Of a stretch of 64,000 nt of DNA, positions 1 to 64,000 are shown piece after piece. How positions within the stretch are numbered: position 1 is the stretch's first letter; each line of letters opens with the position of its first letter. The stretch comes from a virus: IMG/VR virus record IMGVR_UViG_3300042987_003796, positions 1 through 64,000 of that record, one strand, 5' to 3'. The notes under the pieces are model-generated. The model had not been told where the DNA came from. It did not search any database and was given only the letters and a program-made list of their open reading frames with translations. The translations under genes were made by a program, and so were the position numbers.

Positions 1-108
1 ACGCCAACTGCGACGCCAACTGCGACGCCAACTGCGACGCCAACTGCGACGCCAACTGCGACGCCAACTGCGACGCCAACTGCGACGCCAACTGCGACGC
101 CAACTTCC
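1..108 (+). repeat. 12-bp tandem repeat encoding Thr-Pro-Thr-Ala
   Basis: Eight perfect copies of acgccaactgcg run from 1 to 96, followed by a degenerate ninth. The unit is in frame and GC-rich compared with the surrounding AT-rich genome. A near-identical array ends the next gene at 1509-1580. Confidence 0.95.
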
Positions 109-384
109 CCAGATACTGACGGAGACGGGATACCAAACGATCAAGATCCCGATATTGACGGAGACGGGATACCGAATGGTCAAGATCCCGATATTGACGG
201 AGACGGGATACCGAATGGTCAAGATCCCGATATTGACGGAGACGGGATACCAAACGATCAAGATCCTTCGCCGTATGGTCCTACAATCGAAACAGAGACA
301 GAGACAGAGACAGAAACGGAGTCGGAAACGGAGGCGGTATTGAATCCTGGAACTATATTTGCTGTATATAGGAAATTTTTATGA
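1..384 (+). CDS. C-terminal part of a Pro-Thr/thrombospondin-type-3-repeat virion protein (5' truncated)
   Basis: The frame is open from base 1 to a TGA at 382-384; the start lies outside the window. It begins with a Thr-Pro-Thr-Ala repeat (about 32 residues). Four tandem 13-residue units of the form DxDGDGIPNxQDP follow, which is the calcium-binding pattern of thrombospondin type 3 repeats. The end is an acidic Glu-Thr run and a short hydrophobic tail. Such repeats form rigid calcium-stabilised stalks, so an extracellular virion adhesin or spacer is likely; this is inference. The stop overlaps the next ATG (ATGA), suggesting translational coupling. The catalytic or binding part, if any, is not visible. 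Confidence 0.75.
   Translation, partial: TPTATPTATPTATPTATPTATPTATPTATPTATPTSPDTDGDGIPNDQDPDIDGDGIPNGQDPDIDGDGIPNGQDPDIDGDGIPNDQDPSPYGPTIETETETETETESETEAVLNPGTIFAVYRKFL
115..270 (+). repeat. 39-bp tandem repeat encoding calcium-binding units
   Basis: Four consecutive 39-bp units (115-153, 154-192, 193-231, 232-270) encode the 13-residue DxDGDGIPNxQDP motif. The units differ at only a few bases, so the array probably expanded recently. Confidence 0.9.
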
Positions 385-1592
385 AAAATAGAATTTTAAA
401 AATGACGGCTGAAAATGTAACTTTACATGAAGCTATAAATAATTTTCACCAGCAAGCAGACGATAATATCCTATCTGTTGGCTATGGATTTAAAACTATT
501 GGTGGGAAAATTACAAATGAAAAAAGTATAGTCTTTAGTGTAAAAAACAAGATTTCGCTTGATCAATTAGAGCCTGATAAAATAATACAAGATTACGTAT
601 CAATCAACGGAGAGGCTATAAAAACTGACGTTGTTGAAATAAGCGATATTAGAGTATTAGCTTGTGATCCAAATTTTACTTCATGGCAGAATACTCCTCC
701 TAGTAATAGAAATAAAATTAGACCAATAAAGGGCGGGTTGTCTGCTATTAACTACACTGACCTTCCTAATTATCATTGCACAATGGGGTTTCTTGCTCTA
801 GATGATACTGATAATAAAATAGTTGGTGTTTCAAACGTTCATTGTGCTTCAAGCAATCCATTTTCTATACCCGCTATGGGTGTGTATGTAGCAAATGAAA
901 TAAGACAACCGAGTGATGGCGGTGAAGATGATATAATCGGTTTTTTAAAAAGAATCAACTATTTAAAGCAAGACTCGAATAATCTTGCAGATGTTGCTAT
1001 TTACTCATTAATTGATTCGGTAGTAGGGCTAAATTCAGAACATGAGCAGGAGGGTCTTTCTGCGCCGCCGTCTTCTAGTTTTGCTAGCTTTGCTTCGTAT
1101 AATGAAATACAAAGTTTGATAACTAGCGATCCTGACTTATACAGCTCTGGAAGAACTACTGGAGCAAAAGGACAAGGATCTACAAAGCTTAAAATAAATC
1201 AAATTGGAGTTTCTCTTAAGATTAGTGGCTATGGAGGAGCAAGTGGTCCTGTTAGTTTTATAAATTGTATGTCTTTTATAGCTGTTCCATCTGGTCAAAC
1301 AAGACCATATTCAGAAGCTTGTAAATATCCGATTTCTGGCGGTGATTCCGGCTCTGCTTTAATTGCTGATATAAATGGCAGCAAAAAAATAATAGGATTA
1401 GTATTCGCTGGGGCTTCAAATCAAGCCGGAGAGTGTGTGATGGGTTATGCTTGTAATATTATAGACGTAGCTAAAGCAATTTGCATATCTTCAGCTGCTG
1501 CTCCTGCGACGCCAACTCCGACGCCAACTCCGACGCCAACTGCGACGCCAACTCCGACGCCAACTCCGACGCCAACTCCGACACCATCGTAG
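381..1592 (+). CDS. Trypsin-like serine peptidase with Pro-Thr tail, virion-associated
   Basis: This 403-residue protein carries a chymotrypsin-fold catalytic triad: His154 in SNVHCAS, Asp204 in LADVAIYSL and Ser323 in GGDSGSALI. Residues about 33-86 have a G.G.K...G..T....I..V..K....L pattern ending in TDVVE. I recall that pattern from the N-terminal region of bacterial NAL1-like trypsin peptidases. The C-terminal 28 or so residues are Pro-Thr repeats, like the preceding gene. There is no signal peptide, which fits a protein packaged on the virion rather than secreted. Its place among adhesin genes suggests it digests host surface protein or processes other virion proteins; the substrate is unknown. 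A weak AGGA lies 7 nt before the ATG. Confidence 0.8.
   Translation: MKNRILKMTAENVTLHEAINNFHQQADDNILSVGYGFKTIGGKITNEKSIVFSVKNKISLDQLEPDKIIQDYVSINGEAIKTDVVEISDIRVLACDPNFTSWQNTPPSNRNKIRPIKGGLSAINYTDLPNYHCTMGFLALDDTDNKIVGVSNVHCASSNPFSIPAMGVYVANEIRQPSDGGEDDIIGFLKRINYLKQDSNNLADVAIYSLIDSVVGLNSEHEQEGLSAPPSSSFASFASYNEIQSLITSDPDLYSSGRTTGAKGQGSTKLKINQIGVSLKISGYGGASGPVSFINCMSFIAVPSGQTRPYSEACKYPISGGDSGSALIADINGSKKIIGLVFAGASNQAGECVMGYACNIIDVAKAICISSAAAPATPTPTPTPTPTATPTPTPTPTPTPTPS
1509..1580 (+). repeat. 12-bp tandem repeat encoding Thr-Pro-Thr-Pro/Ala
   Basis: Six copies of acgccaactccg (one with gcg in place of ccg) lie in frame at the end of the peptidase gene. The unit differs by one base from the array at 1-96. 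Confidence 0.95.
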
Positions 1593-1625
1593 AATTTTGT
1601 GATTTAAATTTATAGAAATATATAT

Positions 1626-3638
1626 ATGGAAAAATTAGAAGATTTAGTATATCAGTCGCCAAATAAAATATTACCTTCGTTTGGAAACCAATTTGTTGAA
1701 ATTTTTTCTTTACCTGGAAAAGTTAGTTCTCCTTGCGTATTTGTGAGTGGCGATGGATGGACGGATACCTATTTTAATATGGGTTATTATTCTGGTGATC
1801 CAACAACTAAAATAAATAGTCAAGATTTTACATCTCCAGCTGGTGGGGTTTCTGTTTCTGGTTTGCCTGTGGAGATTATTGATGTTTCTAATTATACTGT
1901 TACAACTACAATAGGTGATTGTTGTAATCCTTTAAATGACGGCGGCGGCGGAACACCACCACCACCACCACCGCCGCCACCACCGCCGCCTGGTGACGAC
2001 CCCTGTGAAATAAATGATTGTTGTAATGCTGGAGGTGGACAGGGCGATATTCACTATTTTACTTCAACTCCAGGTGCGGCAGGTATAGAAGCTTTAGTAT
2101 TTGTAGACGAAAATTATTATGGAGTAGAAAGTCACTGGGTGGTCGAGTGGATAGAAATAGATCAAAATGATAATGTTTCGGCTATATTAGCTAGAAGAAG
2201 TTCGTCAAATCTTTTTCAGACTACTACAGTTAATACTCTTTTTCATATTATTGGAAACCCAATAGGCATTAGAGGTACATTTGCCGGAAGTATAATGAAG
2301 GGGTTCGGCTTTAGTTTCAAAAAAGGTGCTATATCGAGTTATACTGATGACCCTTCTTTAAATAGCTTAAAATATATAGGCGGAATGACTGTAGAGTTTT
2401 TCAGGTCGATAGCAGCGGGAACATCGCCAGTTGGTTTCAGCCCTAATACAATAGGAAGAAATAAAAGTTTTGTGCCTGATTATAGATTTAGACTAGTATC
2501 TGATCAAGGGCAAGATTTATCTCCTGTTTCTACTGATGGGAATCGTTCATCTATTATAAAAAATCCTACGAGTTTAAATTCGGTATTTTCAGGTTTTGTT
2601 AATAAATTAACTGGTAATAATTTTCTATTGAAAACAAAAGATTTTTCTCCGATTCTTCCAATTGAATATTTTACTTCAGGTCAAGAAGTTAATAATGTGG
2701 GCGTTATGCTTTATGACGATGCGGGTAGAGAAAATAATAGTCAAAGATATTATCCAATGTTGTTAAATAATATTCAAGCCAAAAGCTTGTTTGATGCATA
2801 TGCTCAAGTTGTTGGCGGTGGTGGTACAAATCCGACGCATATTAGCTCGAACAATTATTTTTATAATTCTGGATTAGAAACCAGAAACAAAATATTAAAA
2901 TATGATAATCTTGCTCTGGGGTCAAGTCAAAGTTTAGAAAGTGATCCTTGTAGCAGTTGGGGAGGGGGTGGCGGCGGAACATCTTTTGAAAGGGGAAATT
3001 CAAAGAATATAGCTAATAATTTTACTATTACTCCTTTAGTAGTAGATCAAAGACTTGCTCATATAAATGCTAATCTTGGTGCTGCTAGCTTTACATGTCA
3101 GGAATGTGTTGATCCCGATTTTGCGCCAGTTACAGGAAATTGCAACAATAATAAATGGAAGGTTGCCCTTCAAGTTGAGGCGGAAAATGTAGGTATTCAG
3201 CTAGGGCCTTCTACGGACTGTCGTTGCTGTGGAAATAAATCTGAGTTTTATTATTGGGATAACTCCGCGTTCTGCGGGAGAACGCAGAGCGTTTGTATGC
3301 CTTTAACCGTTATACAAAATGGAAGCAGTGTTGGTTTTGATAACTATGGTTTTGGAGGAAAGGTTATCCCGTTTTTCACAAATATAAATGACGATATGGG
3401 TAAAATTACAAATAAGATTAGCTTGTTTACTGGCGCTTATATAATTAATGGTAGCCTTGCAAGTGGGAGATTTCACGTTCTGGCTAAGGATTATAATCTT
3501 TCTAGTTCTTCTAATTATCCATATCAATCAAATGGTCTTGAGTCGCTTGACATTAATGATCAGATTGGTAAGGCTTTTTTATGCAATAATTCATTTAGAG
3601 GTAGTCTACCGGACGCAAAAATATTTAACCCTCTTTAA
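1626..3638 (+). CDS. Large Pro/Gly-rich, cysteine-containing putative virion protein
   Basis: The family of this 670-residue protein is not recognised. Residues about 110-122 are a run of prolines flanked by a Gly-rich stretch and CCN motifs, a flexible linker between a small N-terminal domain and the rest. A second Gly-rich linker lies near residue 445. Cysteine pairs recur (NDCCNAG, CQECVD, CRCCGN), which is unusual for phage structural proteins and suggests disulfides or metal binding. There is no membrane segment. The position between a virion peptidase and fibre proteins suggests an adhesin or tail decoration. It lacks a Shine-Dalgarno. A strong hairpin lies inside the gene at 3262-3289. 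Confidence 0.6.
   Translation: MEKLEDLVYQSPNKILPSFGNQFVEIFSLPGKVSSPCVFVSGDGWTDTYFNMGYYSGDPTTKINSQDFTSPAGGVSVSGLPVEIIDVSNYTVTTTIGDCCNPLNDGGGGTPPPPPPPPPPPPGDDPCEINDCCNAGGGQGDIHYFTSTPGAAGIEALVFVDENYYGVESHWVVEWIEIDQNDNVSAILARRSSSNLFQTTTVNTLFHIIGNPIGIRGTFAGSIMKGFGFSFKKGAISSYTDDPSLNSLKYIGGMTVEFFRSIAAGTSPVGFSPNTIGRNKSFVPDYRFRLVSDQGQDLSPVSTDGNRSSIIKNPTSLNSVFSGFVNKLTGNNFLLKTKDFSPILPIEYFTSGQEVNNVGVMLYDDAGRENNSQRYYPMLLNNIQAKSLFDAYAQVVGGGGTNPTHISSNNYFYNSGLETRNKILKYDNLALGSSQSLESDPCSSWGGGGGGTSFERGNSKNIANNFTITPLVVDQRLAHINANLGAASFTCQECVDPDFAPVTGNCNNNKWKVALQVEAENVGIQLGPSTDCRCCGNKSEFYYWDNSAFCGRTQSVCMPLTVIQNGSSVGFDNYGFGGKVIPFFTNINDDMGKITNKISLFTGAYIINGSLASGRFHVLAKDYNLSSSSNYPYQSNGLESLDINDQIGKAFLCNNSFRGSLPDAKIFNPL
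3262..3289 (+). other. Hairpin inside a coding region
   Basis: The arms GCGTTCT and AGAACGC pair perfectly around a 5-nt loop. After one mismatch the pairing continues with CTC/GAG. It sits within the C-terminal third of the Pro/Gly-rich gene, is GC-richer than its surroundings and has no U-run, so it is not a terminator. Confidence 0.6.
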
Positions 3639-3681
3639 TATATAGATTTTAAAAAAAACTGTATTTAGTATTTGTAATATT

Positions 3682-4155
3682 ATGTATACTATTGAAATAC
3701 AAGATTTATCAAGAACAAATGAAATTGTATTGGAGACTTCTTTAGCTCCTGTTCAGTCAGTGAATGGGATGGTTGGGGCAGTTAATATTACTCCAGAAAA
3801 GGTTGGGCTTGGTAATGTAAATAATACATCGGATATGGATAAGCCCGTATCTTTTCCTATTTCTGGCGCGCTTATAGCTTTAGAACAAAAAATACTTTCG
3901 CAGGTTCAGCTTTCCTCTCAAGAAGATTTAGAATTTCAGGTAGGCTTATATTCGGGCATAGATTTTCTAAATGTATATTATCCAAGAAATTTAATACAAA
4001 AGCCGAAGTCTGTGACTTGTTCTATAGAAAACAATATAGATAACTTGATATATAATCACCAAATATCAAATGTCACAAACGTTAGTTTTGATATAGAGTT
4101 TAGCGACTATCTTTCTTCTGATGGATATATTTTGCATGTGGTTGCTTCAATTTAG
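3682..4155 (+). CDS. Small tail fibre protein
   Basis: This 157-residue protein contains, at about residues 27-62, the widespread fibre motif P-V-Q-S-V-N-G-x-x-G-x-V followed by VGLGNVNNTSDMDKP. In many phage fibres this motif marks the trimeric shaft or an attachment module. The C-terminal 80 residues look like a small beta-rich domain with a YILHVVAS ending, similar in style to the end of the next gene. It is probably one of several short fibres made from interchangeable modules. The ATG is preceded by an A/T-rich leader without Shine-Dalgarno. Confidence 0.65.
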   Translation: MYTIEIQDLSRTNEIVLETSLAPVQSVNGMVGAVNITPEKVGLGNVNNTSDMDKPVSFPISGALIALEQKILSQVQLSSQEDLEFQVGLYSGIDFLNVYYPRNLIQKPKSVTCSIENNIDNLIYNHQISNVTNVSFDIEFSDYLSSDGYILHVVASI

Positions 4156-4282
4156 TTAAGTTTAATAATTTAATTCTATTTGAATAAATCTGAATGTAAT
4201 AAATTTATGTAAGCTATTCTATTTAAATATGTTAAGTAGATTGGCTGTATTGGTAAAATAAAATAAAATAAAATAAATAATT

Positions 4283-4996
4283 ATGATAAATGCTTTTAAA
4301 CAAATTAGATTAACTAATATTAATGTTAGCGGAAACAATGGTAGAATAGAGGCTGGGGCAAGTGGAAGCTTTGCTTTTCTTTCGGAGCTTAATGCTTCTG
4401 AATCTGCTCTTTCAAATACCATAGCTACTACTGGTGCAGATTTATACTCTTTGCTTACTGGCGCGAGTGGAACATTGGCTGGAAATACAGCGAATAGTCT
4501 TTTTGCCTTATCAAGTGATTTAGCTACTGCTAGTGGTGATTTAAATACAAAAATAGATACCGTTTCTGGTAATTTAAATACTTATATCGATGATCGCATT
4601 AGTGACGTCATTGATATGGCTCCGGCTGCTCTTGATACATTAAAAGAACTTGCGACATCTCTTAATAACGAGACTGGTTTCGCTGTTAGAATTACAAACG
4701 ATTTAGCAACAACTGGAAGCTCTTTATATGCTTCTCTAACTGGTGTTTCTGGTCATTTTTCTTCTACAAATAAACAATTCACTGTAAATGTAAATAATGG
4801 TATCGAGAGTGCTTTTGTTGCCTTCCCTGGGGCTCATTTCTCTTCTGTGCCAACAGTTCAGGCAACCGTTGAGGGAGACGAGGTTATTTATGGACTAATT
4901 CTTAAAAATCGCTCAGTTTCCGGATTCAATGTTTATTTTTCTGATGTAGTTCAGGAATCTAATGTTGTTTTGAATGTATTTGCTTCAAATCAGTAA
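4283..4996 (+). CDS. Tail fibre protein with coiled shaft
   Basis: Of 237 residues, about 30-160 are Ser/Thr/Ala-rich heptad-like sequence. They include the fibre motif APAALDTLKELATSLNNE, common in phage fibre shafts. The C-terminal 80 residues form a beta-rich tip ending in VVLNVFAS, resembling the end of the preceding fibre gene. The start is preceded by a run of AAAAT units and no Shine-Dalgarno. The gene is followed by the strong terminator at 5037, so it closes the first adhesin transcription unit. Confidence 0.7.
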   Translation: MINAFKQIRLTNINVSGNNGRIEAGASGSFAFLSELNASESALSNTIATTGADLYSLLTGASGTLAGNTANSLFALSSDLATASGDLNTKIDTVSGNLNTYIDDRISDVIDMAPAALDTLKELATSLNNETGFAVRITNDLATTGSSLYASLTGVSGHFSSTNKQFTVNVNNGIESAFVAFPGAHFSSVPTVQATVEGDEVIYGLILKNRSVSGFNVYFSDVVQESNVVLNVFASNQ

Positions 4997-5036
4997 GTTA
5001 AGCAATATTTAATTTAAAATATTAAAAAATTAATTA

Positions 5037-5071
5037 AACTGAAAGAGTCCTATCCTCTTTCAGTTTTTTTT
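5037..5071 (+). terminator. Rho-independent terminator after the first fibre block
   Basis: A perfect 11-bp stem (5037-5047 with 5055-5065) encloses a 7-nt loop, and the T run extends to 5071. It lies 40 nt after the fibre gene stop. Confidence 0.9.
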
Positions 5072-5148
5072 GTATAATTATATTGATAATTAATAATAAT
5101 AATTATATATTCAATTAGCAGAAAAATCTTTTATTGAGGTTTTAGTTT

Positions 5149-5163
5149 GTGTATATATTTATA
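5149..5163 (+). promoter_or_regulatory. Candidate phage late promoter, copy 1
   Basis: The 15-mer GTGTATATATTTATA follows a terminator and lies 59 nt before a fibre gene. The same word with at most one change occurs at 18442 and 31664, each in front of a late gene block. Function is inferred from this recurrence. The rest of the 4997-5222 gap is only AT-rich sequence. Confidence 0.45.
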
Positions 5164-5222
5164 TATAGATATTTGTTATTTATATGAATAGCAAATACAA
5201 CTTGGTTATATAACCAATAATT

Positions 5223-5762
5223 ATGGCAACAAAATTTAAATCTAAGTTATTTTATGGAAAAACAGGGTTTTTTGACTCTGTTGGTATTGGCGTATCTGAA
5301 CCTGAGAACGGATTACACATATCAGGCGCCGATTTTAAACTTGAAAGCGGGCAGGCTTATTTTCAATATAGACCGCTTATATCTGGTTCCCCAGTTATGT
5401 TATATGGCGATACTATAAGCGTGGATGTATCTGATTTATATCCACGTAATAATCCTAGCGGATTTATAACAGGAATTTCTAATTTAGTTTATACCACTGG
5501 AAATCAAAGCATTTCTGGTGTTAAAACATTTGTAGATAAAATATTACTATCTGATTTATCGCAATCGTCAGCAACTACAGGACAAATGCTGGCATGGAAT
5601 GGCAGCGCTTGGCAGCCAACAACTCCGGTTACTACTGGAACTGCAATTCAGAAAAACACATCAGACGTTACCCCGGTTAATTTTATACGCGTAATAACGC
5701 AGGCGGAATATGACGCATTGCCGATAAAAGATGAGAACACGATTTATTTTATTAAACAATAA
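5223..5762 (+). CDS. Tail fibre protein
   Basis: The 179-residue protein has a fibre-type N-terminus, a middle segment with the shaft motif NQSISGVKTF, and a C-terminal module RVITQAEYDALPIKDENTIY. That module resembles the [LI]TQAEYDAL...D..T[IL]Y element common at the ends of phage fibre and baseplate proteins. It probably assembles into a trimeric receptor-binding or adaptor fibre. Its stop overlaps the next ATG (TAATG), so translation of the GC-rich downstream gene is probably coupled to it. There is no Shine-Dalgarno. Confidence 0.7.
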   Translation: MATKFKSKLFYGKTGFFDSVGIGVSEPENGLHISGADFKLESGQAYFQYRPLISGSPVMLYGDTISVDVSDLYPRNNPSGFITGISNLVYTTGNQSISGVKTFVDKILLSDLSQSSATTGQMLAWNGSAWQPTTPVTTGTAIQKNTSDVTPVNFIRVITQAEYDALPIKDENTIYFIKQ

Positions 5763-6994
5763 TGCCAACCTTCATTAAAGCCTACCTTGGAGCGACCCCG
5801 TTATTTACATCAACAGCAACGGCGGGCTTTGCATCTATTGAGGGAACTGACGCAGGCGGCGGCGTTCAATCACTTGCAAATGAGTTTAAACACTCCGCTG
5901 GAACACTCACGATTTTTGGTAATGTAACCTCGACAAAGGACTTCCATCTTTGCGAGGGGAGTTCGACTGCGCCAGCGAATTGCGTGATTGCGGGAACGCT
6001 CACTCAAACTAATGCAGGGCCGCAGGGAGGGCCGCGAGGCTTTACTGTCGCCCAAAGTGCAGGACAGGTTGGAACGCTAACAATCAACGGCGCAACGATC
6101 TCGCTCTTTGCGGGCGCGATGATTGGAGACAATCAATCGACCGGCGCAGTCGGCGCGATCACTCTAAACAGTGGAACATTTGCAATGAACGGGGGCTTTT
6201 GGTTTTCGGGGCCGAGCAACACCTTCACCATGAATAATGGAACCGCGACGATGACAAATTGCTACATCGGCGGCGGTGGCAATGGAACGACCAATCCAAA
6301 TCCTGTTTCTGTCATTACCATCAACGGCGGCGTCTTCAACATTTCGCAACCCGTCGCCATAAATCAATCCAACATGATTTTTGGCGTAAGTACCGCCGGA
6401 ATCTCATCGACCAACACCGTAAACCTCAACGGCGGAACGCTAAAACATAATCACTTCTCCGCGAACACTCCCGCCTCGGGCCGGACGCAAGTGAACACGA
6501 TCAACTTCAATGGCGGCGTGCTGGAATTGGACAAAGGCGCAAGCCGCGCCTTCCCGCTAAACACGCCCGTTGGAGTGACTTGGAATCTCATCGTTAAAAA
6601 TGGCGGCGCAGTCATTTCAGTTGCCACCGGATTAACGATGACAATGGCCGTTGCGTTTTCAAATGATGGATCAAATGGAGGACTTACAAAAGTTGGAGCA
6701 GGAACGCTGGATATGGGTAGCCTTGCGCATTCCTACAATGGAACGACCGCGATTTCAGCAGGGATAATTAGACGCGCAGTAACATCTGGAGCATCGACTG
6801 GAACTGCAACATTCGGGGCATCTACCTTATCAGTTTCATTTAATGTTGCGCCACCATCTGGAACGACAACTTTCAAATTCTTCCCTGCCGCAACAACAAA
6901 TTCCTATGCCTCTGTAACCTTGACAGGAGTTTCCGCTGGAACGACCGCGACATATAATTCTGCAAATTCAACCCTTTCAGTTATTGCACCATGA
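5762..6994 (+). CDS. GC-rich adhesin with autotransporter-type beta-strand repeat
   Basis: This 410-residue protein is rich in Gly, Asn and Thr, with repeated short strands of the type GTLTING and ITLNSGTF that suggest a right-handed beta-helix. Residues about 306-337 match the autotransporter-associated beta-strand repeat (GGLTK.GAGTL followed by YNGTT..SAG). That repeat is common in bacterial surface proteins but unusual in phage fibres. Base composition breaks from its surroundings: 35 of 60 bases at 5941-6000 are G or C, against 19 of 60 at 8401-8460. Recent acquisition is likely. There is no signal peptide or autotransporter barrel, so the phage probably uses it as a fibre tip. It overlaps both neighbours. 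Confidence 0.7.
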   Translation: MPTFIKAYLGATPLFTSTATAGFASIEGTDAGGGVQSLANEFKHSAGTLTIFGNVTSTKDFHLCEGSSTAPANCVIAGTLTQTNAGPQGGPRGFTVAQSAGQVGTLTINGATISLFAGAMIGDNQSTGAVGAITLNSGTFAMNGGFWFSGPSNTFTMNNGTATMTNCYIGGGGNGTTNPNPVSVITINGGVFNISQPVAINQSNMIFGVSTAGISSTNTVNLNGGTLKHNHFSANTPASGRTQVNTINFNGGVLELDKGASRAFPLNTPVGVTWNLIVKNGGAVISVATGLTMTMAVAFSNDGSNGGLTKVGAGTLDMGSLAHSYNGTTAISAGIIRRAVTSGASTGTATFGASTLSVSFNVAPPSGTTTFKFFPAATTNSYASVTLTGVSAGTTATYNSANSTLSVIAP

Positions 6995-7287
6995 CAATTC
7001 CTCATAACGAAAATGGATGGGCGTATGATAATTCAATCGGAAACTGGAAACTTGTTTACGAAAGAAATCAAATTGTGATTTTCGAGCAAACCGATCAATG
7101 TATTGCCACGCAAAGTATTTTATTTGTAGGGACGAAGCAGGAATGCGAGCAAGAAATGATTCGCCTTGGATTGCCGCTTTCGGAATGGCAACAATCTTTT
7201 AATTCGCAGGATGACGAGCTAGACAGCCAGCAAAATACCCAGGATTCCGGCTTTGTATCGTGGTTTTCTAACTTATTTAATAAATAA
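6991..7287 (+). CDS. Small protein paired with the GC-rich adhesin; possible fibre assembly factor
   Basis: The family of this 98-residue protein is not recognised. It is hydrophilic and acidic in the middle, with an amphipathic Trp/Phe-containing C-terminus. It starts inside the stop of the adhesin (ATGA). Its composition is intermediate (25 of 60 bases at 7081-7140 are G or C). Small genes directly after a fibre gene often encode fibre chaperones or attachment proteins, and this is the best guess. Its coupling and composition suggest it arrived with the adhesin, or is adapting to the genome alongside it. Confidence 0.5.
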   Translation: MTIPHNENGWAYDNSIGNWKLVYERNQIVIFEQTDQCIATQSILFVGTKQECEQEMIRLGLPLSEWQQSFNSQDDELDSQQNTQDSGFVSWFSNLFNK

Positions 7288-7324
7288 ATTTTAAAATAAA
7301 AAAATACATAATAATATAATTATT

Positions 7325-7699
7325 ATGGCTAGAAAAAATAAATTACAGGATTTAGATCAGGTTGATGGAAAATTAGCTGGCGGATCTGGTTTTAAAACTT
7401 TAGACGCCTTAATTGGAGAAAATCTTTCTAATCCTTATAGGTGCTCTAATGAATCGGAATATGAGTCGTATGTAAATGAATTAAATTCAACCGATCTACA
7501 TAGACATGCAGAAAAGGTTGGCTTGGTTCCTTCTGTTGATAGAAGAGTACTTAAAGACAGGCTAATGAGAGAGTTTAGAAAATTTATTGCTTCGAGAAGC
7601 ATGGTTTCAGATGACTTGATTAAAAATCATATGACGAATGACTCTTCTGGTAGTTGCTTGAGCGTTTCTGCTCAAAGGATATTGCGCGAAGGAGCATAA
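7325..7699 (+). CDS. Putative small DNA-associated or connector protein with SAP-like segment
   Basis: In this 124-residue basic protein, residues about 54-87 (DLHRHAEKVGLVPSVDRR then VLKDRLMREF) resemble the helix-extended-helix of SAP domains, which bind DNA. The match is by eye and partial. The rest is polar with no membrane segment. It lies upstream of a connector-type gene and may belong to the head-tail joining set rather than the fibre set. The leader is AT-rich and lacks a Shine-Dalgarno. Confidence 0.5.
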   Translation: MARKNKLQDLDQVDGKLAGGSGFKTLDALIGENLSNPYRCSNESEYESYVNELNSTDLHRHAEKVGLVPSVDRRVLKDRLMREFRKFIASRSMVSDDLIKNHMTNDSSGSCLSVSAQRILREGA

Positions 7700-7749
7700 T
7701 TTTTGTATAAGCTTGTTGTTTTTATATACAAGCAAGTGTAAAAAAAATA

Positions 7750-8379
7750 ATGAGCTGCTCCTATTATGATGAGTTTATAAATTCTGTTTATGAAGAAATA
7801 GGCGAGGCTTCTGGATATTCTCATGAGTATTTAGCATATTGGTTTTCTGAAAATGCAAATTTAGCAAAATTAAATAATCTTATAGGAACTTGTTATTCAG
7901 CGTCTTATGTTACTGGCGAGTATGGTGAATTAATAAGTTATTCTATTAAACCGGAAATTAAAAAAGAAGAGCTGTCTGTTTATCAAAAAATATTTGAATT
8001 AGATTTTTATAATAAGCAAGCTAAAAATATAAATCGTGGACACTCTGCTTATGCTGCATCTAATTGGACTTCTTTAAAAGAAGGAAATTCTTCAATTTCA
8101 AGAATTAATAAGAGCGATATCGTAAAAAGCTATAAATCAATAGCTAAAAATTGCAAATCTGAACTAGATAAACTTGTTAAATCCTATCTTAAATTCAGGA
8201 GCGTTCCTCAGATGATCGTTGAGGATTCTTTAGACTATATAAAAATTGCTGATTTTTTCCCTTTGCCGACCTCTACTCCGGTACCGCAACCAGATAGCGA
8301 AGCAATTTATACTATGGGAGATTTTGGACAGCAGATGAAAACAATTAATGGCGAGCTATTGGGTTTGATTAAAAAATAA
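7750..8379 (+). CDS. Connector-type structural protein, copy A of a duplicated gene
   Basis: This 209-residue protein is clearly paralogous to the 184-residue product at 14504. Both begin MSC.Y, share GEA.GYS.EYLAYWF at about 20-33, and share SYVTGEYGE, the 14-residue string YQKIFELDFY plus flanks, and YLKFR.VPQ. Copy A has its own C-terminal extension with a Pro-rich linker and an amphipathic helix. The second copy stands directly before neck genes, so the family is probably a head-tail connector. Copy A, next to the collagen fibre, may have been retained as a fibre adaptor. The function is inferred from position only. Confidence 0.6.
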   Translation: MSCSYYDEFINSVYEEIGEASGYSHEYLAYWFSENANLAKLNNLIGTCYSASYVTGEYGELISYSIKPEIKKEELSVYQKIFELDFYNKQAKNINRGHSAYAASNWTSLKEGNSSISRINKSDIVKSYKSIAKNCKSELDKLVKSYLKFRSVPQMIVEDSLDYIKIADFFPLPTSTPVPQPDSEAIYTMGDFGQQMKTINGELLGLIKK

Positions 8380-8382
8380 GAA

Positions 8383-8397
8383 GTGTATTAGATATAT
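8383..8397 (+). promoter_or_regulatory. Weak relative of the candidate late promoter
   Basis: The segment GTGTATTAGATATAT lies 9 nt before the collagen-like fibre ATG. It shares the GTGTAT start of the late motif but diverges afterwards, so it is reported with low confidence. Confidence 0.2.
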
Positions 8398-8405
8398 TAT
8401 ATATC

Positions 8406-10313
8406 ATGGCTACTTTTAAAGATTTTTTTCTTAATGATACTCCAACCAGTGGGGATTTTCTGGTTGGATATAGTCAAGATGGTTCTGCTGAATTTAGAAC
8501 AACAATAGAACAATTAGCGAACGCTATTCGTATTAGTGGCATAAACGGCGTAGATGGAAAAAGCGCTTATGAGCTTTGGCAGCTAGCTTCTCCAGCCAAT
8601 GTTGGAGACTTAAATGGATTCTTAAATAGTTTAATTGGAGTTGACGGAAAAGACGGGATTGATGGACAAGACGGGGCCGACGGTCAGGATGGGCTTGATG
8701 GAAGAGACGGGATTGATGGACAAGACGGGATTAATGGCAAAAGTGCTTATGAACTTTGGCAGCTGGTTTCTCCAGCTAATACTGGAGATTTGGCTGAATT
8801 TTTAAATACTTTGAAAGGCGACAAAGGCGATAAGGGTGATCATGGCGATCAAGGTGATAGCGCTTATAATTTATGGCTATTAGAAGATGGAAATGATGGA
8901 AAAACTGTAACTGAATTTTTAAATAGCTTAAAGGGTGAAAAGGGCGATACTGGAAGTATACCAAATATTACTACTAGTGACGTAACGGAAGGATCTAGAT
9001 TATATTTTACAAGCGAAAGAGCTTCTGGCGCCGCTCCTGTTCAATCTGTTAATGATAAAATCGGAAATGTGGCTATAGGTATAGATGATATTCCTAATTT
9101 GTCTGATGCTCTAAATAGCAAGCAACCAACTGGAAACTATGTCGAATTAGAAAATAATTATATTCCTTCTCGTTATATTCCTGGCTCGGTTGATCAAATT
9201 GAGGAATTTTCAAGTTTTAGTGAATTGCAATTAAACATTGGATCTTCTAATGTTTTATATGTTACGACTGATAATAATAAGGTTTATAGATGGGGCGGTA
9301 CAGTTTATGTAGAAATAGTTGCTTCGCCAGGTACCACAACAGAGATTTTAGAGGGAAACAACTTGTATTTTACAAGCGAAAGAGCTAGGTTAGCTGCTCC
9401 TGTTCAATCGGTAGCTAACAGAACGGGAGATATCTCATTGATGGTTTCAGATATAACTGGTTTGAGCGATAGTTTAATATCCTCTAATGTGACGAGTTCT
9501 GAAATCGTAGCTAAACTTCCATTGGGGGTAAACGTTGGTATATATAAAAACGATTCAATCATACCTAAAGATACCCCTTTTGAAACTATTTTGCAAAATA
9601 TGTTGATAACTAGGGTTGCTTATAGTTATAAAGCGCCAACTTTATCGGTTGATTATCAGGGTTTAAATCCTGCGGCAACATACGAAGTTGGCGATACTAT
9701 AAGTTTTAATATTAATCCAACATATACTAAAAACGACGGTGGAAACTTAATAGACTTCACATATTCAAGGGCTGGTTCGTCTTTGGGAACTGGTAGTTCA
9801 TACTCGGTATCTGCGTATAAAATCGTATCAAATACTACATTTCAGGTTTCTGCAAATTACAGCGACGGTCCAATATATAATGATAATTTGGGTAATCCAG
9901 ATAATAATAACATTAAAGCTGGCACGTTGACAGCAACAAAAACAGTAAATGTTTTATATCCATATTTTTATGGAAAATCTACTACTCAGCCAACCGTTGA
10001 TAGCATAGCCGCTACTATACAAGCTGGAAACGCTACAAAAGTAATAGCCGATGCAAATGGTACAGTTTCAATAACATACAATGCAAACGCTGAGTATATT
10101 TGGTTTGCTCACCTTGCTTCTCAAACAACTAAAAAAAAGTGGTACAATACTGTTAATAACAACGGAGATATAGGCTCTGGGACAGTTTTGCAAGCTCCAG
10201 CTACGAAGTATATAAATTCACCAAGCTCAAATTGGACAAATATAGAATATAAAATATACATAGGAGCATTTGCTACTAAAACAGAAGGGGTTTTCGAACT
10301 TAGAAATTCTTGA
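8406..10313 (+). CDS. Collagen-like tail fibre
   Basis: The 635-residue protein has two Gly-X-Y tracts. About residues 78-112 are GxDGxDG units and about 138-152 are GDKGDKGDHGDQGD-type units, giving collagen-like triple-helix stems. Between and around them the module K-S-A-Y-E-L-W-Q...GDL..FLN.L recurs three times with variation. Next come two copies of a shaft module containing LYFTSERA followed by APVQSV. The C-terminal 250 residues form beta-rich sequence typical of a fibre tip. Trimeric fibre architecture follows from the collagen repeats. It probably binds a host receptor; the receptor is unknown. Confidence 0.85.
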   Translation: MATFKDFFLNDTPTSGDFLVGYSQDGSAEFRTTIEQLANAIRISGINGVDGKSAYELWQLASPANVGDLNGFLNSLIGVDGKDGIDGQDGADGQDGLDGRDGIDGQDGINGKSAYELWQLVSPANTGDLAEFLNTLKGDKGDKGDHGDQGDSAYNLWLLEDGNDGKTVTEFLNSLKGEKGDTGSIPNITTSDVTEGSRLYFTSERASGAAPVQSVNDKIGNVAIGIDDIPNLSDALNSKQPTGNYVELENNYIPSRYIPGSVDQIEEFSSFSELQLNIGSSNVLYVTTDNNKVYRWGGTVYVEIVASPGTTTEILEGNNLYFTSERARLAAPVQSVANRTGDISLMVSDITGLSDSLISSNVTSSEIVAKLPLGVNVGIYKNDSIIPKDTPFETILQNMLITRVAYSYKAPTLSVDYQGLNPAATYEVGDTISFNINPTYTKNDGGNLIDFTYSRAGSSLGTGSSYSVSAYKIVSNTTFQVSANYSDGPIYNDNLGNPDNNNIKAGTLTATKTVNVLYPYFYGKSTTQPTVDSIAATIQAGNATKVIADANGTVSITYNANAEYIWFAHLASQTTKKKWYNTVNNNGDIGSGTVLQAPATKYINSPSSNWTNIEYKIYIGAFATKTEGVFELRNS

Positions 10314-10314
10314 A

Positions 10315-12282
10315 ATGGCTATTACACTTAATGATAATTTGCAGGTACAGGCTAATAAAAATATTGATAACCGATATGGTCCATATAATAGCTTAACGCA
10401 GGCATTAACCTCCATAGCTGCTTTTCAAAGGTCAAGAGGTTTAACTGTTGGCGTTATAGAAGAGGGCTTGTTGAAAGAATATTGGTTTAAAGATGGTGTA
10501 TCCGATGCTGATTTAGTGGAAAAAAATTCAGTTAGTAAAAATTCAGTTAGTATTATTTCAAAAACTTATACAGAATTAAAAACACTAAAAGATAATTCTC
10601 AACTAATTGCGGGTCAAACTTATAAAATAACAGATTTCCAACTTAAATGGTGGAACCTTAGCATTAATGATAACACGGTCAAAACAAGCGCATATGTTGA
10701 GCCGTTAAATATTACAGCTATTGCAAATAATAAATTTTCAAACATAGCTAGTTCAGATTTATATCCACAAGATATATTATATTATGATTTTGAAGCCACC
10801 ACCTCCAGAAGTTGGGGGGGTGGTGATTCTGCTCTTAATTCGTCTCCAATTACAAATTTTAAAGGAGATATATACAGAAGAATTGATCCAATAACAGATA
10901 TTGATATTTGCTATGATTGGAGACATATAACAGTTAATTGTTGCAGACCAGATTTATCTTCAATTATAACATGGACATCTTCATTAACTGCTAAATTATA
11001 TGATGTTGTTAAATTAAACGGCAAGTTATTCATATCTATACTTGATAATAATATATATCCAACAACCAACAGCTATGCTTGGCAACCTTTCTCTGATTAT
11101 AATGAAGAATACACTTACTTTCCCACCGATGAATCTTTTGGATTGTCTATACTCAGACCACCTACAAATATTACTGATATCAACACGTTTTACAATTATG
11201 TAAATTATAATTCAAATGCTTATATTTTAAATGTGCCAGCACTCGCCTCCACAAGAGTACAAAAATATACTTTTAATAATAGTACCGAAAGCATTGGAAG
11301 TCGAGAATTTAATGGAACTAGCATAAAATTAGGTGTTGGTTCGCATAGTAATATATTTTGTGGTTATAATAAGTATATAGATCTTGGCTATGAAGCCAGA
11401 TATAATATATTCCATTATAATAATAGTAACATTTTTGCGGTTTCTAATTTTTCACAAAACATTATTAGTAATACAGTTCAAAATAATTCTTTTGGATCAA
11501 CCGTGAAATTAAACGTATTCTCATCTCAATTTATTAATAATAAATTTTTAGATACTATTGTTTATAATAAATTTAGTTTTAGACAATCAGGAAATGTATT
11601 TGATAGTCAGGTAGCTGGTAATTTTTTTAGTAGCGGTATGGATAGTAATAAGTTTGGGAGTACTGTTATAGGAAATCTAACAAGACCTTCATTTAATTTA
11701 AGTAATCTTGGCCCAGTGTATTGCGGCAACAGTTTTGGTTCATACTCTGGCGGTAACATAACACTAGGAAATTGCGTTAATAATAGTTCGTTGGATCAAG
11801 TTGCAGGAAATACTTTAGGTCCCGGGTTCGTAAACAATAAATTAGGAAATTTTCAAAAAAACGAAATAGGTCCGGGATGTATCAATAATATTTTTCCTTA
11901 TTATAGTTCTGCAAACAAAATCGGAAATGGATTTGAAGGCAATACAGCAACTCCTACTTCGAGTGCAACAGGGTATATGTATTATAATACAATTGGTCAA
12001 GAATTTCAATATAATGTTATTGGAGACAATTTTAAAATAAACGAAATAGGAACAAGAATGACAGGATGTACATTAGGAAATGTATTTAGAAAAAACAAAA
12101 TAGCTAGCGGAGATTATACATATGATTATGGCTCTCAAATGTTAAACGGTGTTGATTTTAGAACCGCTACCCATGTTGCGAACAATTATTATAAAACTAT
12201 TTTTCATAACTCCGCAGGACAAGCAAGACTAAGTTATTATAACGAAAATGATCAATTAATTATAACAGATATAACAGCATAA
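10315..12282 (+). CDS. Beta-helical fibre/tailspike-like protein, paralogue 1
   Basis: I chose the ATG at 10315, just after the previous stop, over an upstream ATG inside the previous gene; this gives 655 residues. Near residue 80 is the module SKTYTELKTLKDNSQL then YKITDFQLKWW. About residues 330-600 are dense in short units of the type GNxFxxN and N.IG..F..N, as in parallel beta-helices. The C-terminus ends with NSAGQARLSYYN. The next gene repeats both ends and the helix. A DNA block of 69 nt is identical between them. Role: receptor binding or glycan-acting spike; no catalytic motif is recognised. Confidence 0.65.
   Translation: MAITLNDNLQVQANKNIDNRYGPYNSLTQALTSIAAFQRSRGLTVGVIEEGLLKEYWFKDGVSDADLVEKNSVSKNSVSIISKTYTELKTLKDNSQLIAGQTYKITDFQLKWWNLSINDNTVKTSAYVEPLNITAIANNKFSNIASSDLYPQDILYYDFEATTSRSWGGGDSALNSSPITNFKGDIYRRIDPITDIDICYDWRHITVNCCRPDLSSIITWTSSLTAKLYDVVKLNGKLFISILDNNIYPTTNSYAWQPFSDYNEEYTYFPTDESFGLSILRPPTNITDINTFYNYVNYNSNAYILNVPALASTRVQKYTFNNSTESIGSREFNGTSIKLGVGSHSNIFCGYNKYIDLGYEARYNIFHYNNSNIFAVSNFSQNIISNTVQNNSFGSTVKLNVFSSQFINNKFLDTIVYNKFSFRQSGNVFDSQVAGNFFSSGMDSNKFGSTVIGNLTRPSFNLSNLGPVYCGNSFGSYSGGNITLGNCVNNSSLDQVAGNTLGPGFVNNKLGNFQKNEIGPGCINNIFPYYSSANKIGNGFEGNTATPTSSATGYMYYNTIGQEFQYNVIGDNFKINEIGTRMTGCTLGNVFRKNKIASGDYTYDYGSQMLNGVDFRTATHVANNYYKTIFHNSAGQARLSYYNENDQLIITDITA
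10729..10797 (+). repeat. 69-bp direct repeat, copy 1
   Basis: This block is base-for-base identical to 12497-12565 and lies at the same place in the two tandem fibre paralogues. The surrounding sequence is diverged, so the identity suggests recent gene conversion or a recombination hotspot. Confidence 0.9.
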
Positions 12283-12283
12283 T

Positions 12284-13891
12284 ATGGCTACAATTACTAC
12301 TACAGTCAATACAATTTCAAAAACTTATGCGCAATTAAAAACTTTGCGAGAATCTTCTTCTTTAACACCAGGACAATATTATAAGATAACAGATTTCCAG
12401 ACAAAATGGTGGAATCAAGCAACGCAACAAACTGGTGGGTATTTTGTCTTAACTAGCTCGGTGGTAGAACCCTTAAACGTTTTAGCAGTGGCTACGAATA
12501 AATTTTCAAACATAGCTAGTTCAGATTTATATCCACAAGATATATTATATTATGATTTTGAAGCCGTTACGAATTATGGTATGTTATATGGAACAGGCAT
12601 ATCAAACTTTAAAGGTTGGATCACAAGGAGAATAGATAGCAATAAAAATATAGATGTTTCTTTAGATTGGAGACATATAACCGTTAATTGTTGTAGACCA
12701 GATTTATCAAGTATTCCTACATGGTCTTCAACTACTACATACAATCTTTGGAGTGTAGTAAAAGTTAATAATAAATTATATTATTCGTTACAAAACAATA
12801 ATATAAACAACAATCCAGTTCCCAATCCCTCATATATAAATACGCCTACTGTTTATTGGAGGCCAATATCAGGATTTCGAGAAGGATTAACATACTTTCC
12901 TACTGATGAGCTTTTTGGTTTTTATGCTAATAAACCAGATGGGTCATATCTTGTTAACTTACCTGCTGATTCTGCTACTAGAACTCAAAAATATATGTTT
13001 GGGGTAGATGCAGAATCTGGTAATAATGCAAATTCTTTAGATGGTTATTCGAACATTACAATTCAAGGGACAGGTTGTTGGGGTAATATATTTTGCGGTG
13101 GAGGCAAGCAATTAAAGTTCGGCTCAAACTGTTATTTAAATTTACTAGCATATATGGAATCCAATATAGCAGGAGATAATTTTAGATTAAATATATTATC
13201 TAGTAACGCGAACAATAAATTTGGAGATGGGTTTGAAAATAACAGATCAACTATAGACACTGTGCATCCATCTTTTTCATTTTCAGAAAATGTGTTTATT
13301 ACTAATACCACCAATAATATTTTTCTTGGTGGAACTGTTGGCAATATTTTTGATGTATCTACTTCTTACAACCATTTTGGACCTGTTACCAGAGGAAATA
13401 AAATAGGTAGTAATTGTTTTAGCAATTTTTTTCCTCATTATCAAACAAGATATAATACACTCGCTCCTTTTTTTAATAATAATTTTATAGATTCTAATGC
13501 GGGTTTTGAAGGGAATGTGACATTAGGATCATGTCTCAGGAATATATTTAGCGGCAGTGCGGGAGATAATTTAATTGGGAATAATTTTAGAGATAATATT
13601 ATTGGTAGTGATTTTATTAAAAATCAAATTGCAGCTAATTTTATTTTCAATACAATAGGCAATTATTTTAATTGCAATATTATAGGAGACTTTAACGCCT
13701 ATAACACTATAGGACACTATTTTAGGAGAAATAATGTAAGTGCTGGGGCTATTGGGAATACTAACTTCACATCATCCACTTTAGTATATAATAATTACGA
13801 TAAAACAATATTTCTAAACTCCGCAGGACAAGCGAGATTAAGTTATTACAATTCTTCGGACGTGCAAGTAGTAACTTCGCCAACAGCTTAA
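12284..13891 (+). CDS. Beta-helical fibre/tailspike-like protein, paralogue 2
   Basis: This 535-residue tandem duplicate of the preceding gene lacks its first 75 or so residues, the part that could attach the spike to the virion. It opens directly with the SKTYAQLKTLRESSSL / YKITDFQTKWW module. It then has the shared DWRHITVNCCRPDLSSI segment and a helix of N.IG..F..N units at about 280-500. The end is NSAGQARLSYYN plus a variable tail. The pair may co-assemble, or may be alternative tips exchanged by recombination. It is only 1 nt from the previous stop and lacks a Shine-Dalgarno. Confidence 0.65.
   Translation: MATITTTVNTISKTYAQLKTLRESSSLTPGQYYKITDFQTKWWNQATQQTGGYFVLTSSVVEPLNVLAVATNKFSNIASSDLYPQDILYYDFEAVTNYGMLYGTGISNFKGWITRRIDSNKNIDVSLDWRHITVNCCRPDLSSIPTWSSTTTYNLWSVVKVNNKLYYSLQNNNINNNPVPNPSYINTPTVYWRPISGFREGLTYFPTDELFGFYANKPDGSYLVNLPADSATRTQKYMFGVDAESGNNANSLDGYSNITIQGTGCWGNIFCGGGKQLKFGSNCYLNLLAYMESNIAGDNFRLNILSSNANNKFGDGFENNRSTIDTVHPSFSFSENVFITNTTNNIFLGGTVGNIFDVSTSYNHFGPVTRGNKIGSNCFSNFFPHYQTRYNTLAPFFNNNFIDSNAGFEGNVTLGSCLRNIFSGSAGDNLIGNNFRDNIIGSDFIKNQIAANFIFNTIGNYFNCNIIGDFNAYNTIGHYFRRNNVSAGAIGNTNFTSSTLVYNNYDKTIFLNSAGQARLSYYNSSDVQVVTSPTA
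12497..12565 (+). repeat. 69-bp direct repeat, copy 2
   Basis: This block is identical to 10729-10797. The bases immediately outside differ on both sides. Confidence 0.9.
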
Positions 13892-13894
13892 AAT

Positions 13895-14182
13895 ATGAAA
13901 ACAGTAACAATAATAAAAGATGCTTATATAGACAACTCGCTTAGAGTTAGTTATTTTGATAAAAATGCAACAAAAAAAGAGTCGAGATTGAGAGACATAT
14001 CATCGTTGATGTTCTCCTTATCTGGAGAATTTCCAAAGTCGGAAGAGATATATGAAGAATTCGAAGTAACTTATGAAGATTTACTTTTTTGTGAAAGACT
14101 TAAATGGGTAAATGAAGAAAACGAATTAGATGAACAAATTGAAGCCAAGAGATTATTTTTTGAAAAAAAGATAAACAGTTAA
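13895..14182 (+). CDS. Small acidic protein after the spike genes; function unknown
   Basis: The family of this 95-residue protein is not recognised. It is charged, with a Glu-rich second half (EEIYEEFEVTYEDL) and no cysteine pairs or membrane segment. It lies 3 nt after the spike gene, so it may be a spike chaperone or cap. Its reading frame continues beyond the TAA stop for 80 more codons without interruption. The present protein may therefore be the front half of a once longer gene. Confidence 0.5.
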   Translation: MKTVTIIKDAYIDNSLRVSYFDKNATKKESRLRDISSLMFSLSGEFPKSEEIYEEFEVTYEDLLFCERLKWVNEENELDEQIEAKRLFFEKKINS

Positions 14183-14224
14183 ATTAACTTTTTTTACCGT
14201 TTAATTTCCCAAAAATATAAATCA

Positions 14225-14258
14225 GGATGTTTTTACCATTCGGTGTTTGAAAACATCC
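14225..14258 (+). other. Hairpin in the 14.2-14.5 kb gap
   Basis: GGATGTTTT at 14225-14233 pairs perfectly with AAAACATCC at 14250-14258 around a 16-nt loop. The loop contains the possible GTG start at 14243. No U-run follows. Confidence 0.5.
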
Positions 14259-14402
14259 AACAAGAAGCAAACCTTAATAAAATTAATACTCTGCCACATG
14301 ATACGTTTAATCTCAAGCTGTCAGATATCACTGATGCGGAAAGTATTAGGGCTAGGTTGAAGAATGTAGCAACCGTAGATAACGTCGGGGTTATTATTTC
14401 GG

Positions 14403-14420
14403 ACTCTCTAACTAGAGAGT
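14403..14420 (+). other. Perfect hairpin at a reading-frame end
   Basis: ACTCTCT pairs with AGAGAGT around the loop AACT, without a U-run. A sibling with loop GACT is at 45400-45415, also at a frame end. Confidence 0.5.
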
Positions 14421-14503
14421 AGTTTGATTATGTTAAATTAGTAATAAGTTTATTATCTAAACGAATAGAAGATAAATACTATAAAATAGTGTAGATATTT
14501 TCT

Positions 14504-15058
14504 ATGAGCTGTGTTTATTTTAACGATTTTATTAGATCTGTTCATGAGGAGATAGGTGAGGCTGCAGGATATTCTTATGAATATTTGGCGTACTGGTTTG
14601 CTGGAAACTATAATCTTGGCAGACTGAATACTCTTATTGATACATGCTTTTCTGGTTCATATGTAACGGGGGAGTATGGGGAGATGACAAGTTATGCTAT
14701 AACTCCAGAAATGCATTCTGAAGAAACAGCTATTTATCAAAAAATATTTGAATTAGATTTTTATAGTAAAATGGCTAGAAATACTTTGCGTGAAATATCC
14801 AGCGGTGGAGCAGACTGGATATCTTTGAGGGAGGGCGATTCCTCTATTACTAAAATAAACAAAAATGAAGTCGCAAAGAATTATAGGTCGCTTTCCCAAG
14901 ATGCTAAATTAGAACTAGATAAAATGGTGGACTCTTATCTTAAATTTAGGGCTGTGCCTCAGCAGGTTGTTGGAGATGATGCTGTTGAAGGTGGATATTA
15001 TGTTGGTCCTGGTTCATCTTATGATACTTATAGAGGAAATAGGGAAAACTTATTATAA
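14504..15058 (+). CDS. Connector-type structural protein, copy B
   Basis: This 184-residue paralogue of the 7750 product shares the GEA.GYS.EYLAYWF, SYVTGEYGE and YQKIFELDFY blocks. Its C-terminus is different: Gly/Tyr-rich and lacking the extension of copy A. It starts the run of neck genes and overlaps the next gene by one base (TAATG), so it is probably the original copy acting in head-tail joining. No enzymatic motif is visible. Confidence 0.6.
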   Translation: MSCVYFNDFIRSVHEEIGEAAGYSYEYLAYWFAGNYNLGRLNTLIDTCFSGSYVTGEYGEMTSYAITPEMHSEETAIYQKIFELDFYSKMARNTLREISSGGADWISLREGDSSITKINKNEVAKNYRSLSQDAKLELDKMVDSYLKFRAVPQQVVGDDAVEGGYYVGPGSSYDTYRGNRENLL

Positions 15059-15513
15059 TGCAAAATTTTTTTACAGCTGAGCAAAAAGCTAGTTACGAAG
15101 ACGCCTTTGAATCTTTGCACGAATCATTTGGTAGAGATGTAACTATAATAAAAGAATCTAAAAGAGTTATTATTAATACTTCCGATTCTGAATATAACTA
15201 TTTCTATTCTGATGATTCTCAATCTTCTATTGAGGAGGCTTTTGTCCCTGTATCTGGGGTTTTCAAAATGAGGGTTATGTGGCAGGATCCAAGTAAAGAA
15301 GTTTTGTCCGCAGAAAATGGAATGGATACAGTTAGACCAAAAATACATGATAATTTATGCCGCTTGAAAATGAGAAAAGAAGCCTATGATTTTATTAATG
15401 GTTATAAGCAATTTGTAGTAGATGAAAAAAAATGTGATTGGGTTGGATTTTCAAAACCTCATGGAATAATTTCTCCTCAATTTTATACTATAATACTTAA
15501 AGAGGTCAATTAG
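15058..15513 (+). CDS. Putative head-tail connector/neck protein
   Basis: The family of this 151-residue protein cannot be named with confidence. It has an N-terminal amphipathic helix (FTAEQKASYEDAFESLHESFG) followed by beta-rich sequence. No membrane segment is present. The order of small connector proteins between a duplicated connector gene and the tail tube matches siphovirus head-completion proteins. It overlaps the upstream stop by one base and ends 4 nt before the next gene, so the three genes are co-translated. Confidence 0.5.
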   Translation: MQNFFTAEQKASYEDAFESLHESFGRDVTIIKESKRVIINTSDSEYNYFYSDDSQSSIEEAFVPVSGVFKMRVMWQDPSKEVLSAENGMDTVRPKIHDNLCRLKMRKEAYDFINGYKQFVVDEKKCDWVGFSKPHGIISPQFYTIILKEVN

Positions 15514-15517
15514 ACTT

Positions 15518-16105
15518 ATGGCTGAAATAGATTATAGAAAATTAAATCTAAATATAGGTAAGTATAAGATTGTGAAATCCGCTGCTTTAGAAATAGCTGA
15601 AAGCAAACTTCAGGATTCCAAAAAAACATTGCTTGATTCGTTTTCATCTCACCCTGTTACTGTTGAGATACAAGGCGGCGCAGCTTCTAATAATATATCT
15701 GGCACTCTTGGTGGCTATGGCAATCTTTTTTCTTTTATTGGTTTTCCGTCTGGCTTGGATCCTATAGAGCCAGTTAAAAAATTAATAAATAAGATAAGAT
15801 TAATTAGAAAATCTTACGTTAAGCAAGAAAAAAATGGAATGCTTATAAGTTTTAATGTTTTATCGCCTAAATTGTCAGATTTTGAAAGCGCCTCCCCAAT
15901 ACCTTGGGCTAGTGGAAGAAGCTGGCTGAGTGGAATAGAAAAAGGAATAAGCGGACTTGGATATTTTCTTTCCAAGAGCGGATCTGGTAGATCTGAGGGT
16001 GGAGAGCAAATTAAAAATCAAATTAGACAACTTTCGTTTAAAAGGGTTTCTTATTTTTCGAAAATGTATTCCGATTTCTTCAAAAGACTTGTAAATAATA
16101 AATAA
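15518..16105 (+). CDS. Putative neck/tail-completion protein
   Basis: A central stretch of this 195-residue protein, HPVTVEIQGG then ISGTLGGYGNLFSFIGFPSG, resembles proteins next to tail-tube genes in large phages; the match is from memory. WASGRSWLSGIEKGISGLGYF lies near residue 130. Basic residues cluster at the C-terminus. A role joining the tail tube to the neck is likely from context. No catalytic motif is visible. Confidence 0.5.
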   Translation: MAEIDYRKLNLNIGKYKIVKSAALEIAESKLQDSKKTLLDSFSSHPVTVEIQGGAASNNISGTLGGYGNLFSFIGFPSGLDPIEPVKKLINKIRLIRKSYVKQEKNGMLISFNVLSPKLSDFESASPIPWASGRSWLSGIEKGISGLGYFLSKSGSGRSEGGEQIKNQIRQLSFKRVSYFSKMYSDFFKRLVNNK

Positions 16106-16107
16106 AA

Positions 16108-16956
16108 ATGAAGCCTTCTTTTATAAATGAATTATCTGCTTCTTTCATGATGTTTTTAGATCATGAGGTATGTTATAATGCAAATGGCTTTTTAAATGTA
16201 ACAAGTGGAAAACTTTATCCTTCCAATGATTTATCATTTGGAAATAAAACAGTTTATCAGTCTGAGTATAGGCAGTGGGTAGCGGATAATAGTATATCTA
16301 ATATTGGTGGGGTAGTAGCTGATTCTATTTATTATGGAAATAATACTCTTAACAAACTACAAAACGGATTACGAATTGATTATGGAATGGGAAGAGTTTT
16401 TTTAGATGAATCTTTTCCTAAAAATCTAACAAATTTAACCGCTACGTTTTCGAGAAAAGAATTTAATATATTCTTGACCTCTAAAGACGAAATGCGGCTT
16501 TTGATGGAAGATCCTAATTATTATAGGATGTTTCCTAGCGGAATGGCAAAAAATATAGAGCCATATCCTCTTATTTATGTTAAGAATTTTTATAGCGAAA
16601 ACAAGCCATTCGCGTTTGGCGGAATGGACGAGTCTGAATATGAGTTTAGATGTACAGTGTTATCTGATAATGCATTTAAATTAGATTCAATAAATTCCAC
16701 ATTACAAGATTGCGCTAGAAAAAACTTTTCGATTATTCCTTCTTCTGGAATTCCTTTTGATATCTTTGGTGATTTTAAATCTGGAGTTCAGTATGATTAC
16801 TTTAATTTATGTGGTCAATTTTCAAATAATTCTGCTTATATAGATTCTGTAAAAGTTTCTAAATTTGATGAAAGATTAAATAAAATAATAAAGGATGGAG
16901 TTTGGGGAGGATTTATTGATTTTAAAATAAAAGCATTGAGATATCCAAGGTTATAA
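16108..16956 (+). CDS. Putative tail terminator/neck protein
   Basis: This 282-residue protein has mixed alpha/beta composition and few charged clusters. It has no recognised family. It sits immediately before the tail tube gene and 2 nt after the previous neck gene, the usual place of tail terminator or tail completion proteins. It contains several aromatic-rich segments (NYYRMFPSGM, YPLIYVKNFY). Downstream, 83 bp of AT-rich DNA separates it from the tail tube gene. Confidence 0.45.
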   Translation: MKPSFINELSASFMMFLDHEVCYNANGFLNVTSGKLYPSNDLSFGNKTVYQSEYRQWVADNSISNIGGVVADSIYYGNNTLNKLQNGLRIDYGMGRVFLDESFPKNLTNLTATFSRKEFNIFLTSKDEMRLLMEDPNYYRMFPSGMAKNIEPYPLIYVKNFYSENKPFAFGGMDESEYEFRCTVLSDNAFKLDSINSTLQDCARKNFSIIPSSGIPFDIFGDFKSGVQYDYFNLCGQFSNNSAYIDSVKVSKFDERLNKIIKDGVWGGFIDFKIKALRYPRL

Positions 16957-17039
16957 AATAATATTCCCATAATTTTTTTTATGATGTAATCTAAATTATA
17001 GTTTTTAACTCTTAACAACTAATAAAATAAAATAAAAAT

Positions 17040-18137
17040 ATGGGAAGAAATCGTATCATTTATCAAAGCTTAGCTCTTTATGCTGGGCAAAATAATGCTC
17101 AATCTGGTGTTCATACTGGCATTGGGGCAATTCAGCAACTTACTAGGGTTCAGAGCTGGGATTCTGATTTTTCAAGAAGCTTTACTGATATTAACCAGTA
17201 TGGTCAACTAGCTGCTATTGACCGTATTGAGGTTGAGGCTCCTACTGTTAACATGAGCACTTCTTGGTATCCTACTGATGGTTTTAACGAAAGATCTATT
17301 GGCTTAAGCGTTTGTGGGAGTGGTCAAAATCCTACGGCATTACTTTCTGGTATTCTTAAAAAACAAACTGATGAAAAAAATTATTTTTTATTAGTTGCAA
17401 ATGAGGGAAGTGATGCTGTTGGTTATGTTGGTGCTAAAACTGGAGTTTTTGGAGTCGGTAATTGTTTCTTAACTTCTTACTCTCTTGAAGGTAAGGTTGG
17501 TGATGTTCCAACTGCGACAGCTGATTTTGAAGCGCTTAATTTTGCTGTTTATGCAGACGCTTCTATTTCAAATAATATTCCTGCAATTAATCCTTCTAAT
17601 GGAACTAAAGTAACAGGTATCAAGTTTAGTCTTCCTTCTGCTGTTGAAAGTACTGCTAGCCAGGTTACTGTTTTAAGACCAGGCGATATTACCTTAACGC
17701 TTACAGATACTCAGGTTAAAGGTTTTGCTGCTGATGATATCAAGATTCAAAGCTTTACATTAAAGTCTGATCTTAAAAGAACACCGATTCAAAAACTTGG
17801 AAGCAGATTCCCATTTAGTAGAGAAATTGATTTCCCTATTACGGCTTCTCTCTCGGTTGAGGCTCAAATGGGCGACTTGAGAGATTTTAATCTTTCTGAT
17901 CTTCTTTGCGAAACCGGATTCTATGATATGACTATTACTCTTAGAGAGAATAGCTGCTCAGGAAATGGTGATATCGGAATACTTGCTCAATTAAAAGGTG
18001 CCAAACTTCTTTCGGAGAACGTCACTACTTCAATTGGTGATAATGCTTCTGTTACTCTTGAATATGAAGTTAGCATTGGTGGACCAGAAGATTTAGCTAA
18101 AGGCGTATTCATATCTGGAAGTTATCCAACTATTTAA
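17040..18137 (+). CDS. Major tail tube protein
   Basis: The 365-residue protein is rich in beta strands and small residues with no long helices. It precedes the assembly genes and tape measure in the order expected for a tail tube. Codon use leans to high-expression forms (many GCT, GGT and CTT), consistent with an abundant virion protein. It is longer than typical tubes, so it may carry an extra surface domain at about residues 190-290. No sheath gene accompanies it, favouring a non-contractile tail. The start follows an A/T-rich AAAATAAAATAAAAAT leader rather than a Shine-Dalgarno. Confidence 0.7.
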   Translation: MGRNRIIYQSLALYAGQNNAQSGVHTGIGAIQQLTRVQSWDSDFSRSFTDINQYGQLAAIDRIEVEAPTVNMSTSWYPTDGFNERSIGLSVCGSGQNPTALLSGILKKQTDEKNYFLLVANEGSDAVGYVGAKTGVFGVGNCFLTSYSLEGKVGDVPTATADFEALNFAVYADASISNNIPAINPSNGTKVTGIKFSLPSAVESTASQVTVLRPGDITLTLTDTQVKGFAADDIKIQSFTLKSDLKRTPIQKLGSRFPFSREIDFPITASLSVEAQMGDLRDFNLSDLLCETGFYDMTITLRENSCSGNGDIGILAQLKGAKLLSENVTTSIGDNASVTLEYEVSIGGPEDLAKGVFISGSYPTI

Positions 18138-18150
18138 TAGTGATTTTATA

Positions 18151-18378
18151 ATGACGATTACTCTTTCAGAGCTTGTTTACGCTGCTAAAACAAAGCCTCT
18201 GGGTTTCCTTGAAGAGGCTTTGAGAAGGGGCGTTGTTAAGAATGAATGCTTAGAACTAAGTGATGGCGATTATGAGTTTATAAAAAATAATTTTTCATTG
18301 TCTTCAGATAAAAAACAAAGCGCTAGAGTCGCTTTTATAGATCCGTCAGCGAACATTAAAGTTAGTCGTTTATTTTAA
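18151..18378 (+). CDS. Small protein between tail tube and terminator; unknown
   Basis: This 75-residue protein is mostly helical in appearance (ELVYAAKTKPLGFLEEALRRG), with a basic, polar C-terminus. No family is recognised. It lies 13 nt after the tail tube gene and is closed by the strong terminator at 18405, so it belongs to the tail-tube transcription unit. It could be a minor tail component or assembly factor. Confidence 0.5.
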   Translation: MTITLSELVYAAKTKPLGFLEEALRRGVVKNECLELSDGDYEFIKNNFSLSSDKKQSARVAFIDPSANIKVSRLF

Positions 18379-18404
18379 AACTATTTTTTAACTATTCTAT
18401 AATA

Positions 18405-18432
18405 CAAAAAAGAGCCTTATGGCTCTTTTTTG
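18405..18432 (+). terminator. Strong rho-independent terminator after the tail tube unit
   Basis: A perfect 12-bp stem (18405-18416 with 18421-18432) closes a TTAT loop, with the T-run built into the right arm. The A-rich left arm means it could also terminate minus-strand transcripts. Confidence 0.92.
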
Positions 18433-18441
18433 TTTTATTAT

Positions 18442-18456
18442 GTGTATATATTTATA
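18442..18456 (+). promoter_or_regulatory. Candidate phage late promoter, copy 2
   Basis: GTGTATATATTTATA lies 9 nt after the terminator and 35 nt before the next gene. It is identical over 15 bases to 5149-5163, which also follows a terminator. Confidence 0.5.
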
Positions 18457-18491
18457 GGTTTTGGTTATAAAAGGTAAAAAGGTTAAGAAAT

Positions 18492-18725
18492 ATGCAAAAA
18501 TTTGAATTTTATTTTGATAAATTTCTTTCGCAAAAAGTTGAAAAAGAAATAAAGTATTTATTTGTATCTCATTTATTGTATCTCGAAGAGTTATCTAATC
18601 GGGGAGTAATATCTAATGATGAATATCAGGCGAAAAGAAAAGAGATTTTTGATAAAGGTAATACCGCTATAAGAAATATTGATGAACAAATTAACTCGAT
18701 TTTTTCGAATTTACGTTTGGTTTAA
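18492..18725 (+). CDS. Small helical protein upstream of tail assembly genes; unknown
   Basis: This 77-residue protein is predominantly helical and charged, with a likely coiled-coil in the second half (ISNDEYQAKRKEIFDKGN). It is first in the operon that leads to the tape measure. AAGG-rich sequence before the ATG may act as a weak ribosome-binding site. Function unknown; a small tail-assembly protein is possible. Confidence 0.5.
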   Translation: MQKFEFYFDKFLSQKVEKEIKYLFVSHLLYLEELSNRGVISNDEYQAKRKEIFDKGNTAIRNIDEQINSIFSNLRLV

Positions 18726-18759
18726 ATATAATAGGAATTAGGTAAAAGGAAAATAAAAA

Positions 18760-19593
18760 ATGGACAATAAGAAACAACAAGAAAAATATTTATACTCATT
18801 TGAAGCTACAGATGCTGCTTCAGTTAAAAGAAAATTTTGCATTTTAAAGCCGACTAGAAAAATGAAAGAAAATGGTGAGCTTTTTTATGCATCTAAGCTT
18901 TCTCAGTTTATTTCTGCTGGAGTTTTGCCTAAGATAGTTTGGGACAAAATATTTAAAGATAACGGCGGCATAATATCTGAAGTAGACCAGAAGGAATATT
19001 CTGATCTTTTTGTTGAGTTTTCTGAATTTAGAAATTCCATAGATAGCCTATCTGTTAAAGCTGAAAAAGATAGAACAGAAGATGAGAAAAATCAAATTGA
19101 ATTTTTTGAGGGTCAGCTTATTAGGGTTAGAAAAAGAATGCAAGAAATGGAGATGGCTCAGGTTAATGCATTTGAGAATACGGCTGAAGCAAAGGCAAGA
19201 AATCGCACTATTGTTTGGTGGGCTGCTAATTTGGCTGCCGAGGAAAATAATGGAGTTACGGAATTATTATTGGGAAGTGGACAAATTGAAGATAGACTTG
19301 ATATTTATGACTCTATCATTGAAAATGATAAATTTCTTACCGATTGTTTTTCTAGAATAAATTATTTAGTTACTGTTTGGTACCTTGGCAGTGCATCTTC
19401 TTTTGAAGACTTTAAAACTTTAGATGAGGAATACTTGAAAAGAATTCAAGAGGATGAGTCTCTTTTGAAACCAGATAGTAGTTCGTTAGAAGATAAGAGT
19501 AGAGGTGAGAAAGAAAATGAGACGGTTACTGAAGTTGATTTCAAAAAAACTGAAGAGATTAATCAATCTGTATCTGTGGTAGCAGATAAGTAG
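18760..19593 (+). CDS. Putative tail assembly chaperone-like protein
   Basis: This 277-residue helical protein has an acidic, disordered C-terminus (from about residue 225, rich in Glu, Ser and Lys). Two genes upstream of the tape measure is the normal position of tail assembly chaperones, which keep the tape soluble during tail polymerisation. Sequence similarity to known chaperones is not visible, and no aligned programmed frameshift site joins it to the next gene. AAAGGA lies 9 nt before the ATG, one of the better ribosome-binding sites in this block. Confidence 0.45.
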   Translation: MDNKKQQEKYLYSFEATDAASVKRKFCILKPTRKMKENGELFYASKLSQFISAGVLPKIVWDKIFKDNGGIISEVDQKEYSDLFVEFSEFRNSIDSLSVKAEKDRTEDEKNQIEFFEGQLIRVRKRMQEMEMAQVNAFENTAEAKARNRTIVWWAANLAAEENNGVTELLLGSGQIEDRLDIYDSIIENDKFLTDCFSRINYLVTVWYLGSASSFEDFKTLDEEYLKRIQEDESLLKPDSSSLEDKSRGEKENETVTEVDFKKTEEINQSVSVVADK

Positions 19594-19600
19594 AAGATAG

Positions 19601-19616
19601 CTTATTATATAATAAG
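19601..19616. promoter_or_regulatory. 16-bp perfect palindrome containing TATAAT on both strands
   Basis: CTTATTATATAATAAG lies between the two putative tail assembly genes, 16 nt before the ATG at 19633. It could be a -10 box with symmetric flanks or an operator. No matching -35 box is seen. Confidence 0.35.
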
Positions 19617-19632
19617 TTACCATATTTTATTT

Positions 19633-20676
19633 ATGGAACTTGATGATATACAAAAGCTTTATGTTAAGGTTTGCGCTGGCTATGAAAAAATATTTATCAA
19701 CGGCGAGGAATGCTTCTTAAAGCATCATACGTATATTGATAGGCACGCCTTAAAGGATAAATATAAAGAAGGTATTTCTATTGCTCAGTCTAATGGTATA
19801 AAGACAGAGAAAGATTATATAGATTTTTACATAGAAAAGAAATGGTGGTCTCAGTCTAAAGAGGATGAAATAAGAACTCTTACTACATTTATTGAAAATT
19901 TAAAAAAAAGTAGAGACAAATTAATATTGCCGTCGCAAAAAGAACAAGTTTCTCAAACTATAAAAGAGGAGCAGGGGAAGCTTGATATAATCATTTCTGA
20001 AAAGAAGAGTATTATTCCAATAACCGCAGAAGAATATGCAGATAAGTATTATAATAGATATTATTTATATTATTCTTTATTTAAAGATAGGGAGTTTTCT
20101 GTTTACTTTGGTAAAAATGAAGATTATTTTATAGAAATAGAAGACGAAATATATAACGATGTGTGGAATAGTGTTTTTAATGTTATTAATTTTCTTAAAT
20201 TAGAAAATATAAAATATGTAGCGGCGACTGGCTTTTTTCAGAATTTATTAATTTTAACTGGAAAAGAAATGTCGATAATAGACTTTTATGGAAAACCGAT
20301 TCCGTCTTTAACTATTAATCAAATTGATTTATTTTCTTATGCCGCAAGTTTTAGAAGATCTATAAATAATGCGACTGAGCAAATTCCGGATTATATACTT
20401 AGCGATCCGCTTAATTTGATAGATTGGTGTGAGGGTGGAAATTCTTCATCTGTAAAAGCAAAGGGTATGATGGAAAGAACGCCAAATAAAAATAAAACAA
20501 AAGGCGAACGTAGCGGTAGAATAAGTTCTATTGTTGGAGCCAGTTCTTCAGATTATAAAAAACTTGGGGTAGGGGGCGTTGCGTCTGGAGGTTCGGATCT
20601 TATATCTGCCGCTGAAGAATCGGGGGGAGAAATGGCTATAAATCAAATAATTAAAAAAACTGATAAATTAAAATAA
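19633..20676 (+). CDS. Putative tail assembly protein upstream of the tape measure
   Basis: In this 347-residue protein, residues about 75-125 form a charged coiled-coil, about 130-250 are aromatic-rich (YADKYYNRYYLYYSLF), and the C-terminal 80 residues are Gly/Ser-rich and disordered. No family is recognised. Adjacency to the tape measure suggests a tail assembly chaperone or tail initiation factor. The disordered C-terminal tail could contact the tape; that is inference. Confidence 0.45.
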   Translation: MELDDIQKLYVKVCAGYEKIFINGEECFLKHHTYIDRHALKDKYKEGISIAQSNGIKTEKDYIDFYIEKKWWSQSKEDEIRTLTTFIENLKKSRDKLILPSQKEQVSQTIKEEQGKLDIIISEKKSIIPITAEEYADKYYNRYYLYYSLFKDREFSVYFGKNEDYFIEIEDEIYNDVWNSVFNVINFLKLENIKYVAATGFFQNLLILTGKEMSIIDFYGKPIPSLTINQIDLFSYAASFRRSINNATEQIPDYILSDPLNLIDWCEGGNSSSVKAKGMMERTPNKNKTKGERSGRISSIVGASSSDYKKLGVGGVASGGSDLISAAEESGGEMAINQIIKKTDKLK

Positions 20677-20744
20677 TTAGGATTGCATATGCTTATTTTG
20701 TGTAAAATTACTGATAGAGGTTAACTTTCGGAGTTTAAAGGTAT

Positions 20745-23700
20745 ATGGCTGATAATTTGACTACGGCAACAATTGATGTAAGAGCAAACACAAGGGGCTT
20801 AGAAAAAGATATTCTAAAAGCTCTTAAAACCGTTGAATTTTCTGAGATAAATACAAAGAAAAGTTCGCAGGCTCTTGGTAGAATAACTGGACAGGTTTCT
20901 GAATTTAATAAAAGCCTGGAAGCGTCTAATGCTCGCGTAGTTGCTTTCGGTGCGTCTGCTGGGGCTATTTTTGCTGTCGAAAAAGCTTTTTCAAGCTTAA
21001 TTTCTTCTACGATAGAGGTGCAGAAAAAACTTACAGATGTAAATATTCTTCTTAATTTATCTTCCTCTGGTTTGCAAAAATTTGGAGATAGCTTATTTGA
21101 TATAGCTAAAAATACAGCTCAGTCTTTTTCTACTGTTGCAGACGCCGCTACCGAGCTTTCTCGTCAGGGTCTTGGCGTTGAAGAGACATTAAAAAGAACA
21201 AATGCCGCGTTAGTTTTGACTAGACTCAGCGGACTTGATGCAAAATCTAGCGTTGATGCGTTGACCGCTACATTAAACTCTTTTGCTGGGTCTGCGCTTG
21301 ATGCGGTAGAGGTAGTTAATAAATTAGCAAACGTTGACGCCGCTTTTGCTGTTAGTTCTGCTGATCTTGCCAATGCTATTAGTCGCGTTGGTTCTACTGC
21401 TGTTGATGCTGGGGTATCCTTAGATGAATTAATTGCTTTAGTTACTTCTGCTCAACAAACTACGGCGAGAGGTGGAGCTGTAATTGGTAACTCTTTTAAA
21501 ACTATTTTTACGCGTTTGCAAAGAGGAAAAGTTCAAGATTTGCTTGGCTCTCTTGGGGTCGATACAACAGAAGGACAAAGTGCGATAAGTTTATTACAAC
21601 AACTTGCGGCAACTTATGATACTCTTGGAGCGGCTCAAAAATCTTACGTTGCAGAGCAGGTTGGTGGCGTTTTCCAAATCAACATTTTAAAAGCAGCTTT
21701 ATCTGATTTGGGTAAGGAGTATAGTATTTTTGGAAGAGCTTTAGATACTTCATTAAGCTCAACAGATGAAGCTATTAGAAGAAATGAACTTTTAAATCAA
21801 ACTATTTCTGCCTTATCTAGTCAAGCCGTTTCTGGATTGCAGCAGGCGGCGAGCAAAATCGGCTCTATTGTTTTTGAACCTAACGCAAAGGGTTTTCTTT
21901 CTGGTTTTAATAATTTATTAGATTCTTTTAATAATATAGATGCAGAAAGCGCTGGTGGAAAGTTAATGACTGGATTTTTTAAGGGTATTGGTGACTTTAT
22001 ATCTGGTCCTGGAGCAGTTTTAGCTACCGCTGTTCTTGTAAAATTATTTTCCAATTTAGCAAAATTTGCAGCTGGGTCAGCAAAAGAATTACTTGGAACT
22101 AATAAAGCTGCACAACAACAGGCTGCTATAGAGCAAAGTATTTTAAGTATACTTCAAAAGAATAGTCAATTTACTAGTCAGATCTTGAGTGGTAAAATGA
22201 CAACAGTTCAGGCAGAAAAGGAATTATTGACTTATTTAACTGCTCAATCAAATATCCTTAGGGAGCAGGAAAGATTAAGCAAAATTATTGGTGCAAATTT
22301 GATGACAGCTGGAGTTAGTATTGGGTCAAGTGGTATTCCAATTGTAGCTGCATCAAAAGGTAAAAAGGCTGCTTCATCTGGATTTATACCAAACTTTGCA
22401 TCAGATCAGGCGATTGGTCAGGCGATGGAGAATGCTGGAGCTAGACAGCATGGATACAAAGCTGGAAAAGCTAAAAAAACAACTATTCATGATGGTAATG
22501 GAAAATCATTCAAATCTTTTGTTAATAGCAAAGAGGATGTAAAAACTTTTACTAATTCCGCTGGCAAGAAAGCTACAATAGTTCGTCCTCCAAATGGGTT
22601 TGGTGAAAATACTCAATATGCTGCTGGTGGATTTGTTCCTAATTTTGCAAAAAATAAAAATGAAGATTCGATAAGAAAAGGTGTGTTGTTTGAAAAACGT
22701 TTGAATAAAGCCCTTAGTGGATCTGCCTCGTTTTCTCCTAATGCTCCAATGGATTTTCCTCTCCCAACTGGTTATGGAAATGACTATGAGATAAGAAGAA
22801 AAATTGGAATTAGTGATGCTTCTATATATGGAGATGCAAAGCTTACTAGAAGTAGAAAAAGCGAACAGAGTTTATTAGACAAATATTTAAGAACGCCAGA
22901 GGGAGTTAAGGATTTTCTTTCAGCAAAAGAAACTTCTAGAGGGTTTATTAATTTAAATCCGAATGGATTATCAATGTTGTTTTCTGGGTCTGGATCTGAT
23001 TCAAGGGGCATATCTTATATTTCCAGTATAAATACTCAGCTTTCTGCTGGCGCAAAACGTTTGATTAGTTCAAGATTTGGTAAAAATCATAAAAAAAGCA
23101 GAACATTGGCAATGCCTTATATTGCTGATAAAATAAACGAAAAAAATTTATCTGGATTAAGTTCTGGTTTTATTCCTAATTTTGGAAAAATGCAAGATCT
23201 TTATAAAAATACGAAGATGCGCGAAGGAAAGGATGATCCTTTTGGCAAAAGAGCTGCTAAGGCTAATTTAGCAGCTAAAAAGGGTATTCCAATTAAAGAT
23301 CTTGGAAACTTGCCATATACAATGATTCACCCTGGTGGTGGTAGTAATTTTCAAGCCTCTGCTAGTTATACTAAAAAAGATAAAAAAACAAATTCTTCAA
23401 CTCAATATGTTGGAAAAATATGGACTGCTGGATTAGATGCAAGCAAGTTAAATCGTAAAACTGTTCAAGATAGAGTTGGAGATGCGCTAGTTACAGAAGC
23501 AAATAATTTAACAAAAATTTTCAATCCTTCTGGGAGTGGGCAATTTAGTAACTATAGTCAGTTGTCAAATACCGGATCTGTATTTAGTGCAGCTGGCACT
23601 GTTTTTGAGTCAGCGGTCAGAAAAGCGTTTAATGTTTCTGCTCAAGGTCAAGGAGATAGGATAGATTTTCCAAATCCATCCTCTGAGCTTAGATCTTTCT

Positions 23701-26700
23701 TTGGAAATGCTCCAGGACCTTATGAGGCAAAAATTTCAAATGACGATACAAATAGGTCAAGTACTCTTTCTAAGTGGATAGCTGTAAATGGATTAAGTGG
23801 TGGATTTATTCCTAGCTTTGCTAATTCTAAGAATAGGCTGTCATTTTCTTATAAGGATAAAGATGAATTTGGAATTAGTGAAATTGAAGCTATAATGAGC
23901 GGTAAAAAAGTTGGTTCATTTAGTTATGCGGAAGATAGACCCGGAATAGTAGATGTTGGAGACCTTACAGTTAATAAAGGAGAAAGAGGAAAGGGTATAG
24001 GGAGCGCGCTTTATAAAGAAGCAATAAAAAGAAACGCCGGCAAAAAAATGAAGGGGCAATTATTGCCACAGATGAATCGCTTATTAGAGAAAATAAAAAA
24101 AGGCGAACCCGTTTCTGCTGAGACCTTATACCCACAAATAAAGAGAGCCGATCTTGCTAAAAGTTCTGTTTTTGAGGTTTATGGGCATAAGGGTTTAGAA
24201 GCAGAAAAAATGACGCGTGATCAGTTTACGTCATTTGTTAATGCAAAAATTACGGAATTAAAAAAAGACCCGAAAAGATTGCAAAGCTATTTTGGAAATG
24301 TAGAAGCTGACGAGTATGGCGGACTTGGAGTGGATTTACAAACTCAACATTCTTCTGGATTTATTCCTAATTTTGCAAGCGGAATAATAACTGGAGACGT
24401 CATTCGGGGAAATGAATATAAAAGCGTTTTAGATTTTCTTGCAAAAACAAATAAACCTGTTAGAACTATTATTGGTCCGTCTGGCTCTGGAAAAACAACA
24501 ATGGCTTCGAAAAGTGGCGGCTCTATTGTTAAGTCATTTAACGATTTAGCGGGATTTGATAGTTATATTCTTGATAGAGCTACGATGTCTATGCCAAAAG
24601 ACGAAATAGTTTCAGAAAATTTAAAAAAGATATTTCGTAAATCTGGAGAAAGCGGCGCTTTAGATTTATTGGTTGGCTCTAGAAATACTATAAAATCTTT
24701 ACGCGAAAAAAGGGCAAAAGAAGGAGACTCTTTAATTCCGGATAGAAAACAATTTACTTCTGGAAGTGGAGGTATTTCATCTTTTGTAAAGGGCGCTAGG
24801 GAATTTGCGTCTGAATATCCAGGAGCTTCTGTTTCTAGAATATTTAAAGATAAGTCTGAATATAAAACAAAAAAAATATTATCAGGGGGGTTTGTTCCCA
24901 ACTTTGCTTCTCCAAAATTAATAGAAGCTATAAATAAAAGAATTAAAAATCCAAACGTTGCCCAAAAGTTAAAAGAGGGAGCTGGCTTGAATGATTCTGC
25001 TTATATGAAAGCCGCGAGTAAGCTTGGAATAGATGTTGCTGGACTAGAGGCATTCCTGCCTCAGATGGGTTTTCCTTTGCGTGGAAAAGATAAGGTATTA
25101 AACTTATCAAAAGCTATTGGTTTTGGTTTTGGTAGATCTTTCATTATAGACGCTCTTAAGATGGGGGATTGGAATTATGTTAAGCCTCAATTTGAATCCG
25201 CTGGCTATGTGAAAGATGACTTTGATAAGTTATCTAAATATGCAAAAACGCCAAAAGGCGAATCTGCCTTAAAATGGTGGAGGTCTAAATCTAGCGGGTT
25301 TATTCCAAATTTTGCTTCTCCAAAGAAAAGCGGAAAGACTTTTAATAGTTACATGAGTAAGCCTTTATCTGATACTATCAGATTCGTGCATCCTCTTAAG
25401 CCAGTTATTGATTCAAGTGGTAATATATCTTTTCCTGGGCTTCCTAAAAAGGGCGCTAAAGCTACAATCATTCATGGGGAGGCAATGGCTGGGCAGGAAA
25501 GAATGACTCTCGATGAGTTTTATGCGCTTGCTGAAAAAAGAAAGAACGATCCAAGATTCTGGGGTAGAAACTCTTTTGAGTATGTATATAATTCAGGAGG
25601 ATTTGTTCCTAATTTTGCTGACGCATTAAATAATGCAATAGCTAGAGAAAAGTCTTCTGGGTTGTCTAATAGTCAGATATATGTTGACCAGCATAGCTCT
25701 TTAAAGAATAAAAATAACCCAATGGGTTTAATGGTTGCTAATACTAGGGATGAGCCAGGCGGTGGAATTCAGGGCATTAAAAGAGCTAAGAAAGAGGGAA
25801 AGAATCCAAAAACTTATGGAACATCTTTTGGGTATGTGCCTAATTTTGCAACTGGACCGATACAACCGTCTCAAGATTACTTGAATGCCTTGAATGAGGC
25901 TGTTAAGGCGGTAGATAAGCTATCGCAAAGTTCTAAAAAAGCATCTGAGGGTTTAAATCGAGCTTCTGATAGTGTTGAGAAATTTGATAACGGAGCTTCT
26001 GGGTCTGGCAAGGGAAAAATGGGTAAGATTGGTGGATTCCTTAAAGATAATGCTTTAACTGTAGGTTTTGGTTTGCAGTCTATAGCTAGTATGGCTGGTG
26101 AATACGCTGGAAATGACGATACTAAATCTGGTCGCGCAATTAAGGCTGGAGCAGGCGCGGTTGGAGATATTGCTAGTTTTACAGGAACTGGGGCTATGAT
26201 TGCTGGACCTTGGGGGGCTGCTGCTGGTTTCGCTGTAGGATTAGGAAAAGCTGCGCTTGATTTGTCAAAAGCCTTAACTACTAAAGTTCCAGATATGGAA
26301 AAAGCTCTTCAGACTAGCTCTGATGCAATGAATAGATTTGGTGAATCTGGTCAAAAGCTATTGCAACTTAATGAGCAATATGGTGACGCGTTAAATTCTG
26401 GAAATCCTGGTCAGGCTGCTGATATAATGGTTAAAACTCAAAAGGCGTATGCGGAAGAGTTAAGTAAATTAACTCAAGCTCAAAGAGATTCATTTATTTC
26501 AGCAGTTGCTCAGGGTAAGGGGCAAGAAGAATATGCAAAAATCCTTGGCGAAATGCAGGATTCTGTTAGAGCCTCTGAGTCGGCTTTGTCTTTGCAAAAA
26601 TTTAGTGAGAGCAAGGGCTTTTTTGGTGGACCTGATAAAAAACTTATATCTGGAATAGATAAAACTTTAGTTTCTGATTTGACAAAGGGTCTTGACGCAG

Positions 26701-29700
26701 ATGCGATTAAAAAAGCTTTAGAAAATGCTTCCCCTGTTCTTACTGATAAGAGCGCGGGAACAGAAAATCAAGCTATTGCATTAATGAAAAGCCTAGCTCA
26801 GTCAGAGAGTCTTACAGTAGATCAAAAAGCTAATTTTGAAAAGATTATTGATTCTTTTGCTTCTGCGGCGGCGCAAACAGATTTAGGAGCAGTTTCTGAG
26901 GCTTTCGTTGAAGGAATTCAGTTAAAGCCTAAATCATTTGAAGATGTTCAAAAAGCTCAAGAGGCGTATAAAAAATCCCAAGAAATAAACAATGCAAAAA
27001 TAAAAGAAGAGATTGCTATTAGAGAAAAAGCAAATGCTTCTTTATTGCAGCTTCAATCTGAAACGGAAGCTATATATACTAGCTTCAATGATTCTCTTGA
27101 AAGATTTATTTCTAGTGTTGAAACAGCCGCAAAAATGCGAGCTGCGTCAGTAGAGTTCAAGCAAGAATTTTATTCTGAAGGCGGAGTTCCAAGCGCCGCT
27201 GAGTCGCAAAAAGAAAAAAATATAGTTCAGGCTTCGAGGGATAATTTGACGGTTGATATTTATAAATCTCAAGTTGAGGCTTCTAATAATTTTAATTCCG
27301 CTGTTAAGGATTTAGTTGGAGGTCTTGATATTGACATAGCAAAGCTTGGCGTCGGCGGTCAGTCGATGGATCAGCAGAATCAGCTGCTTGGCGTACAGTC
27401 TTCTATACAGAAAGCATTGTTGCCAATTCAGGGGATGATATTAAAGGGAGACTATGAAGGGGCAAGACAAAAAACAAGCGAGGCTCTTTCTGGATTAAAG
27501 CCAGAAGAAGTTAGTGCGGTTGGCGTTGACGCGATAACAAAAGTTGGTCAGCAATTAGATCAAACATTGCAGGATAGCGCTAGGAAATTAGATCAGATTA
27601 AACAAAATTCACAAAAAGATCTTGCTATTCAAGCTCAGCAATTAGTTTTTCAAAGAGCTATGTCTAAACTTAGTCAAGCTCAAGGCTTTGGTGGAACAGA
27701 CATAAAAGGTTTAATTACAGATAATGGAGGAGAGTCATTTCAGCAGGCTATTTCTTCTTTGAAAGATCTAAAAACGTTGGGATATAATCAAAAAGATTTG
27801 CAAAAGGGGTACGTAAAGGGCGGTGGAGCTGAAACATATGGAATAAAAGATAAAAAAGCTAATGCTGCGATGAGCGGAAAAGTTATTGATTTTTATGGAG
27901 CTGCCAGTAAAATAATCGGAAGTCCTGTTTTGTCTACCCAATCTAAGGATTTTGGCGCTTTAGCTCAAGCGGTCTCAGACCAGATAAGAAACCAGATGGA
28001 TAAGTTCAAGGCTGCTGGAGAAGGCGTTGTTGACCCTGCTGTTTTTAGTAGAATGGAAAAAGCTCTTGCCACATTAGGTGGGGGAGATATGGTTGCTCAG
28101 TTAAAAATATTTAAAAATATTGGAGTTGCAGATGTTGGTGGAAAGCAAGTAATGGATGAAGCTTTAAAAACTTATAGCGGTGGTCAGTTTGCAAATTTGA
28201 GCCCAGAGCTTAAGAAGGCATTTGAAAGCACTACAGATGAAGGGGCTGCTGCTACTTTATTATTAGTCGCTGTACAAGATAAGCAAACCCAAAGTCTAAA
28301 TACAGGATTTAATTTTTTATCTGGCATTGGAGGGCAAACAAATGACTTATTGTCAAAACAACCGGACGCAATCGCTGCAGCAATAGGAGCGGTTTTAGAA
28401 AAAGGTAGAGCCGATTCTGAGGCGCAAAAAGTTAATCGAGAAGCTGCGTCGCTAGACAAGCAGTTCTTTGATAGTAAGGCTAAACTGAAAGAAGCTAATA
28501 AAGGCGTCGATTCAGCTCAAGCCCAAGTTGATTCTATTGTTGAATCTTTAGGTGGAAATGCTAGTGGATCATCTATTGAGGATTTTATTAAATCCATGCA
28601 GGTTAGTCAAAAAGATAAAGATAAGGCTAAGTCTATAACGTCTTTAGGTAGGAATGAATATATTAATTATAAAACATCGCTGGAGATGACTCCAACAGAA
28701 ATATTGTCAGGGTTACCAACTCCAAGGAGCGACAAAGCCAAACAAGAGTCGGCAAAAAAATATGACGAAGCTGTGGCTCTTCAAGAAAAAGTAAAAAAAC
28801 TTGATGCATTGAAAGCCGCATCTCAGCAGGTTAGTAGTAAAAAATCTGAAGCTGTAGGTATTTCTAATGAAATAAAAGAAATCAATAAAAAATATGATGC
28901 GCTTGCGCCAGATATTCAAGCTAAAAACGATGCCGCAAAAAAGGCTTCTGAAGTTGCTGCGCAAAGCAGAAATCTAGTTCTTGATAAGAAGCCATTGCAG
29001 GATTCTATGGATTATTACGCAAATGATAAAAAAGCTAGAGAGGCTGCTTTAGCTCAATCTTTGGCGACAGAAAATCTCAAAAAAACAAAACAGCAAAAAC
29101 AAACTCTAGATAGAACGTCTGGGGCAGAAAAGGCTATGAGCCCTACTGGAAAGCTAGATACTTATGAAAATATAGCGATTACTAAAGCTGGCGGCGCAAA
29201 CCAAGCTGCTTTCCAAGATTTATTGTCTCAAATGGTTGTGCCGAGTTTTGATAAATTTAAAGATGTTTATGCGTCTCTTGGAGAAGAGGGTGGAGCAAAA
29301 GGCGCTTACGAAAGAACCATAAATGAAATGATTGGACCAGCTCTTTCCCAAAAGCTGCCAATTGTAGAATCTGGATCTCAAGGTCAGCAAATAGCTTCTG
29401 CTATTACAGAGGGCATTAAGCAAGCTTCCGCCTCAGTGGTTGGTGGAGGCATTACACGCGAAGAAAATAAATCGTTGATGAGCAAACATGGGTATGTTGA
29501 AGGAGAGGGTTGGAAAAATGAAAGCGGTAAGGCGGCTTATTCTGAAGAACTTAAAATGTTAAAAGAACAAAAGCAAGCTCAGCAGCAGTTGTCTTCACAG
29601 ACTAGCGCAAATAATTTACAAAAAAATGCAGAGCAAGAGCAGGCGAAAAAACAAGAAAGCGAGAAAGCTAAAGCTCAATCTGCTCAGCAAGATCCTACTC

Positions 29701-30008
29701 AACTTATTTCGAGTATCCTGACTACGGTTCAGCAAATTTCAACCGATCTTCAAAAAAAGGCGGCTGGAACAACGGAACAGCAACCCTCTCAGTCTGGTTC
29801 CGCTGGTGGGATAAGTGTAAGCGCGCCGGTATCATTTAGTGTAAATTCAACAGCCGGAGAAGGAAAAGATGCTGCGTCTGCGATTGCGGAACAAATAAAG
29901 GTGGGGCTATCTTCATTCTTGTCTTCTCCAGAATTTATAGGAAAAGTTACATCTATTGCTAACCAAGCTGCTGGAAATAAAACTCCTCCAACTTCACTTC
30001 CTAAGTAA
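20745..30008 (+). CDS. Giant tape measure protein with nine GFIPNFA-type motifs and embedded enzyme-like modules
   Basis: The protein has 3,087 residues. About 60-330 resemble the TP901-type tape measure core. Hydrophobic stretches lie near 418-445 and 1805-1840. Nine [S/A/G]G[F/Y][I/V]P[N/S]F[A/G] motifs start at residues 546, 629, 808, 1020, 1205, 1382, 1518, 1619 and 1696. Between them sit a PD-(D/E)XK-like module (E650, D670, D697, K699) and a second one (E955, D974, E994, K996). A GNAT-like module has R1081-G-K-G-I-G1086, and a P-loop module has GPSGSGKTT from 1244. The rest is long Gln/Ala/Lys-rich helix. It sets tail length and is normally ejected ahead of DNA. The modules may be cargo. 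Confidence 0.9.
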   Translation: MADNLTTATIDVRANTRGLEKDILKALKTVEFSEINTKKSSQALGRITGQVSEFNKSLEASNARVVAFGASAGAIFAVEKAFSSLISSTIEVQKKLTDVNILLNLSSSGLQKFGDSLFDIAKNTAQSFSTVADAATELSRQGLGVEETLKRTNAALVLTRLSGLDAKSSVDALTATLNSFAGSALDAVEVVNKLANVDAAFAVSSADLANAISRVGSTAVDAGVSLDELIALVTSAQQTTARGGAVIGNSFKTIFTRLQRGKVQDLLGSLGVDTTEGQSAISLLQQLAATYDTLGAAQKSYVAEQVGGVFQINILKAALSDLGKEYSIFGRALDTSLSSTDEAIRRNELLNQTISALSSQAVSGLQQAASKIGSIVFEPNAKGFLSGFNNLLDSFNNIDAESAGGKLMTGFFKGIGDFISGPGAVLATAVLVKLFSNLAKFAAGSAKELLGTNKAAQQQAAIEQSILSILQKNSQFTSQILSGKMTTVQAEKELLTYLTAQSNILREQERLSKIIGANLMTAGVSIGSSGIPIVAASKGKKAASSGFIPNFASDQAIGQAMENAGARQHGYKAGKAKKTTIHDGNGKSFKSFVNSKEDVKTFTNSAGKKATIVRPPNGFGENTQYAAGGFVPNFAKNKNEDSIRKGVLFEKRLNKALSGSASFSPNAPMDFPLPTGYGNDYEIRRKIGISDASIYGDAKLTRSRKSEQSLLDKYLRTPEGVKDFLSAKETSRGFINLNPNGLSMLFSGSGSDSRGISYISSINTQLSAGAKRLISSRFGKNHKKSRTLAMPYIADKINEKNLSGLSSGFIPNFGKMQDLYKNTKMREGKDDPFGKRAAKANLAAKKGIPIKDLGNLPYTMIHPGGGSNFQASASYTKKDKKTNSSTQYVGKIWTAGLDASKLNRKTVQDRVGDALVTEANNLTKIFNPSGSGQFSNYSQLSNTGSVFSAAGTVFESAVRKAFNVSAQGQGDRIDFPNPSSELRSFFGNAPGPYEAKISNDDTNRSSTLSKWIAVNGLSGGFIPSFANSKNRLSFSYKDKDEFGISEIEAIMSGKKVGSFSYAEDRPGIVDVGDLTVNKGERGKGIGSALYKEAIKRNAGKKMKGQLLPQMNRLLEKIKKGEPVSAETLYPQIKRADLAKSSVFEVYGHKGLEAEKMTRDQFTSFVNAKITELKKDPKRLQSYFGNVEADEYGGLGVDLQTQHSSGFIPNFASGIITGDVIRGNEYKSVLDFLAKTNKPVRTIIGPSGSGKTTMASKSGGSIVKSFNDLAGFDSYILDRATMSMPKDEIVSENLKKIFRKSGESGALDLLVGSRNTIKSLREKRAKEGDSLIPDRKQFTSGSGGISSFVKGAREFASEYPGASVSRIFKDKSEYKTKKILSGGFVPNFASPKLIEAINKRIKNPNVAQKLKEGAGLNDSAYMKAASKLGIDVAGLEAFLPQMGFPLRGKDKVLNLSKAIGFGFGRSFIIDALKMGDWNYVKPQFESAGYVKDDFDKLSKYAKTPKGESALKWWRSKSSGFIPNFASPKKSGKTFNSYMSKPLSDTIRFVHPLKPVIDSSGNISFPGLPKKGAKATIIHGEAMAGQERMTLDEFYALAEKRKNDPRFWGRNSFEYVYNSGGFVPNFADALNNAIAREKSSGLSNSQIYVDQHSSLKNKNNPMGLMVANTRDEPGGGIQGIKRAKKEGKNPKTYGTSFGYVPNFATGPIQPSQDYLNALNEAVKAVDKLSQSSKKASEGLNRASDSVEKFDNGASGSGKGKMGKIGGFLKDNALTVGFGLQSIASMAGEYAGNDDTKSGRAIKAGAGAVGDIASFTGTGAMIAGPWGAAAGFAVGLGKAALDLSKALTTKVPDMEKALQTSSDAMNRFGESGQKLLQLNEQYGDALNSGNPGQAADIMVKTQKAYAEELSKLTQAQRDSFISAVAQGKGQEEYAKILGEMQDSVRASESALSLQKFSESKGFFGGPDKKLISGIDKTLVSDLTKGLDADAIKKALENASPVLTDKSAGTENQAIALMKSLAQSESLTVDQKANFEKIIDSFASAAAQTDLGAVSEAFVEGIQLKPKSFEDVQKAQEAYKKSQEINNAKIKEEIAIREKANASLLQLQSETEAIYTSFNDSLERFISSVETAAKMRAASVEFKQEFYSEGGVPSAAESQKEKNIVQASRDNLTVDIYKSQVEASNNFNSAVKDLVGGLDIDIAKLGVGGQSMDQQNQLLGVQSSIQKALLPIQGMILKGDYEGARQKTSEALSGLKPEEVSAVGVDAITKVGQQLDQTLQDSARKLDQIKQNSQKDLAIQAQQLVFQRAMSKLSQAQGFGGTDIKGLITDNGGESFQQAISSLKDLKTLGYNQKDLQKGYVKGGGAETYGIKDKKANAAMSGKVIDFYGAASKIIGSPVLSTQSKDFGALAQAVSDQIRNQMDKFKAAGEGVVDPAVFSRMEKALATLGGGDMVAQLKIFKNIGVADVGGKQVMDEALKTYSGGQFANLSPELKKAFESTTDEGAAATLLLVAVQDKQTQSLNTGFNFLSGIGGQTNDLLSKQPDAIAAAIGAVLEKGRADSEAQKVNREAASLDKQFFDSKAKLKEANKGVDSAQAQVDSIVESLGGNASGSSIEDFIKSMQVSQKDKDKAKSITSLGRNEYINYKTSLEMTPTEILSGLPTPRSDKAKQESAKKYDEAVALQEKVKKLDALKAASQQVSSKKSEAVGISNEIKEINKKYDALAPDIQAKNDAAKKASEVAAQSRNLVLDKKPLQDSMDYYANDKKAREAALAQSLATENLKKTKQQKQTLDRTSGAEKAMSPTGKLDTYENIAITKAGGANQAAFQDLLSQMVVPSFDKFKDVYASLGEEGGAKGAYERTINEMIGPALSQKLPIVESGSQGQQIASAITEGIKQASASVVGGGITREENKSLMSKHGYVEGEGWKNESGKAAYSEELKMLKEQKQAQQQLSSQTSANNLQKNAEQEQAKKQESEKAKAQSAQQDPTQLISSILTTVQQISTDLQKKAAGTTEQQPSQSGSAGGISVSAPVSFSVNSTAGEGKDAASAIAEQIKVGLSSFLSSPEFIGKVTSIANQAAGNKTPPTSLPK

Positions 30009-30014
30009 TATTCT

Positions 30015-31664
30015 ATGAATTTTAGTAATGTAAAAGTTTTAAGCTACGAGCACAAAAATAACTTTTGGGGTGATAAAGCTTTTAGATATGGTTCTACTAT
30101 TTCAATATCGATAAATGGATATATTCTTGATTTATCCAATACTTCTGGCGTTAAGGATATTTTTCAGTCTTGCAAAAATTTATCAGACTCTTTGGGTGCT
30201 TATCAGGATATAGTTATTGATAATGTTAATTATGGTAAGGGTAAAATAACAAACGTCTCTTTTGATTCGGGAAACTGGGTTAAGGTTACAGAGTATACTG
30301 CCTCTATAGAAATAGTTGGAGATGGAAATCTTGGTTCTGTTAATTTTACAGATTTAGATTTTTCTAATCAAGTTATTAATGATATTAAATCAAACATTCA
30401 ATATGTAGAAGAATTTAATGAGAGTTATTCTATAGACTACTCTTCTGATCAAGATTCGGTTTCTGGGGTTCATTCTATAGATTTAAAAATTTCTACTTTG
30501 TTTTCTGGAGATAAAATTAATTTTGCAAAAAATTTAGCGTCGGCTCTTTTTTCTAAAACATTTTCCGAGAATTTATCTAAAATAACTTATTCAAAACCTT
30601 CTGAAAACTTAAGAAAAGATTTTTACTCAGAGAATTATGATTCTATAAGTGGCGCATGTGGATTCAAAAGAAGCTTTTCATATTCTAACGATTCTTCTTG
30701 TTTTAGCAGGAATAGATCTATTTCTGTAAATTTTGGAGAAGATGGGATAACTACTGTTAGTGAATCAAATACTATAAAAGGCGAATGCATGAATGCGTCT
30801 CTTTTTGATTCGGCGGAATCTGGATTTTCTTCTGAGATTTCTGGCGTTTTTTCTCGCTGTAATGCTGCGTTTACAACTTATCAGACTCAGTTTGGATCGG
30901 TTGATCCTTTAATTAATAAGGAGATTGAAAGGTCGGTGAAAAGAAATAGATTTACTGGAGAAATAGAATATACAATATCTTTTACAAATGATAAGCGTAG
31001 AAAAAATTTATATACTTTTGAGTATGTTCTAGACTTGTCTAGATCTGAGGATTTTATATGGAGCGCCGTTGAAAATGGATCCGTGAAAGGCGATGGGATT
31101 GTGGGATCTACGGATAGATTTAATAATGCTTTGAATGGATGGAATACTGAAAAAGCAGGAATAAGTGCTAGGGTTCAATCTTTTTATACCTCTAATGCAA
31201 AAATAAAACCTATACCATCTGTATTAAATTTAATTAATAAAAATATAACTCACGCACCTTTTGAGGGATTAATATCTTATTCTTATAATTATACAGACGA
31301 TTCTACACTTGATATGTCTAGCGCAATAAGAAGAAAAAGTATTAATATTACAGACTCTAAAGCTACAAGGATTCATAATGATTTTTTAATACCTGGGGGC
31401 GTGGTTAAATATGCAATCGCTCAAGCGGCTAACCAGTCAAAACAAGGGGAGAGGGAGGTAGCTGGATCTTTAGAAATATCTAGCTCCACTTTGCCATTTA
31501 AGGGCAATGATTATTTTCAGGAATGTGTAAATTTAGCTTCTTCTAATAAGGGGACTGGGACAGATTTATATTTAGAATCTTTTTCTTTTTCCTCCGACGA
31601 AATAGAGCAAAATGTAGAATTTAATGGAAAATATAAATATTCATCAGCTGCCAGTAGCAGTTAG
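30015..31664 (+). CDS. Distal tail/tail-tip protein with repeated beta domains, copy 1
   Basis: This 549-residue protein directly follows the tape measure, where distal tail proteins are encoded. It contains two or three copies of a beta-rich unit recognisable as F.G.I.Y.....DD followed by a strand and a Ser/Asn-rich turn (near residues 315, 415 and 530). The next gene has the same units, so the two are related tail-tip proteins. There is no enzymatic motif. The start lies 6 nt after the tape measure stop. Confidence 0.6.
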   Translation: MNFSNVKVLSYEHKNNFWGDKAFRYGSTISISINGYILDLSNTSGVKDIFQSCKNLSDSLGAYQDIVIDNVNYGKGKITNVSFDSGNWVKVTEYTASIEIVGDGNLGSVNFTDLDFSNQVINDIKSNIQYVEEFNESYSIDYSSDQDSVSGVHSIDLKISTLFSGDKINFAKNLASALFSKTFSENLSKITYSKPSENLRKDFYSENYDSISGACGFKRSFSYSNDSSCFSRNRSISVNFGEDGITTVSESNTIKGECMNASLFDSAESGFSSEISGVFSRCNAAFTTYQTQFGSVDPLINKEIERSVKRNRFTGEIEYTISFTNDKRRKNLYTFEYVLDLSRSEDFIWSAVENGSVKGDGIVGSTDRFNNALNGWNTEKAGISARVQSFYTSNAKIKPIPSVLNLINKNITHAPFEGLISYSYNYTDDSTLDMSSAIRRKSINITDSKATRIHNDFLIPGGVVKYAIAQAANQSKQGEREVAGSLEISSSTLPFKGNDYFQECVNLASSNKGTGTDLYLESFSFSSDEIEQNVEFNGKYKYSSAASSS

Positions 31665-31678
31665 TGTATAAATTTATA
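31664..31678 (+). promoter_or_regulatory. Candidate phage late promoter, copy 3
   Basis: GTGTATAAATTTATA differs by one base from the copies at 5149 and 18442. It lies 17 nt before the second tail-tip gene and begins within the last base of the previous stop codon. Confidence 0.4.
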
Positions 31679-31695
31679 TAAAGGTAATTTAAAGG

Positions 31696-33318
31696 ATGCA
31701 AGGACAAGTTAAAATATTATATGGAAATTTGGATATATTTTCAGGAATATGTCCTACTCCTTTTGCTTACTTTGATAAAGAGTATATAGAAAATGGATCT
31801 GTTTGGGGTTCTAAATATAATTTAAAATTAGATGGTCAGATAACCGGAAGGCTTGGGCCGGCTGCTTTTTATGACTTAGAAAATAAAAAAAATAAACTTA
31901 TTTCTGGATTTAAAAATGATAGTTTATCAATAAAAATAACGGAGGACAGTGTTGATGTTTTTAATTCTGATATATGCCAGGTAGATTCTATTTCTTTTGA
32001 AGAGTCTAAATATTATGCGTTGCTACCCTTTTCTATATCGGCTTCTTGTTATGATAAAAGCTCTTTTGGGCAAAACTATGGGGTAACCAACCCTCAAGAC
32101 TCTTGGGAATATTCAGAAAATGAAGATGGTACTTTATCTTTGAGGCATTCTGTTTCTGCCGATGGATTTAATATCTCAGGCGCGTCTGCTATTTCTCAAG
32201 CTAAAAAGTGGGCTTTATCTAAAACAGGAATAAGCAATAGAGTAAGCTCTTTAAAATTTAATAATGTTTCCGCCGGTGATTTTATTCTTGATTCTTTTTC
32301 TGAACAAGTTGATAGATTTAATGGTAAATATTCTATCGAAGAAGTTTATAAAGCTGATTTGCTTAAAACTAATTCTTTTGGAAATGGTATACTTAGATAT
32401 ACAGTTGATGTATCAAAAAATATAGAAAATGGAATTTCGGATGTTTCTATTCAGGGAAGCGTAGTCGGAAAAACAAATATTGGACTAGCTGATATGTCTG
32501 TATTGAGGGCTAAAATGAATGCAGAGAATTTTTTTCAAATTGCTGCTGAAGCCGCCTCAAAATCTACGGGTACAACAAAAATAAATGATAAGCCATACTC
32601 TAGAAGCGTCACAGAAAATCAAAATTCATCAGAGATATCTTTTTCGATAAACTATGACGATGATCCTGTTGCTCCTGGAACTGCAAAATGCATATATAAA
32701 GTAGATCTTTCTGAGAATTTAATAAAAAATATAGTTGATATAAAGATAGACGCCGAAATTTTATGCGAGAGGGGGGACGCTTCTGTTAGGTGGAATGCCG
32801 TTAAAACTTATTACTCTAATACGTTCAATGGATATGACTTAGCTTTAAAAGAATATAAAAGAGCTGGATATTCTAAATCTTTTAGTTCTACCCCAAAAAC
32901 AGAGTCAATCAATTTTGACGAATTTAATAGTAAAATATCATATTCTGCAAGTTGGAGCGATAGATATATGCCTTATCCAGATATTTTGACATCTATTTCT
33001 GAAAAGGTAAATATAACTCCATCATTGAAGGTGTATGCGGTCCAGCCTTCGTTATATACAAATGGGGCGCATAATGTTCAAGATTTTGGGTGCGCAAATA
33101 GGGCTTCTGTTTCGATATCAATAGAAGCAACGTGTAGGCCAGATAAAACAATTTCAGAATTAAAAAATTGCGTTTCTTCTGAGCTTTCTAGGCTTCGCTC
33201 TATTTATGTAAAAAATATAAATTTATTTACAGACGAGGCAAGTGAGTCAGTAAACGAAAAACTTAAAAGAATGTCGGTTTCTTATAGTTATTCTTTTGAT
33301 GGAGATATTGTTTCATAA
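31696..33318 (+). CDS. Distal tail/tail-tip protein with repeated beta domains, copy 2
   Basis: This 540-residue protein is related to the preceding product by recurring units such as FNGKYSIEEVYKADL, SSEISFSINYDDD and FNSKISYSASWSD, each followed by strands. The N-terminal 120 residues differ and may contact the tail tube. It probably forms part of the tail tip or baseplate-like structure. AAAGG lies immediately before the ATG, too close for a standard ribosome-binding site. Confidence 0.55.
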   Translation: MQGQVKILYGNLDIFSGICPTPFAYFDKEYIENGSVWGSKYNLKLDGQITGRLGPAAFYDLENKKNKLISGFKNDSLSIKITEDSVDVFNSDICQVDSISFEESKYYALLPFSISASCYDKSSFGQNYGVTNPQDSWEYSENEDGTLSLRHSVSADGFNISGASAISQAKKWALSKTGISNRVSSLKFNNVSAGDFILDSFSEQVDRFNGKYSIEEVYKADLLKTNSFGNGILRYTVDVSKNIENGISDVSIQGSVVGKTNIGLADMSVLRAKMNAENFFQIAAEAASKSTGTTKINDKPYSRSVTENQNSSEISFSINYDDDPVAPGTAKCIYKVDLSENLIKNIVDIKIDAEILCERGDASVRWNAVKTYYSNTFNGYDLALKEYKRAGYSKSFSSTPKTESINFDEFNSKISYSASWSDRYMPYPDILTSISEKVNITPSLKVYAVQPSLYTNGAHNVQDFGCANRASVSISIEATCRPDKTISELKNCVSSELSRLRSIYVKNINLFTDEASESVNEKLKRMSVSYSYSFDGDIVS

Positions 33319-33324
33319 TTATAT

Positions 33325-35286
33325 ATGTCATCTATTAATTCTTCTGGCTTTAAATATAGACTCGATTCATTAGGTATAACTAGTGAATCATTGCTTGTTG
33401 CATATGATTTTGTTTCTGGATCTAATTTTCAGCAAGGTTTTTTAAATACTCCCCCATGGGTTACTGGCTCGACGTTTAGTGGAAAACTTAATGGAATTTA
33501 TAGTAATTTTTATACAAAATCTGGAAGCGGTTATTTTAATGGGTTTAATTCTGTTTCAATCTCTGGAAAAATTCCAGAAGACGATTTTACTTTTTTATTT
33601 TGCTATGAAAAACAAAGAACGGGCGAAGAAATTTTATTGAGTTCTGCGGCCGGAGGCTCTTTTGCTTCTGCATCTGGATTGACTGTTGGAATTAATGACG
33701 CAAATAAGCTTTATTTAGAATACTGGAGCCCAGTAGTAGGAAAGAAAACTTTAGATTATACAGATAATATAAGCTCTAAAAATTTAGTTTTCTTTAGCAA
33801 GACATTTGATGAATTTCAATTAGGTATTTTTGATCCAATTGGCGGAGATTTATCTTTTTCTTCAGCTTCAATAGATCAAATCGAGGGATATTCTCACTCT
33901 GATTCTTTTATAATTGGGGCAAATAACTCGTCTTCTTACTGGTCTAAAGGCAGGTCTTTTAATGGATATTTTGATGATTTTTATTGTATAAGTGGTAAAA
34001 AACCGAACGACTATTTTATAGAGCTTTTTAGCGGATTTTATTCGATTCCTGTAACTGGATTGATAAGTGGTCAATATCAGGTATGTAATTATGTTTCTGT
34101 TATGAGTGGTAGCGGGGTCAATCTAGGAACTGGGATAACGGGATATGAAACTAGGGTTACATATACTACCGGATACGTTCCAACTGGCTGTTTTAATAGT
34201 GGATACTCTTATCTTGTTGGAACTGGAATTACTGGTTATGAGGAAAGACTTATTGGGACTCAAAAAGATGCTTGTGATCAAGACGTGCCTATATATGTAA
34301 GAACAGCGTTAACTGGAAATATTTATGCAACTGGTTATACTTATGCCTGTAGCGGATCTGGTCAAGTAATAACGCCAACCTATACAAATTATCCATTGAC
34401 CGGAATGTTAACTGGTCAAGTTTTTGTTGAGGTTCTTTCTGGTATTTGTTCTAATTTTACTGGCTATTATCCAGATGGTCTTCAATTAGATTCAGGCTTT
34501 CTATCGTCTCTCGGATTTGATTCTGTATATTTGCTTAATCAATGCAGCAATATTGTTACGCATGAATGTTTTTTACATACTGGTGGATTTGCATCTAATA
34601 ATATAAATTTAACTCCGTCTTTTGATTTAGTAGCAAATGACTGGATTATTCCAAATATTCACTCTGGCTCAGGAAAAAATTTATTTTTTAATAATGGACA
34701 GTTAATGCTAGAAAGTGGGTGGTCGTCTTATCAGGAAAAAGGTGTGACAAAATATAATATAACGGGAAATATTTTTTTGGACGGCAATATTATTAGGTCA
34801 AATGGAGACTGCAGCTTAGAAGATTCTATTATATATGATAACTCAAATTTTATTAGCGGCGTATCTGTTTATCTTTTAACCGGATTAGGGTCTTCTGCTA
34901 GTTTTAATTCTATTTTGAATTCTAGTTATCAAGATTTTTCCATTTTTCTAAATGGAGTCAAAATGACTAGTGGATTTGATTATTTTAATTCTAATTTTAT
35001 TTTTAATGTGCCGCCTTCTTCTGTTTTAACTAAGGTTAATAATAATTATATTTCTGATGGTGCAAAATATATAACTGGATCTGGTAATCTTTTAACGCTG
35101 GGATCTAATGGCTCGTCTTCTTTTTTAAAAAAATCTTCTCAAGTTTATTTAAACGGCTTGAGACAATTGATAAATAGCGACTATTTTGAAATTTCTAGAT
35201 TCTCTATTTTAAGTGGCTGTCCAGCTCAAGAAGTAAGCAATAACCAACTAGTATATTCTTTTAATGAAGAGTTTTGGAATATTTAA
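33325..35286 (+). CDS. Tail-tip protein with LamG/concanavalin-like domain
   Basis: In this 653-residue protein, residues about 24-225 have the LamG-like jelly-roll pattern: an opening LVAYDF, a central FTFLFCYEKQR strand, and a closing FNGYFDDFYCISG, as in concanavalin A-like folds. Residues about 240-390 carry repeated Tyr-x-x-Thr-Gly units (TGITGYE, TGYVPTG, TGNIYATGY). The C-terminal part is beta-rich. LamG domains usually bind carbohydrate, so host-surface contact at the tail tip is plausible. It starts 6 nt after the previous stop. Confidence 0.65.
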   Translation: MSSINSSGFKYRLDSLGITSESLLVAYDFVSGSNFQQGFLNTPPWVTGSTFSGKLNGIYSNFYTKSGSGYFNGFNSVSISGKIPEDDFTFLFCYEKQRTGEEILLSSAAGGSFASASGLTVGINDANKLYLEYWSPVVGKKTLDYTDNISSKNLVFFSKTFDEFQLGIFDPIGGDLSFSSASIDQIEGYSHSDSFIIGANNSSSYWSKGRSFNGYFDDFYCISGKKPNDYFIELFSGFYSIPVTGLISGQYQVCNYVSVMSGSGVNLGTGITGYETRVTYTTGYVPTGCFNSGYSYLVGTGITGYEERLIGTQKDACDQDVPIYVRTALTGNIYATGYTYACSGSGQVITPTYTNYPLTGMLTGQVFVEVLSGICSNFTGYYPDGLQLDSGFLSSLGFDSVYLLNQCSNIVTHECFLHTGGFASNNINLTPSFDLVANDWIIPNIHSGSGKNLFFNNGQLMLESGWSSYQEKGVTKYNITGNIFLDGNIIRSNGDCSLEDSIIYDNSNFISGVSVYLLTGLGSSASFNSILNSSYQDFSIFLNGVKMTSGFDYFNSNFIFNVPPSSVLTKVNNNYISDGAKYITGSGNLLTLGSNGSSSFLKKSSQVYLNGLRQLINSDYFEISRFSILSGCPAQEVSNNQLVYSFNEEFWNI

Positions 35287-35312
35287 TTAAATTTTAATAT
35301 AATAAAAGCAAT

Positions 35313-37730
35313 ATGGCTATAGAAACTATACCAAAAATTACTGCAACATCTGCCGGTGGCGGGGTGGTTTATTCTATTGATTTTCAAAGAAATTTTAGTA
35401 ATGAGCCTTCTAAGGTGACATATAAGGTTGTGAATAGTTCTGGATCTTATTCTTTGCCAACGCTCGAGTCTGATGCCTCTATATCTTTTGGTAATTTTTC
35501 TTTTAATGGGTATATTTATTCTTATGAGTTAGAAGAATCTAATTCTGGTAATGTTCTCTCTATTACATTAATAGATAAGAGTGTGATTTTAGATAAGTTA
35601 TATGTTTCTGTTTTTAGGCGTGGACTTATGGGGTTTAATGGAACAAAAAAAACTTTAATTGTCCCAGTTCAGTTTGATTCAGATGACGAATTTTATACAA
35701 TTAAGAACATAAATGGGGTTTTTAAGCCCGTTAGAAATAATTATATAAACGGAACTGTAGCAAGAAGCGTTTATGGAGGGAGCACAAAAAGAGGGGATAT
35801 AATAATAGTAGGAACAGAAGAAACTCCGGATACAAATTGTGAAATACCTTCATCTTCTTATACATTTAATGAATTGAAATCCGTAACTGGAGTAAGCGGA
35901 TTTTCTTCTTGTCCTATAAATAATAGTACTGTTAGAAAAACATATGAAGGAACCCTAAGATCCGTGCTTAATAGTTGGTGTCAAGATTTTGGTTATTCTT
36001 TTTATTGGGATTATAGTGCTAACACTTTGAAATTTTTTGATTCAAAAAATGCAGTGTTTTCAATACCAGGTTCTATATCAGATACAAAGATAACTTCAAA
36101 AAAAACATTTGCTTCGGCTGAAGGGAAATATAATCAAGTAGCTGTAGATTATTTTGCTAAGCCATATAATCCAAAAACAGCAAGTGCATCTTTGTCTAAG
36201 ACATTTTATACTACAACAGAGATGAACTGCTATCCTCTTTCTTCTTTTATAGATAGGTCTCTAACAGGAGATGAAGATAGTATTTATGGTGGAGGAAGAT
36301 CTAAGAATGAGTTTATAACTAGTGCGGCTCTTGGGTATGTTTCTCCAGCTCTTAGAAAAATTTACAATTATTCATGGATAAGTAAATGGGCTGGAAATAT
36401 TGGGTTTAGTGGCTCGCTTGCTCCGCTGTCTGTTGCAAGGGTTGCCGTCGCATTAAAAGAATCTGGCAACTCTGATATTGTTAATGACATGGTTTCTTAC
36501 TCTGGATACGCTGAAGCTAATTTAGATGGAGCTTATTATGCTTTAATAGTTAAGTACGACGAAGGAACAGAAGACACATGGGCTAATTCAGAGCAAGAAA
36601 TTTTTACTAGTAAAATAGGAAATTACTATAGGTGTCCATACAATAAAAGTGGAGGATCTACTTTTTGCACTCCAAGAATGATAGTAAAAACTTCAATTAA
36701 TTTTGAACCAGAAGGAGATATGATGGAAGATAATGATAATCCTTTAGATACAAAACTAATTGGAAGGAGGGTTTTTTCTAGAGGCGGTCCGGGTCCAGAG
36801 ATTTCTGGAGCTAAAGCTCTTGAAGAGCTTGGTTTAGCTGACAAAAATAGTAGCGCTGGATTGCAAAAATTATTGCCAGTTCAAATAGAGTTGCTATCTG
36901 GTTCTAAGTTAGATTTAGCGTTAAAAAATCAAGGAGTTGGGGGGTCTGGCGACACTTTATTTCTAATTCCAACTTCCGGATTAGTGTCAACAAAGCTTGG
37001 ATTTGGCGCGTCTTATATTGGCGGTTATAATAAAAAAGAAACCACTTGGATAGATATAAAAAATTCTCAACAAGGCGAAGAAGAGGAATGTACTTTACAA
37101 GATCCAAATGAAAATAAATGTCTGTCTCAAAAAGACGAATTAAAACAAAAGCAGCGTAAAGCTCAAGAAGCTACTCAAAATTTTGAAACAAAAAAACCAT
37201 TTTCTGGTTTAACTAGTAAAGCATCATGCGTTGGTGCGTCAATAAAAACTAGGAGTGGAAGCGTTAGAATACTTTCATCCTCTCAGTCTCAATATAGGTG
37301 TGTTGTTACGCATTCTTATTCTGTGGAGGCAATTTTAGATATTTCTGAAGCAGAAAGTATTATTTCTAATACATCTGGATCTACTTCTTCTTCACCAAAA
37401 ATTATTGAAACTAGGCTCATCGTTGAAAATAGAACTACATCAGAAAAGCTATCTGCCCAAAATCCTCCAACTCCAAGCGAGCTTGCGAGCAGAAATGGTT
37501 ATATTCAATCTTCAAATATTAATAAGGTTACTTATTCTTGCGCTGGTTTTGTGCCAAGTTTGCCAACAAGTGTAAGTAGCGGTTTGGAGGCTCTTGATAT
37601 GTCAATAAGTGATTCTGGGTTTTCAGCAACTTATAGTTATTCCACTCGTCCACCAGTCTTTCCGTCACAGGATTTAAATAGAATAAATAATGGATCAAAT
37701 TCGTCTTCTCCGGCGTTTCAGGTTAGATAA
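35313..37730 (+). CDS. Putative tail hub/tail-associated protein
   Basis: The 805-residue protein has an N-terminal half with features of tail hub proteins: early strands, then RSVLNSWCQDFGYSFYWDYS followed by NTLKFFDSKN near residue 215. That stretch resembles the hub pattern in gp27/GpD-like proteins. Residues about 590-625 are Gln/Lys-rich and coiled-coil-like. The C-terminal part is Ser-rich and could be surface-exposed. No peptidase or lysozyme motif is seen, which is notable because such hubs often carry one. It is the largest tail-tip gene after the tape measure. Confidence 0.55.
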   Translation: MAIETIPKITATSAGGGVVYSIDFQRNFSNEPSKVTYKVVNSSGSYSLPTLESDASISFGNFSFNGYIYSYELEESNSGNVLSITLIDKSVILDKLYVSVFRRGLMGFNGTKKTLIVPVQFDSDDEFYTIKNINGVFKPVRNNYINGTVARSVYGGSTKRGDIIIVGTEETPDTNCEIPSSSYTFNELKSVTGVSGFSSCPINNSTVRKTYEGTLRSVLNSWCQDFGYSFYWDYSANTLKFFDSKNAVFSIPGSISDTKITSKKTFASAEGKYNQVAVDYFAKPYNPKTASASLSKTFYTTTEMNCYPLSSFIDRSLTGDEDSIYGGGRSKNEFITSAALGYVSPALRKIYNYSWISKWAGNIGFSGSLAPLSVARVAVALKESGNSDIVNDMVSYSGYAEANLDGAYYALIVKYDEGTEDTWANSEQEIFTSKIGNYYRCPYNKSGGSTFCTPRMIVKTSINFEPEGDMMEDNDNPLDTKLIGRRVFSRGGPGPEISGAKALEELGLADKNSSAGLQKLLPVQIELLSGSKLDLALKNQGVGGSGDTLFLIPTSGLVSTKLGFGASYIGGYNKKETTWIDIKNSQQGEEEECTLQDPNENKCLSQKDELKQKQRKAQEATQNFETKKPFSGLTSKASCVGASIKTRSGSVRILSSSQSQYRCVVTHSYSVEAILDISEAESIISNTSGSTSSSPKIIETRLIVENRTTSEKLSAQNPPTPSELASRNGYIQSSNINKVTYSCAGFVPSLPTSVSSGLEALDMSISDSGFSATYSYSTRPPVFPSQDLNRINNGSNSSSPAFQVR

Positions 37731-37735
37731 ATTTT

Positions 37736-38866
37736 ATGATACTTTCTAGCGGCGATATATTTAAAAGTTTTGCAGAACAAAGATGTTTTTCTTTTGATTG
37801 TGACTTATCAATAAAAACCTCTACTGGCATTTCTAAGATTTTAGCTTCAGGTGAGACATCTTCAGTTTCATTATTCTCTTTTAAGAGTGGTAGGATTTTT
37901 GATTGTTTTAATCGATTCGTAAAATCTTATTCTCCATCTGAGTCCATTAATATTTCTGGAAACTTTTGTAGCGGTATTTTTGGATACTATATAGATCAAT
38001 ATCCTGTTTGTTTAAATTCTAATGTTTCTACTTCTACTTCTTCTTTTGAAAATTTAGTTTTTTCAACTAGCGGATCTGAAATTGAATTTTTTGTTGATAT
38101 TTTTGGAGAGGTTAAGCCTAAATATGAATTGGTATTTCCAAGTCAGAGTCAAGTCACGGGTAGTCCTATAACTGGTTTTTTAAAAAATACTTCTTCGAAT
38201 GCGTTTCAGAGTTTTAAACTTTTCTCTGGGTCTTCGTATTTTCCTGGGGCTGATTATAATATATCATCTACAGTACAGGGACTTAAAATAAAGCCAAATA
38301 ATTCTGGACAAATAGTGTTATCTTTTTCTGGCGGTACATCTTTTTCTTTAGACTCTAATAAGCAGGCTTTGCCTATATATGGAAATTTATATTTGGATAC
38401 AAATTTTGGAAGCATTGATATTCCAGTAAGTATACCATTAAAATCTTCTCCTTTTTATTATATAGATTTTCAAGAAGATTCTAACATACAATACGGTGAG
38501 ACAGGAAAATTTTGGTCTTTCGAATTAGAAAGACAAGCTTGTTCTGGAACTAGATTTGAATTTATTTTAGATGACGTGAGGTGGCTTGATCCATATAATT
38601 CATTTTCAGATAAGTTTTTTATAAAAACTGGTTATAATAATGGAGCTTTTCTTTCATCCTCTGTTCCATACAATATAGCAAGAGGTATTTATGCTGCAAC
38701 TGGATATATTTCTGGAGCTGGTTGCTCTGGAGACGACACGTTTAATGTTAGATTTGAAATACTCCACTCTCATCCTAGTGGAATATATGCAAATAAATTT
38801 AAATATTCTATAAGCGGAATAGAGGAAAAATTTTTGTTTTCTGGGTTTTTAGAAGAAGGTTTATGA
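37736..38866 (+). CDS. Tail-tip protein, function unknown
   Basis: This 376-residue protein is rich in Ser, Gly and aromatic residues with alternating strands, typical of a beta-structured tail component. No family or motif is recognised. It starts 6 nt after the hub gene. Several short repeats of the form SGxxxxxTGxI recall the Tyr-Thr-Gly repeats two genes upstream, suggesting shared fold elements. Confidence 0.5.
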   Translation: MILSSGDIFKSFAEQRCFSFDCDLSIKTSTGISKILASGETSSVSLFSFKSGRIFDCFNRFVKSYSPSESINISGNFCSGIFGYYIDQYPVCLNSNVSTSTSSFENLVFSTSGSEIEFFVDIFGEVKPKYELVFPSQSQVTGSPITGFLKNTSSNAFQSFKLFSGSSYFPGADYNISSTVQGLKIKPNNSGQIVLSFSGGTSFSLDSNKQALPIYGNLYLDTNFGSIDIPVSIPLKSSPFYYIDFQEDSNIQYGETGKFWSFELERQACSGTRFEFILDDVRWLDPYNSFSDKFFIKTGYNNGAFLSSSVPYNIARGIYAATGYISGAGCSGDDTFNVRFEILHSHPSGIYANKFKYSISGIEEKFLFSGFLEEGL

Positions 38867-38870
38867 TAAT

Positions 38871-38880
38871 AAAGGAGGTA
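38871..38880 (+). promoter_or_regulatory. Perfect Shine-Dalgarno sequence
   Basis: AAAGGAGGTA lies 8 nt before the ATG at 38889. It is the strongest ribosome-binding site in the window and shows that the host ribosome uses Shine-Dalgarno pairing, although most genes here lack it. Confidence 0.85.
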
Positions 38881-38888
38881 TTGTATTT

Positions 38889-39464
38889 ATGTCTTTATCT
38901 ATAAGAGGCGGGTCAACTATTAAAAATAGAATAATAACTGGAAGTAGTGCAAACGAAGATAAGTGCCCATTTTCTGTTACAGCATATGAAACAGAAACAG
39001 TTGGCGAATATAAAGCTTATGTTGAAGATGGCGAAATAAATTTCACAAGTTTTTATAGTAAAAATGGAGGGGGGGCTGCGGCAGCACAAAGATCGATTTC
39101 TCCAAATTGCGAACTGGCATTAATGATAATTTTCACTAGTGACGATTATGAATATAAGTCTATAAAAGAAATTTACGTTGTTGATTTCAGTAGCGATAAT
39201 AGAAGCCAGTACAAAACTCAAGTAACTGACTACGGCGATGGAGCAATGCAAATAACAATGTATATTCCTTTGGCTTATATTTATTTATATACTCCTCCTG
39301 AATCACCGCCAGGCGCTCGCCCGCAAGTAATTGTTAAACAATATTGGTGTGGAAATTTAGATTTTAGATTATATTATACAACCGTAAATGGAGCCCCATT
39401 CTTTGAATTTTTTAAGACTATTGGGTTAACTCCGGGTGAGATTCCAATGCCTCCTCCCGAATAA
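38889..39464 (+). CDS. Last gene of the tail-tip block, unknown
   Basis: The 191-residue beta-rich protein ends in a Pro-rich tail (GEIPMPPPE). No family is recognised. It is the only gene here with a perfect Shine-Dalgarno, implying high or independently controlled translation. It converges on the minus-strand glycosyltransferase with only 6 nt between, and no terminator is visible there. Possible roles include a tail-tip cap or receptor-binding protein. Confidence 0.5.
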   Translation: MSLSIRGGSTIKNRIITGSSANEDKCPFSVTAYETETVGEYKAYVEDGEINFTSFYSKNGGGAAAAQRSISPNCELALMIIFTSDDYEYKSIKEIYVVDFSSDNRSQYKTQVTDYGDGAMQITMYIPLAYIYLYTPPESPPGARPQVIVKQYWCGNLDFRLYYTTVNGAPFFEFFKTIGLTPGEIPMPPPE

Positions 39465-39470
39465 TAAAAT

Positions 39471-40709
39471 TTATAATTGTCCGGATATTTGTTCGCACCA
39501 CCCCTTAGAAGATGAATGAGGCCAAACTACCCATTTTTTAGGTAAGGTTTCGGTATTGAACTCTCTCCATATTTTACAGTATTTGTCAGGATCTCTCATC
39601 ATTCTTGAGATTTCTGCTTTATCTGCGTCTTTTCTAAAGACTGTTTCTCCTTTTTCGTCATGGAAAGCTACAACCCAGAACTCGTAATCTTTTTCTGGAA
39701 CTTGACTGTATTGAATATCTATGCAATGTTTAAATATTTTTAAAAATGATTTTTCATAGTCTTCTTCATTTTCATAAGAAGGGTTAGGAGGATAGTTTTT
39801 ATCTAAAGTAAACTTTTGAACAGCCCTCCTTTTAAAGGAGATGCCAGCATATCTTTCATAATCTTGAAGAGTTCTTTCTTTTCCAAATCCATATGTTCCA
39901 AAATCTATATTTTCTGTGTTCTTTTCCATTCCGAAAAGAATGCGGTTTCTTTTATGGCATTTGGAGTTTGCTTCCCACCATTGTTTGTGGTCATCCCAAT
40001 GTTTTGTTCTGCCTTTTCTTGTATACTCGTGCCACGCTATGATTTTATGTGGATGAAAAAGATCGTATCCATGAGTATATGCCCTGACAGCTATTGATAT
40101 TTCCTCTCCGTGAAAATAATATTCTGGATCGTGCTGAACGTCCTTGCAAAAGGAGCCGTCTGCAAAGCAAAAGTGAGCAGAATAAAATCTTGATTTAACT
40201 GGCTCATTTAAGTCTTTAAAATTAGGAATTGAGGCGGGTAGAAAAAAAACTATGCCTTCTGGCGTGAATCTGTCAAAGTCCATTCTCCACGGGACTTTTT
40301 CTCTTCCATTTGGGTCGTTGTCTGGATCAAAGCTTGATATGTATCCAGTAAGAAGAGGTTTCTTATATCCTTTTGTTCGAAGTTTTTCAATCATCGAGAT
40401 TAATTCTTCGTCCCAATTTTCTACGAATCTATGATGACTATCTAATTGAAGAGTATAAGTTTCGTTATTATATTCTTGCTGTATTTTATTTCTTGCCCAG
40501 CAAGCTCCTTTTGACTCTTTATAGGGTATGTCAAGAATTTTAAATCTTGAATCATTTTTATATTTATCTAAATTTTCATTTTCGCCGTGTTGCCAAGCAA
40601 TACAAAATCTTAAATTTTCTGGATGTTTTGCATTTTTTATGCAATCATCTAGAGTTGGAATTAATTGAGGATCTTTGTATGAGGCTATTTGAATAAATAT
40701 AGTAGACAT
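39471..40709 (-). CDS. GT60-like glycosyltransferase (GlcNAc type)
   Basis: This 412-residue protein has an N-terminus IFIQIASYKDPQLIPTLDDC and a motif QLDSHHRF with Asp90-Ser-His92. Both match the GlcNAc-transferase family GT60, in which DSH replaces the usual DxD metal site. FHGEEISIAVRAYTHGYDLF then HPHKIIAWHEY supports this. The family uses UDP-sugars to glycosylate proteins, and homologues occur in large marine phages. Possible targets are the phage fibres or host surface. It is the last of three minus-strand genes and is transcribed towards the late genes. Confidence 0.8.
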   Translation of the reverse strand: MSTIFIQIASYKDPQLIPTLDDCIKNAKHPENLRFCIAWQHGENENLDKYKNDSRFKILDIPYKESKGACWARNKIQQEYNNETYTLQLDSHHRFVENWDEELISMIEKLRTKGYKKPLLTGYISSFDPDNDPNGREKVPWRMDFDRFTPEGIVFFLPASIPNFKDLNEPVKSRFYSAHFCFADGSFCKDVQHDPEYYFHGEEISIAVRAYTHGYDLFHPHKIIAWHEYTRKGRTKHWDDHKQWWEANSKCHKRNRILFGMEKNTENIDFGTYGFGKERTLQDYERYAGISFKRRAVQKFTLDKNYPPNPSYENEEDYEKSFLKIFKHCIDIQYSQVPEKDYEFWVVAFHDEKGETVFRKDADKAEISRMMRDPDKYCKIWREFNTETLPKKWVVWPHSSSKGWCEQISGQL

Positions 40710-40722
40710 CCTACTATATTAT

Positions 40723-41613
40723 TTATTCTTGAGCTTTTTTCCAAGAATTTTCAGAGGGTCTATCTGGAGAACCGGGCTGAGCGGGTTTATAATTTTTGCC
40801 CATTCTTTTCTTTTTTTCTCTTATATTGTCCCATAAACCTTTTCTTTTAGCAGCGTCAGCTTCTTCCATTTCTTCTGGCTCTTGGCTAAACATCACATAG
40901 TTGTGAATAGTTGTAATGTAATCTTCTGCTAAAACCGCCATTTGTTGTAAGAATGGCTCAGATAGATTTTCTTTTACTGATTCGCTTGATAAATTATTTA
41001 ATATATTTTCAGAGAAGGACTTTACGGCTCCTAAGGATCCTATTACCATTTCTGAGAGATCTTCTTTTAGATCCATTAATTCTTCTTCTGGCGTTTCATC
41101 TTCGGAAGCTATTGCGCTAACTGGTTTTGCTGACCACATTTTACAAGACCAGTAATTCGCTTTCCACTTTGGTCCAGGATTGTCGCAATTGTGTCTGGCT
41201 CTATAACTTTTCCTTCTTTCTGGGTCGTCTCTTTTTATTTCCATGTTTGGGTCGCCAAAGTTAACCTTGACTATGTTCCCTTTGTCGTTTTTGACATATA
41301 CAGAAAACTTTTTTGGACCACTTGGGGTTCTGAATGGTTTATTTAGTTTTTTTTGAGCCTCTTTCGCTTCTGCTTCATCTAATACCTCAATTCCATCTTC
41401 ATCTTCTGTTTTGATATTATATGAATACAAAAATTCAGAATCCCCTTCTCCGGCTACCACGGAAGCTTCTGCTTTCGATTTTTCCCACTGAGAATAGCAA
41501 ACTGCGATCCTTTGTTTTTGATCTGGGAAGTCTTTATTTGTTTGCGTGTCTCCTATGCAGCGAGAAACGAAATCAGTTTTTTTTTCTTTATTTTTTGGCT
41601 TTGGAAGAGGCAT
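40723..41613 (-). CDS. Conserved phage protein of unknown function
   Basis: This 296-residue protein starts MPLPKPKNKEKKTDFVSRCI and continues with FPDQKQRIAVCYSQW, a recurrent N-terminus in large phages. Residues about 90-165 contain KFSVYVKNDKGNIVKVNFGDP, then RRKSYRARHNCD and KWKANYWSCKMW. The Cys/His spacing suggests a metal-binding element. The remainder is acidic and helical. I recall such proteins from marine phage genomes, where their role is not established. It lies 13 nt upstream of the glycosyltransferase start on the same strand. Confidence 0.6.
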   Translation of the reverse strand: MPLPKPKNKEKKTDFVSRCIGDTQTNKDFPDQKQRIAVCYSQWEKSKAEASVVAGEGDSEFLYSYNIKTEDEDGIEVLDEAEAKEAQKKLNKPFRTPSGPKKFSVYVKNDKGNIVKVNFGDPNMEIKRDDPERRKSYRARHNCDNPGPKWKANYWSCKMWSAKPVSAIASEDETPEEELMDLKEDLSEMVIGSLGAVKSFSENILNNLSSESVKENLSEPFLQQMAVLAEDYITTIHNYVMFSQEPEEMEEADAAKRKGLWDNIREKKKRMGKNYKPAQPGSPDRPSENSWKKAQE

Positions 41614-41657
41614 ATATTTATATGTAGTTATATTTCACTGTAAAATTACACTTCTTT

Positions 41658-42041
41658 TTAAGAAAAGACGTGTTTCTTGATGATATATAAAATATAAAAT
41701 ACCAAAATAGAAAAGAAAAAACATGGAAATACGAGTATTATGCTTTTTGTAATTAGAAGTACAGAAAAAAGAGAGAGAAAGCAATTGAGACATATAAAAC
41801 ATGTTGCTAGCCTACAAATAAAACCTGTTATATTTTTTTTTACCCCATAAACAGAACCCAAAAAAGAAATGTAATTTTCGTAATTGTTTGAATTTTCATA
41901 AGTTTTAAACTTATTTAAAAGATATTTTATTCTAAAGATATTAGAAAAAAGCGATACATATTCATATATAAAATCAGTTTGCTGTATTAAAAATACAATA
42001 CACCCAATTGAAACCGGAAGATAAATATAGCTCTCTATCAT
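41658..42041 (-). CDS. Small integral membrane protein
   Basis: The 127-residue protein has hydrophobic segments at about 4-20 and two more in the second half (about 78-97 and 99-121). Between the halves is a charged loop with FLGSVYGVKKNITGF. The motif CRLATCFICLNC recalls the RxxTCxxC.. pattern of small DUF1360-type membrane proteins, although this is uncertain. Holin, superinfection exclusion or envelope remodelling roles are possible. It is first in the minus-strand trio, with a sigma-70-like promoter only 5 nt upstream of its start codon. Confidence 0.55.
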   Translation of the reverse strand: MIESYIYLPVSIGCIVFLIQQTDFIYEYVSLFSNIFRIKYLLNKFKTYENSNNYENYISFLGSVYGVKKNITGFICRLATCFICLNCFLSLFSVLLITKSIILVFPCFFFSILVFYILYIIKKHVFS

Positions 42042-42046
42042 ATTTT

Positions 42047-42074
42047 ATGATAGGTTGCTATTTTTAATTTTCAA
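42047..42074 (-). promoter_or_regulatory. Minus-strand sigma-70-like promoter
   Basis: TTGAAA (42074-42069), a 16-nt spacer and TATCAT (42052-42047) read on the minus strand. The -10 box ends 5 nt before the ATG of the membrane protein gene, implying a leaderless or near-leaderless transcript. Confidence 0.5.
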
Positions 42075-42081
42075 AATTAAC

Positions 42082-42110
42082 TTGACACTGGCCCAAAAAT
42101 AAAATACAAT
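42082..42110 (+). promoter_or_regulatory. Strong sigma-70-like early promoter
   Basis: TTGACA, exactly 17 nt, then TACAAT. The -35 is perfect and the -10 has one mismatch. The expected start near 42117 is just upstream of the palindrome at 42126-42138. Confidence 0.75.
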
Positions 42111-42125
42111 ATTGAACTATATTCC

Positions 42126-42138
42126 TTGCGAGTCGCAA
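42126..42138. promoter_or_regulatory. 13-bp palindrome, candidate operator
   Basis: TTGCGA-G-TCGCAA is perfectly symmetric and GC-richer than its surroundings. It lies about 10-20 nt after the predicted start of the strong early promoter. The one-base centre excludes an RNA hairpin, so protein binding is more likely. Confidence 0.45.
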
Positions 42139-42179
42139 CTCCATACGTTTTTTTTTTAAAAAAATAATTTATTTTCTAG

Positions 42180-42204
42180 CGAGCGAAGCGATGCTCGGAT
42201 TTTT
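42180..42204 (+). terminator. Weak terminator-like hairpin in the early leader
   Basis: CGAGC (42180-42184) pairs with GCTCG (42193-42197), with a possible G-T pair inside, followed by GATTTTT. Together with the upstream promoter it could end a short leader RNA of about 90 nt. Confidence 0.3.
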
Positions 42205-42298
42205 CTAAAGGCGTTATTTTTATTAAGGCTGCCAATAAAAATACGAACATAAGAATGCCTGCGCAAAAAATATACGCGAGAATATGGCCGGCAATCGT

Positions 42299-42326
42299 TT
42301 GACTTTTGATAAAAAACTTTTATTAT
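42299..42326 (+). promoter_or_regulatory. Sigma-70-like promoter for the dNMP kinase operon
   Basis: TTGACT, 16 nt and TATTAT, with the -10 box ending 15 nt before the ATG at 42342. Confidence 0.55.
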
Positions 42327-42341
42327 TGCTAAAATAATTAA

Positions 42342-42947
42342 ATGAAAATAAAAACGGTAATAGGCATATCTGGTTTTGCAAGATCGGGAAAAGACACTCT
42401 CGCCTCATTGGTTGATTTGTCTTTGAATCAAAATGGAACAAAATCTAAGATTTTCTCTTTTGCTAGTGCCCTAAAACTTGACATGAAAGATTTTTTTGAA
42501 CAAAAACTTGGAATATCGCCATTTACAAACGATACCATTTTAAAAGAAAAAATAAGACCAATTTTAATCTCTTATGGAAATGTTCAAAGAACTCTCTCTA
42601 ACGGAACCTATTGGTTTAATAGACTAAAGCCAGAAATAAATAAATTTTTTGAAACAGGTGGAGACGTAGCAGTTATTCCAGACCTTAGATTCAAGGAGTA
42701 TGAATTCGACGAGTACGACTTCGTAAGATCCTTTGGATCTAGCTTTATAATAACCGTATCAAGAAAATTAGATGATGGCTCTTTCAACAAGCCGGCACAT
42801 GAATCCGAGGAAAAAAGTTTTCCATTCTTCAAAAATGTAGCAGATTTTAATCTTATCTGGAAGACTCACACAGAAAAATCTTTAATAGAAAAAGATGCAA
42901 AAGAGTGTATAGACTCAATTTTTAAATTTTTAAATTCAAAAAAATGA
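42342..42947 (+). CDS. Deoxynucleoside monophosphate kinase
   Basis: This 201-residue P-loop kinase has Walker A G-F-A-R-S-G-K-D-T at residues 11-19, the form seen in phage T4 gp1-type dNMP kinases. Internal YGNVQR and DLRFKEYEFD segments match the same family, which phosphorylates dNMPs to dNDPs for phage DNA synthesis. It is first in the early operon, with its own promoter. Its stop overlaps the next start (ATGA), coupling it to the sigma-like factor. Substrate range cannot be read from the sequence. Confidence 0.75.
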   Translation: MKIKTVIGISGFARSGKDTLASLVDLSLNQNGTKSKIFSFASALKLDMKDFFEQKLGISPFTNDTILKEKIRPILISYGNVQRTLSNGTYWFNRLKPEINKFFETGGDVAVIPDLRFKEYEFDEYDFVRSFGSSFIITVSRKLDDGSFNKPAHESEEKSFPFFKNVADFNLIWKTHTEKSLIEKDAKECIDSIFKFLNSKK

Positions 42948-43579
42948 AACAAGCAAAACTAAATTCAGATTTCTCTCTAAAAGAAGACATTGAACTAATT
43001 AATTCCGTAAAAAATGGAGACAACGAAGCTATTAAACTATTAATAGATAAACATAGTGGAATATGCGTAGACACTTATAAGAAATATATAAATCTACCAA
43101 ATATATGTGGATTTATTTCAGACGAAATAACATCTAGCAAAGATTATATAATATATAACTCAGCCAAAACCTATGATGCCTCAATGGGAAGCAAATTTTC
43201 AACATGGCTTTCAAACCAGACAAGGTTTTTTTGTTTAAATTGTATTAATAAATATAACAAGCTCGTACCCACAGAAGATCAAAATTTAAATCTTTTAATA
43301 GAATCCAAGAATTTAGAAGAAAAAAAATCTAAACTTCAAAGAGAGGTTAAAAATGAAATGCTGGAAATAATAAAAGAAATATTACCAAACCTATCAAATA
43401 AAAAAATGCAAGAATGTATAAATAGAAAATATTTTTCCTCAGAAGACAGATGCAAAAGTTATACAGAAGTAGCTAATGAAATGAGCGTAACCGTGCAAAC
43501 CGTAATAAATTGGCACAAGAAATTTATAAAATTAATAAAGCAGAAATGCAAAAATAGAAAAATTATATTTGACTTATAG
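42944..43579 (+). CDS. Phage sigma-70-family-like transcription factor
   Basis: In this 211-residue protein, residues about 15-95 resemble sigma region 2: LINSVKNGDNEAIKLLIDKH, then YDASMGSKFSTWLSNQTRFF, matching the F(D)xxxGxxFSTW... pattern of regions 2.3-2.4. The C-terminal 55 residues contain a helix-turn-helix like region 4 (YTEVANEMSVTVQTVINWHK). Region 1 and a full region 3 are absent, as in small alternative sigma factors and T4 gp55-type late factors. It probably directs host RNA polymerase to phage late promoters. Translation is coupled to the kinase gene. Confidence 0.65.
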   Translation: MKQAKLNSDFSLKEDIELINSVKNGDNEAIKLLIDKHSGICVDTYKKYINLPNICGFISDEITSSKDYIIYNSAKTYDASMGSKFSTWLSNQTRFFCLNCINKYNKLVPTEDQNLNLLIESKNLEEKKSKLQREVKNEMLEIIKEILPNLSNKKMQECINRKYFSSEDRCKSYTEVANEMSVTVQTVINWHKKFIKLIKQKCKNRKIIFDL

Positions 43580-43597
43580 AAAAAATACGATTATATT
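43569..43597 (+). promoter_or_regulatory. Sigma-70-like promoter for the SSB-like gene
   Basis: TTGACT, 17 nt and TATATT. The -35 box overlaps the end of the sigma-like gene and the -10 lies 25 nt before the ATG at 43623. Confidence 0.6.
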
Positions 43598-43622
43598 ATT
43601 TAATCTAAAATAAAATAAAAAA

Positions 43623-43916
43623 ATGAGCAACGAAAATCAAAACGCAAAAACATCAAGAGACCAAGAAGCGGGGGCTTTTTGGATTAAAAAGTCAAAAGCA
43701 GGAAACACTTTCCTTTCTGGTTATTTCTTAGACGCAAATAAAGAAAAGGTTAGCGTAGTTGTCTTCAAGAATAACTTCAAGAAGGCTGGAGAGCCATCTC
43801 CAGATTACAGAATTTATCTGTCTGATAATAGCAAAAATCAACAAGCGCAAGTAAATTCAACCGAACAAGCCTCCTCCTCGGAGGAAGCCTCGTCGTCTGA
43901 CGATATCCCATTTTAA
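43623..43916 (+). CDS. Small SSB-like protein with acidic DDIPF tail
   Basis: The 97-residue protein has residues about 17-68 forming a compact beta-rich domain (GAFWIKKSKAGNTFLSGYF, then VVVFKNNFKKAGEPSPDY). It resembles small phage DUF736-like proteins. A Ser/Glu linker follows, ending in SSDDIPF, the signature tip by which bacterial SSB recruits replication and repair proteins. The domain is shorter than a normal OB fold of about 110 residues, so DNA binding is unproven. It could be a minimal phage SSB or a decoy or adaptor using the SSB tip. It has its own promoter. Confidence 0.65.
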   Translation: MSNENQNAKTSRDQEAGAFWIKKSKAGNTFLSGYFLDANKEKVSVVVFKNNFKKAGEPSPDYRIYLSDNSKNQQAQVNSTEQASSSEEASSSDDIPF

Positions 43917-43919
43917 AAA

Positions 43920-45011
43920 ATGGGAAGCTTTAACTTAGAAATACCTATAAATAAGGTATCTTTCGGCAATGTTAGTATAAATATACTATTTGAGCTTTTT
44001 AAACTTGGAAAAAAGCCCAACATAATGCCAATCGGTGGTCAGGCAGATTTTGGAGCTTTTGCCAATTTAGTTGATAAAGACTTCTTAGAATGGTTCAAGT
44101 CCTGCTTTTCAGGAACTCAGTCAAGAATAAATAGAAACGACCCAGGTTTCAAATTATGGCACTTAAATGGGTCGCTAAATTCTTACTCAAAAGATCAGCA
44201 CTTGTTTACCTTTTATGAACTTGATTCCCCAACTTCCGCAGAATTAAATATCGCGAAAAATCAAAAAACTTTATTTTTATCCTCGCTTTATTCTGTTGAT
44301 GTTTTTTCTAAATTAGGCTGTAAAAACGTCACCCATTGTCCATTGGGATTTGATTCAAAGTCTTTTTTTAAAATTGAAAAAAAGCAAGACGATAAAATAG
44401 TTTTTGCCTTAGCGGGAAAATTAGAAAAAAGAAAACAGCATCACAAAGTGTTAAAGGCTTGGGCAAAAAAATACGGAAATAATCCGAACTATTTGCTTAA
44501 TTGCGCCATTAGCAATCCATTTTTAAGCAAGGAACAGCAGGACTCTTCGATTTCTTCAGTTCTTGAAGGTAAAAATTATTTTAATATTAATTTTTTGCCA
44601 TTTATGGATACTAATTTAGTCTACAATAACTATTTAAATAATAATGATATTATTATTGGAATGTCTGCCGCAGAAGGATGGGGTCTTCCAGAGTTCCAAA
44701 GCGTTGCCCTTGGAAAGCATTCTGTCATCTTAAATGCCCACTCTTATAAAGATTGGGCTGATGAAAAAAATTCAGTACTTGTAAATCCAAGCGGTAAAAT
44801 CCCTTGTTACGATGGATTGTTTTTTAATGAAAAACAAGAATTCAACCAAGGTTCATATTTTGACTGGAACGATGAAGAATTTATTTCCGCATGTGAAACA
44901 GCCGAAAAAAGATTCAAGGATAATCCAAATAACCTAGAAGGAGAAAAGCTTACTAAAAAATTCACATGGGAAAAAACTGTAAATATTATACTTGATTCAA
45001 TGGGGGTATAA
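43920..45011 (+). CDS. GT4-type glycosyltransferase
   Basis: The C-terminal half of this 363-residue protein shows the GT-B nucleotide-sugar domain: FALAGKLEKRKQHHKVLKAW, then SAAEGWGLPEFQSVALGKH. In the usual E-x7-E motif the first Glu is present but the second position is Gln, with an extra Glu two residues earlier; this may alter retaining catalysis. The N-terminal half is diverged. It lies 3 nt after the SSB-like gene, far from the main glycan cluster. The acceptor is unknown: host glycan, virion protein or modified DNA base. Confidence 0.7.
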   Translation: MGSFNLEIPINKVSFGNVSINILFELFKLGKKPNIMPIGGQADFGAFANLVDKDFLEWFKSCFSGTQSRINRNDPGFKLWHLNGSLNSYSKDQHLFTFYELDSPTSAELNIAKNQKTLFLSSLYSVDVFSKLGCKNVTHCPLGFDSKSFFKIEKKQDDKIVFALAGKLEKRKQHHKVLKAWAKKYGNNPNYLLNCAISNPFLSKEQQDSSISSVLEGKNYFNINFLPFMDTNLVYNNYLNNNDIIIGMSAAEGWGLPEFQSVALGKHSVILNAHSYKDWADEKNSVLVNPSGKIPCYDGLFFNEKQEFNQGSYFDWNDEEFISACETAEKRFKDNPNNLEGEKLTKKFTWEKTVNIILDSMGV

Positions 45012-45012
45012 A

Positions 45013-45411
45013 ATGCCTATTTACCTTTTTCAAAATCCAAAAACTGAAGAAGTTATTGAAGTTATTCAACATATGAATGAAAGTCATACATTCGTAGACT
45101 CCAATGGCCTTGAATACAAAAGAATATATACCGTTCCATCTTCCTCAATAGATTCAAAAATAGACGCTTTTTCTTCAAAAGATTTTGCTGAAAAAACAAG
45201 AAATAAAAAAGGCACAATTGGCGATCTATTAAACGCAAGCAAGGAGTTAAGTGAAAAAAGAGGCGGCGAAAAAAACGATCCAGTTTTAAAAAACTTTCTC
45301 TCTTCATATAAAAAAGAAAAAGGAGTAAAACATTCTTCAGAAATAAAGAAAGAAAAATTAGAAAAAGCAAATAAAAAACTTAAAAAGTTTGGAGTTTCCA
45401 TCTCTGACTAG
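45013..45411 (+). CDS. Conserved phage protein with FmdB-like N-terminus
   Basis: I chose the start MPIYLFQNP at 45013 over an upstream ATG inside the previous gene; this gives 132 residues. The N-terminus MPIYLF..P.T.EVIEV and the later KRIYTVP...IDSKIDAF match a family common in marine phages and called FmdB-like. The zinc-ribbon cysteines of true FmdB proteins are absent. GDLLNASKELSEKRGG and a basic coiled C-terminus follow. The function of this family is not established. A perfect small hairpin overlaps its stop. Confidence 0.6.
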   Translation: MPIYLFQNPKTEEVIEVIQHMNESHTFVDSNGLEYKRIYTVPSSSIDSKIDAFSSKDFAEKTRNKKGTIGDLLNASKELSEKRGGEKNDPVLKNFLSSYKKEKGVKHSSEIKKEKLEKANKKLKKFGVSISD

Positions 45412-45415
45412 AGAT
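45400..45415 (+). other. Hairpin overlapping a stop codon
   Basis: ATCTCT pairs with AGAGAT around the loop GACT and contains the TAG stop. It shares the core TCTCTnACTAGAGA with the hairpin at 14403-14420 and lacks a U-run. Confidence 0.5.
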
Positions 45416-45471
45416 AGCCTACACGTCATCAATCCTAATTTTTTAATAAAAATTAATATAAAAATATTAAT

Positions 45472-45500
45472 TTGACCCAAGTAAAAATTTACTGTAAACT
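45472..45500 (+). promoter_or_regulatory. Sigma-70-like promoter for the ribonucleotide reductase operon
   Basis: TTGACC, 17 nt and TAAACT, 23 nt before the ATG at 45524. Confidence 0.5.
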
Positions 45501-45523
45501 TATACTCAGACACAGTAAAAAAT

Positions 45524-46495
45524 ATGATTTTCGACGAACAAATTTCACGTAAGCCAAACTTTTATCCCTGGACAGATAGCTTCATAGAAGCCATGCATAA
45601 CGGTTTTTGGACAGACAAAGAATTTTCTTTTAAATCTGATGTCCAACAATTTAAGGTAAACCTTAGCGAACAGGAAAAAGAAATAATAATACGAACCCTT
45701 TCCGCAATAGGGCAAATAGAAATTGCCGTTAAAACCTTTTGGGCTAAGCTCGGCGAAAACCTCCCACATCCTTCATTACAAGACCTCGGCTACGTAATGG
45801 CTAATACAGAGGTTATTCACAATAACGCCTATGAAAGATTAATATCCACACTTGGATTAGAAGACGTCTTTGAAAAAAATTTAAAACTTGATTGGATCCA
45901 AGGCAGGGTTAAATATTTAAAAAAATATACTCATCGATACTATAAGGATTCTAAAAAACAATACGTTTATGCCTTAACGCTTTTTACATTATTTGTTGAA
46001 AACGTTTCTTTATTCTCTCAATTTTATATTATAAATTGGTTTGCCCGTTTCAAAAACGTGCTTAAAGACACGGATCAGCAAGTAAAATATACAAGAAACG
46101 AAGAAAATATACACGCCTTAGTCGGAGCCAAAATTATCAATACGATAAGAGATGAATATCCAGATCTATTTGACGCAGACTTTATTGAAAAAATTCTTTC
46201 AGAGGCAAAAGAAGCATACGAGTCAGAATCTAAGATAATTGACTGGATGGTAAACGGAATAAAAGAAGAGGGCTTAAATGCTCAAGTATTAAAAGAATTT
46301 GTAAAAAATAGAATAAACGAATCGTTAAAGATGATCGGATTCCCCACGGCTTTCGAAATTGATAAAAGCCTAGTTTCCTCAACTATGTGGTTTGAGGAAG
46401 AATTACTTGGAAACAACATGGTTGACTTTTTTCATTCAAGACCAACCGAATACTCAAAGAAAAACCAATCTTTTTCAGAAGAAGACCTTTTTTAA
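45524..46495 (+). CDS. nrdB: Ribonucleotide reductase class I beta subunit
   Basis: This 323-residue ferritin-like protein has the diiron ligands in order: Glu66 (in IGQIEIAV, replacing the more common Asp), Glu96 and His99 in NTEVIHNNAY, Glu159, then Glu194 and His197 in EENIHAL. Tyr103 stands four residues after His99, the position of the radical tyrosine. It makes the radical that the alpha subunit uses to reduce ribonucleotides. It precedes thioredoxin and alpha in one operon, giving a complete reductase system. Length fits the family. Confidence 0.93.
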   Translation: MIFDEQISRKPNFYPWTDSFIEAMHNGFWTDKEFSFKSDVQQFKVNLSEQEKEIIIRTLSAIGQIEIAVKTFWAKLGENLPHPSLQDLGYVMANTEVIHNNAYERLISTLGLEDVFEKNLKLDWIQGRVKYLKKYTHRYYKDSKKQYVYALTLFTLFVENVSLFSQFYIINWFARFKNVLKDTDQQVKYTRNEENIHALVGAKIINTIRDEYPDLFDADFIEKILSEAKEAYESESKIIDWMVNGIKEEGLNAQVLKEFVKNRINESLKMIGFPTAFEIDKSLVSSTMWFEEELLGNNMVDFFHSRPTEYSKKNQSFSEEDLF

Positions 46496-46508
46496 TACAA
46501 AAAAATAA

Positions 46509-46832
46509 ATGAATAATAATATTATAGAAATAAACGACGGCAATTATAAAAGCATATTAACAATTAATAAAAATGTGTTAGTAGATTTTTATGCAACGTG
46601 GTGCGGTCCATGCAAAATGATAAATCCTATTCTTGAGCTTGTAGCCGCAGATAAAACATTAAAAACAATCATAGCAAAAGTAAACGTAGATAGCTCGCCT
46701 GAATTTTCTACTCTAATGAAAATTAGAGCGGTGCCATCTATTTTTTTCTTTAAAAATGGCAAGTCTCTTGGTAGATTTTCAGAGCAACCTACGCAAAAAA
46801 ATATTATTAATTTTATTAAAAATAATGAGTAA
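46509..46832 (+). CDS. trxA: Thioredoxin
   Basis: The 107-residue protein has the active site W31-C-G-P-C35 after VDFYAT and the cis-proline region (RAVPSIFFFKNG near residue 77). It is full length for thioredoxin, and no signal peptide is visible. Placed between the two reductase subunits, it most likely re-reduces the CxxC at the C-terminus of the alpha subunit. The last 8 bases overlap the alpha gene. Confidence 0.95.
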   Translation: MNNNIIEINDGNYKSILTINKNVLVDFYATWCGPCKMINPILELVAADKTLKTIIAKVNVDSSPEFSTLMKIRAVPSIFFFKNGKSLGRFSEQPTQKNIINFIKNNE

Positions 46833-48480
46833 AGACATTTATTGGCTTAACAAAGACTCAAGAAAATTTCTTGAAAGAGGGTACTTGCTGCAAGGCGAGA
46901 CGGCAGAGCAAAGAATTAGAGATATTTCACTAACGGCAGAAAATTCTTTAAAAATTAAAGACTTTGCCGATAAGTTTGAAAAATATATGACTGCCGGATT
47001 TTATTCTCTTTCAAGCCCAATATGGAGTAATTTCGGACGAAAGAGGGGCTTGCCGATATCATGCTTCGGATCTTGTATTCCAGACACAATGGAAGGAATT
47101 ATGGAGAAAGTTTCTGAGGTGGCAGTAATGACAAAGCATGGAGGGGGAACTTCCGCATATTTTGGCAATCTTCGCGGAAGAGGTACCCCGATTTCATCTG
47201 GAGGGGAATCTACTGGGTCTGTACATTTTATGGAACTATTTGATAAATTAATGAACGTTGTTTCTCAAGGAAACGTTCGTAGGGGGTCATTTGCAGCTTA
47301 CCTTCCGATTGATCACCCAGATATAGAAGAATTTTTGAAAATTAAATCAGAAGGAAGCGAGATTCAAGATATGTCTATTGGCGTATCCGTTTCTGATAAA
47401 TGGATGAAGAAAATGATTGATGGAGATAAAGATGCTCGTAAGATTTGGGGTCTTGTTATTAAGAAGAGGTTTGAATCTGGATATCCTTATATTTTCTTTA
47501 GCGACAATGCCAACAACCAGTCTCCACAAATTTATAAAGATAAGGGGATTAAAATTAACAATTCCAACCTTTGTTCAGAAATCATGCTTTCAAGCTCAGA
47601 AGATGAATCATTTGTTTGCGATTTATCCTCTATGAATTTAGAAACCTGGGAGGAATGGAAAGATACCGACGCCGTAGAAACATTAGTTTATTTTTTGGAC
47701 GCCGTAATGTCAGAGTTTATTGACAAAACTAAAGCGATGAAATTCATGGAAGCGCCAAGAAAGTTTGCTATAAATCAAAGAGCGTTAGGAGTAGGCGTTC
47801 TTGGCTGGCATTCTTTATTGCAATCTAAAATGATTGGATTTGAATCCATGGAAGCCAAAATACTAAATAGTCAAATTTGGAAGACTATTAGAGAAAGAGC
47901 AGATTCAGCCACAAAAAATTTAGCCTCTATTTTTGGAGAAGCTCCTATATATAAAGATTCAGAAGAAAAAAGAAGAAATACAACAACTCTTGCAGTCGCC
48001 CCAACAACATCATCAAGTTTTATTCTCGGTCAAGTATCTCCCAGTATAGAGCCTCTTAATAGTAATTATTTTGTTAAGGATCTTGCTAAAGGCAAGTTTA
48101 CATATAAAAATCCTTATCTTAAAAACCTACTAAAAGAAAAAGGAAAAGACGACGATGAAACCTGGAAATCAATTCTTATAAAGGGCGGAAGCGTTCAGCA
48201 TTTAGACATTTTAAATGAAGACGAAAAAAACGTTTTCAAAACATTCGGAGAAATTTCTCAAAAAGAAATCATAATACAGGCGGCTCAGCGCCAAAAATAT
48301 ATAGATCAAGGTCAAAGTTTAAACATAATGATACCACCAAATACCAAACCTAAAGATGTTAATGAACTTATGATTTTTGCTTGGGAGCAAGGCATAAAAT
48401 CTTTGTATTATCAAAGAAGCGCAAACCCAGCGCAAGAACTTGCTCGTTCAATTTTAAGCTGTAACTCATGCGAGGCATAA
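46825..48480 (+). CDS. nrdA: Ribonucleotide reductase class I alpha subunit, without ATP cone
   Basis: I chose the start at 46825 (overlapping the thioredoxin stop) because the upstream part of the open frame is thioredoxin in another frame; this gives 551 residues. The redox pair is Cys80 (ISCFGSC) and Cys265 (VCDLSSMNL). The thiyl radical site is N248-L-C250-S-E252. The radical-relay tyrosines are in SLYYQR, and the C-terminal re-reduction pair is Cys546/Cys549. Family members are usually about 750 residues; here the N-terminal ATP-cone is missing, so dATP feedback inhibition is probably lost. Confidence 0.93.
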   Translation: MSKDIYWLNKDSRKFLERGYLLQGETAEQRIRDISLTAENSLKIKDFADKFEKYMTAGFYSLSSPIWSNFGRKRGLPISCFGSCIPDTMEGIMEKVSEVAVMTKHGGGTSAYFGNLRGRGTPISSGGESTGSVHFMELFDKLMNVVSQGNVRRGSFAAYLPIDHPDIEEFLKIKSEGSEIQDMSIGVSVSDKWMKKMIDGDKDARKIWGLVIKKRFESGYPYIFFSDNANNQSPQIYKDKGIKINNSNLCSEIMLSSSEDESFVCDLSSMNLETWEEWKDTDAVETLVYFLDAVMSEFIDKTKAMKFMEAPRKFAINQRALGVGVLGWHSLLQSKMIGFESMEAKILNSQIWKTIRERADSATKNLASIFGEAPIYKDSEEKRRNTTTLAVAPTTSSSFILGQVSPSIEPLNSNYFVKDLAKGKFTYKNPYLKNLLKEKGKDDDETWKSILIKGGSVQHLDILNEDEKNVFKTFGEISQKEIIIQAAQRQKYIDQGQSLNIMIPPNTKPKDVNELMIFAWEQGIKSLYYQRSANPAQELARSILSCNSCEA

Positions 48481-48493
48481 AAAATATAAGAAT

Positions 48494-48919
48494 ATGAATG
48501 TAGAAATTAAACTATTAAATGATAACGCAAAAATACCAGCCAAGTCTTCTGAAGATGACGCTGGATATGATCTTTATTCCTGCAACGACTTTTTTATAAA
48601 ACCGATGGAAAGGTGCTTAGTTAAGACTGGGGTATCCATGAGCATGCCATCTGGATATTATGGCCATATTTCAGATAGAAGCGGTATGGCTCTAAAAAAG
48701 GGAGCGCACTGTATTGGCAAAATAGTTGATCCATCTTACAGGGGCGAAATTGGTATTATTATTTTAAATACAGATATGTATGAGACTATAAAAATACAAA
48801 AAGGAGATAGAGTCGCCCAAATGATTTTTAAAAAATATGAAAATGTAAATTTTATAGAGTCTGAAAGCCTTCAGGAAACAGAAAGAGCTGATAATGGCTA
48901 TGGAAGTTCTGGCAATTAA
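48494..48919 (+). CDS. dut: dUTPase
   Basis: This 141-residue protein has all five dUTPase motifs in order: DDAGYDLYS, DRSGMALKKG, GKIVDPSYRGEIG, GDRVAQMIF and the C-terminal ADNGYGSSG. It cleaves dUTP to dUMP, preventing uracil incorporation and feeding thymidylate synthesis. Trimeric, by family. It follows the reductase genes by 13 nt in the nucleotide operon. No thymidylate synthase is present in the window. Confidence 0.95.
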   Translation: MNVEIKLLNDNAKIPAKSSEDDAGYDLYSCNDFFIKPMERCLVKTGVSMSMPSGYYGHISDRSGMALKKGAHCIGKIVDPSYRGEIGIIILNTDMYETIKIQKGDRVAQMIFKKYENVNFIESESLQETERADNGYGSSGN

Positions 48920-48932
48920 ATATTAAAAATAA

Positions 48933-49361
48933 ATGTATCAAGAAGACTTCAATGAAAATGAGCCAATTGAAAGCAATGATTTTTCAGTAGAGGATTTAAA
49001 AAGAAACCTTGACGAAACAAATCTCGCCTTACTTGAAACTCTTAAAAATAGATACATGCAGGAATTAATAGGATCGATGGTGTTTTTTATCTTTAATGAA
49101 ATTTGCCAAAATAAAAATCCAGAATCAGATACACAAACAAAAGAAAATTCTATTGCCAAAATGTTTTTCTCTTCTTGGCTAAACTCGGTAAAAAAAAGAG
49201 CTAAAAAAGAAATACTAGAAATTAATAACAAATTAAAAGACAACAAAATGAATTTTCTTGGAGCGATTTCAAACTATTCGCTTCCAAGCACCGAAGATTA
49301 TCAGGACATATATAATAAAGCTCTTCTAGAGGTTCAAAAAGTATTTCAAAAAAATACTTAA
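48933..49361 (+). CDS. Unknown helical protein after dUTPase
   Basis: This 142-residue protein has an acidic N-terminal 30 residues and helical remainder, with a moderately hydrophobic stretch (LIGSMVFFIFNEI) that is probably a buried helix rather than a membrane span. A lysine-rich segment KKRAKKEI lies near residue 88. No family is recognised. It is in the nucleotide operon, so a role in replication or its regulation is possible. Confidence 0.5.
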   Translation: MYQEDFNENEPIESNDFSVEDLKRNLDETNLALLETLKNRYMQELIGSMVFFIFNEICQNKNPESDTQTKENSIAKMFFSSWLNSVKKRAKKEILEINNKLKDNKMNFLGAISNYSLPSTEDYQDIYNKALLEVQKVFQKNT

Positions 49362-49362
49362 A

Positions 49363-49391
49363 TTTAAAAAACGCGATTTTTATCTTATAAT
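49363..49391 (+). promoter_or_regulatory. Sigma-70-like promoter with perfect -10
   Basis: TATAAT at 49386-49391 is a perfect -10 box ending 9 nt before the ATG at 49401. The -35 (TTTAAA, 17 nt upstream) is poor. The short distance suggests a near-leaderless transcript for the glycan cluster. Confidence 0.45.
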
Positions 49392-49400
49392 ATCTTCGTT

Positions 49401-49640
49401 ATGGTAAAGATAAAAGTTTCTAATTTTTCAATAGAAGACAAAAACAATGGAACTCTTCCAGAGCTGGAAGTAAAATCTTTTATAATAAAAAGTGATAAAA
49501 ACGACGAAACTTTTTCAGAAAAATCAATAAAAAATGACTATCTTATCCTAATGTCAGAAACAGAATATAGAAATAAAATAGCGTTCAAATCTGGAAGAAA
49601 ATCTAACCCATTGATGGTAAATTTTGAACAATATGGATAA
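49401..49640 (+). CDS. Small protein at the head of the glycan cluster; unknown
   Basis: The 79-residue protein is charged, beta/alpha mixed and has no recognised family. It starts 9 nt after a perfect TATAAT box. Its last 8 bases overlap the chosen start of the first glycosyltransferase. Possibly regulatory or an accessory to the glycan genes, judged only by position. Confidence 0.45.
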   Translation: MVKIKVSNFSIEDKNNGTLPELEVKSFIIKSDKNDETFSEKSIKNDYLILMSETEYRNKIAFKSGRKSNPLMVNFEQYG

Positions 49641-50298
49641 TCCAAAAATCTTATTATTTTGTACTAGTTTTTCAGATAACGAATATCTTTGGAATAATAG
49701 ATATATAAAATGGTTAAAATTCTATAACTCTATAAATTTAAATTCAAATAAAATATTGATGATAGACGACGGGAGTCCAGTTGTTCCAAATATTGAATCA
49801 GTATCAATAACAAATTCAAATAATCTTAATGAAGAGGATCGCGAGTACAAAAATTCCATAATACGATTTCCCAATCACCTTGGGAGAAGAGGAGTGCTGG
49901 ATTACCCCGGCTGGTTCAGAAGCTTCTCATTTGCCTGCGAATATGCAAAAAAATTTAATTATAAAAAAGTTATACATATAGAGTCCGATGTATTCTTATT
50001 GTCAGATAAAATTATAAATTACATAAATGATTTGGATAGCGGCTGGAATTCTTTTATGTGCAGTAGATATTCGTTTCCAGAATCAGGCATACAAATTATA
50101 TGTAAGGATCAAATTGATAATTTATATGAATTTTATAATAAAGACTATAATCTTTATAAAAATTTCCCAATTGAAAGATTAATACCATTTACTAATGTAA
50201 GCGATAATTTTATAGGAGATAGATATGGAGAATATTTACCGTCTCCGCCTATTGGCGCCGATTTTTGTTCTCAATTTCTTCCAGAGTGGCGCATATGA
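49633..50298 (+). CDS. GT-A-fold glycosyltransferase-like protein
   Basis: I chose ATG 49633 over an upstream TTG; this gives 221 residues. The GT-A pattern is visible: KILLFCTSF at the start, MIDDGSP as the nucleotide-sugar strand, and VIHIESDVFLL as the acidic metal motif (ESD in place of DxD). The late segment NFIGDRYGEY probably belongs to the acceptor side. The C-terminus GADFCSQFLPEWRI ends in an ATGA overlap with the next gene. Donor and acceptor are unknown. Confidence 0.6.
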   Translation: MDNPKILLFCTSFSDNEYLWNNRYIKWLKFYNSINLNSNKILMIDDGSPVVPNIESVSITNSNNLNEEDREYKNSIIRFPNHLGRRGVLDYPGWFRSFSFACEYAKKFNYKKVIHIESDVFLLSDKIINYINDLDSGWNSFMCSRYSFPESGIQIICKDQIDNLYEFYNKDYNLYKNFPIERLIPFTNVSDNFIGDRYGEYLPSPPIGADFCSQFLPEWRI

Positions 50299-50981
50299 AA
50301 ACAAAATATAAAAAAAACGATATAACATTAAATGGAATAGCAAGCGAAGAAAAATATTTTGAAAATACTTTAAAAGCCTTAATTTATTCAAAAAAAATAA
50401 GCGGAATCAAAAAGGCTCAGTTGATTTGTTTCAAAGATTTCGAACACAAAGACATTGAATGCATAAAACTTCCTTATGAAATAAAAAATCTTGTAGATTG
50501 GAATTTTTTCATGATGAAGCATCTATATAAATTTATAGATACAGAATTAATGATTAATATTCACGACGATGGCTTTATAATAAATCCAGAGGCTTGGACG
50601 GATGAATTTTTAAATTATGATTACATAGGAGCGCTATGGCCTATTGGCGGATTACCCCCGCATGTAACAGAGCATGACAGATGTGGAAATGGCGGATTCT
50701 CGTTGAGAAGCAAAAGATTTTTAGAAATTTCCGCACTTTACTGTCCATTTTACCAAAATTTACCAGAAGATGCCACCGTCTGTAGAGTTCATAAAGATAT
50801 ATTTTTAAAACACGGAATGAAGTTTGGAACTAACGAAATATGCTCTAAATTCTCTATAGAATACCAGTTTATGAAAGAATACGCAAATCAATTTCATGAG
50901 GACAGATTTAGTCTAAAAACATTTGGCTTTCATTTTTCAACTTCAGACGCCATAAAATATTTGGATGACGTATCACTATAA
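50295..50981 (+). CDS. DUF5672-like glycosyltransferase
   Basis: I chose ATG 50295, which overlaps the preceding stop as ATGA, over an upstream in-frame ATG inside the previous gene; this gives 228 residues. The hallmark is LMINIHDDGFIINPEAWTDE, then YDYIGALWP and CGNGGFSLRSKRFLE. This is the pattern of the DUF5672 glycosyltransferase-like family found in sugar biosynthesis islands and large phages. HDD probably acts as the metal motif. It is part of a run of transferases. Confidence 0.75.
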   Translation: MKTKYKKNDITLNGIASEEKYFENTLKALIYSKKISGIKKAQLICFKDFEHKDIECIKLPYEIKNLVDWNFFMMKHLYKFIDTELMINIHDDGFIINPEAWTDEFLNYDYIGALWPIGGLPPHVTEHDRCGNGGFSLRSKRFLEISALYCPFYQNLPEDATVCRVHKDIFLKHGMKFGTNEICSKFSIEYQFMKEYANQFHEDRFSLKTFGFHFSTSDAIKYLDDVSL

Positions 50982-50994
50982 GTCGTGAAAAACT

Positions 50995-51696
50995 ATGAGA
51001 AACTATATCTACAATATCATATATCACATATATGCCGAAAAAACAAACCCAATATTAACATTTAATATAGAAAATTTAAAAAAATATCTTCCTAAATTTA
51101 ATGGTAAAAAAATAATAAATATTAACTATGAAAACGAGATCTCTGCTAATCTTATAGTAGATAATATTAAAAAAGTCGACCCAAATATCAAATTTTTCTT
51201 TACAAGAAACGAAGAAACAAATGGACTGTATGAGTTATATCCATTTATTACAAAATTGCTACCATCAATCATGTCTGATAGTGAAAATGAATTTACATTC
51301 TATGCGCATGCTAAGGGAGTTACGAGATACAACTCTGAAAAAGAATTTATATCCTTACTGTGGGCAAATCTGATGTATACAAAAAATTTAGATGATTTTG
51401 CATATATAAATACTATTCTTGAAAAATACTCATGTGCTGGATGTTTAAAAATCAATAAGCCATATACGGCTCTCTCATTTGTAAACTGGCATTACAGTGG
51501 AGCTTTTTTTTGGTTTAGAAATAAGGATCTATTTTCTAAGAAGTGGCAAGAATACTACAATAATGTATACGGACTAGAAGGTTATTTGGCAACTCATTTT
51601 TCTTCGAAAGAGGCATTTTCAATAGACCCAGAATTGCCAAATAATCATGAAGACATCTATCAAAAAGAAAACTGGGAATATTTTTATAAAATATGA
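50995..51696 (+). CDS. Glycosyltransferase-like protein (rhamnan-type KGV motif)
   Basis: In this 233-residue protein, residues about 95-125 read FTFYAHAKGVTRYNSEKEF, then LLWANLMY, and about 160-175 read FVNWHYSGAFFWFRN. This H.KG......W...M...W.YSG.FFW layout occurs in a group of bacterial and phage glycan-modifying proteins often annotated as glycosyltransferases. No classical DxD is obvious. It overlaps the next gene by 4 nt (ATGA). Confidence 0.55.
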   Translation: MRNYIYNIIYHIYAEKTNPILTFNIENLKKYLPKFNGKKIININYENEISANLIVDNIKKVDPNIKFFFTRNEETNGLYELYPFITKLLPSIMSDSENEFTFYAHAKGVTRYNSEKEFISLLWANLMYTKNLDDFAYINTILEKYSCAGCLKINKPYTALSFVNWHYSGAFFWFRNKDLFSKKWQEYYNNVYGLEGYLATHFSSKEAFSIDPELPNNHEDIYQKENWEYFYKI

Positions 51697-52547
51697 TATT
51701 ATTGATAGGCTCTACTGGATACATAGGAACAGAATTCAAAAAACAATTCGAAAAGAATTCAATACCCTATAAAACCCTTAGTCACAAAGAAGCGACTAGA
51801 GCAAATATTATTGAAATACATAAAGCTTATAATATTCAATATATAATTAACTGCGCTGCATTCGTTGGTAAGCCAAACATAGAAGCATGCGAAAATCAAA
51901 AAGACGAAACAATAAGCGGAAATATCATTTTGCCAATTTTATTAAAAGAAATAAGCCAAGAACTTGAAATAGTATATTGCCATATTTCTACCGGCTGCTT
52001 GTATAATGGACAATCTCCAAATACAGATGGATGGCAAGAGAAGGATAAGCCAAATTTTAGTTTTGAATTGAATAATTGTAATTTTTATACGGGTACAAAA
52101 ATAATAGCAGAAAAATATATTTCTCTATATGAAAAAAGCTATATATGGAGAATAAAACTGCCTTTTGAAAACGAGCACAATAATAAGAATTACATTTCAA
52201 AAATAATTAATTATGATACACTTGTGTCAGAAAATAATTCAATTTCAAACAAAGTCGAACTTGTAAAAGCTTGCATAGATTCAATAAAATTAGAAATACC
52301 ATTTGGCACATATAATATAACTAATAGTGGTTATATTTCACCAATGGACTTAGTTAAAAAGCTGGTGAATACAATCACTCCAAATAAAAAAGCAAATTTT
52401 TTAATAATAGATAATTTTTACAAAGATATAAGTTCTATGCCGCGCTCAAGTTGCATTGTAAATAATAAAAAATTACTTTCAACTGGCATAAAAATGTCTG
52501 AAGTAAACGAATCAATAGATTGGTGTTTAAAAAACTGGAAGTGGTAA
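51693..52547 (+). CDS. SDR-type nucleotide-sugar reductase, RmlD-like
   Basis: This 284-residue Rossmann protein has G6-S-T-G-Y-I-G12 for NAD(P) binding, ISTGCLYNG (residues 98-106, counterpart of STDYVFDG in RmlD) and Y132-x3-K136. RmlD-type enzymes reduce 4-keto-6-deoxy sugars. Next to a GDP-mannose 4,6-dehydratase it could reduce GDP-4-keto-6-deoxymannose, although true RmlD uses dTDP sugars; the substrate is inferred from context. It is coupled to both neighbours. Confidence 0.75.
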   Translation: MILLIGSTGYIGTEFKKQFEKNSIPYKTLSHKEATRANIIEIHKAYNIQYIINCAAFVGKPNIEACENQKDETISGNIILPILLKEISQELEIVYCHISTGCLYNGQSPNTDGWQEKDKPNFSFELNNCNFYTGTKIIAEKYISLYEKSYIWRIKLPFENEHNNKNYISKIINYDTLVSENNSISNKVELVKACIDSIKLEIPFGTYNITNSGYISPMDLVKKLVNTITPNKKANFLIIDNFYKDISSMPRSSCIVNNKKLLSTGIKMSEVNESIDWCLKNWKW

Positions 52548-52548
52548 T

Positions 52549-53685
52549 ATGCAAAAAGAAATCATAAATCTTGGCAGTCTCCCCCTAGTAAACAATCTCT
52601 GTAAAACAAAACACGAGAGCCTAAACGTAAAGACATTCGGATTAAAAATTATTGAAGAAGATAATTTATTAATGAAGCTGGATGTTGAAATTCCATCCGA
52701 AGAGATGTTCGAAGAATACCTGTATAGATCATCTGTAAATATTCCATACATAAGACATTGTGAAACTATGTGGGAATACGTGAAACAATTCAGCCCAGAG
52801 AATATAGCCGATATAGGCGGAAATGACGGAGCATTGCTAAAAGCTTTCCAATCTAAAAGCGAAAAAAAACTCAACCTACACAATATAGACGCAAGTAAGT
52901 CTTTTAAAGAAGACAATGAAAAAAGCGGAATAAATTATCATAATAATTACTGGGGAGATGTCATTTTCGAAAACAAGTTCGATCTGATTATATCCACAAA
53001 TGTTTTCCAACATAATCCATTTTATGAAAAATTCGTAGATGCAATTCAAAAAAATTTAAATGGCAGATGGGTACTAGAGTTTCCTTATTTTCTCGATACG
53101 GTAAAAACAAATCAATTTGATCAAATATATCACGAGCATGTATTCTACTGGCTATTGACGCCTTTATATTCATTATTTAAAAAATACGGCTTGAAAATCA
53201 TAGACGTATCTCGACAAGAAATACATGGCGGCTCGTTAAGAATAGTCTCCTCCAATGTTGAATCAGACATTGAAAATACAAACTTGATAAATACTTTCCT
53301 AAAAGAGGAAAACGATTTTGATTTTAAAAATTGGCAAGCTGTAACCAAAGAAAAAATAATTCAAGATAAGCTTTTTATTGAAAAATTAACCGGAAAAACT
53401 TATTGTTTTGGCGCCGCAGCAAAAGGGTGCATTTATTTAAACGCTTTAAAATTAACAAATAACGACATTCATTTTATCATTGATGATACAATTCAAAAGC
53501 AAAACAAGTTTAGTCCCGGAACTGGGATTGAAATTTGCTCAAGAGAAATTATAAAAACAGAAGATTGTCCAGATAATATTATTATACTTGCACATAACTT
53601 TAAAGATTACATAGCTAACTCTCTTAGAGAATATGGTTACACAGGCAGGCTATTCGTAATGATCCCAGAAATAGAAGAAATATAA
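52549..53685 (+). CDS. Sugar C-methyltransferase-like protein without the zinc module
   Basis: This 378-residue protein follows the layout of three-part sugar C-methyltransferases. The N-terminal LGSLPLVNNL recalls LGxxPLAN. The SAM domain has IADIGGNDGALLKAF near residue 88. The C-terminal domain has YHEHVFYWLLTPLYSLFKK, HGGSLR and CFGAAAKG. In the family, four cysteines near the N-terminus bind zinc; here none is present, and the first part is shortened. It probably methylates a keto-deoxy sugar made by the neighbouring enzymes. Confidence 0.75.
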   Translation: MQKEIINLGSLPLVNNLCKTKHESLNVKTFGLKIIEEDNLLMKLDVEIPSEEMFEEYLYRSSVNIPYIRHCETMWEYVKQFSPENIADIGGNDGALLKAFQSKSEKKLNLHNIDASKSFKEDNEKSGINYHNNYWGDVIFENKFDLIISTNVFQHNPFYEKFVDAIQKNLNGRWVLEFPYFLDTVKTNQFDQIYHEHVFYWLLTPLYSLFKKYGLKIIDVSRQEIHGGSLRIVSSNVESDIENTNLINTFLKEENDFDFKNWQAVTKEKIIQDKLFIEKLTGKTYCFGAAAKGCIYLNALKLTNNDIHFIIDDTIQKQNKFSPGTGIEICSREIIKTEDCPDNIIILAHNFKDYIANSLREYGYTGRLFVMIPEIEEI

Positions 53686-53712
53686 AATAAAAAATTAAAT
53701 TATTATATATAA

Positions 53713-54489
53713 ATGGAAACCAAAATAGTGCTAGCCACAGGGGTAGATATTGGCTATTTAAAAAAAATAAATACTTATCTTGATTCAATACAAAAAAATT
53801 CAAATTTTGATGAAAATTATCTAATTATTAATGGATTAGAAAATGTAAAGATAAAACAAGATAAAATTCAGGTTGTAAATATTAATCCGTCAATAATAAA
53901 ATCGTTAACACAAAATAAATGCTTGCAGCATGGGGAATTCTTAAGATCTCAATATTTATTAGATCATCTTAAAGATAATGATGTTATATTTTTTACCGAT
54001 GGAGATATGTGGTTACAAAAACCTTTATCACATCTAGAAAAAACAAAATATAAATCTTTTAAAGATTTTGATATTTATATAGGATACAATGCTAATCCTA
54101 ATCAAAAATTAAGTGAAGAATATCATTCTCTCCAACCAACGGGATATATATCTAACAGTATTTCTAATCAAAACTGGTCAAATATAAAATGCTACAATAC
54201 AGGGGTAATTGCGATGAATAAAAAAACATGGTTATTCCTAATGGATGAGTATTGTAAATTATTTAATGAAGTCGATAAAATGTTTTCACATTACGCAAAA
54301 CAGCAATGGCTTATTTGTTACATAATAGGTACCTATAAATTTAATATAATAGAAATGGATTATGATGTACATAATCATGATCATTTCGGACCAGTCCCAG
54401 GCACGAGCGTATTAGAAAATAACATTATAACCTATAATAACAATATAGTTTTATTTAAGCACAAATGGAATGGACATAGAATTGAATAA
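53713..54489 (+). CDS. GT-A-fold glycosyltransferase
   Basis: The 258-residue protein has strand-then-metal motif VIFFTDGDMWLQ, with D96-G-D98 as the DxD site. CYNTGVIAMNK and a C-terminal HKWNGHRIE are also present. The layout resembles family 8-like and other small GT-A enzymes with an FNTGV segment after the DxD. It lies between the methyltransferase and the dehydratase, so it may transfer the deoxysugar they make. An AT-rich leader without Shine-Dalgarno precedes it. Confidence 0.65.
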   Translation: METKIVLATGVDIGYLKKINTYLDSIQKNSNFDENYLIINGLENVKIKQDKIQVVNINPSIIKSLTQNKCLQHGEFLRSQYLLDHLKDNDVIFFTDGDMWLQKPLSHLEKTKYKSFKDFDIYIGYNANPNQKLSEEYHSLQPTGYISNSISNQNWSNIKCYNTGVIAMNKKTWLFLMDEYCKLFNEVDKMFSHYAKQQWLICYIIGTYKFNIIEMDYDVHNHDHFGPVPGTSVLENNIITYNNNIVLFKHKWNGHRIE

Positions 54490-54502
54490 TTTTAATTAAA
54501 AA

Positions 54503-55642
54503 ATGAATAAAAATATACAAGAATCATACATTGGTAAAAAAATAGACAACGCCAATGTTCTAAATATAGATGATGCAGCCAAAATTCTTAAAAATAAAAA
54601 AACTTGTATAGTTACGGGGGTAACTGGTCAAGATGGAAGCTACATGGTAGATTATCTTCTTGAAAATACGGATCTATATATCGTAGGCGGAGTTAGAAGA
54701 CTAAGTGTGTATAATCATATTAATATTAAACATATTAATAACGACAGATTTATTTTATTAAATTTTGATTTAACTGATCCGCACTCCATAACTAGAATAA
54801 TAGAAAAACTCAAACCAGAGTACTTTGTAAATTTAGCCGCGCAAAGCTTTGTAGCTAGTAGCTGGGATTTTGCCAGGCAAACTTGGGCAGCAAATTCGAC
54901 AGCTATTCTAGACATACTAGAGGCCATTAGGCTATATAAGCCTGATTGCAAAATGTATCAAGCTGGCTCTAGCGAAGAATTTGGCAACGTCTCATATATA
55001 CCACAGGACGAAAAGCATCCATTAAAACCAAGGAGTCCGTACGGAGCAAGCAAAGCAGCTGCCAGACAATTAGTTAAAGTATATAGAGAGTCTTACGGAT
55101 TATACGCTGTTCAAGGATGGCTATTCAATCACGAATCAGAGAGAAGAGGAGTAGAATTTGTAACTAGAAAAATTACTACTAACGTGGCTAGAATCAAAAA
55201 AGAAATAGGAACTGGTGTAAAAATTACACCAGTTGAACTAGGAAATATTGATGCAAAAAGAGACTGGAGTCATGCTAGCGATTTTGTAGACGGAATCTGG
55301 AGAATGCTAAACCAAAAAGAACCAAAAGATTACGTTCTTTCATCTAACGAAACCCACACTGTTAGAGAATTTGTAGAAAAAGCATTTTTAGCTGCTAACA
55401 TAGAGGGTCACTGGTCTTATCTAAATTTAGATAATACTGATAAAAGACCCGAAAACGAAGTCTTTAGAAAAGATACTGGAGAAATTTTAGTTAAAATTAA
55501 TCCAAAATTCTACAGACCAGCGGAAGTTGATTTACTTTTTGGAGATTCTTCTTTGGCTAGAAGAGAATTAGACTGGCAACCAAAAATTTCTTTTGATCAA
55601 CTTATAAAAAAAATGGTAGAAAATGATATTATAAGTGTGTAA
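54503..55642 (+). CDS. gmd: GDP-mannose 4,6-dehydratase
   Basis: This 379-residue SDR enzyme carries G39-V-T-G-Q-D-G45 for NADP, catalytic S157-E158 in AGSSEEFG, and Y180-G-A-S-K184. NLAAQSFV, NHESERRG and SDFVDGIW are typical of the family. It converts GDP-mannose to GDP-4-keto-6-deoxymannose, the entry to fucose, rhamnose, colitose and related sugars. An extra 30 or so residues precede the usual N-terminus. It is the best-identified member of the glycan cluster. Confidence 0.9.
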   Translation: MNKNIQESYIGKKIDNANVLNIDDAAKILKNKKTCIVTGVTGQDGSYMVDYLLENTDLYIVGGVRRLSVYNHINIKHINNDRFILLNFDLTDPHSITRIIEKLKPEYFVNLAAQSFVASSWDFARQTWAANSTAILDILEAIRLYKPDCKMYQAGSSEEFGNVSYIPQDEKHPLKPRSPYGASKAAARQLVKVYRESYGLYAVQGWLFNHESERRGVEFVTRKITTNVARIKKEIGTGVKITPVELGNIDAKRDWSHASDFVDGIWRMLNQKEPKDYVLSSNETHTVREFVEKAFLAANIEGHWSYLNLDNTDKRPENEVFRKDTGEILVKINPKFYRPAEVDLLFGDSSLARRELDWQPKISFDQLIKKMVENDIISV

Positions 55643-55650
55643 TATATAAC

Positions 55651-55833
55651 ATGAGTGGCGAAGAAAAATTTAATTTTTGTAAGCATAAGCCAGAAGAGCA
55701 GATTGAAATATTTGACGGCTGTCCATGTCGAAAAAAGAAAAAACTCGTTTCTCAATGCGTATTAAGATCGATAGTCGATATAAAGCCAGAGATATGCGCC
55801 GACTGCTCTCTATTTGAAGATAAAAGAGCTTGA
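55651..55833 (+). CDS. Small cysteine-rich protein, possible zinc binder
   Basis: This 60-residue protein has Cys10, His12, Cys24, Cys26, Cys36, Cys49 and Cys52, with a KKKK patch in the middle. It could fold around one or two metal ions, but no named family fits. Its stop TGA lies inside the -35 box of the next promoter. Confidence 0.45.
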   Translation: MSGEEKFNFCKHKPEEQIEIFDGCPCRKKKKLVSQCVLRSIVDIKPEICADCSLFEDKRA

Positions 55834-55857
55834 CATAATTTCAATATTGCTTATACT
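55830..55857 (+). promoter_or_regulatory. Strong sigma-70-like promoter for the recombination operon
   Basis: TTGACA, 16 nt and TATACT. The -10 ends only 10 nt before the ATG at 55868, so the transcript leader would be a few nucleotides long. Confidence 0.7.
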
Positions 55858-55867
55858 TTGATAACAA

Positions 55868-56248
55868 ATGTCAAAGTTTAAATATAAAGATTCTTTTACT
55901 CAAAAGAATTTTAAGACGGAATTTATTATTTCGTGCCTTCGTCTACCGAAAAGTAGACACAAAGAAATACCATGGGCTAAAGAAATGAAAATAATGATTT
56001 CATTAGCAAAAAAATGTTCGGATCCAGGCTTTTGGTTTCACGCTAGACCTGAGTTTCAGCTTCCATCGCTTGCCTGGTTTCTAACAAGTGATGGTAGAAA
56101 ATATTTAAATGAAAAATATTCAACTTTTAATTTTAAATTTAAAAAAGAAAGCGAAGAAAAAATAAAACTGGATGAAAATAAATACGGACTAGACGAAAAA
56201 ATAACACCAAAAAAACCCAAGACAATAATGGACTTTATCAAAAAATGA
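55868..56248 (+). CDS. Conserved protein upstream of the recombinase; unknown
   Basis: The 126-residue basic protein contains CSDPGFWFHARPEF then LAWFLTSDGRKYL near residues 55-80, and a lysine-rich C-terminus ending TIMDFIKK. No family can be named. Four-base ATGA coupling to the RecA-like gene suggests a recombination mediator or accessory role. The C-terminal TIMDFI is loosely like clamp-binding peptides, but this is too weak to call. Confidence 0.45.
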   Translation: MSKFKYKDSFTQKNFKTEFIISCLRLPKSRHKEIPWAKEMKIMISLAKKCSDPGFWFHARPEFQLPSLAWFLTSDGRKYLNEKYSTFNFKFKKESEEKIKLDENKYGLDEKITPKKPKTIMDFIKK

Positions 56249-57327
56249 ACTCAAAAGAACTTTTATCAAGCTATTTAAAAACAAACAAAGAAGAGCACTT
56301 TAACTTTGTTAAAGACAAAGATTTTGTAATTTCAACCGGAAGTTTAATTTTTGATATTGAGGTCGGCGGGGGGCTACACCCGTCAATACTTAGATTCAGT
56401 GGGGTTTCCGGCGGAGGAAAAACTAGCGCGAGTCTTTCAATTATGAAAAGCTTTCTTTCCTCTTCAAAGAACAGGAAAGGATTATACATTAAAGCCGAGG
56501 GAAGACTTTCTAAAAACGTAGTAGAAAGATCTGGTATAAATTTTGTAGAAGACGCTCAGGACTGGATTGATGGAAGTTGTTTTATATTTAAAACCAATAT
56601 ATACGAAACAGCCGCAAATTTAATTCATAAATTAGTTCAAAACAATGAAGAGGATATTTCTTACTTTTTTATAATTGATAGCATGGACGCGCTCATCCCA
56701 AAAGGAGACAAAGATAAAACATTTGAGGATGCTGTAAAGGTTAGCGGAGGAGCCGCCATATCCTCACATTTTCTTAAAAAAATGGCTCTTCCATTTTCTG
56801 TAGGAGGACACATATGCGCCATGATTAGTCAAGTAAGAAGCGAGGTAAAAATTAATCAATATGCAAAAAGCGATCCGAGGCTAACTAACGCGTCTGGCGG
56901 GTCCGCATTACTACATTACTCTGATTGGATTTTTGAATTTGCCCCTAGATATAAGTCTGACTATATTACTGCTACCGTAAACGGAAAAGAAGAAAATATA
57001 GGTCACTGGGCTAAAATAACCTTTAAAAAGTCAACAAACGAAAAAGACGGAAAAGAAATTAGATACCCAATTAAACATAGCCAGAATGGAGGAAACTCAG
57101 TTTGGGTAGAATATGAAATAGCCGATCTCATGATTATGTGGGAGCTAGCTAAAAAGGCTGGCGCATGGATTAAAATTGAATCATCCCTCATAGAAGAATT
57201 AAAATCAAAAAAAATCGACTTTCCAGAAACTATTCAAGGAATAGATAATTTAAGAACATATCTAGCAAATAATCAAGAAGCTACAAAATATTTATTTAAT
57301 AAATTTAAAGAAATTTGTATAAGCTGA
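56245..57327 (+). CDS. RecA/UvsX-family recombinase
   Basis: The 360-residue protein has Walker A G53-V-S-G-G-G-K-T60, Walker B SYFFIIDSMDAL near residues 135-146, and an L1/L2-type region with MISQVRSEVKI and NASGGSALLHYSD. Length and order match RecA/UvsX recombinases, which form filaments on ssDNA for strand exchange and for phage recombination-dependent replication. The C-terminal domain is short. The stop overlaps the next start as TGATG. Confidence 0.85.
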   Translation: MNSKELLSSYLKTNKEEHFNFVKDKDFVISTGSLIFDIEVGGGLHPSILRFSGVSGGGKTSASLSIMKSFLSSSKNRKGLYIKAEGRLSKNVVERSGINFVEDAQDWIDGSCFIFKTNIYETAANLIHKLVQNNEEDISYFFIIDSMDALIPKGDKDKTFEDAVKVSGGAAISSHFLKKMALPFSVGGHICAMISQVRSEVKINQYAKSDPRLTNASGGSALLHYSDWIFEFAPRYKSDYITATVNGKEENIGHWAKITFKKSTNEKDGKEIRYPIKHSQNGGNSVWVEYEIADLMIMWELAKKAGAWIKIESSLIEELKSKKIDFPETIQGIDNLRTYLANNQEATKYLFNKFKEICIS

Positions 57328-57740
57328 TGATTCTTACCGACCTAAGGGGGAAGAATAGAAATGTATCCATATCAAGATACAAAATAGACTGGAACTCAAA
57401 AAGGGCCAGCTTACCTCAATATAGAACAAAGCAATTTCTAAAAGAATTTTGGCTAGGGGATATGGTATGTGAAGAATTTATTATACCAGGAAGCAGACTC
57501 AGGGTAGATTTAATAAACTTTACAAAAATGATAGCCGTAGAAGTTTCTGGAGAACAGCATGAGGCTTTTAGCAAGTTTTTTCATAAAACTAGGATTGGCT
57601 TTATCAAATCCATAAAAAGAGACTTTCAAAAAATTAAGTGGCTGGAGCTTAATAAAATTAAATTAATAGAAATATACGACTACGAAACCACAAGTCTAAA
57701 TAAAAAAGAAATAGAAAAAAAATTTTCAGTTACCTTATGA
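57327..57740 (+). CDS. DUF559/VSR-type endonuclease-like protein
   Basis: I chose ATG 57327 (overlapping the recombinase stop) over an upstream TTG; this gives 137 residues. The nuclease core is CEEFIIPGSRLRVDLI, with Asp61, then IAVEVSGEQHE, with Glu72 and His78. This is the E...D...(E)x.G.QH layout of small PD-(D/E)XK nucleases related to very-short-patch repair enzymes and DUF559. It probably acts in repair or recombination alongside the neighbouring RecA. It overlaps the next gene as ATGA. Confidence 0.65.
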   Translation: MILTDLRGKNRNVSISRYKIDWNSKRASLPQYRTKQFLKEFWLGDMVCEEFIIPGSRLRVDLINFTKMIAVEVSGEQHEAFSKFFHKTRIGFIKSIKRDFQKIKWLELNKIKLIEIYDYETTSLNKKEIEKKFSVTL

Positions 57741-58009
57741 GAGAAGAATACAATCATCAGTTCGAACTTCCAGAGTCAATACTTTCACAGCTTGAAGAAA
57801 TGAGCGGAGGGGGTTATTTAATTTTTATTTTAGATTCAGAAAATAAACCCTCAATATACGAAAGCTTTGATGGAATAGGTCAAGAGTCTCAAGTAAAAGG
57901 ATTTGCGCTTGATTGGCTGGAAGCAGAAAGAGAATTTAGAAAAGAAAGATTGAAAAAGGATATAGCTTTTTCTTACGGACAAGAAGAAGGAGACGAAGAG
58001 GCTGATTGA
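57737..58009 (+). CDS. Small acidic protein upstream of the helicase; unknown
   Basis: This 90-residue protein is strongly acidic at both ends, finishing EEGDEEAD, with a central GGGYLIFIL strand and an amphipathic helix. No family is recognised. It is last in the recombination operon, before the helicase promoter. Possible roles are a replisome accessory or DNA-mimic inhibitor; neither has direct support. Confidence 0.45.
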   Translation: MREEYNHQFELPESILSQLEEMSGGGYLIFILDSENKPSIYESFDGIGQESQVKGFALDWLEAEREFRKERLKKDIAFSYGQEEGDEEAD

Positions 58010-58034
58010 CAAAATTGAAAAAACGCCTTAAAGT
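58006..58034 (+). promoter_or_regulatory. Strong sigma-70-like promoter for the replisome operon
   Basis: TTGACA, 17 nt and TAAAGT. The -10 ends 11 nt before the dnaB-like ATG, implying a nearly leaderless transcript. Confidence 0.6.
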
Positions 58035-58045
58035 TAAAAAACCTT

Positions 58046-59548
58046 ATGATTTATTCTTTACCCGTAGAAAAACACGTTATAGCTGGATGCCTTAAATATC
58101 CCAAAAGCTTCTACGAAATCGACAGCTTCATTAACGAAAAAGATTTTTATCACGATATTCATTCTGTGATTTTTTCTGTGATAAAATCAAATATTGCTCA
58201 TTCGGAAGACATTGATAATGTTCTTATCAGCGAAAAGATAAAGAACTTAGGCATTACATTTAAAAATAGCGTAAATACATACGAGTATCTCCAAAGCTTA
58301 AGCTTAATCAATTTATCTGAAAAAGCTTTTATAGAGTCAGCTAAAGCTCTAAAAACCCTAACAATCAGAAGAGAGATATACGAAACAGCAGAAAAACTAA
58401 AATCAAGAATGTCAGCAAAAGAAGAAATGTCTGCTGATCAAATCATTTCTGCGGCTGATGCTATTTATAATGAAAAAATAAGCGCATATGATCTTTTCGA
58501 AGAGCCAACTAATATTTTTGAAGATGCTCAATTTCAAATCGAAGAAATTGGAAACAATCCGGTTGACGACTCCGGTTTTTTAACTCCATTTAAAGACTTT
58601 AATAGGCTTTATGGAGGTCTTCGTCCAAAAAACCTATATGCGTTTGTTGCTAGACCAAAATCAGGCAAAACTACAATGCTTTGCGATTTGAACTATAAAA
58701 TATGCAATGAAATTTACAACGGACAAGTGTCATGTCTATATCTCGATACCGAGATGGAAACTTTAGATGTTCAAAAAAGACTTATTGCTTCTATATCTGG
58801 GGTACCATTCTGGTATATCGACACAGGAAATTGGAGAAAAAATCCAGAAATGACGCAAAAAATTAGAGCTACGTGGACCAAAATTAAAAATTTTAAATTT
58901 CATCACTTAAAAGTTGGAAACAAAAACACCAACGAGATTCTTTCTATTGCTAGAAGATGGTATTATTCAAAGGTTGGAAGAGGAGAAAAAGCGATTATTA
59001 CCTACGATTACTTGAAGATGACAGGAGAAGGAGTTTCTGAATCATGGAAAGAATACCAAGTGATTGGAGACAAAACAGATAAATTAAAAAAACTAGGAGA
59101 AGAGCTTAATTGCGTTATCCTAACATCTACCCAAATGAACAGAAGCGGAGAGAGTCAGAATAAAAAATCTGGAAGCTTCTCCGATGATTCTTCTGCAATT
59201 GCCTTATCTGATAGACTTCAATGGTTTGCTTCTTATGTTGGAATTTTTAGGAGAAAAACAATTGATGAAATTACTGAAGATGGAGAAGACTGGGGGACTC
59301 ACAAACTTGTTACGACGGCAAGTCGTTTTCAGGGAAAAGAAGCCGCTGGACACGTTGACCTTGTCGAAAGGAACATAGACGGAGAAAAAAAGTTTGTTAG
59401 TAATTTTATATCGTTTGATGTAAAAAATTTTAATGTTGAAGAAAAGGGGAGTCTTGATTCTTTAGTAAAGAAGGGTGGATTAAAATTTCAAATTTTTGAT
59501 AAAAATGGAAAGGCAGTTGACGAGAATGAAAACGACGACCTCCTATAA
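58046..59548 (+). CDS. Replicative DNA helicase, DnaB-like
   Basis: The 500-residue protein has an N-terminal DnaB domain (LPVEKHVIAGCLKYP, then DFYHDIHSVIF). It has a linker region, and a RecA-type motor with Walker A R203-P-K-S-G-K-T-T210, then YLDTEME. Walker B is AIITYDYLKM, and TSTQMNRSG is a DnaB-type sensor. It unwinds DNA at the replication fork and probably works with the downstream primase. The C-terminal 50 residues are less conserved. The end overlaps the primase gene by 23 nt. Confidence 0.92.
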   Translation: MIYSLPVEKHVIAGCLKYPKSFYEIDSFINEKDFYHDIHSVIFSVIKSNIAHSEDIDNVLISEKIKNLGITFKNSVNTYEYLQSLSLINLSEKAFIESAKALKTLTIRREIYETAEKLKSRMSAKEEMSADQIISAADAIYNEKISAYDLFEEPTNIFEDAQFQIEEIGNNPVDDSGFLTPFKDFNRLYGGLRPKNLYAFVARPKSGKTTMLCDLNYKICNEIYNGQVSCLYLDTEMETLDVQKRLIASISGVPFWYIDTGNWRKNPEMTQKIRATWTKIKNFKFHHLKVGNKNTNEILSIARRWYYSKVGRGEKAIITYDYLKMTGEGVSESWKEYQVIGDKTDKLKKLGEELNCVILTSTQMNRSGESQNKKSGSFSDDSSAIALSDRLQWFASYVGIFRRKTIDEITEDGEDWGTHKLVTTASRFQGKEAAGHVDLVERNIDGEKKFVSNFISFDVKNFNVEEKGSLDSLVKKGGLKFQIFDKNGKAVDENENDDLL

Positions 59549-60461
59549 TCCAGAAGACGTAAAGCAAATACTTGAACAGCTTGGATATAAACTTAACGAC
59601 AGAGGCAAAGAATGGAGATCAAAGCCGCTATACAGGGATTCTGATAATGATACTTCGTTAAAAATAAATAAACTTGACGGAAAATGGATAGATTTTGCTA
59701 GGAACGAATCTGGCAATATAGAGCAGCTTGTAGAAAAAACATTAGGAATTTCTTTTGGAACTGGAAAGAGCTGGATAAAGAAGAATGGAATAAATGTTTC
59801 TTCCGCTGGCGCGCTTAAAATAAAAGAAGAAATAAACTTAGATTATGTTAAATTTTTTGATCCAGATCTTTTAAAAAAACTTTCATGCAATTATTCTTAT
59901 TGGAATAAAAGGGGTATAAAAAAAGAAACACTTATAGAATTTGGAGGAGGTTTGTGTTCTACTGGAAAAATGGCTGGAAGATATGTTTTCCCAATCTTCG
60001 ACGAGGAAAAAAGAATTAGAGGATTTTCAGGAAGATCAATTTATACAAATAACGAAATAAAATGGAAGCACATAGGCAAAAGAAGCGACTGGAACTACCC
60101 ATTATTTTTAACAAGAGATTATATTGAAAAGGAAAAAGAATGCATTATAGTAGAGAGCATTGGCGATGGGCTGAGCCTATGGCAAGCAGGCGTTAAAAAC
60201 TTTATTATTTCTTTTGGATTGAATTCATTAGATCATATTTGCTATTTACTAGTTGAGCTTGATCCATCTATAATAACTATAGCATTTAATAACGATCTTG
60301 TTGGTGGAAAAACTAGCGGATCAGGAAATGCTGCCGCTAGAAATTTTAAAAAAAACCTAGAAACTTTCTTTTCAAAAGATCAAATCTCTGTAAAGTTACC
60401 CGATATTAATGACTTTGGATCAATGACAGAAGAACAAATTTTACAATGGAAGAACAAATAA
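59526..60461 (+). CDS. DnaG-like primase without zinc ribbon
   Basis: I chose ATG 59526; an earlier in-frame ATG would give only 10 more residues inside the helicase gene. That gives 311 residues. The Toprim fold is visible: IIVE210-SIGD214-GLSLW, then a later NNDLVGGKTSGSGNAAARNF. The N-terminal 65 residues align by shape to the DnaG zinc ribbon (KPLYRDSDNDTSLKIN, KWIDFARNESGN), but the zinc cysteines and histidine are missing. It probably makes primers for the phage fork, with altered template recognition. Confidence 0.8.
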   Translation: MKTTTSYNPEDVKQILEQLGYKLNDRGKEWRSKPLYRDSDNDTSLKINKLDGKWIDFARNESGNIEQLVEKTLGISFGTGKSWIKKNGINVSSAGALKIKEEINLDYVKFFDPDLLKKLSCNYSYWNKRGIKKETLIEFGGGLCSTGKMAGRYVFPIFDEEKRIRGFSGRSIYTNNEIKWKHIGKRSDWNYPLFLTRDYIEKEKECIIVESIGDGLSLWQAGVKNFIISFGLNSLDHICYLLVELDPSIITIAFNNDLVGGKTSGSGNAAARNFKKNLETFFSKDQISVKLPDINDFGSMTEEQILQWKNK

Positions 60462-61468
60462 AAAATAAACCGCTTTACCTGAGCGCTTCAAAAATAAAAA
60501 CATACGCATCATGCTCTTGGCAGTACTATGCCTCATATAATCTAAAAATCCCTCAATCAGGAAACAGCGGAGCATCTAGAGGCACCGTTGTCCATAATTT
60601 ATTTGAATTAATATCTAAGCCAAAGCATACTCACTTCATTCAGAAGATATGGTTGGCTGGAAGCCCAGAAAAAATTCCAGCTATTAAAAAATTTCTAGAA
60701 AAACAATTTAAAAAAGAAAAACTAGACTTCAACGAACAGGTTAAGCCGATAAAAGCTAAATACGGAAATAAAAATAATTGGGAAAGCGTATGCGAGATGG
60801 TAATGACCACCTTGAAATTTGAATTTTTAGAATCAGAAAATAAAAAAATAACACACTCAGAATATGAATTTGATATAATAAATGAAAATCCAAAGTATGC
60901 AGTAAGGGGTTTTATAGATAGACTATCGGAAGAAGACGAAGGAAAAACTCTTAGAATTTTAGATTACAAAAGCTCTTCAAAGAAATTTAAAGGAGAAGAC
61001 GAGGAGGCAAATATTCAAGCAATGATATACTCACTTGTTGCTAGAAAAATATGGAAAAATTATAAGAATTATAAAGCAAGTTTTTTCTTCATGAGGTTTC
61101 CAGAAGATCCATATCAACACAATGAATTTTCCGAAAAAGAATTAAACGGTTTAGAGCATTACTTAGAGTATATAACCGAGATACTAGAAAACATTAACGA
61201 AGATTCAGCGAAAGATAACCTAGCAGTCAATGACAAAGAAAAATCCTGGCTTTGTGGAAGAGGAAAATGGATATGTCCTTATAAAAATAAGATTACGTTT
61301 TATAAAGTAATTGACAAAACCAAAACAGGAAAAGACTCAGAGATTTCCTCTCACTTGAAACTAGAAGACGCCCAAGAAACCGCTGCAAAAAAAGAGAACT
61401 GGCAAGTTAAAACAATATTTTATGATGGTTGTCCGGCTTTCAAATCAAATCAATTTCTTGATTTTTAA
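60446..61468 (+). CDS. RecB/Cas4-type PD-(D/E)XK nuclease
   Basis: This 340-residue protein opens LSASKIKTYASCSWQYYASY, with Cys23, the usual start of RecB-family nucleases. It then has RGTVVHNLFE (HxxxE type), GFIDRL followed by LRILDYKSSSK, giving the D...DxK site, and QAMIYSLVARK (motif QxxxY-like). Near the C-terminus CGRGKWICPY could supply further cysteines for an iron-sulfur cluster as in Cas4/AddB. It probably processes DNA ends in replication and recombination. It overlaps the primase by 16 nt. Confidence 0.85.
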   Translation: MEEQIKNKPLYLSASKIKTYASCSWQYYASYNLKIPQSGNSGASRGTVVHNLFELISKPKHTHFIQKIWLAGSPEKIPAIKKFLEKQFKKEKLDFNEQVKPIKAKYGNKNNWESVCEMVMTTLKFEFLESENKKITHSEYEFDIINENPKYAVRGFIDRLSEEDEGKTLRILDYKSSSKKFKGEDEEANIQAMIYSLVARKIWKNYKNYKASFFFMRFPEDPYQHNEFSEKELNGLEHYLEYITEILENINEDSAKDNLAVNDKEKSWLCGRGKWICPYKNKITFYKVIDKTKTGKDSEISSHLKLEDAQETAAKKENWQVKTIFYDGCPAFKSNQFLDF

Positions 61469-61484
61469 TAAAAAAAAATATATA

Positions 61485-61490
61485 TACAAT
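61485..61490 (+). promoter_or_regulatory. -10 box upstream of the polymerase genes
   Basis: TACAAT ends 8 nt before the ATG at 61499, the same tight spacing as at 49401, 55868 and 58046. No -35 at 16-18 nt is convincing. Confidence 0.3.
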
Positions 61491-61498
61491 AATCGACA

Positions 61499-62257
61499 AT
61501 GATTATTCCAGCTTTTAAGTCACACTACTCCCTCAATAAGAGCATTCTTACCCTTGAGGAGTCTCACCTTGAGACTGGACCAAGGTCTATTTTGGGTTTA
61601 ATAAAAAACCACAACCTACAAAACTCGTTCTTAATAGATGATAACATGAGCGGCTTTTTGGAAGCCTACTATAATTCTAAAAACGTAGGCGTAAAATTGA
61701 ACTTTGGTCTTAGATTAACATTTTGCGCTGATCTAAATGACAAAAGCGACGCCTCAATAAAAACAGAATCAAAATATATAATTTTTTTAAAAGATTCCAA
61801 TGGGTACGAGTCGCTAAGCAAGATTTTTTCGACAGCCGCATCTAAGGGTTTTTATTATATACCCCGCTTGGATTTTAAAACTCTTAAAGAACTTTGGAGC
61901 GATTCGTTAGACATAGGGGTTCCATTTTATGATAGTTTTTTGTTTAATAATCACATGCGAATGTACAACTGTTTTCCTCCAGATTTTTGGAGCTGCCCAA
62001 CATTCTTCTGGGAAGATAATTCGATACCGTTCGACAGAGTATATAAGCGCTCTCTCTTAGAACACCTTTCCAAAAATTATCCTGAATGTGAAATTATTAG
62101 AATGCAGTCTATCTTTTACGAAATGAAAGATGACTTTCTTGCTTACTTAACAATGAAATGCATTGGAAAAAAATCAACTCTTCAAAAGCCAAACCTCGAC
62201 CATCTTTGTAGCGATGAATTTTGCGTAGAATCTTTTTTAGAAAAACTAGAGTCATAA
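61499..62257 (+). CDS. Stand-alone PHP domain of DNA polymerase III alpha, probably inactive
   Basis: This 252-residue protein aligns by eye with the DnaE N-terminal PHP domain. IPAFKSHYSLNKSILTLEE matches the HLHVHSEYSLLDG region, and FLIDDNMSGFLEAY matches the TDHGNLFGAVEF region. Metal ligands are lost: the first histidines become Ala/Lys and the TDH histidine is Asp. It therefore probably has no phosphoesterase activity and serves as a scaffold for the polymerase. It is separate from the polymerase gene, with an exonuclease gene between them. Confidence 0.7.
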   Translation: MIIPAFKSHYSLNKSILTLEESHLETGPRSILGLIKNHNLQNSFLIDDNMSGFLEAYYNSKNVGVKLNFGLRLTFCADLNDKSDASIKTESKYIIFLKDSNGYESLSKIFSTAASKGFYYIPRLDFKTLKELWSDSLDIGVPFYDSFLFNNHMRMYNCFPPDFWSCPTFFWEDNSIPFDRVYKRSLLEHLSKNYPECEIIRMQSIFYEMKDDFLAYLTMKCIGKKSTLQKPNLDHLCSDEFCVESFLEKLES

Positions 62258-62258
62258 A

Positions 62259-62909
62259 ATGGAAGAAAATCTTATTAGATTCAATAAAAAAATTAAATTA
62301 CTTTTTATTGATTTTGAAACTGCAAATCTTTGTCTCAACTTTAGATTTAATTTACCATGGCAAATGGCAATGATAAATACTATTGGTGGAGAAAAAATTG
62401 GAGAAGGTCGTAATATCTTAATTAATTGGGGCGATGATTTTAAGTTTTCAAAGGGTGCAGAAGCAATGGCTTACTCTTACTCAAAAGAAAGGATGGAAAA
62501 AGAAGGAATCAAGCCAATAGAAGCCCTTAAGATTCTATCTGAAAATTTAAATAATTGCGACGGAATCGTTGGTCATAATATATTAGGGTTTGATATTTAT
62601 TTAATTAAATGTATCTATAATAAATTAGGAAGACCATACCCCGATGTTCTATCAAAGAAACCCGTATTTGATACCTTTGCAATAGCCAAGGGTTACTTTA
62701 ATAATATTCCATATCAAAAAGGCGATGATTTTATTTTTTATCAATATAAAGTCCTAAATCAAATAATTAAAGGCTCAAAAAATTCTCTTTCAAAGGTTGC
62801 GTCAAATTTCAATATACAGTATAATGAATCAAAGCTTCATGACGGCTTATACGATCTTGAACTTAATGTGCAAGTTTGGAATAAACTAAAATACCAAATA
62901 GATATTTAA
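62259..62909 (+). CDS. DnaQ-like DEDDh proofreading exonuclease
   Basis: The 216-residue protein has Exo I Asp18-x-Glu20 in FIDFETA, Exo II in IVGHNILGFD112, and Exo III His194-x4-Asp199. All catalytic residues of the DEDDh family are present. It supplies 3'-5' proofreading, the role of epsilon in bacteria. It starts 1 nt after the PHP gene and ends 8 nt before the polymerase gene, so the three are made together. Confidence 0.85.
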   Translation: MEENLIRFNKKIKLLFIDFETANLCLNFRFNLPWQMAMINTIGGEKIGEGRNILINWGDDFKFSKGAEAMAYSYSKERMEKEGIKPIEALKILSENLNNCDGIVGHNILGFDIYLIKCIYNKLGRPYPDVLSKKPVFDTFAIAKGYFNNIPYQKGDDFIFYQYKVLNQIIKGSKNSLSKVASNFNIQYNESKLHDGLYDLELNVQVWNKLKYQIDI

Positions 62910-62917
62910 TTTACAAA

Positions 62918-64000
62918 ATGTTCTTAGAAAATTTTAAAGAAATAGAACTTCCGCTTTACGGAGTCAGGTGTCCCACGATTTCTCTTTCTACAAAAGATAG
63001 AGAACAGTATAATATCAAAGAAGGCTCGTCGAACCTAGAGATACTTCAGGCTCTTTGTAATCAGGGGTTTAAAAAGAATTTGCCGAAATGGAAAGAAGAA
63101 AATCTAGATATTGAAGAATACAAAAAAAGAGCAAAGCTTGAAGTTGAAACTCTTTCCAAGCTCGACTTCGTAGATTATATTTTAATCATCTGGGATGTTT
63201 TTAATTTTTGTAACAAAAATAGCATACCAACAGGACTTGGTAGGGGCAGCGCCGCAGGAAGCTTAGTTCTTTACCTTCTTGGGGTAACGGGAATAGATCC
63301 AGTTAAATACGGTCTTTTCTTTCAGCGCTTCGTCTCAGAAGTAAGGGCTAAAAAACAGGTTATTGATGGAGTAACTTATTTAGATGGAAAAATGATTGCA
63401 GATATCGATAGCGACATTTGCTATTATAGAAGAAAAGAGGTAGTAAAATACCTTGAAGAAAAGTATCCAAATCGCACATCTAAGATGTTAACGGTATCTA
63501 CGCTTTCTGGAAAAGCCCTTATCAAAGACGCCGGTAAGATTATTGGAGAAAAAGAAGAGACGGAGATGAATAAAATAACCTCCCTATTTACTTCAAAGTA
63601 TGGAAAAGTAGCCGAGCCAGAAGAAATGTATGAAACTAGCGAAGAATTTAAAGATTGGTGCGATGAAAATAGACTGATATACGATACGTCTTTAAAATTA
63701 AAAGATTTAATCAGAAACAAAGGGGTTCATGCCTCTGGGATCGTCGTCAGTTTTGATGATTTGAATAAAACTACACCAACAGAGCTAACAGCAGACAAAG
63801 AAGTAGTTTCTTCTTTTACAATGGACTGGGCTACTAAAATTAATATTAAGCTTGACCTATTAGGCTTAAAAAGCGTTTCCGTTATCCATGAGGTGTCTAA
63901 ATTAGTTGGAGTGGATTATAAAAATATAGACCTAGAAAACTATGAAAATATTTACGCTCATTTACAAGATTTAAAAAATCCAAAAGGGCTTTTTCAAATT
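62918..64000 (+). CDS. DNA polymerase III alpha (DnaE-type) catalytic part, 3' truncated by window
   Basis: The frame is open for 361 codons to the window edge. It begins where the PHP domain would end in DnaE. G108-R-G-S-A-A-G-S115 is the nucleotide-binding loop, followed by GIDPVKYGLFFQRF. A-D-I-D-S-D at 161-166 matches the PDxDxD metal site. About 15 extra residues lie between these motifs. GVHASGIVVS and TMDWATKINI are typical of the fingers region. It replicates the phage DNA. The type is DnaE, not PolC, because the PolC zinc insertion is absent. Confidence 0.92.
   Translation, partial: MFLENFKEIELPLYGVRCPTISLSTKDREQYNIKEGSSNLEILQALCNQGFKKNLPKWKEENLDIEEYKKRAKLEVETLSKLDFVDYILIIWDVFNFCNKNSIPTGLGRGSAAGSLVLYLLGVTGIDPVKYGLFFQRFVSEVRAKKQVIDGVTYLDGKMIADIDSDICYYRRKEVVKYLEEKYPNRTSKMLTVSTLSGKALIKDAGKIIGEKEETEMNKITSLFTSKYGKVAEPEEMYETSEEFKDWCDENRLIYDTSLKLKDLIRNKGVHASGIVVSFDDLNKTTPTELTADKEVVSSFTMDWATKINIKLDLLGLKSVSVIHEVSKLVGVDYKNIDLENYENIYAHLQDLKNPKGLFQI

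What the first reader, a model, noticed from the sequence alone, without database searches (positions are those of the whole stretch)
5762..7287. GC-rich adhesin cassette with bacterial autotransporter repeat
Composition jumps at the ATG of the 5762 gene (35/60 G+C in one line against 19/60 in a typical phage line) and falls back by 7290. The encoded beta-strand repeat (residues about 306-337) is common in bacterial surface proteins. The cassette is joined by ATGA and TAATG overlaps, so it was fitted precisely between phage genes. This looks like capture of a host adhesin as a new fibre tip and may hint at the host lineage.
Basis: partly seen in the sequence, partly recalled or inferred. Interest (0 to 1): 0.7.

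Follow-up and report, generated by a model that had tools for sequence, protein, structure and literature searches.

The report
Swapped-in phage tail-tip cassette
A gene for the tip of a virus's tail fibre has been pieced together from parts of other bacterial viruses, using a three-gene cassette that recurs in dozens of uncultured phages, rather than being stolen from a bacterial host.

Summary
The foreign composition is concentrated in the gene's body: third-position G+C is 0.56 at 5849-6682, where this phage's codon usage predicts 0.25 (z=12.7). It starts inside the upstream gene and ends inside the 5762 gene; the C-terminal 75 codons are near native (z=1.0).

The gene encodes a beta-solenoid protein with one PATR repeat (6683-6766). 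Its close relatives (56-85% identity) are all in uncultured phage contigs. None was found in 84,980 prokaryote genomes, plasmids or isolated phages.

It belongs to a recurrent, apparently undescribed three-gene cassette. A fibre gene often ending in the Phage_tail_C motif is followed by a PATR-containing tip with a variable body and conserved C-terminal ~100 residues, then a small protein (about 60-105 residues) without a database family. The small gene overlaps the tip gene by exactly 4 bases in 76 of 77 copies, in contigs of 32-61% G+C.

The window gene is a mosaic. Its body matches a GC-rich phage contig (L006) up to base 6764, the end of the PATR repeat; the C-terminus matches other phages. 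So: phage-to-phage module exchange, not host adhesin capture; host lineage cannot be inferred. Receptor binding and the small protein's chaperone/cap role are inferred.

The parts
5223..5762 (+). Fibre gene that precedes the tip: native AT-rich N-terminal part, probably grafted C-terminal part ending in the Phage_tail_C (tail tip) motif ITQAEYDALPIKDENTIYFIKQ
   Evidence: PF24243 E=4e-12 at residues 155-178. GC3 is native at 5223-5582 (z=-0.9) and raised at 5583-5759 (z=2.8). DNA homology to L006 and L007 starts at 5652.
5760..5764 (+). TAATG stop/start overlap coupling fibre gene and tip gene
   Evidence: Sequence. The same 1-base overlap occurs in L002, L003 and L006; most of the family uses a 4-base ATGA overlap here.
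5762..6994 (+). Tip protein, 410 aa: N-terminal stretch MPTFIKAYLGATPLF, beta-solenoid body, PATR repeat, C-terminal beta domain
   Evidence: AlphaFold2 model, mean pLDDT 84.6, pTM 0.86, all beta. Relatives L002-L007, L014, L015. PATR in 61 of 61 complete tips.
5849..6682 (+). Foreign GC-rich body of the tip gene, closest to a GC-rich phage contig (L006)
   Evidence: GC3 z=12.7; of four codon usages tried L006's fits best. Nucleotide identity to L006 0.82-0.90 over 5927-6649.
6683..6766 (+). PATR (PF12951) repeat, where the mosaic switches partner
   Evidence: PATR 30.7 bits at exactly 6683-6766. The blastn match to L006 ends at 6764.
6767..6991 (+). Conserved C-terminal domain (about 75 residues), near-native composition, shared with tips of unrelated bodies
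   Evidence: GC3 z=1.0. Matches L002-L004 (0.76-0.85 nt over 6788-6973) but not L006 (0.41-0.52). pLDDT 93-98 in this part.
6991..7287 (+). Small conserved partner protein, 98 aa, of no known family; ordered core residues 1-65 (to about 7185), variable low-confidence tail
   Evidence: 77 IMG/VR loci, none in 50,697 phage records, no significant PHROG. Model: five strands and a helix, pLDDT about 90 in the core.

Best explanation
The segment from about 5640 to 7185 is a receptor-binding tip cassette of tailed phages that moves between unrelated phages by recombination. The upstream gene supplies the fibre shaft and ends in a short tip-attachment motif (PF24243). The 410-aa protein is the distal tip: a beta-solenoid whose body is the receptor-binding surface, closed by a PATR repeat plus a conserved C-terminal beta domain. 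The small downstream gene, overlapping the tip gene, encodes a protein that probably helps the C-terminal domain fold or caps it, comparable to a tail-fibre chaperone. Swaps use the conserved ends as landing sites: the fibre-end/ATG joint on the left, and the PATR/C-terminal domain (or the small gene) on the right. In this phage the present body came from a GC-richer phage related to L006, while the C-terminus has another history. Shown: the cassette, its recurrence, the mosaic and the foreign body. Inferred: location at the physical tip, receptor binding, chaperone role, direction of transfer.
For: All relatives are phage loci beside fibre genes. In L005 the tip is fused in frame to a collagen-like fibre (1,122 aa in total), which links it physically to a fibre. 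PF24243 is at the end of the preceding gene in 22 of 35 loci. PATR occurs in 61 of 61 tips. The tip/small-gene overlap is 4 bases in 76 of 77. Flanks outside the cassette share almost nothing with the window. Mosaic: identity to L006 is 0.82-0.90 over 5927-6649 and 0.41-0.52 after 6788, where L002-L004 stand at 0.76-0.85; GC3 changes at the same place. The same swap shows in other pairs: 16 with bodies at least 75% but C-termini at most 60% identical, and 20 the other way round. Across 53 cassettes, C-terminal distances track small-protein distances (r=0.78), body distances much less (r=0.22), and body against upstream end not at all (r=0.05).
Against: No experiment on any member. Foldseek against solved structures gave only weak solenoid or tailspike-like matches (best E 0.25). 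L004 and L005 lack the small gene directly after this tip, so it is not strictly needed in that position; L005 has one elsewhere on the contig, L004 has none on its 10-kb fragment. The C-terminus/small-protein correlation could come from physical linkage alone. All records are metagenome contigs of unknown completeness.
Confidence: 0.77

Rival explanations
1. Direct capture of a host surface adhesin (autotransporter passenger) by this phage.
For: PATR is an autotransporter passenger repeat. The predicted fold is a beta-solenoid like passengers, and weak fold matches include pertactin and PfbA. The body is foreign in composition.
Against: No relative in 84,980 genomes by two pattern-based scans nor in 72,556 plasmids. 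The closest relatives are eight phage contigs with the tip next to phage fibre genes. No autotransporter barrel. Body codon usage fits a phage contig. The scans only reach fairly close relatives.
Confidence: 0.07
2. The PATR tip family entered phages from bacterial autotransporters once, long ago, and has since circulated among phages; the present event is only the latest exchange. This is compatible with the best explanation.
For: PATR as a motif is found in bacteria (two of 14 control genomes), and PATR plus a C-terminal folding-type domain resembles the passenger/autochaperone layout described in PMC5767081.
Against: No intermediate found. PATR is short (30 positions), so convergence or the reverse direction is possible.
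Confidence: 0.35
3. The high G+C reflects protein composition (Gly, Ala, Thr-rich) rather than transfer.
For: First- and second-position G+C are raised (0.47 and 0.57), as a Gly/Ala/Thr-rich protein requires.
Against: GC3 conditioned on the amino acids is 0.56 against 0.25 expected (z=12.7), while the C-terminal part of the same protein is near native (z=1.0). The L015 homologue in a 32% G+C contig has GC3 0.23.
Confidence: 0.03
4. The small downstream protein is not a chaperone but a structural component, for example the extreme tip, or a protein that merely travels with the tip.
For: No sequence match to any known tail-fibre chaperone family; fold match only to uncharacterised viral proteins (best E 1e-4).
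Against: Position directly after the tip, overlap in 76 of 77 and co-variation with the C-terminal domain are what a dedicated folding partner would show, but they do not exclude a structural subunit.
Confidence: 0.35

Closest known systems
Shared tail fibre + chaperone modules of Alteromonas phages A5, V22 and P24 (PMC10579305)
   Same: A host-recognition module with a fibre gene followed by a partner gene, shared by distantly related phages; conservation is highest in the fibre C-terminus.
   Different: Sequence relation was not tested directly. Here the tip has PATR, is a separate ORF overlapping the shaft gene, and the partner protein is small with no known family. The A5/V22 module was tested by binding assays; this one was not.
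Type Va autotransporter passengers with C-terminal autochaperone domain (PMC5767081) and PATR repeats
   Same: Predicted beta-solenoid, PATR near the C-end, followed by a conserved folding-type domain.
   Different: No barrel translocator; encoded in phage tail clusters; no significant structural match to a passenger or autochaperone.
Phage_tail_C tail tip domain proteins (PF24243)
   Same: The upstream gene ends in this motif above the curated cut-off, as do many relatives.
   Different: In this cassette the motif is at once followed by a separate, overlapping tip gene.
Lambda stf/tfa, T4 37/38 and Mu S/U fibre-assembly pairs (from general knowledge)
   Same: Distal fibre gene followed by a small assembly or adhesin gene; region known for horizontal exchange.
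   Different: No significant PHROG or Pfam match of the small protein to those families.

Membership tests
Type Va autotransporter | PATR (PF12951) repeat in the passenger | tested here: met
   30.7 bits at 6683-6766, above the cut-off of 27; 25.6 bits in the whole-protein scan
Type Va autotransporter | C-terminal outer-membrane beta-barrel translocator | tested here: not met
   No autotransporter barrel domain in Pfam; the protein ends after a short beta domain
Type Va autotransporter | N-terminal Sec signal peptide | not tested
   No signal-peptide predictor run; the N-terminus MPTFIKAYLGATPLF directly follows a fibre gene and is replaced by the fibre in L005
Phage tail-fibre tip / receptor-binding protein | Encoded in the tail-fibre cluster and joined to a fibre shaft in a relative | tested here: met
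   In-frame fusion to a collagen-like fibre in L005; fibre-type upstream genes
Phage tail-fibre tip / receptor-binding protein | Binds a host receptor | not testable with these tools
   Needs binding or plaque assays
Phage tail-fibre tip / receptor-binding protein | Homotrimeric assembly typical of fibres and tailspikes | not testable with these tools
   Only single chains could be modelled
Phage_tail_C (PF24243), upstream gene | Sequence match above curated cut-off | tested here: met
   45.6 bits against a cut-off of 23.7
Known tail-fibre chaperone families (Tfa, gp38, gp57A types) | Sequence match of the small protein | tested here: not met
   No Pfam match and no significant PHROG for 40 members
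Known tail-fibre chaperone families (Tfa, gp38, gp57A types) | Needed for fibre folding or remains as cap | not testable with these tools
   Needs co-expression experiment

The most novel reading that the evidence does not exclude
The small protein and the PATR plus C-terminal domain form an undescribed dedicated chaperone/cap pair that lets almost any beta-solenoid body be exchanged as a receptor-binding tip among phages of 32-61% G+C, with the PATR repeat serving as the standard recombination joint.
Probability: 0.35. Interest if true: 0.65.

Novelty: new variant of a known kind. Interest (0 to 1): 0.45.

Why it matters
Exchange of fibre tips is a main route by which phages may change hosts, but modular tip systems have mostly been described in a few isolates. 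This one has a constant frame (fibre-end motif, PATR plus C-terminal domain, partner gene) and a free body, is common in uncultured phages and was not found in the isolate collection. That makes it a tractable model for how tips are swapped between phages with very different genomes, and a warning that foreign composition in a fibre gene does not indicate the host.

Tried and rejected
Host adhesin capture: rejected for this event (searches found no bacterial, plasmid or isolate relative; eight phage-contig relatives found). Composition as an amino-acid effect: rejected. Identification by solved structures: sequence profile gave no real hit; Foldseek against PDB weak for both proteins. Small protein against PHROGs, isolate phages and viral fold library: only uncharacterised relatives. 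The upstream gene as query returned only one weak locus. A strict regular expression for the position of the last PATR matched only 25 of 61 tips; 18 of those 25 lie 97-105 residues from the C-end. Paper searches for PATR in phages found nothing relevant. Assembly chimera was considered: L003 matches the window without a break from 5688 to 7148, so an independent contig supports the same gene order.

Full report
What was checked. The window lies in an 84,021-base virus record. The two ORFs and their overlaps are as described. The gene 5762-6994 is 50.9% G+C against 33.5% for the rest of the window, and its GC3 is 6.3 SD above the other ORFs of at least 100 codons.

Where the anomaly really lies. 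Conditioning GC3 on the amino acids and this phage's own codon usage, the upstream gene is native to 5582 (z=-0.9), raised at 5583-5759 (z=2.8), strongly foreign at 5849-6682 (0.56 against 0.25, z=12.7), and near native again at 6767-6991 (z=1.0). The small ORF is mildly raised (z about 2.3) and the next gene is native (0.3). The highest z among 179 other segments of the window is 4.5. So the block is not a two-gene insert with edges at 5762 and 7290. It starts in the fibre gene upstream and its strong part ends inside the 410-aa gene.

What it is related to. Eight IMG/VR contigs encode relatives at 56-85% identity. Two pattern-based scans of 84,980 prokaryote species genomes found none, nor did tblastn of 50,697 phage records or 72,556 plasmids. 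The genome scans reach only fairly close relatives, so a distant bacterial ancestor is not excluded. Contig G+C ranges from 32% (L015) to 60% (L006); the tip's GC3 follows its genome in L015 (0.23) but stands out in L007 (0.46 against 0.22-0.33 for neighbours) and in the window. Outside the cassette, the window and these contigs share almost nothing.

A recurrent cassette. The small protein led to 77 viral loci. In 76 of 77 usable copies (window included) its start overlaps the stop of the gene before it by exactly four bases; in L006 by one. That preceding gene contains PATR in all 61 complete examples and ends in a conserved domain (...FRFFQGxTTxxYASVTLxGVPVGTTATYxSAxSTLxVxVP or variants). 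It starts in most cases with a four-base or one-base overlap with a further gene upstream (51 of 59), whose end carries PF24243 in 22 of 35 tested. Two main kinds of tip N-terminus occur: MILTDSTAAxVG and MPTFIKAYLGTTPLF, the window having the second. In L005 the tip is fused in frame to a collagen-like fibre of 1,122 residues in total. The same contig has a second tip with small gene upstream, and the contig of L036 carries two small genes.

Mosaic. Along the tip gene, L006 is at 0.82-0.90 nucleotide identity over 5927-6649, then falls to 0.41-0.52 after 6788, where L002-L004 stand at 0.76-0.85. The blastn match to L006 ends at 6764; the PATR repeat is at 6683-6766. GC3 changes in the same place. 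The same kind of discordance appears among other members: 16 pairs with similar bodies and different C-termini (four of them involving L006), 20 pairs the other way. Distances of the C-terminal domain and the small protein go together (r=0.78), body and small protein little (0.22), body and upstream end not at all (0.05). Linkage alone could produce part of this.

Structure. The tip model is an all-beta solenoid with a C-terminal beta domain (mean pLDDT 84.6, pTM 0.86; N-terminal 12 residues undefined). PDB matches are weak and of the general solenoid kind: tailspikes, pertactin, PfbA. The small protein has a confident core of five strands and one helix and a disordered tail; its only good fold match is an uncharacterised protein of an uncultured phage (E 1e-4).

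How it most likely works. The fibre shaft ends at the PF24243 motif; the tip, made from the overlapping gene, attaches there and presents the solenoid body to the cell; PATR and the C-terminal domain close the solenoid and help folding, much as the autochaperone region of autotransporter passengers does (PMC5767081); the small protein assists or caps this domain, as chaperones do in the Alteromonas phage modules (PMC10579305). The gene anatomy is shown; attachment, binding and the folding roles are inferred. Recombination between conserved ends lets the body change without breaking either joint. The body now in this phage most likely came from a GC-richer phage; the direction of transfer rests on composition.

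Verdict. Observation partly confirmed. Interpretation partly supported: foreign tip yes, host adhesin no. New variant of a known kind (mobile fibre-tip modules), with an apparently undescribed partner protein that deserves a test.

Noticed in passing
window 7750-8379 and 14504-15058: Two paralogous genes (60% identity over 159 aa) bracket the fibre genes 8406-13891, suggesting duplication of a fibre-region unit.
   Followed up: partly
window 10270-12282 and 12284-13891: Two adjacent large paralogues (41% identity) rich in short N/G-type repeats, probably two fibre or spike proteins side by side.
   Followed up: partly
window 1-266 and 1507-1586: Perfect 12-base repeat (ACGCCAACTGCG, 8.8 copies) at the very start, a 39-base repeat at 112-266, and a similar 12-base repeat at the end of the protease-like gene; the first is cut by the record's end.
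   Followed up: no
window 51693-55642, also 39471-40709 and 43920-45011: Sugar-nucleotide and glycosyltransferase genes (RmlD-like, C-methyltransferase, GDP-mannose 4,6-dehydratase, GlcNAc transferase): possible glycan modification by the phage.
   Followed up: no
window 20745-30008: A 3,087-aa tape-measure-type protein (PF10145) with many copies of a GFIPNFA motif spaced through its middle.
   Followed up: no
L004:1346-1380 and L005:7230-7265: After the tip gene the small ORF is absent; the overlapping ATG opens only a 9-codon frame (MIWLRNFNK). L005 has another tip with small ORF upstream, so the small protein might act in trans.
   Followed up: partly
L015:5278-7167: In a 32% G+C phage contig the same body follows further PATR repeats in one 630-aa protein with native GC3, an alternative architecture of the tip.
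   Followed up: partly
window 5036-5066: Hairpin of 12 pairs followed by a T-run just upstream of the fibre gene at 5223, a possible terminator isolating the fibre/tip/small-gene unit; the scan finds such sites no more often than in shuffles.
   Followed up: no
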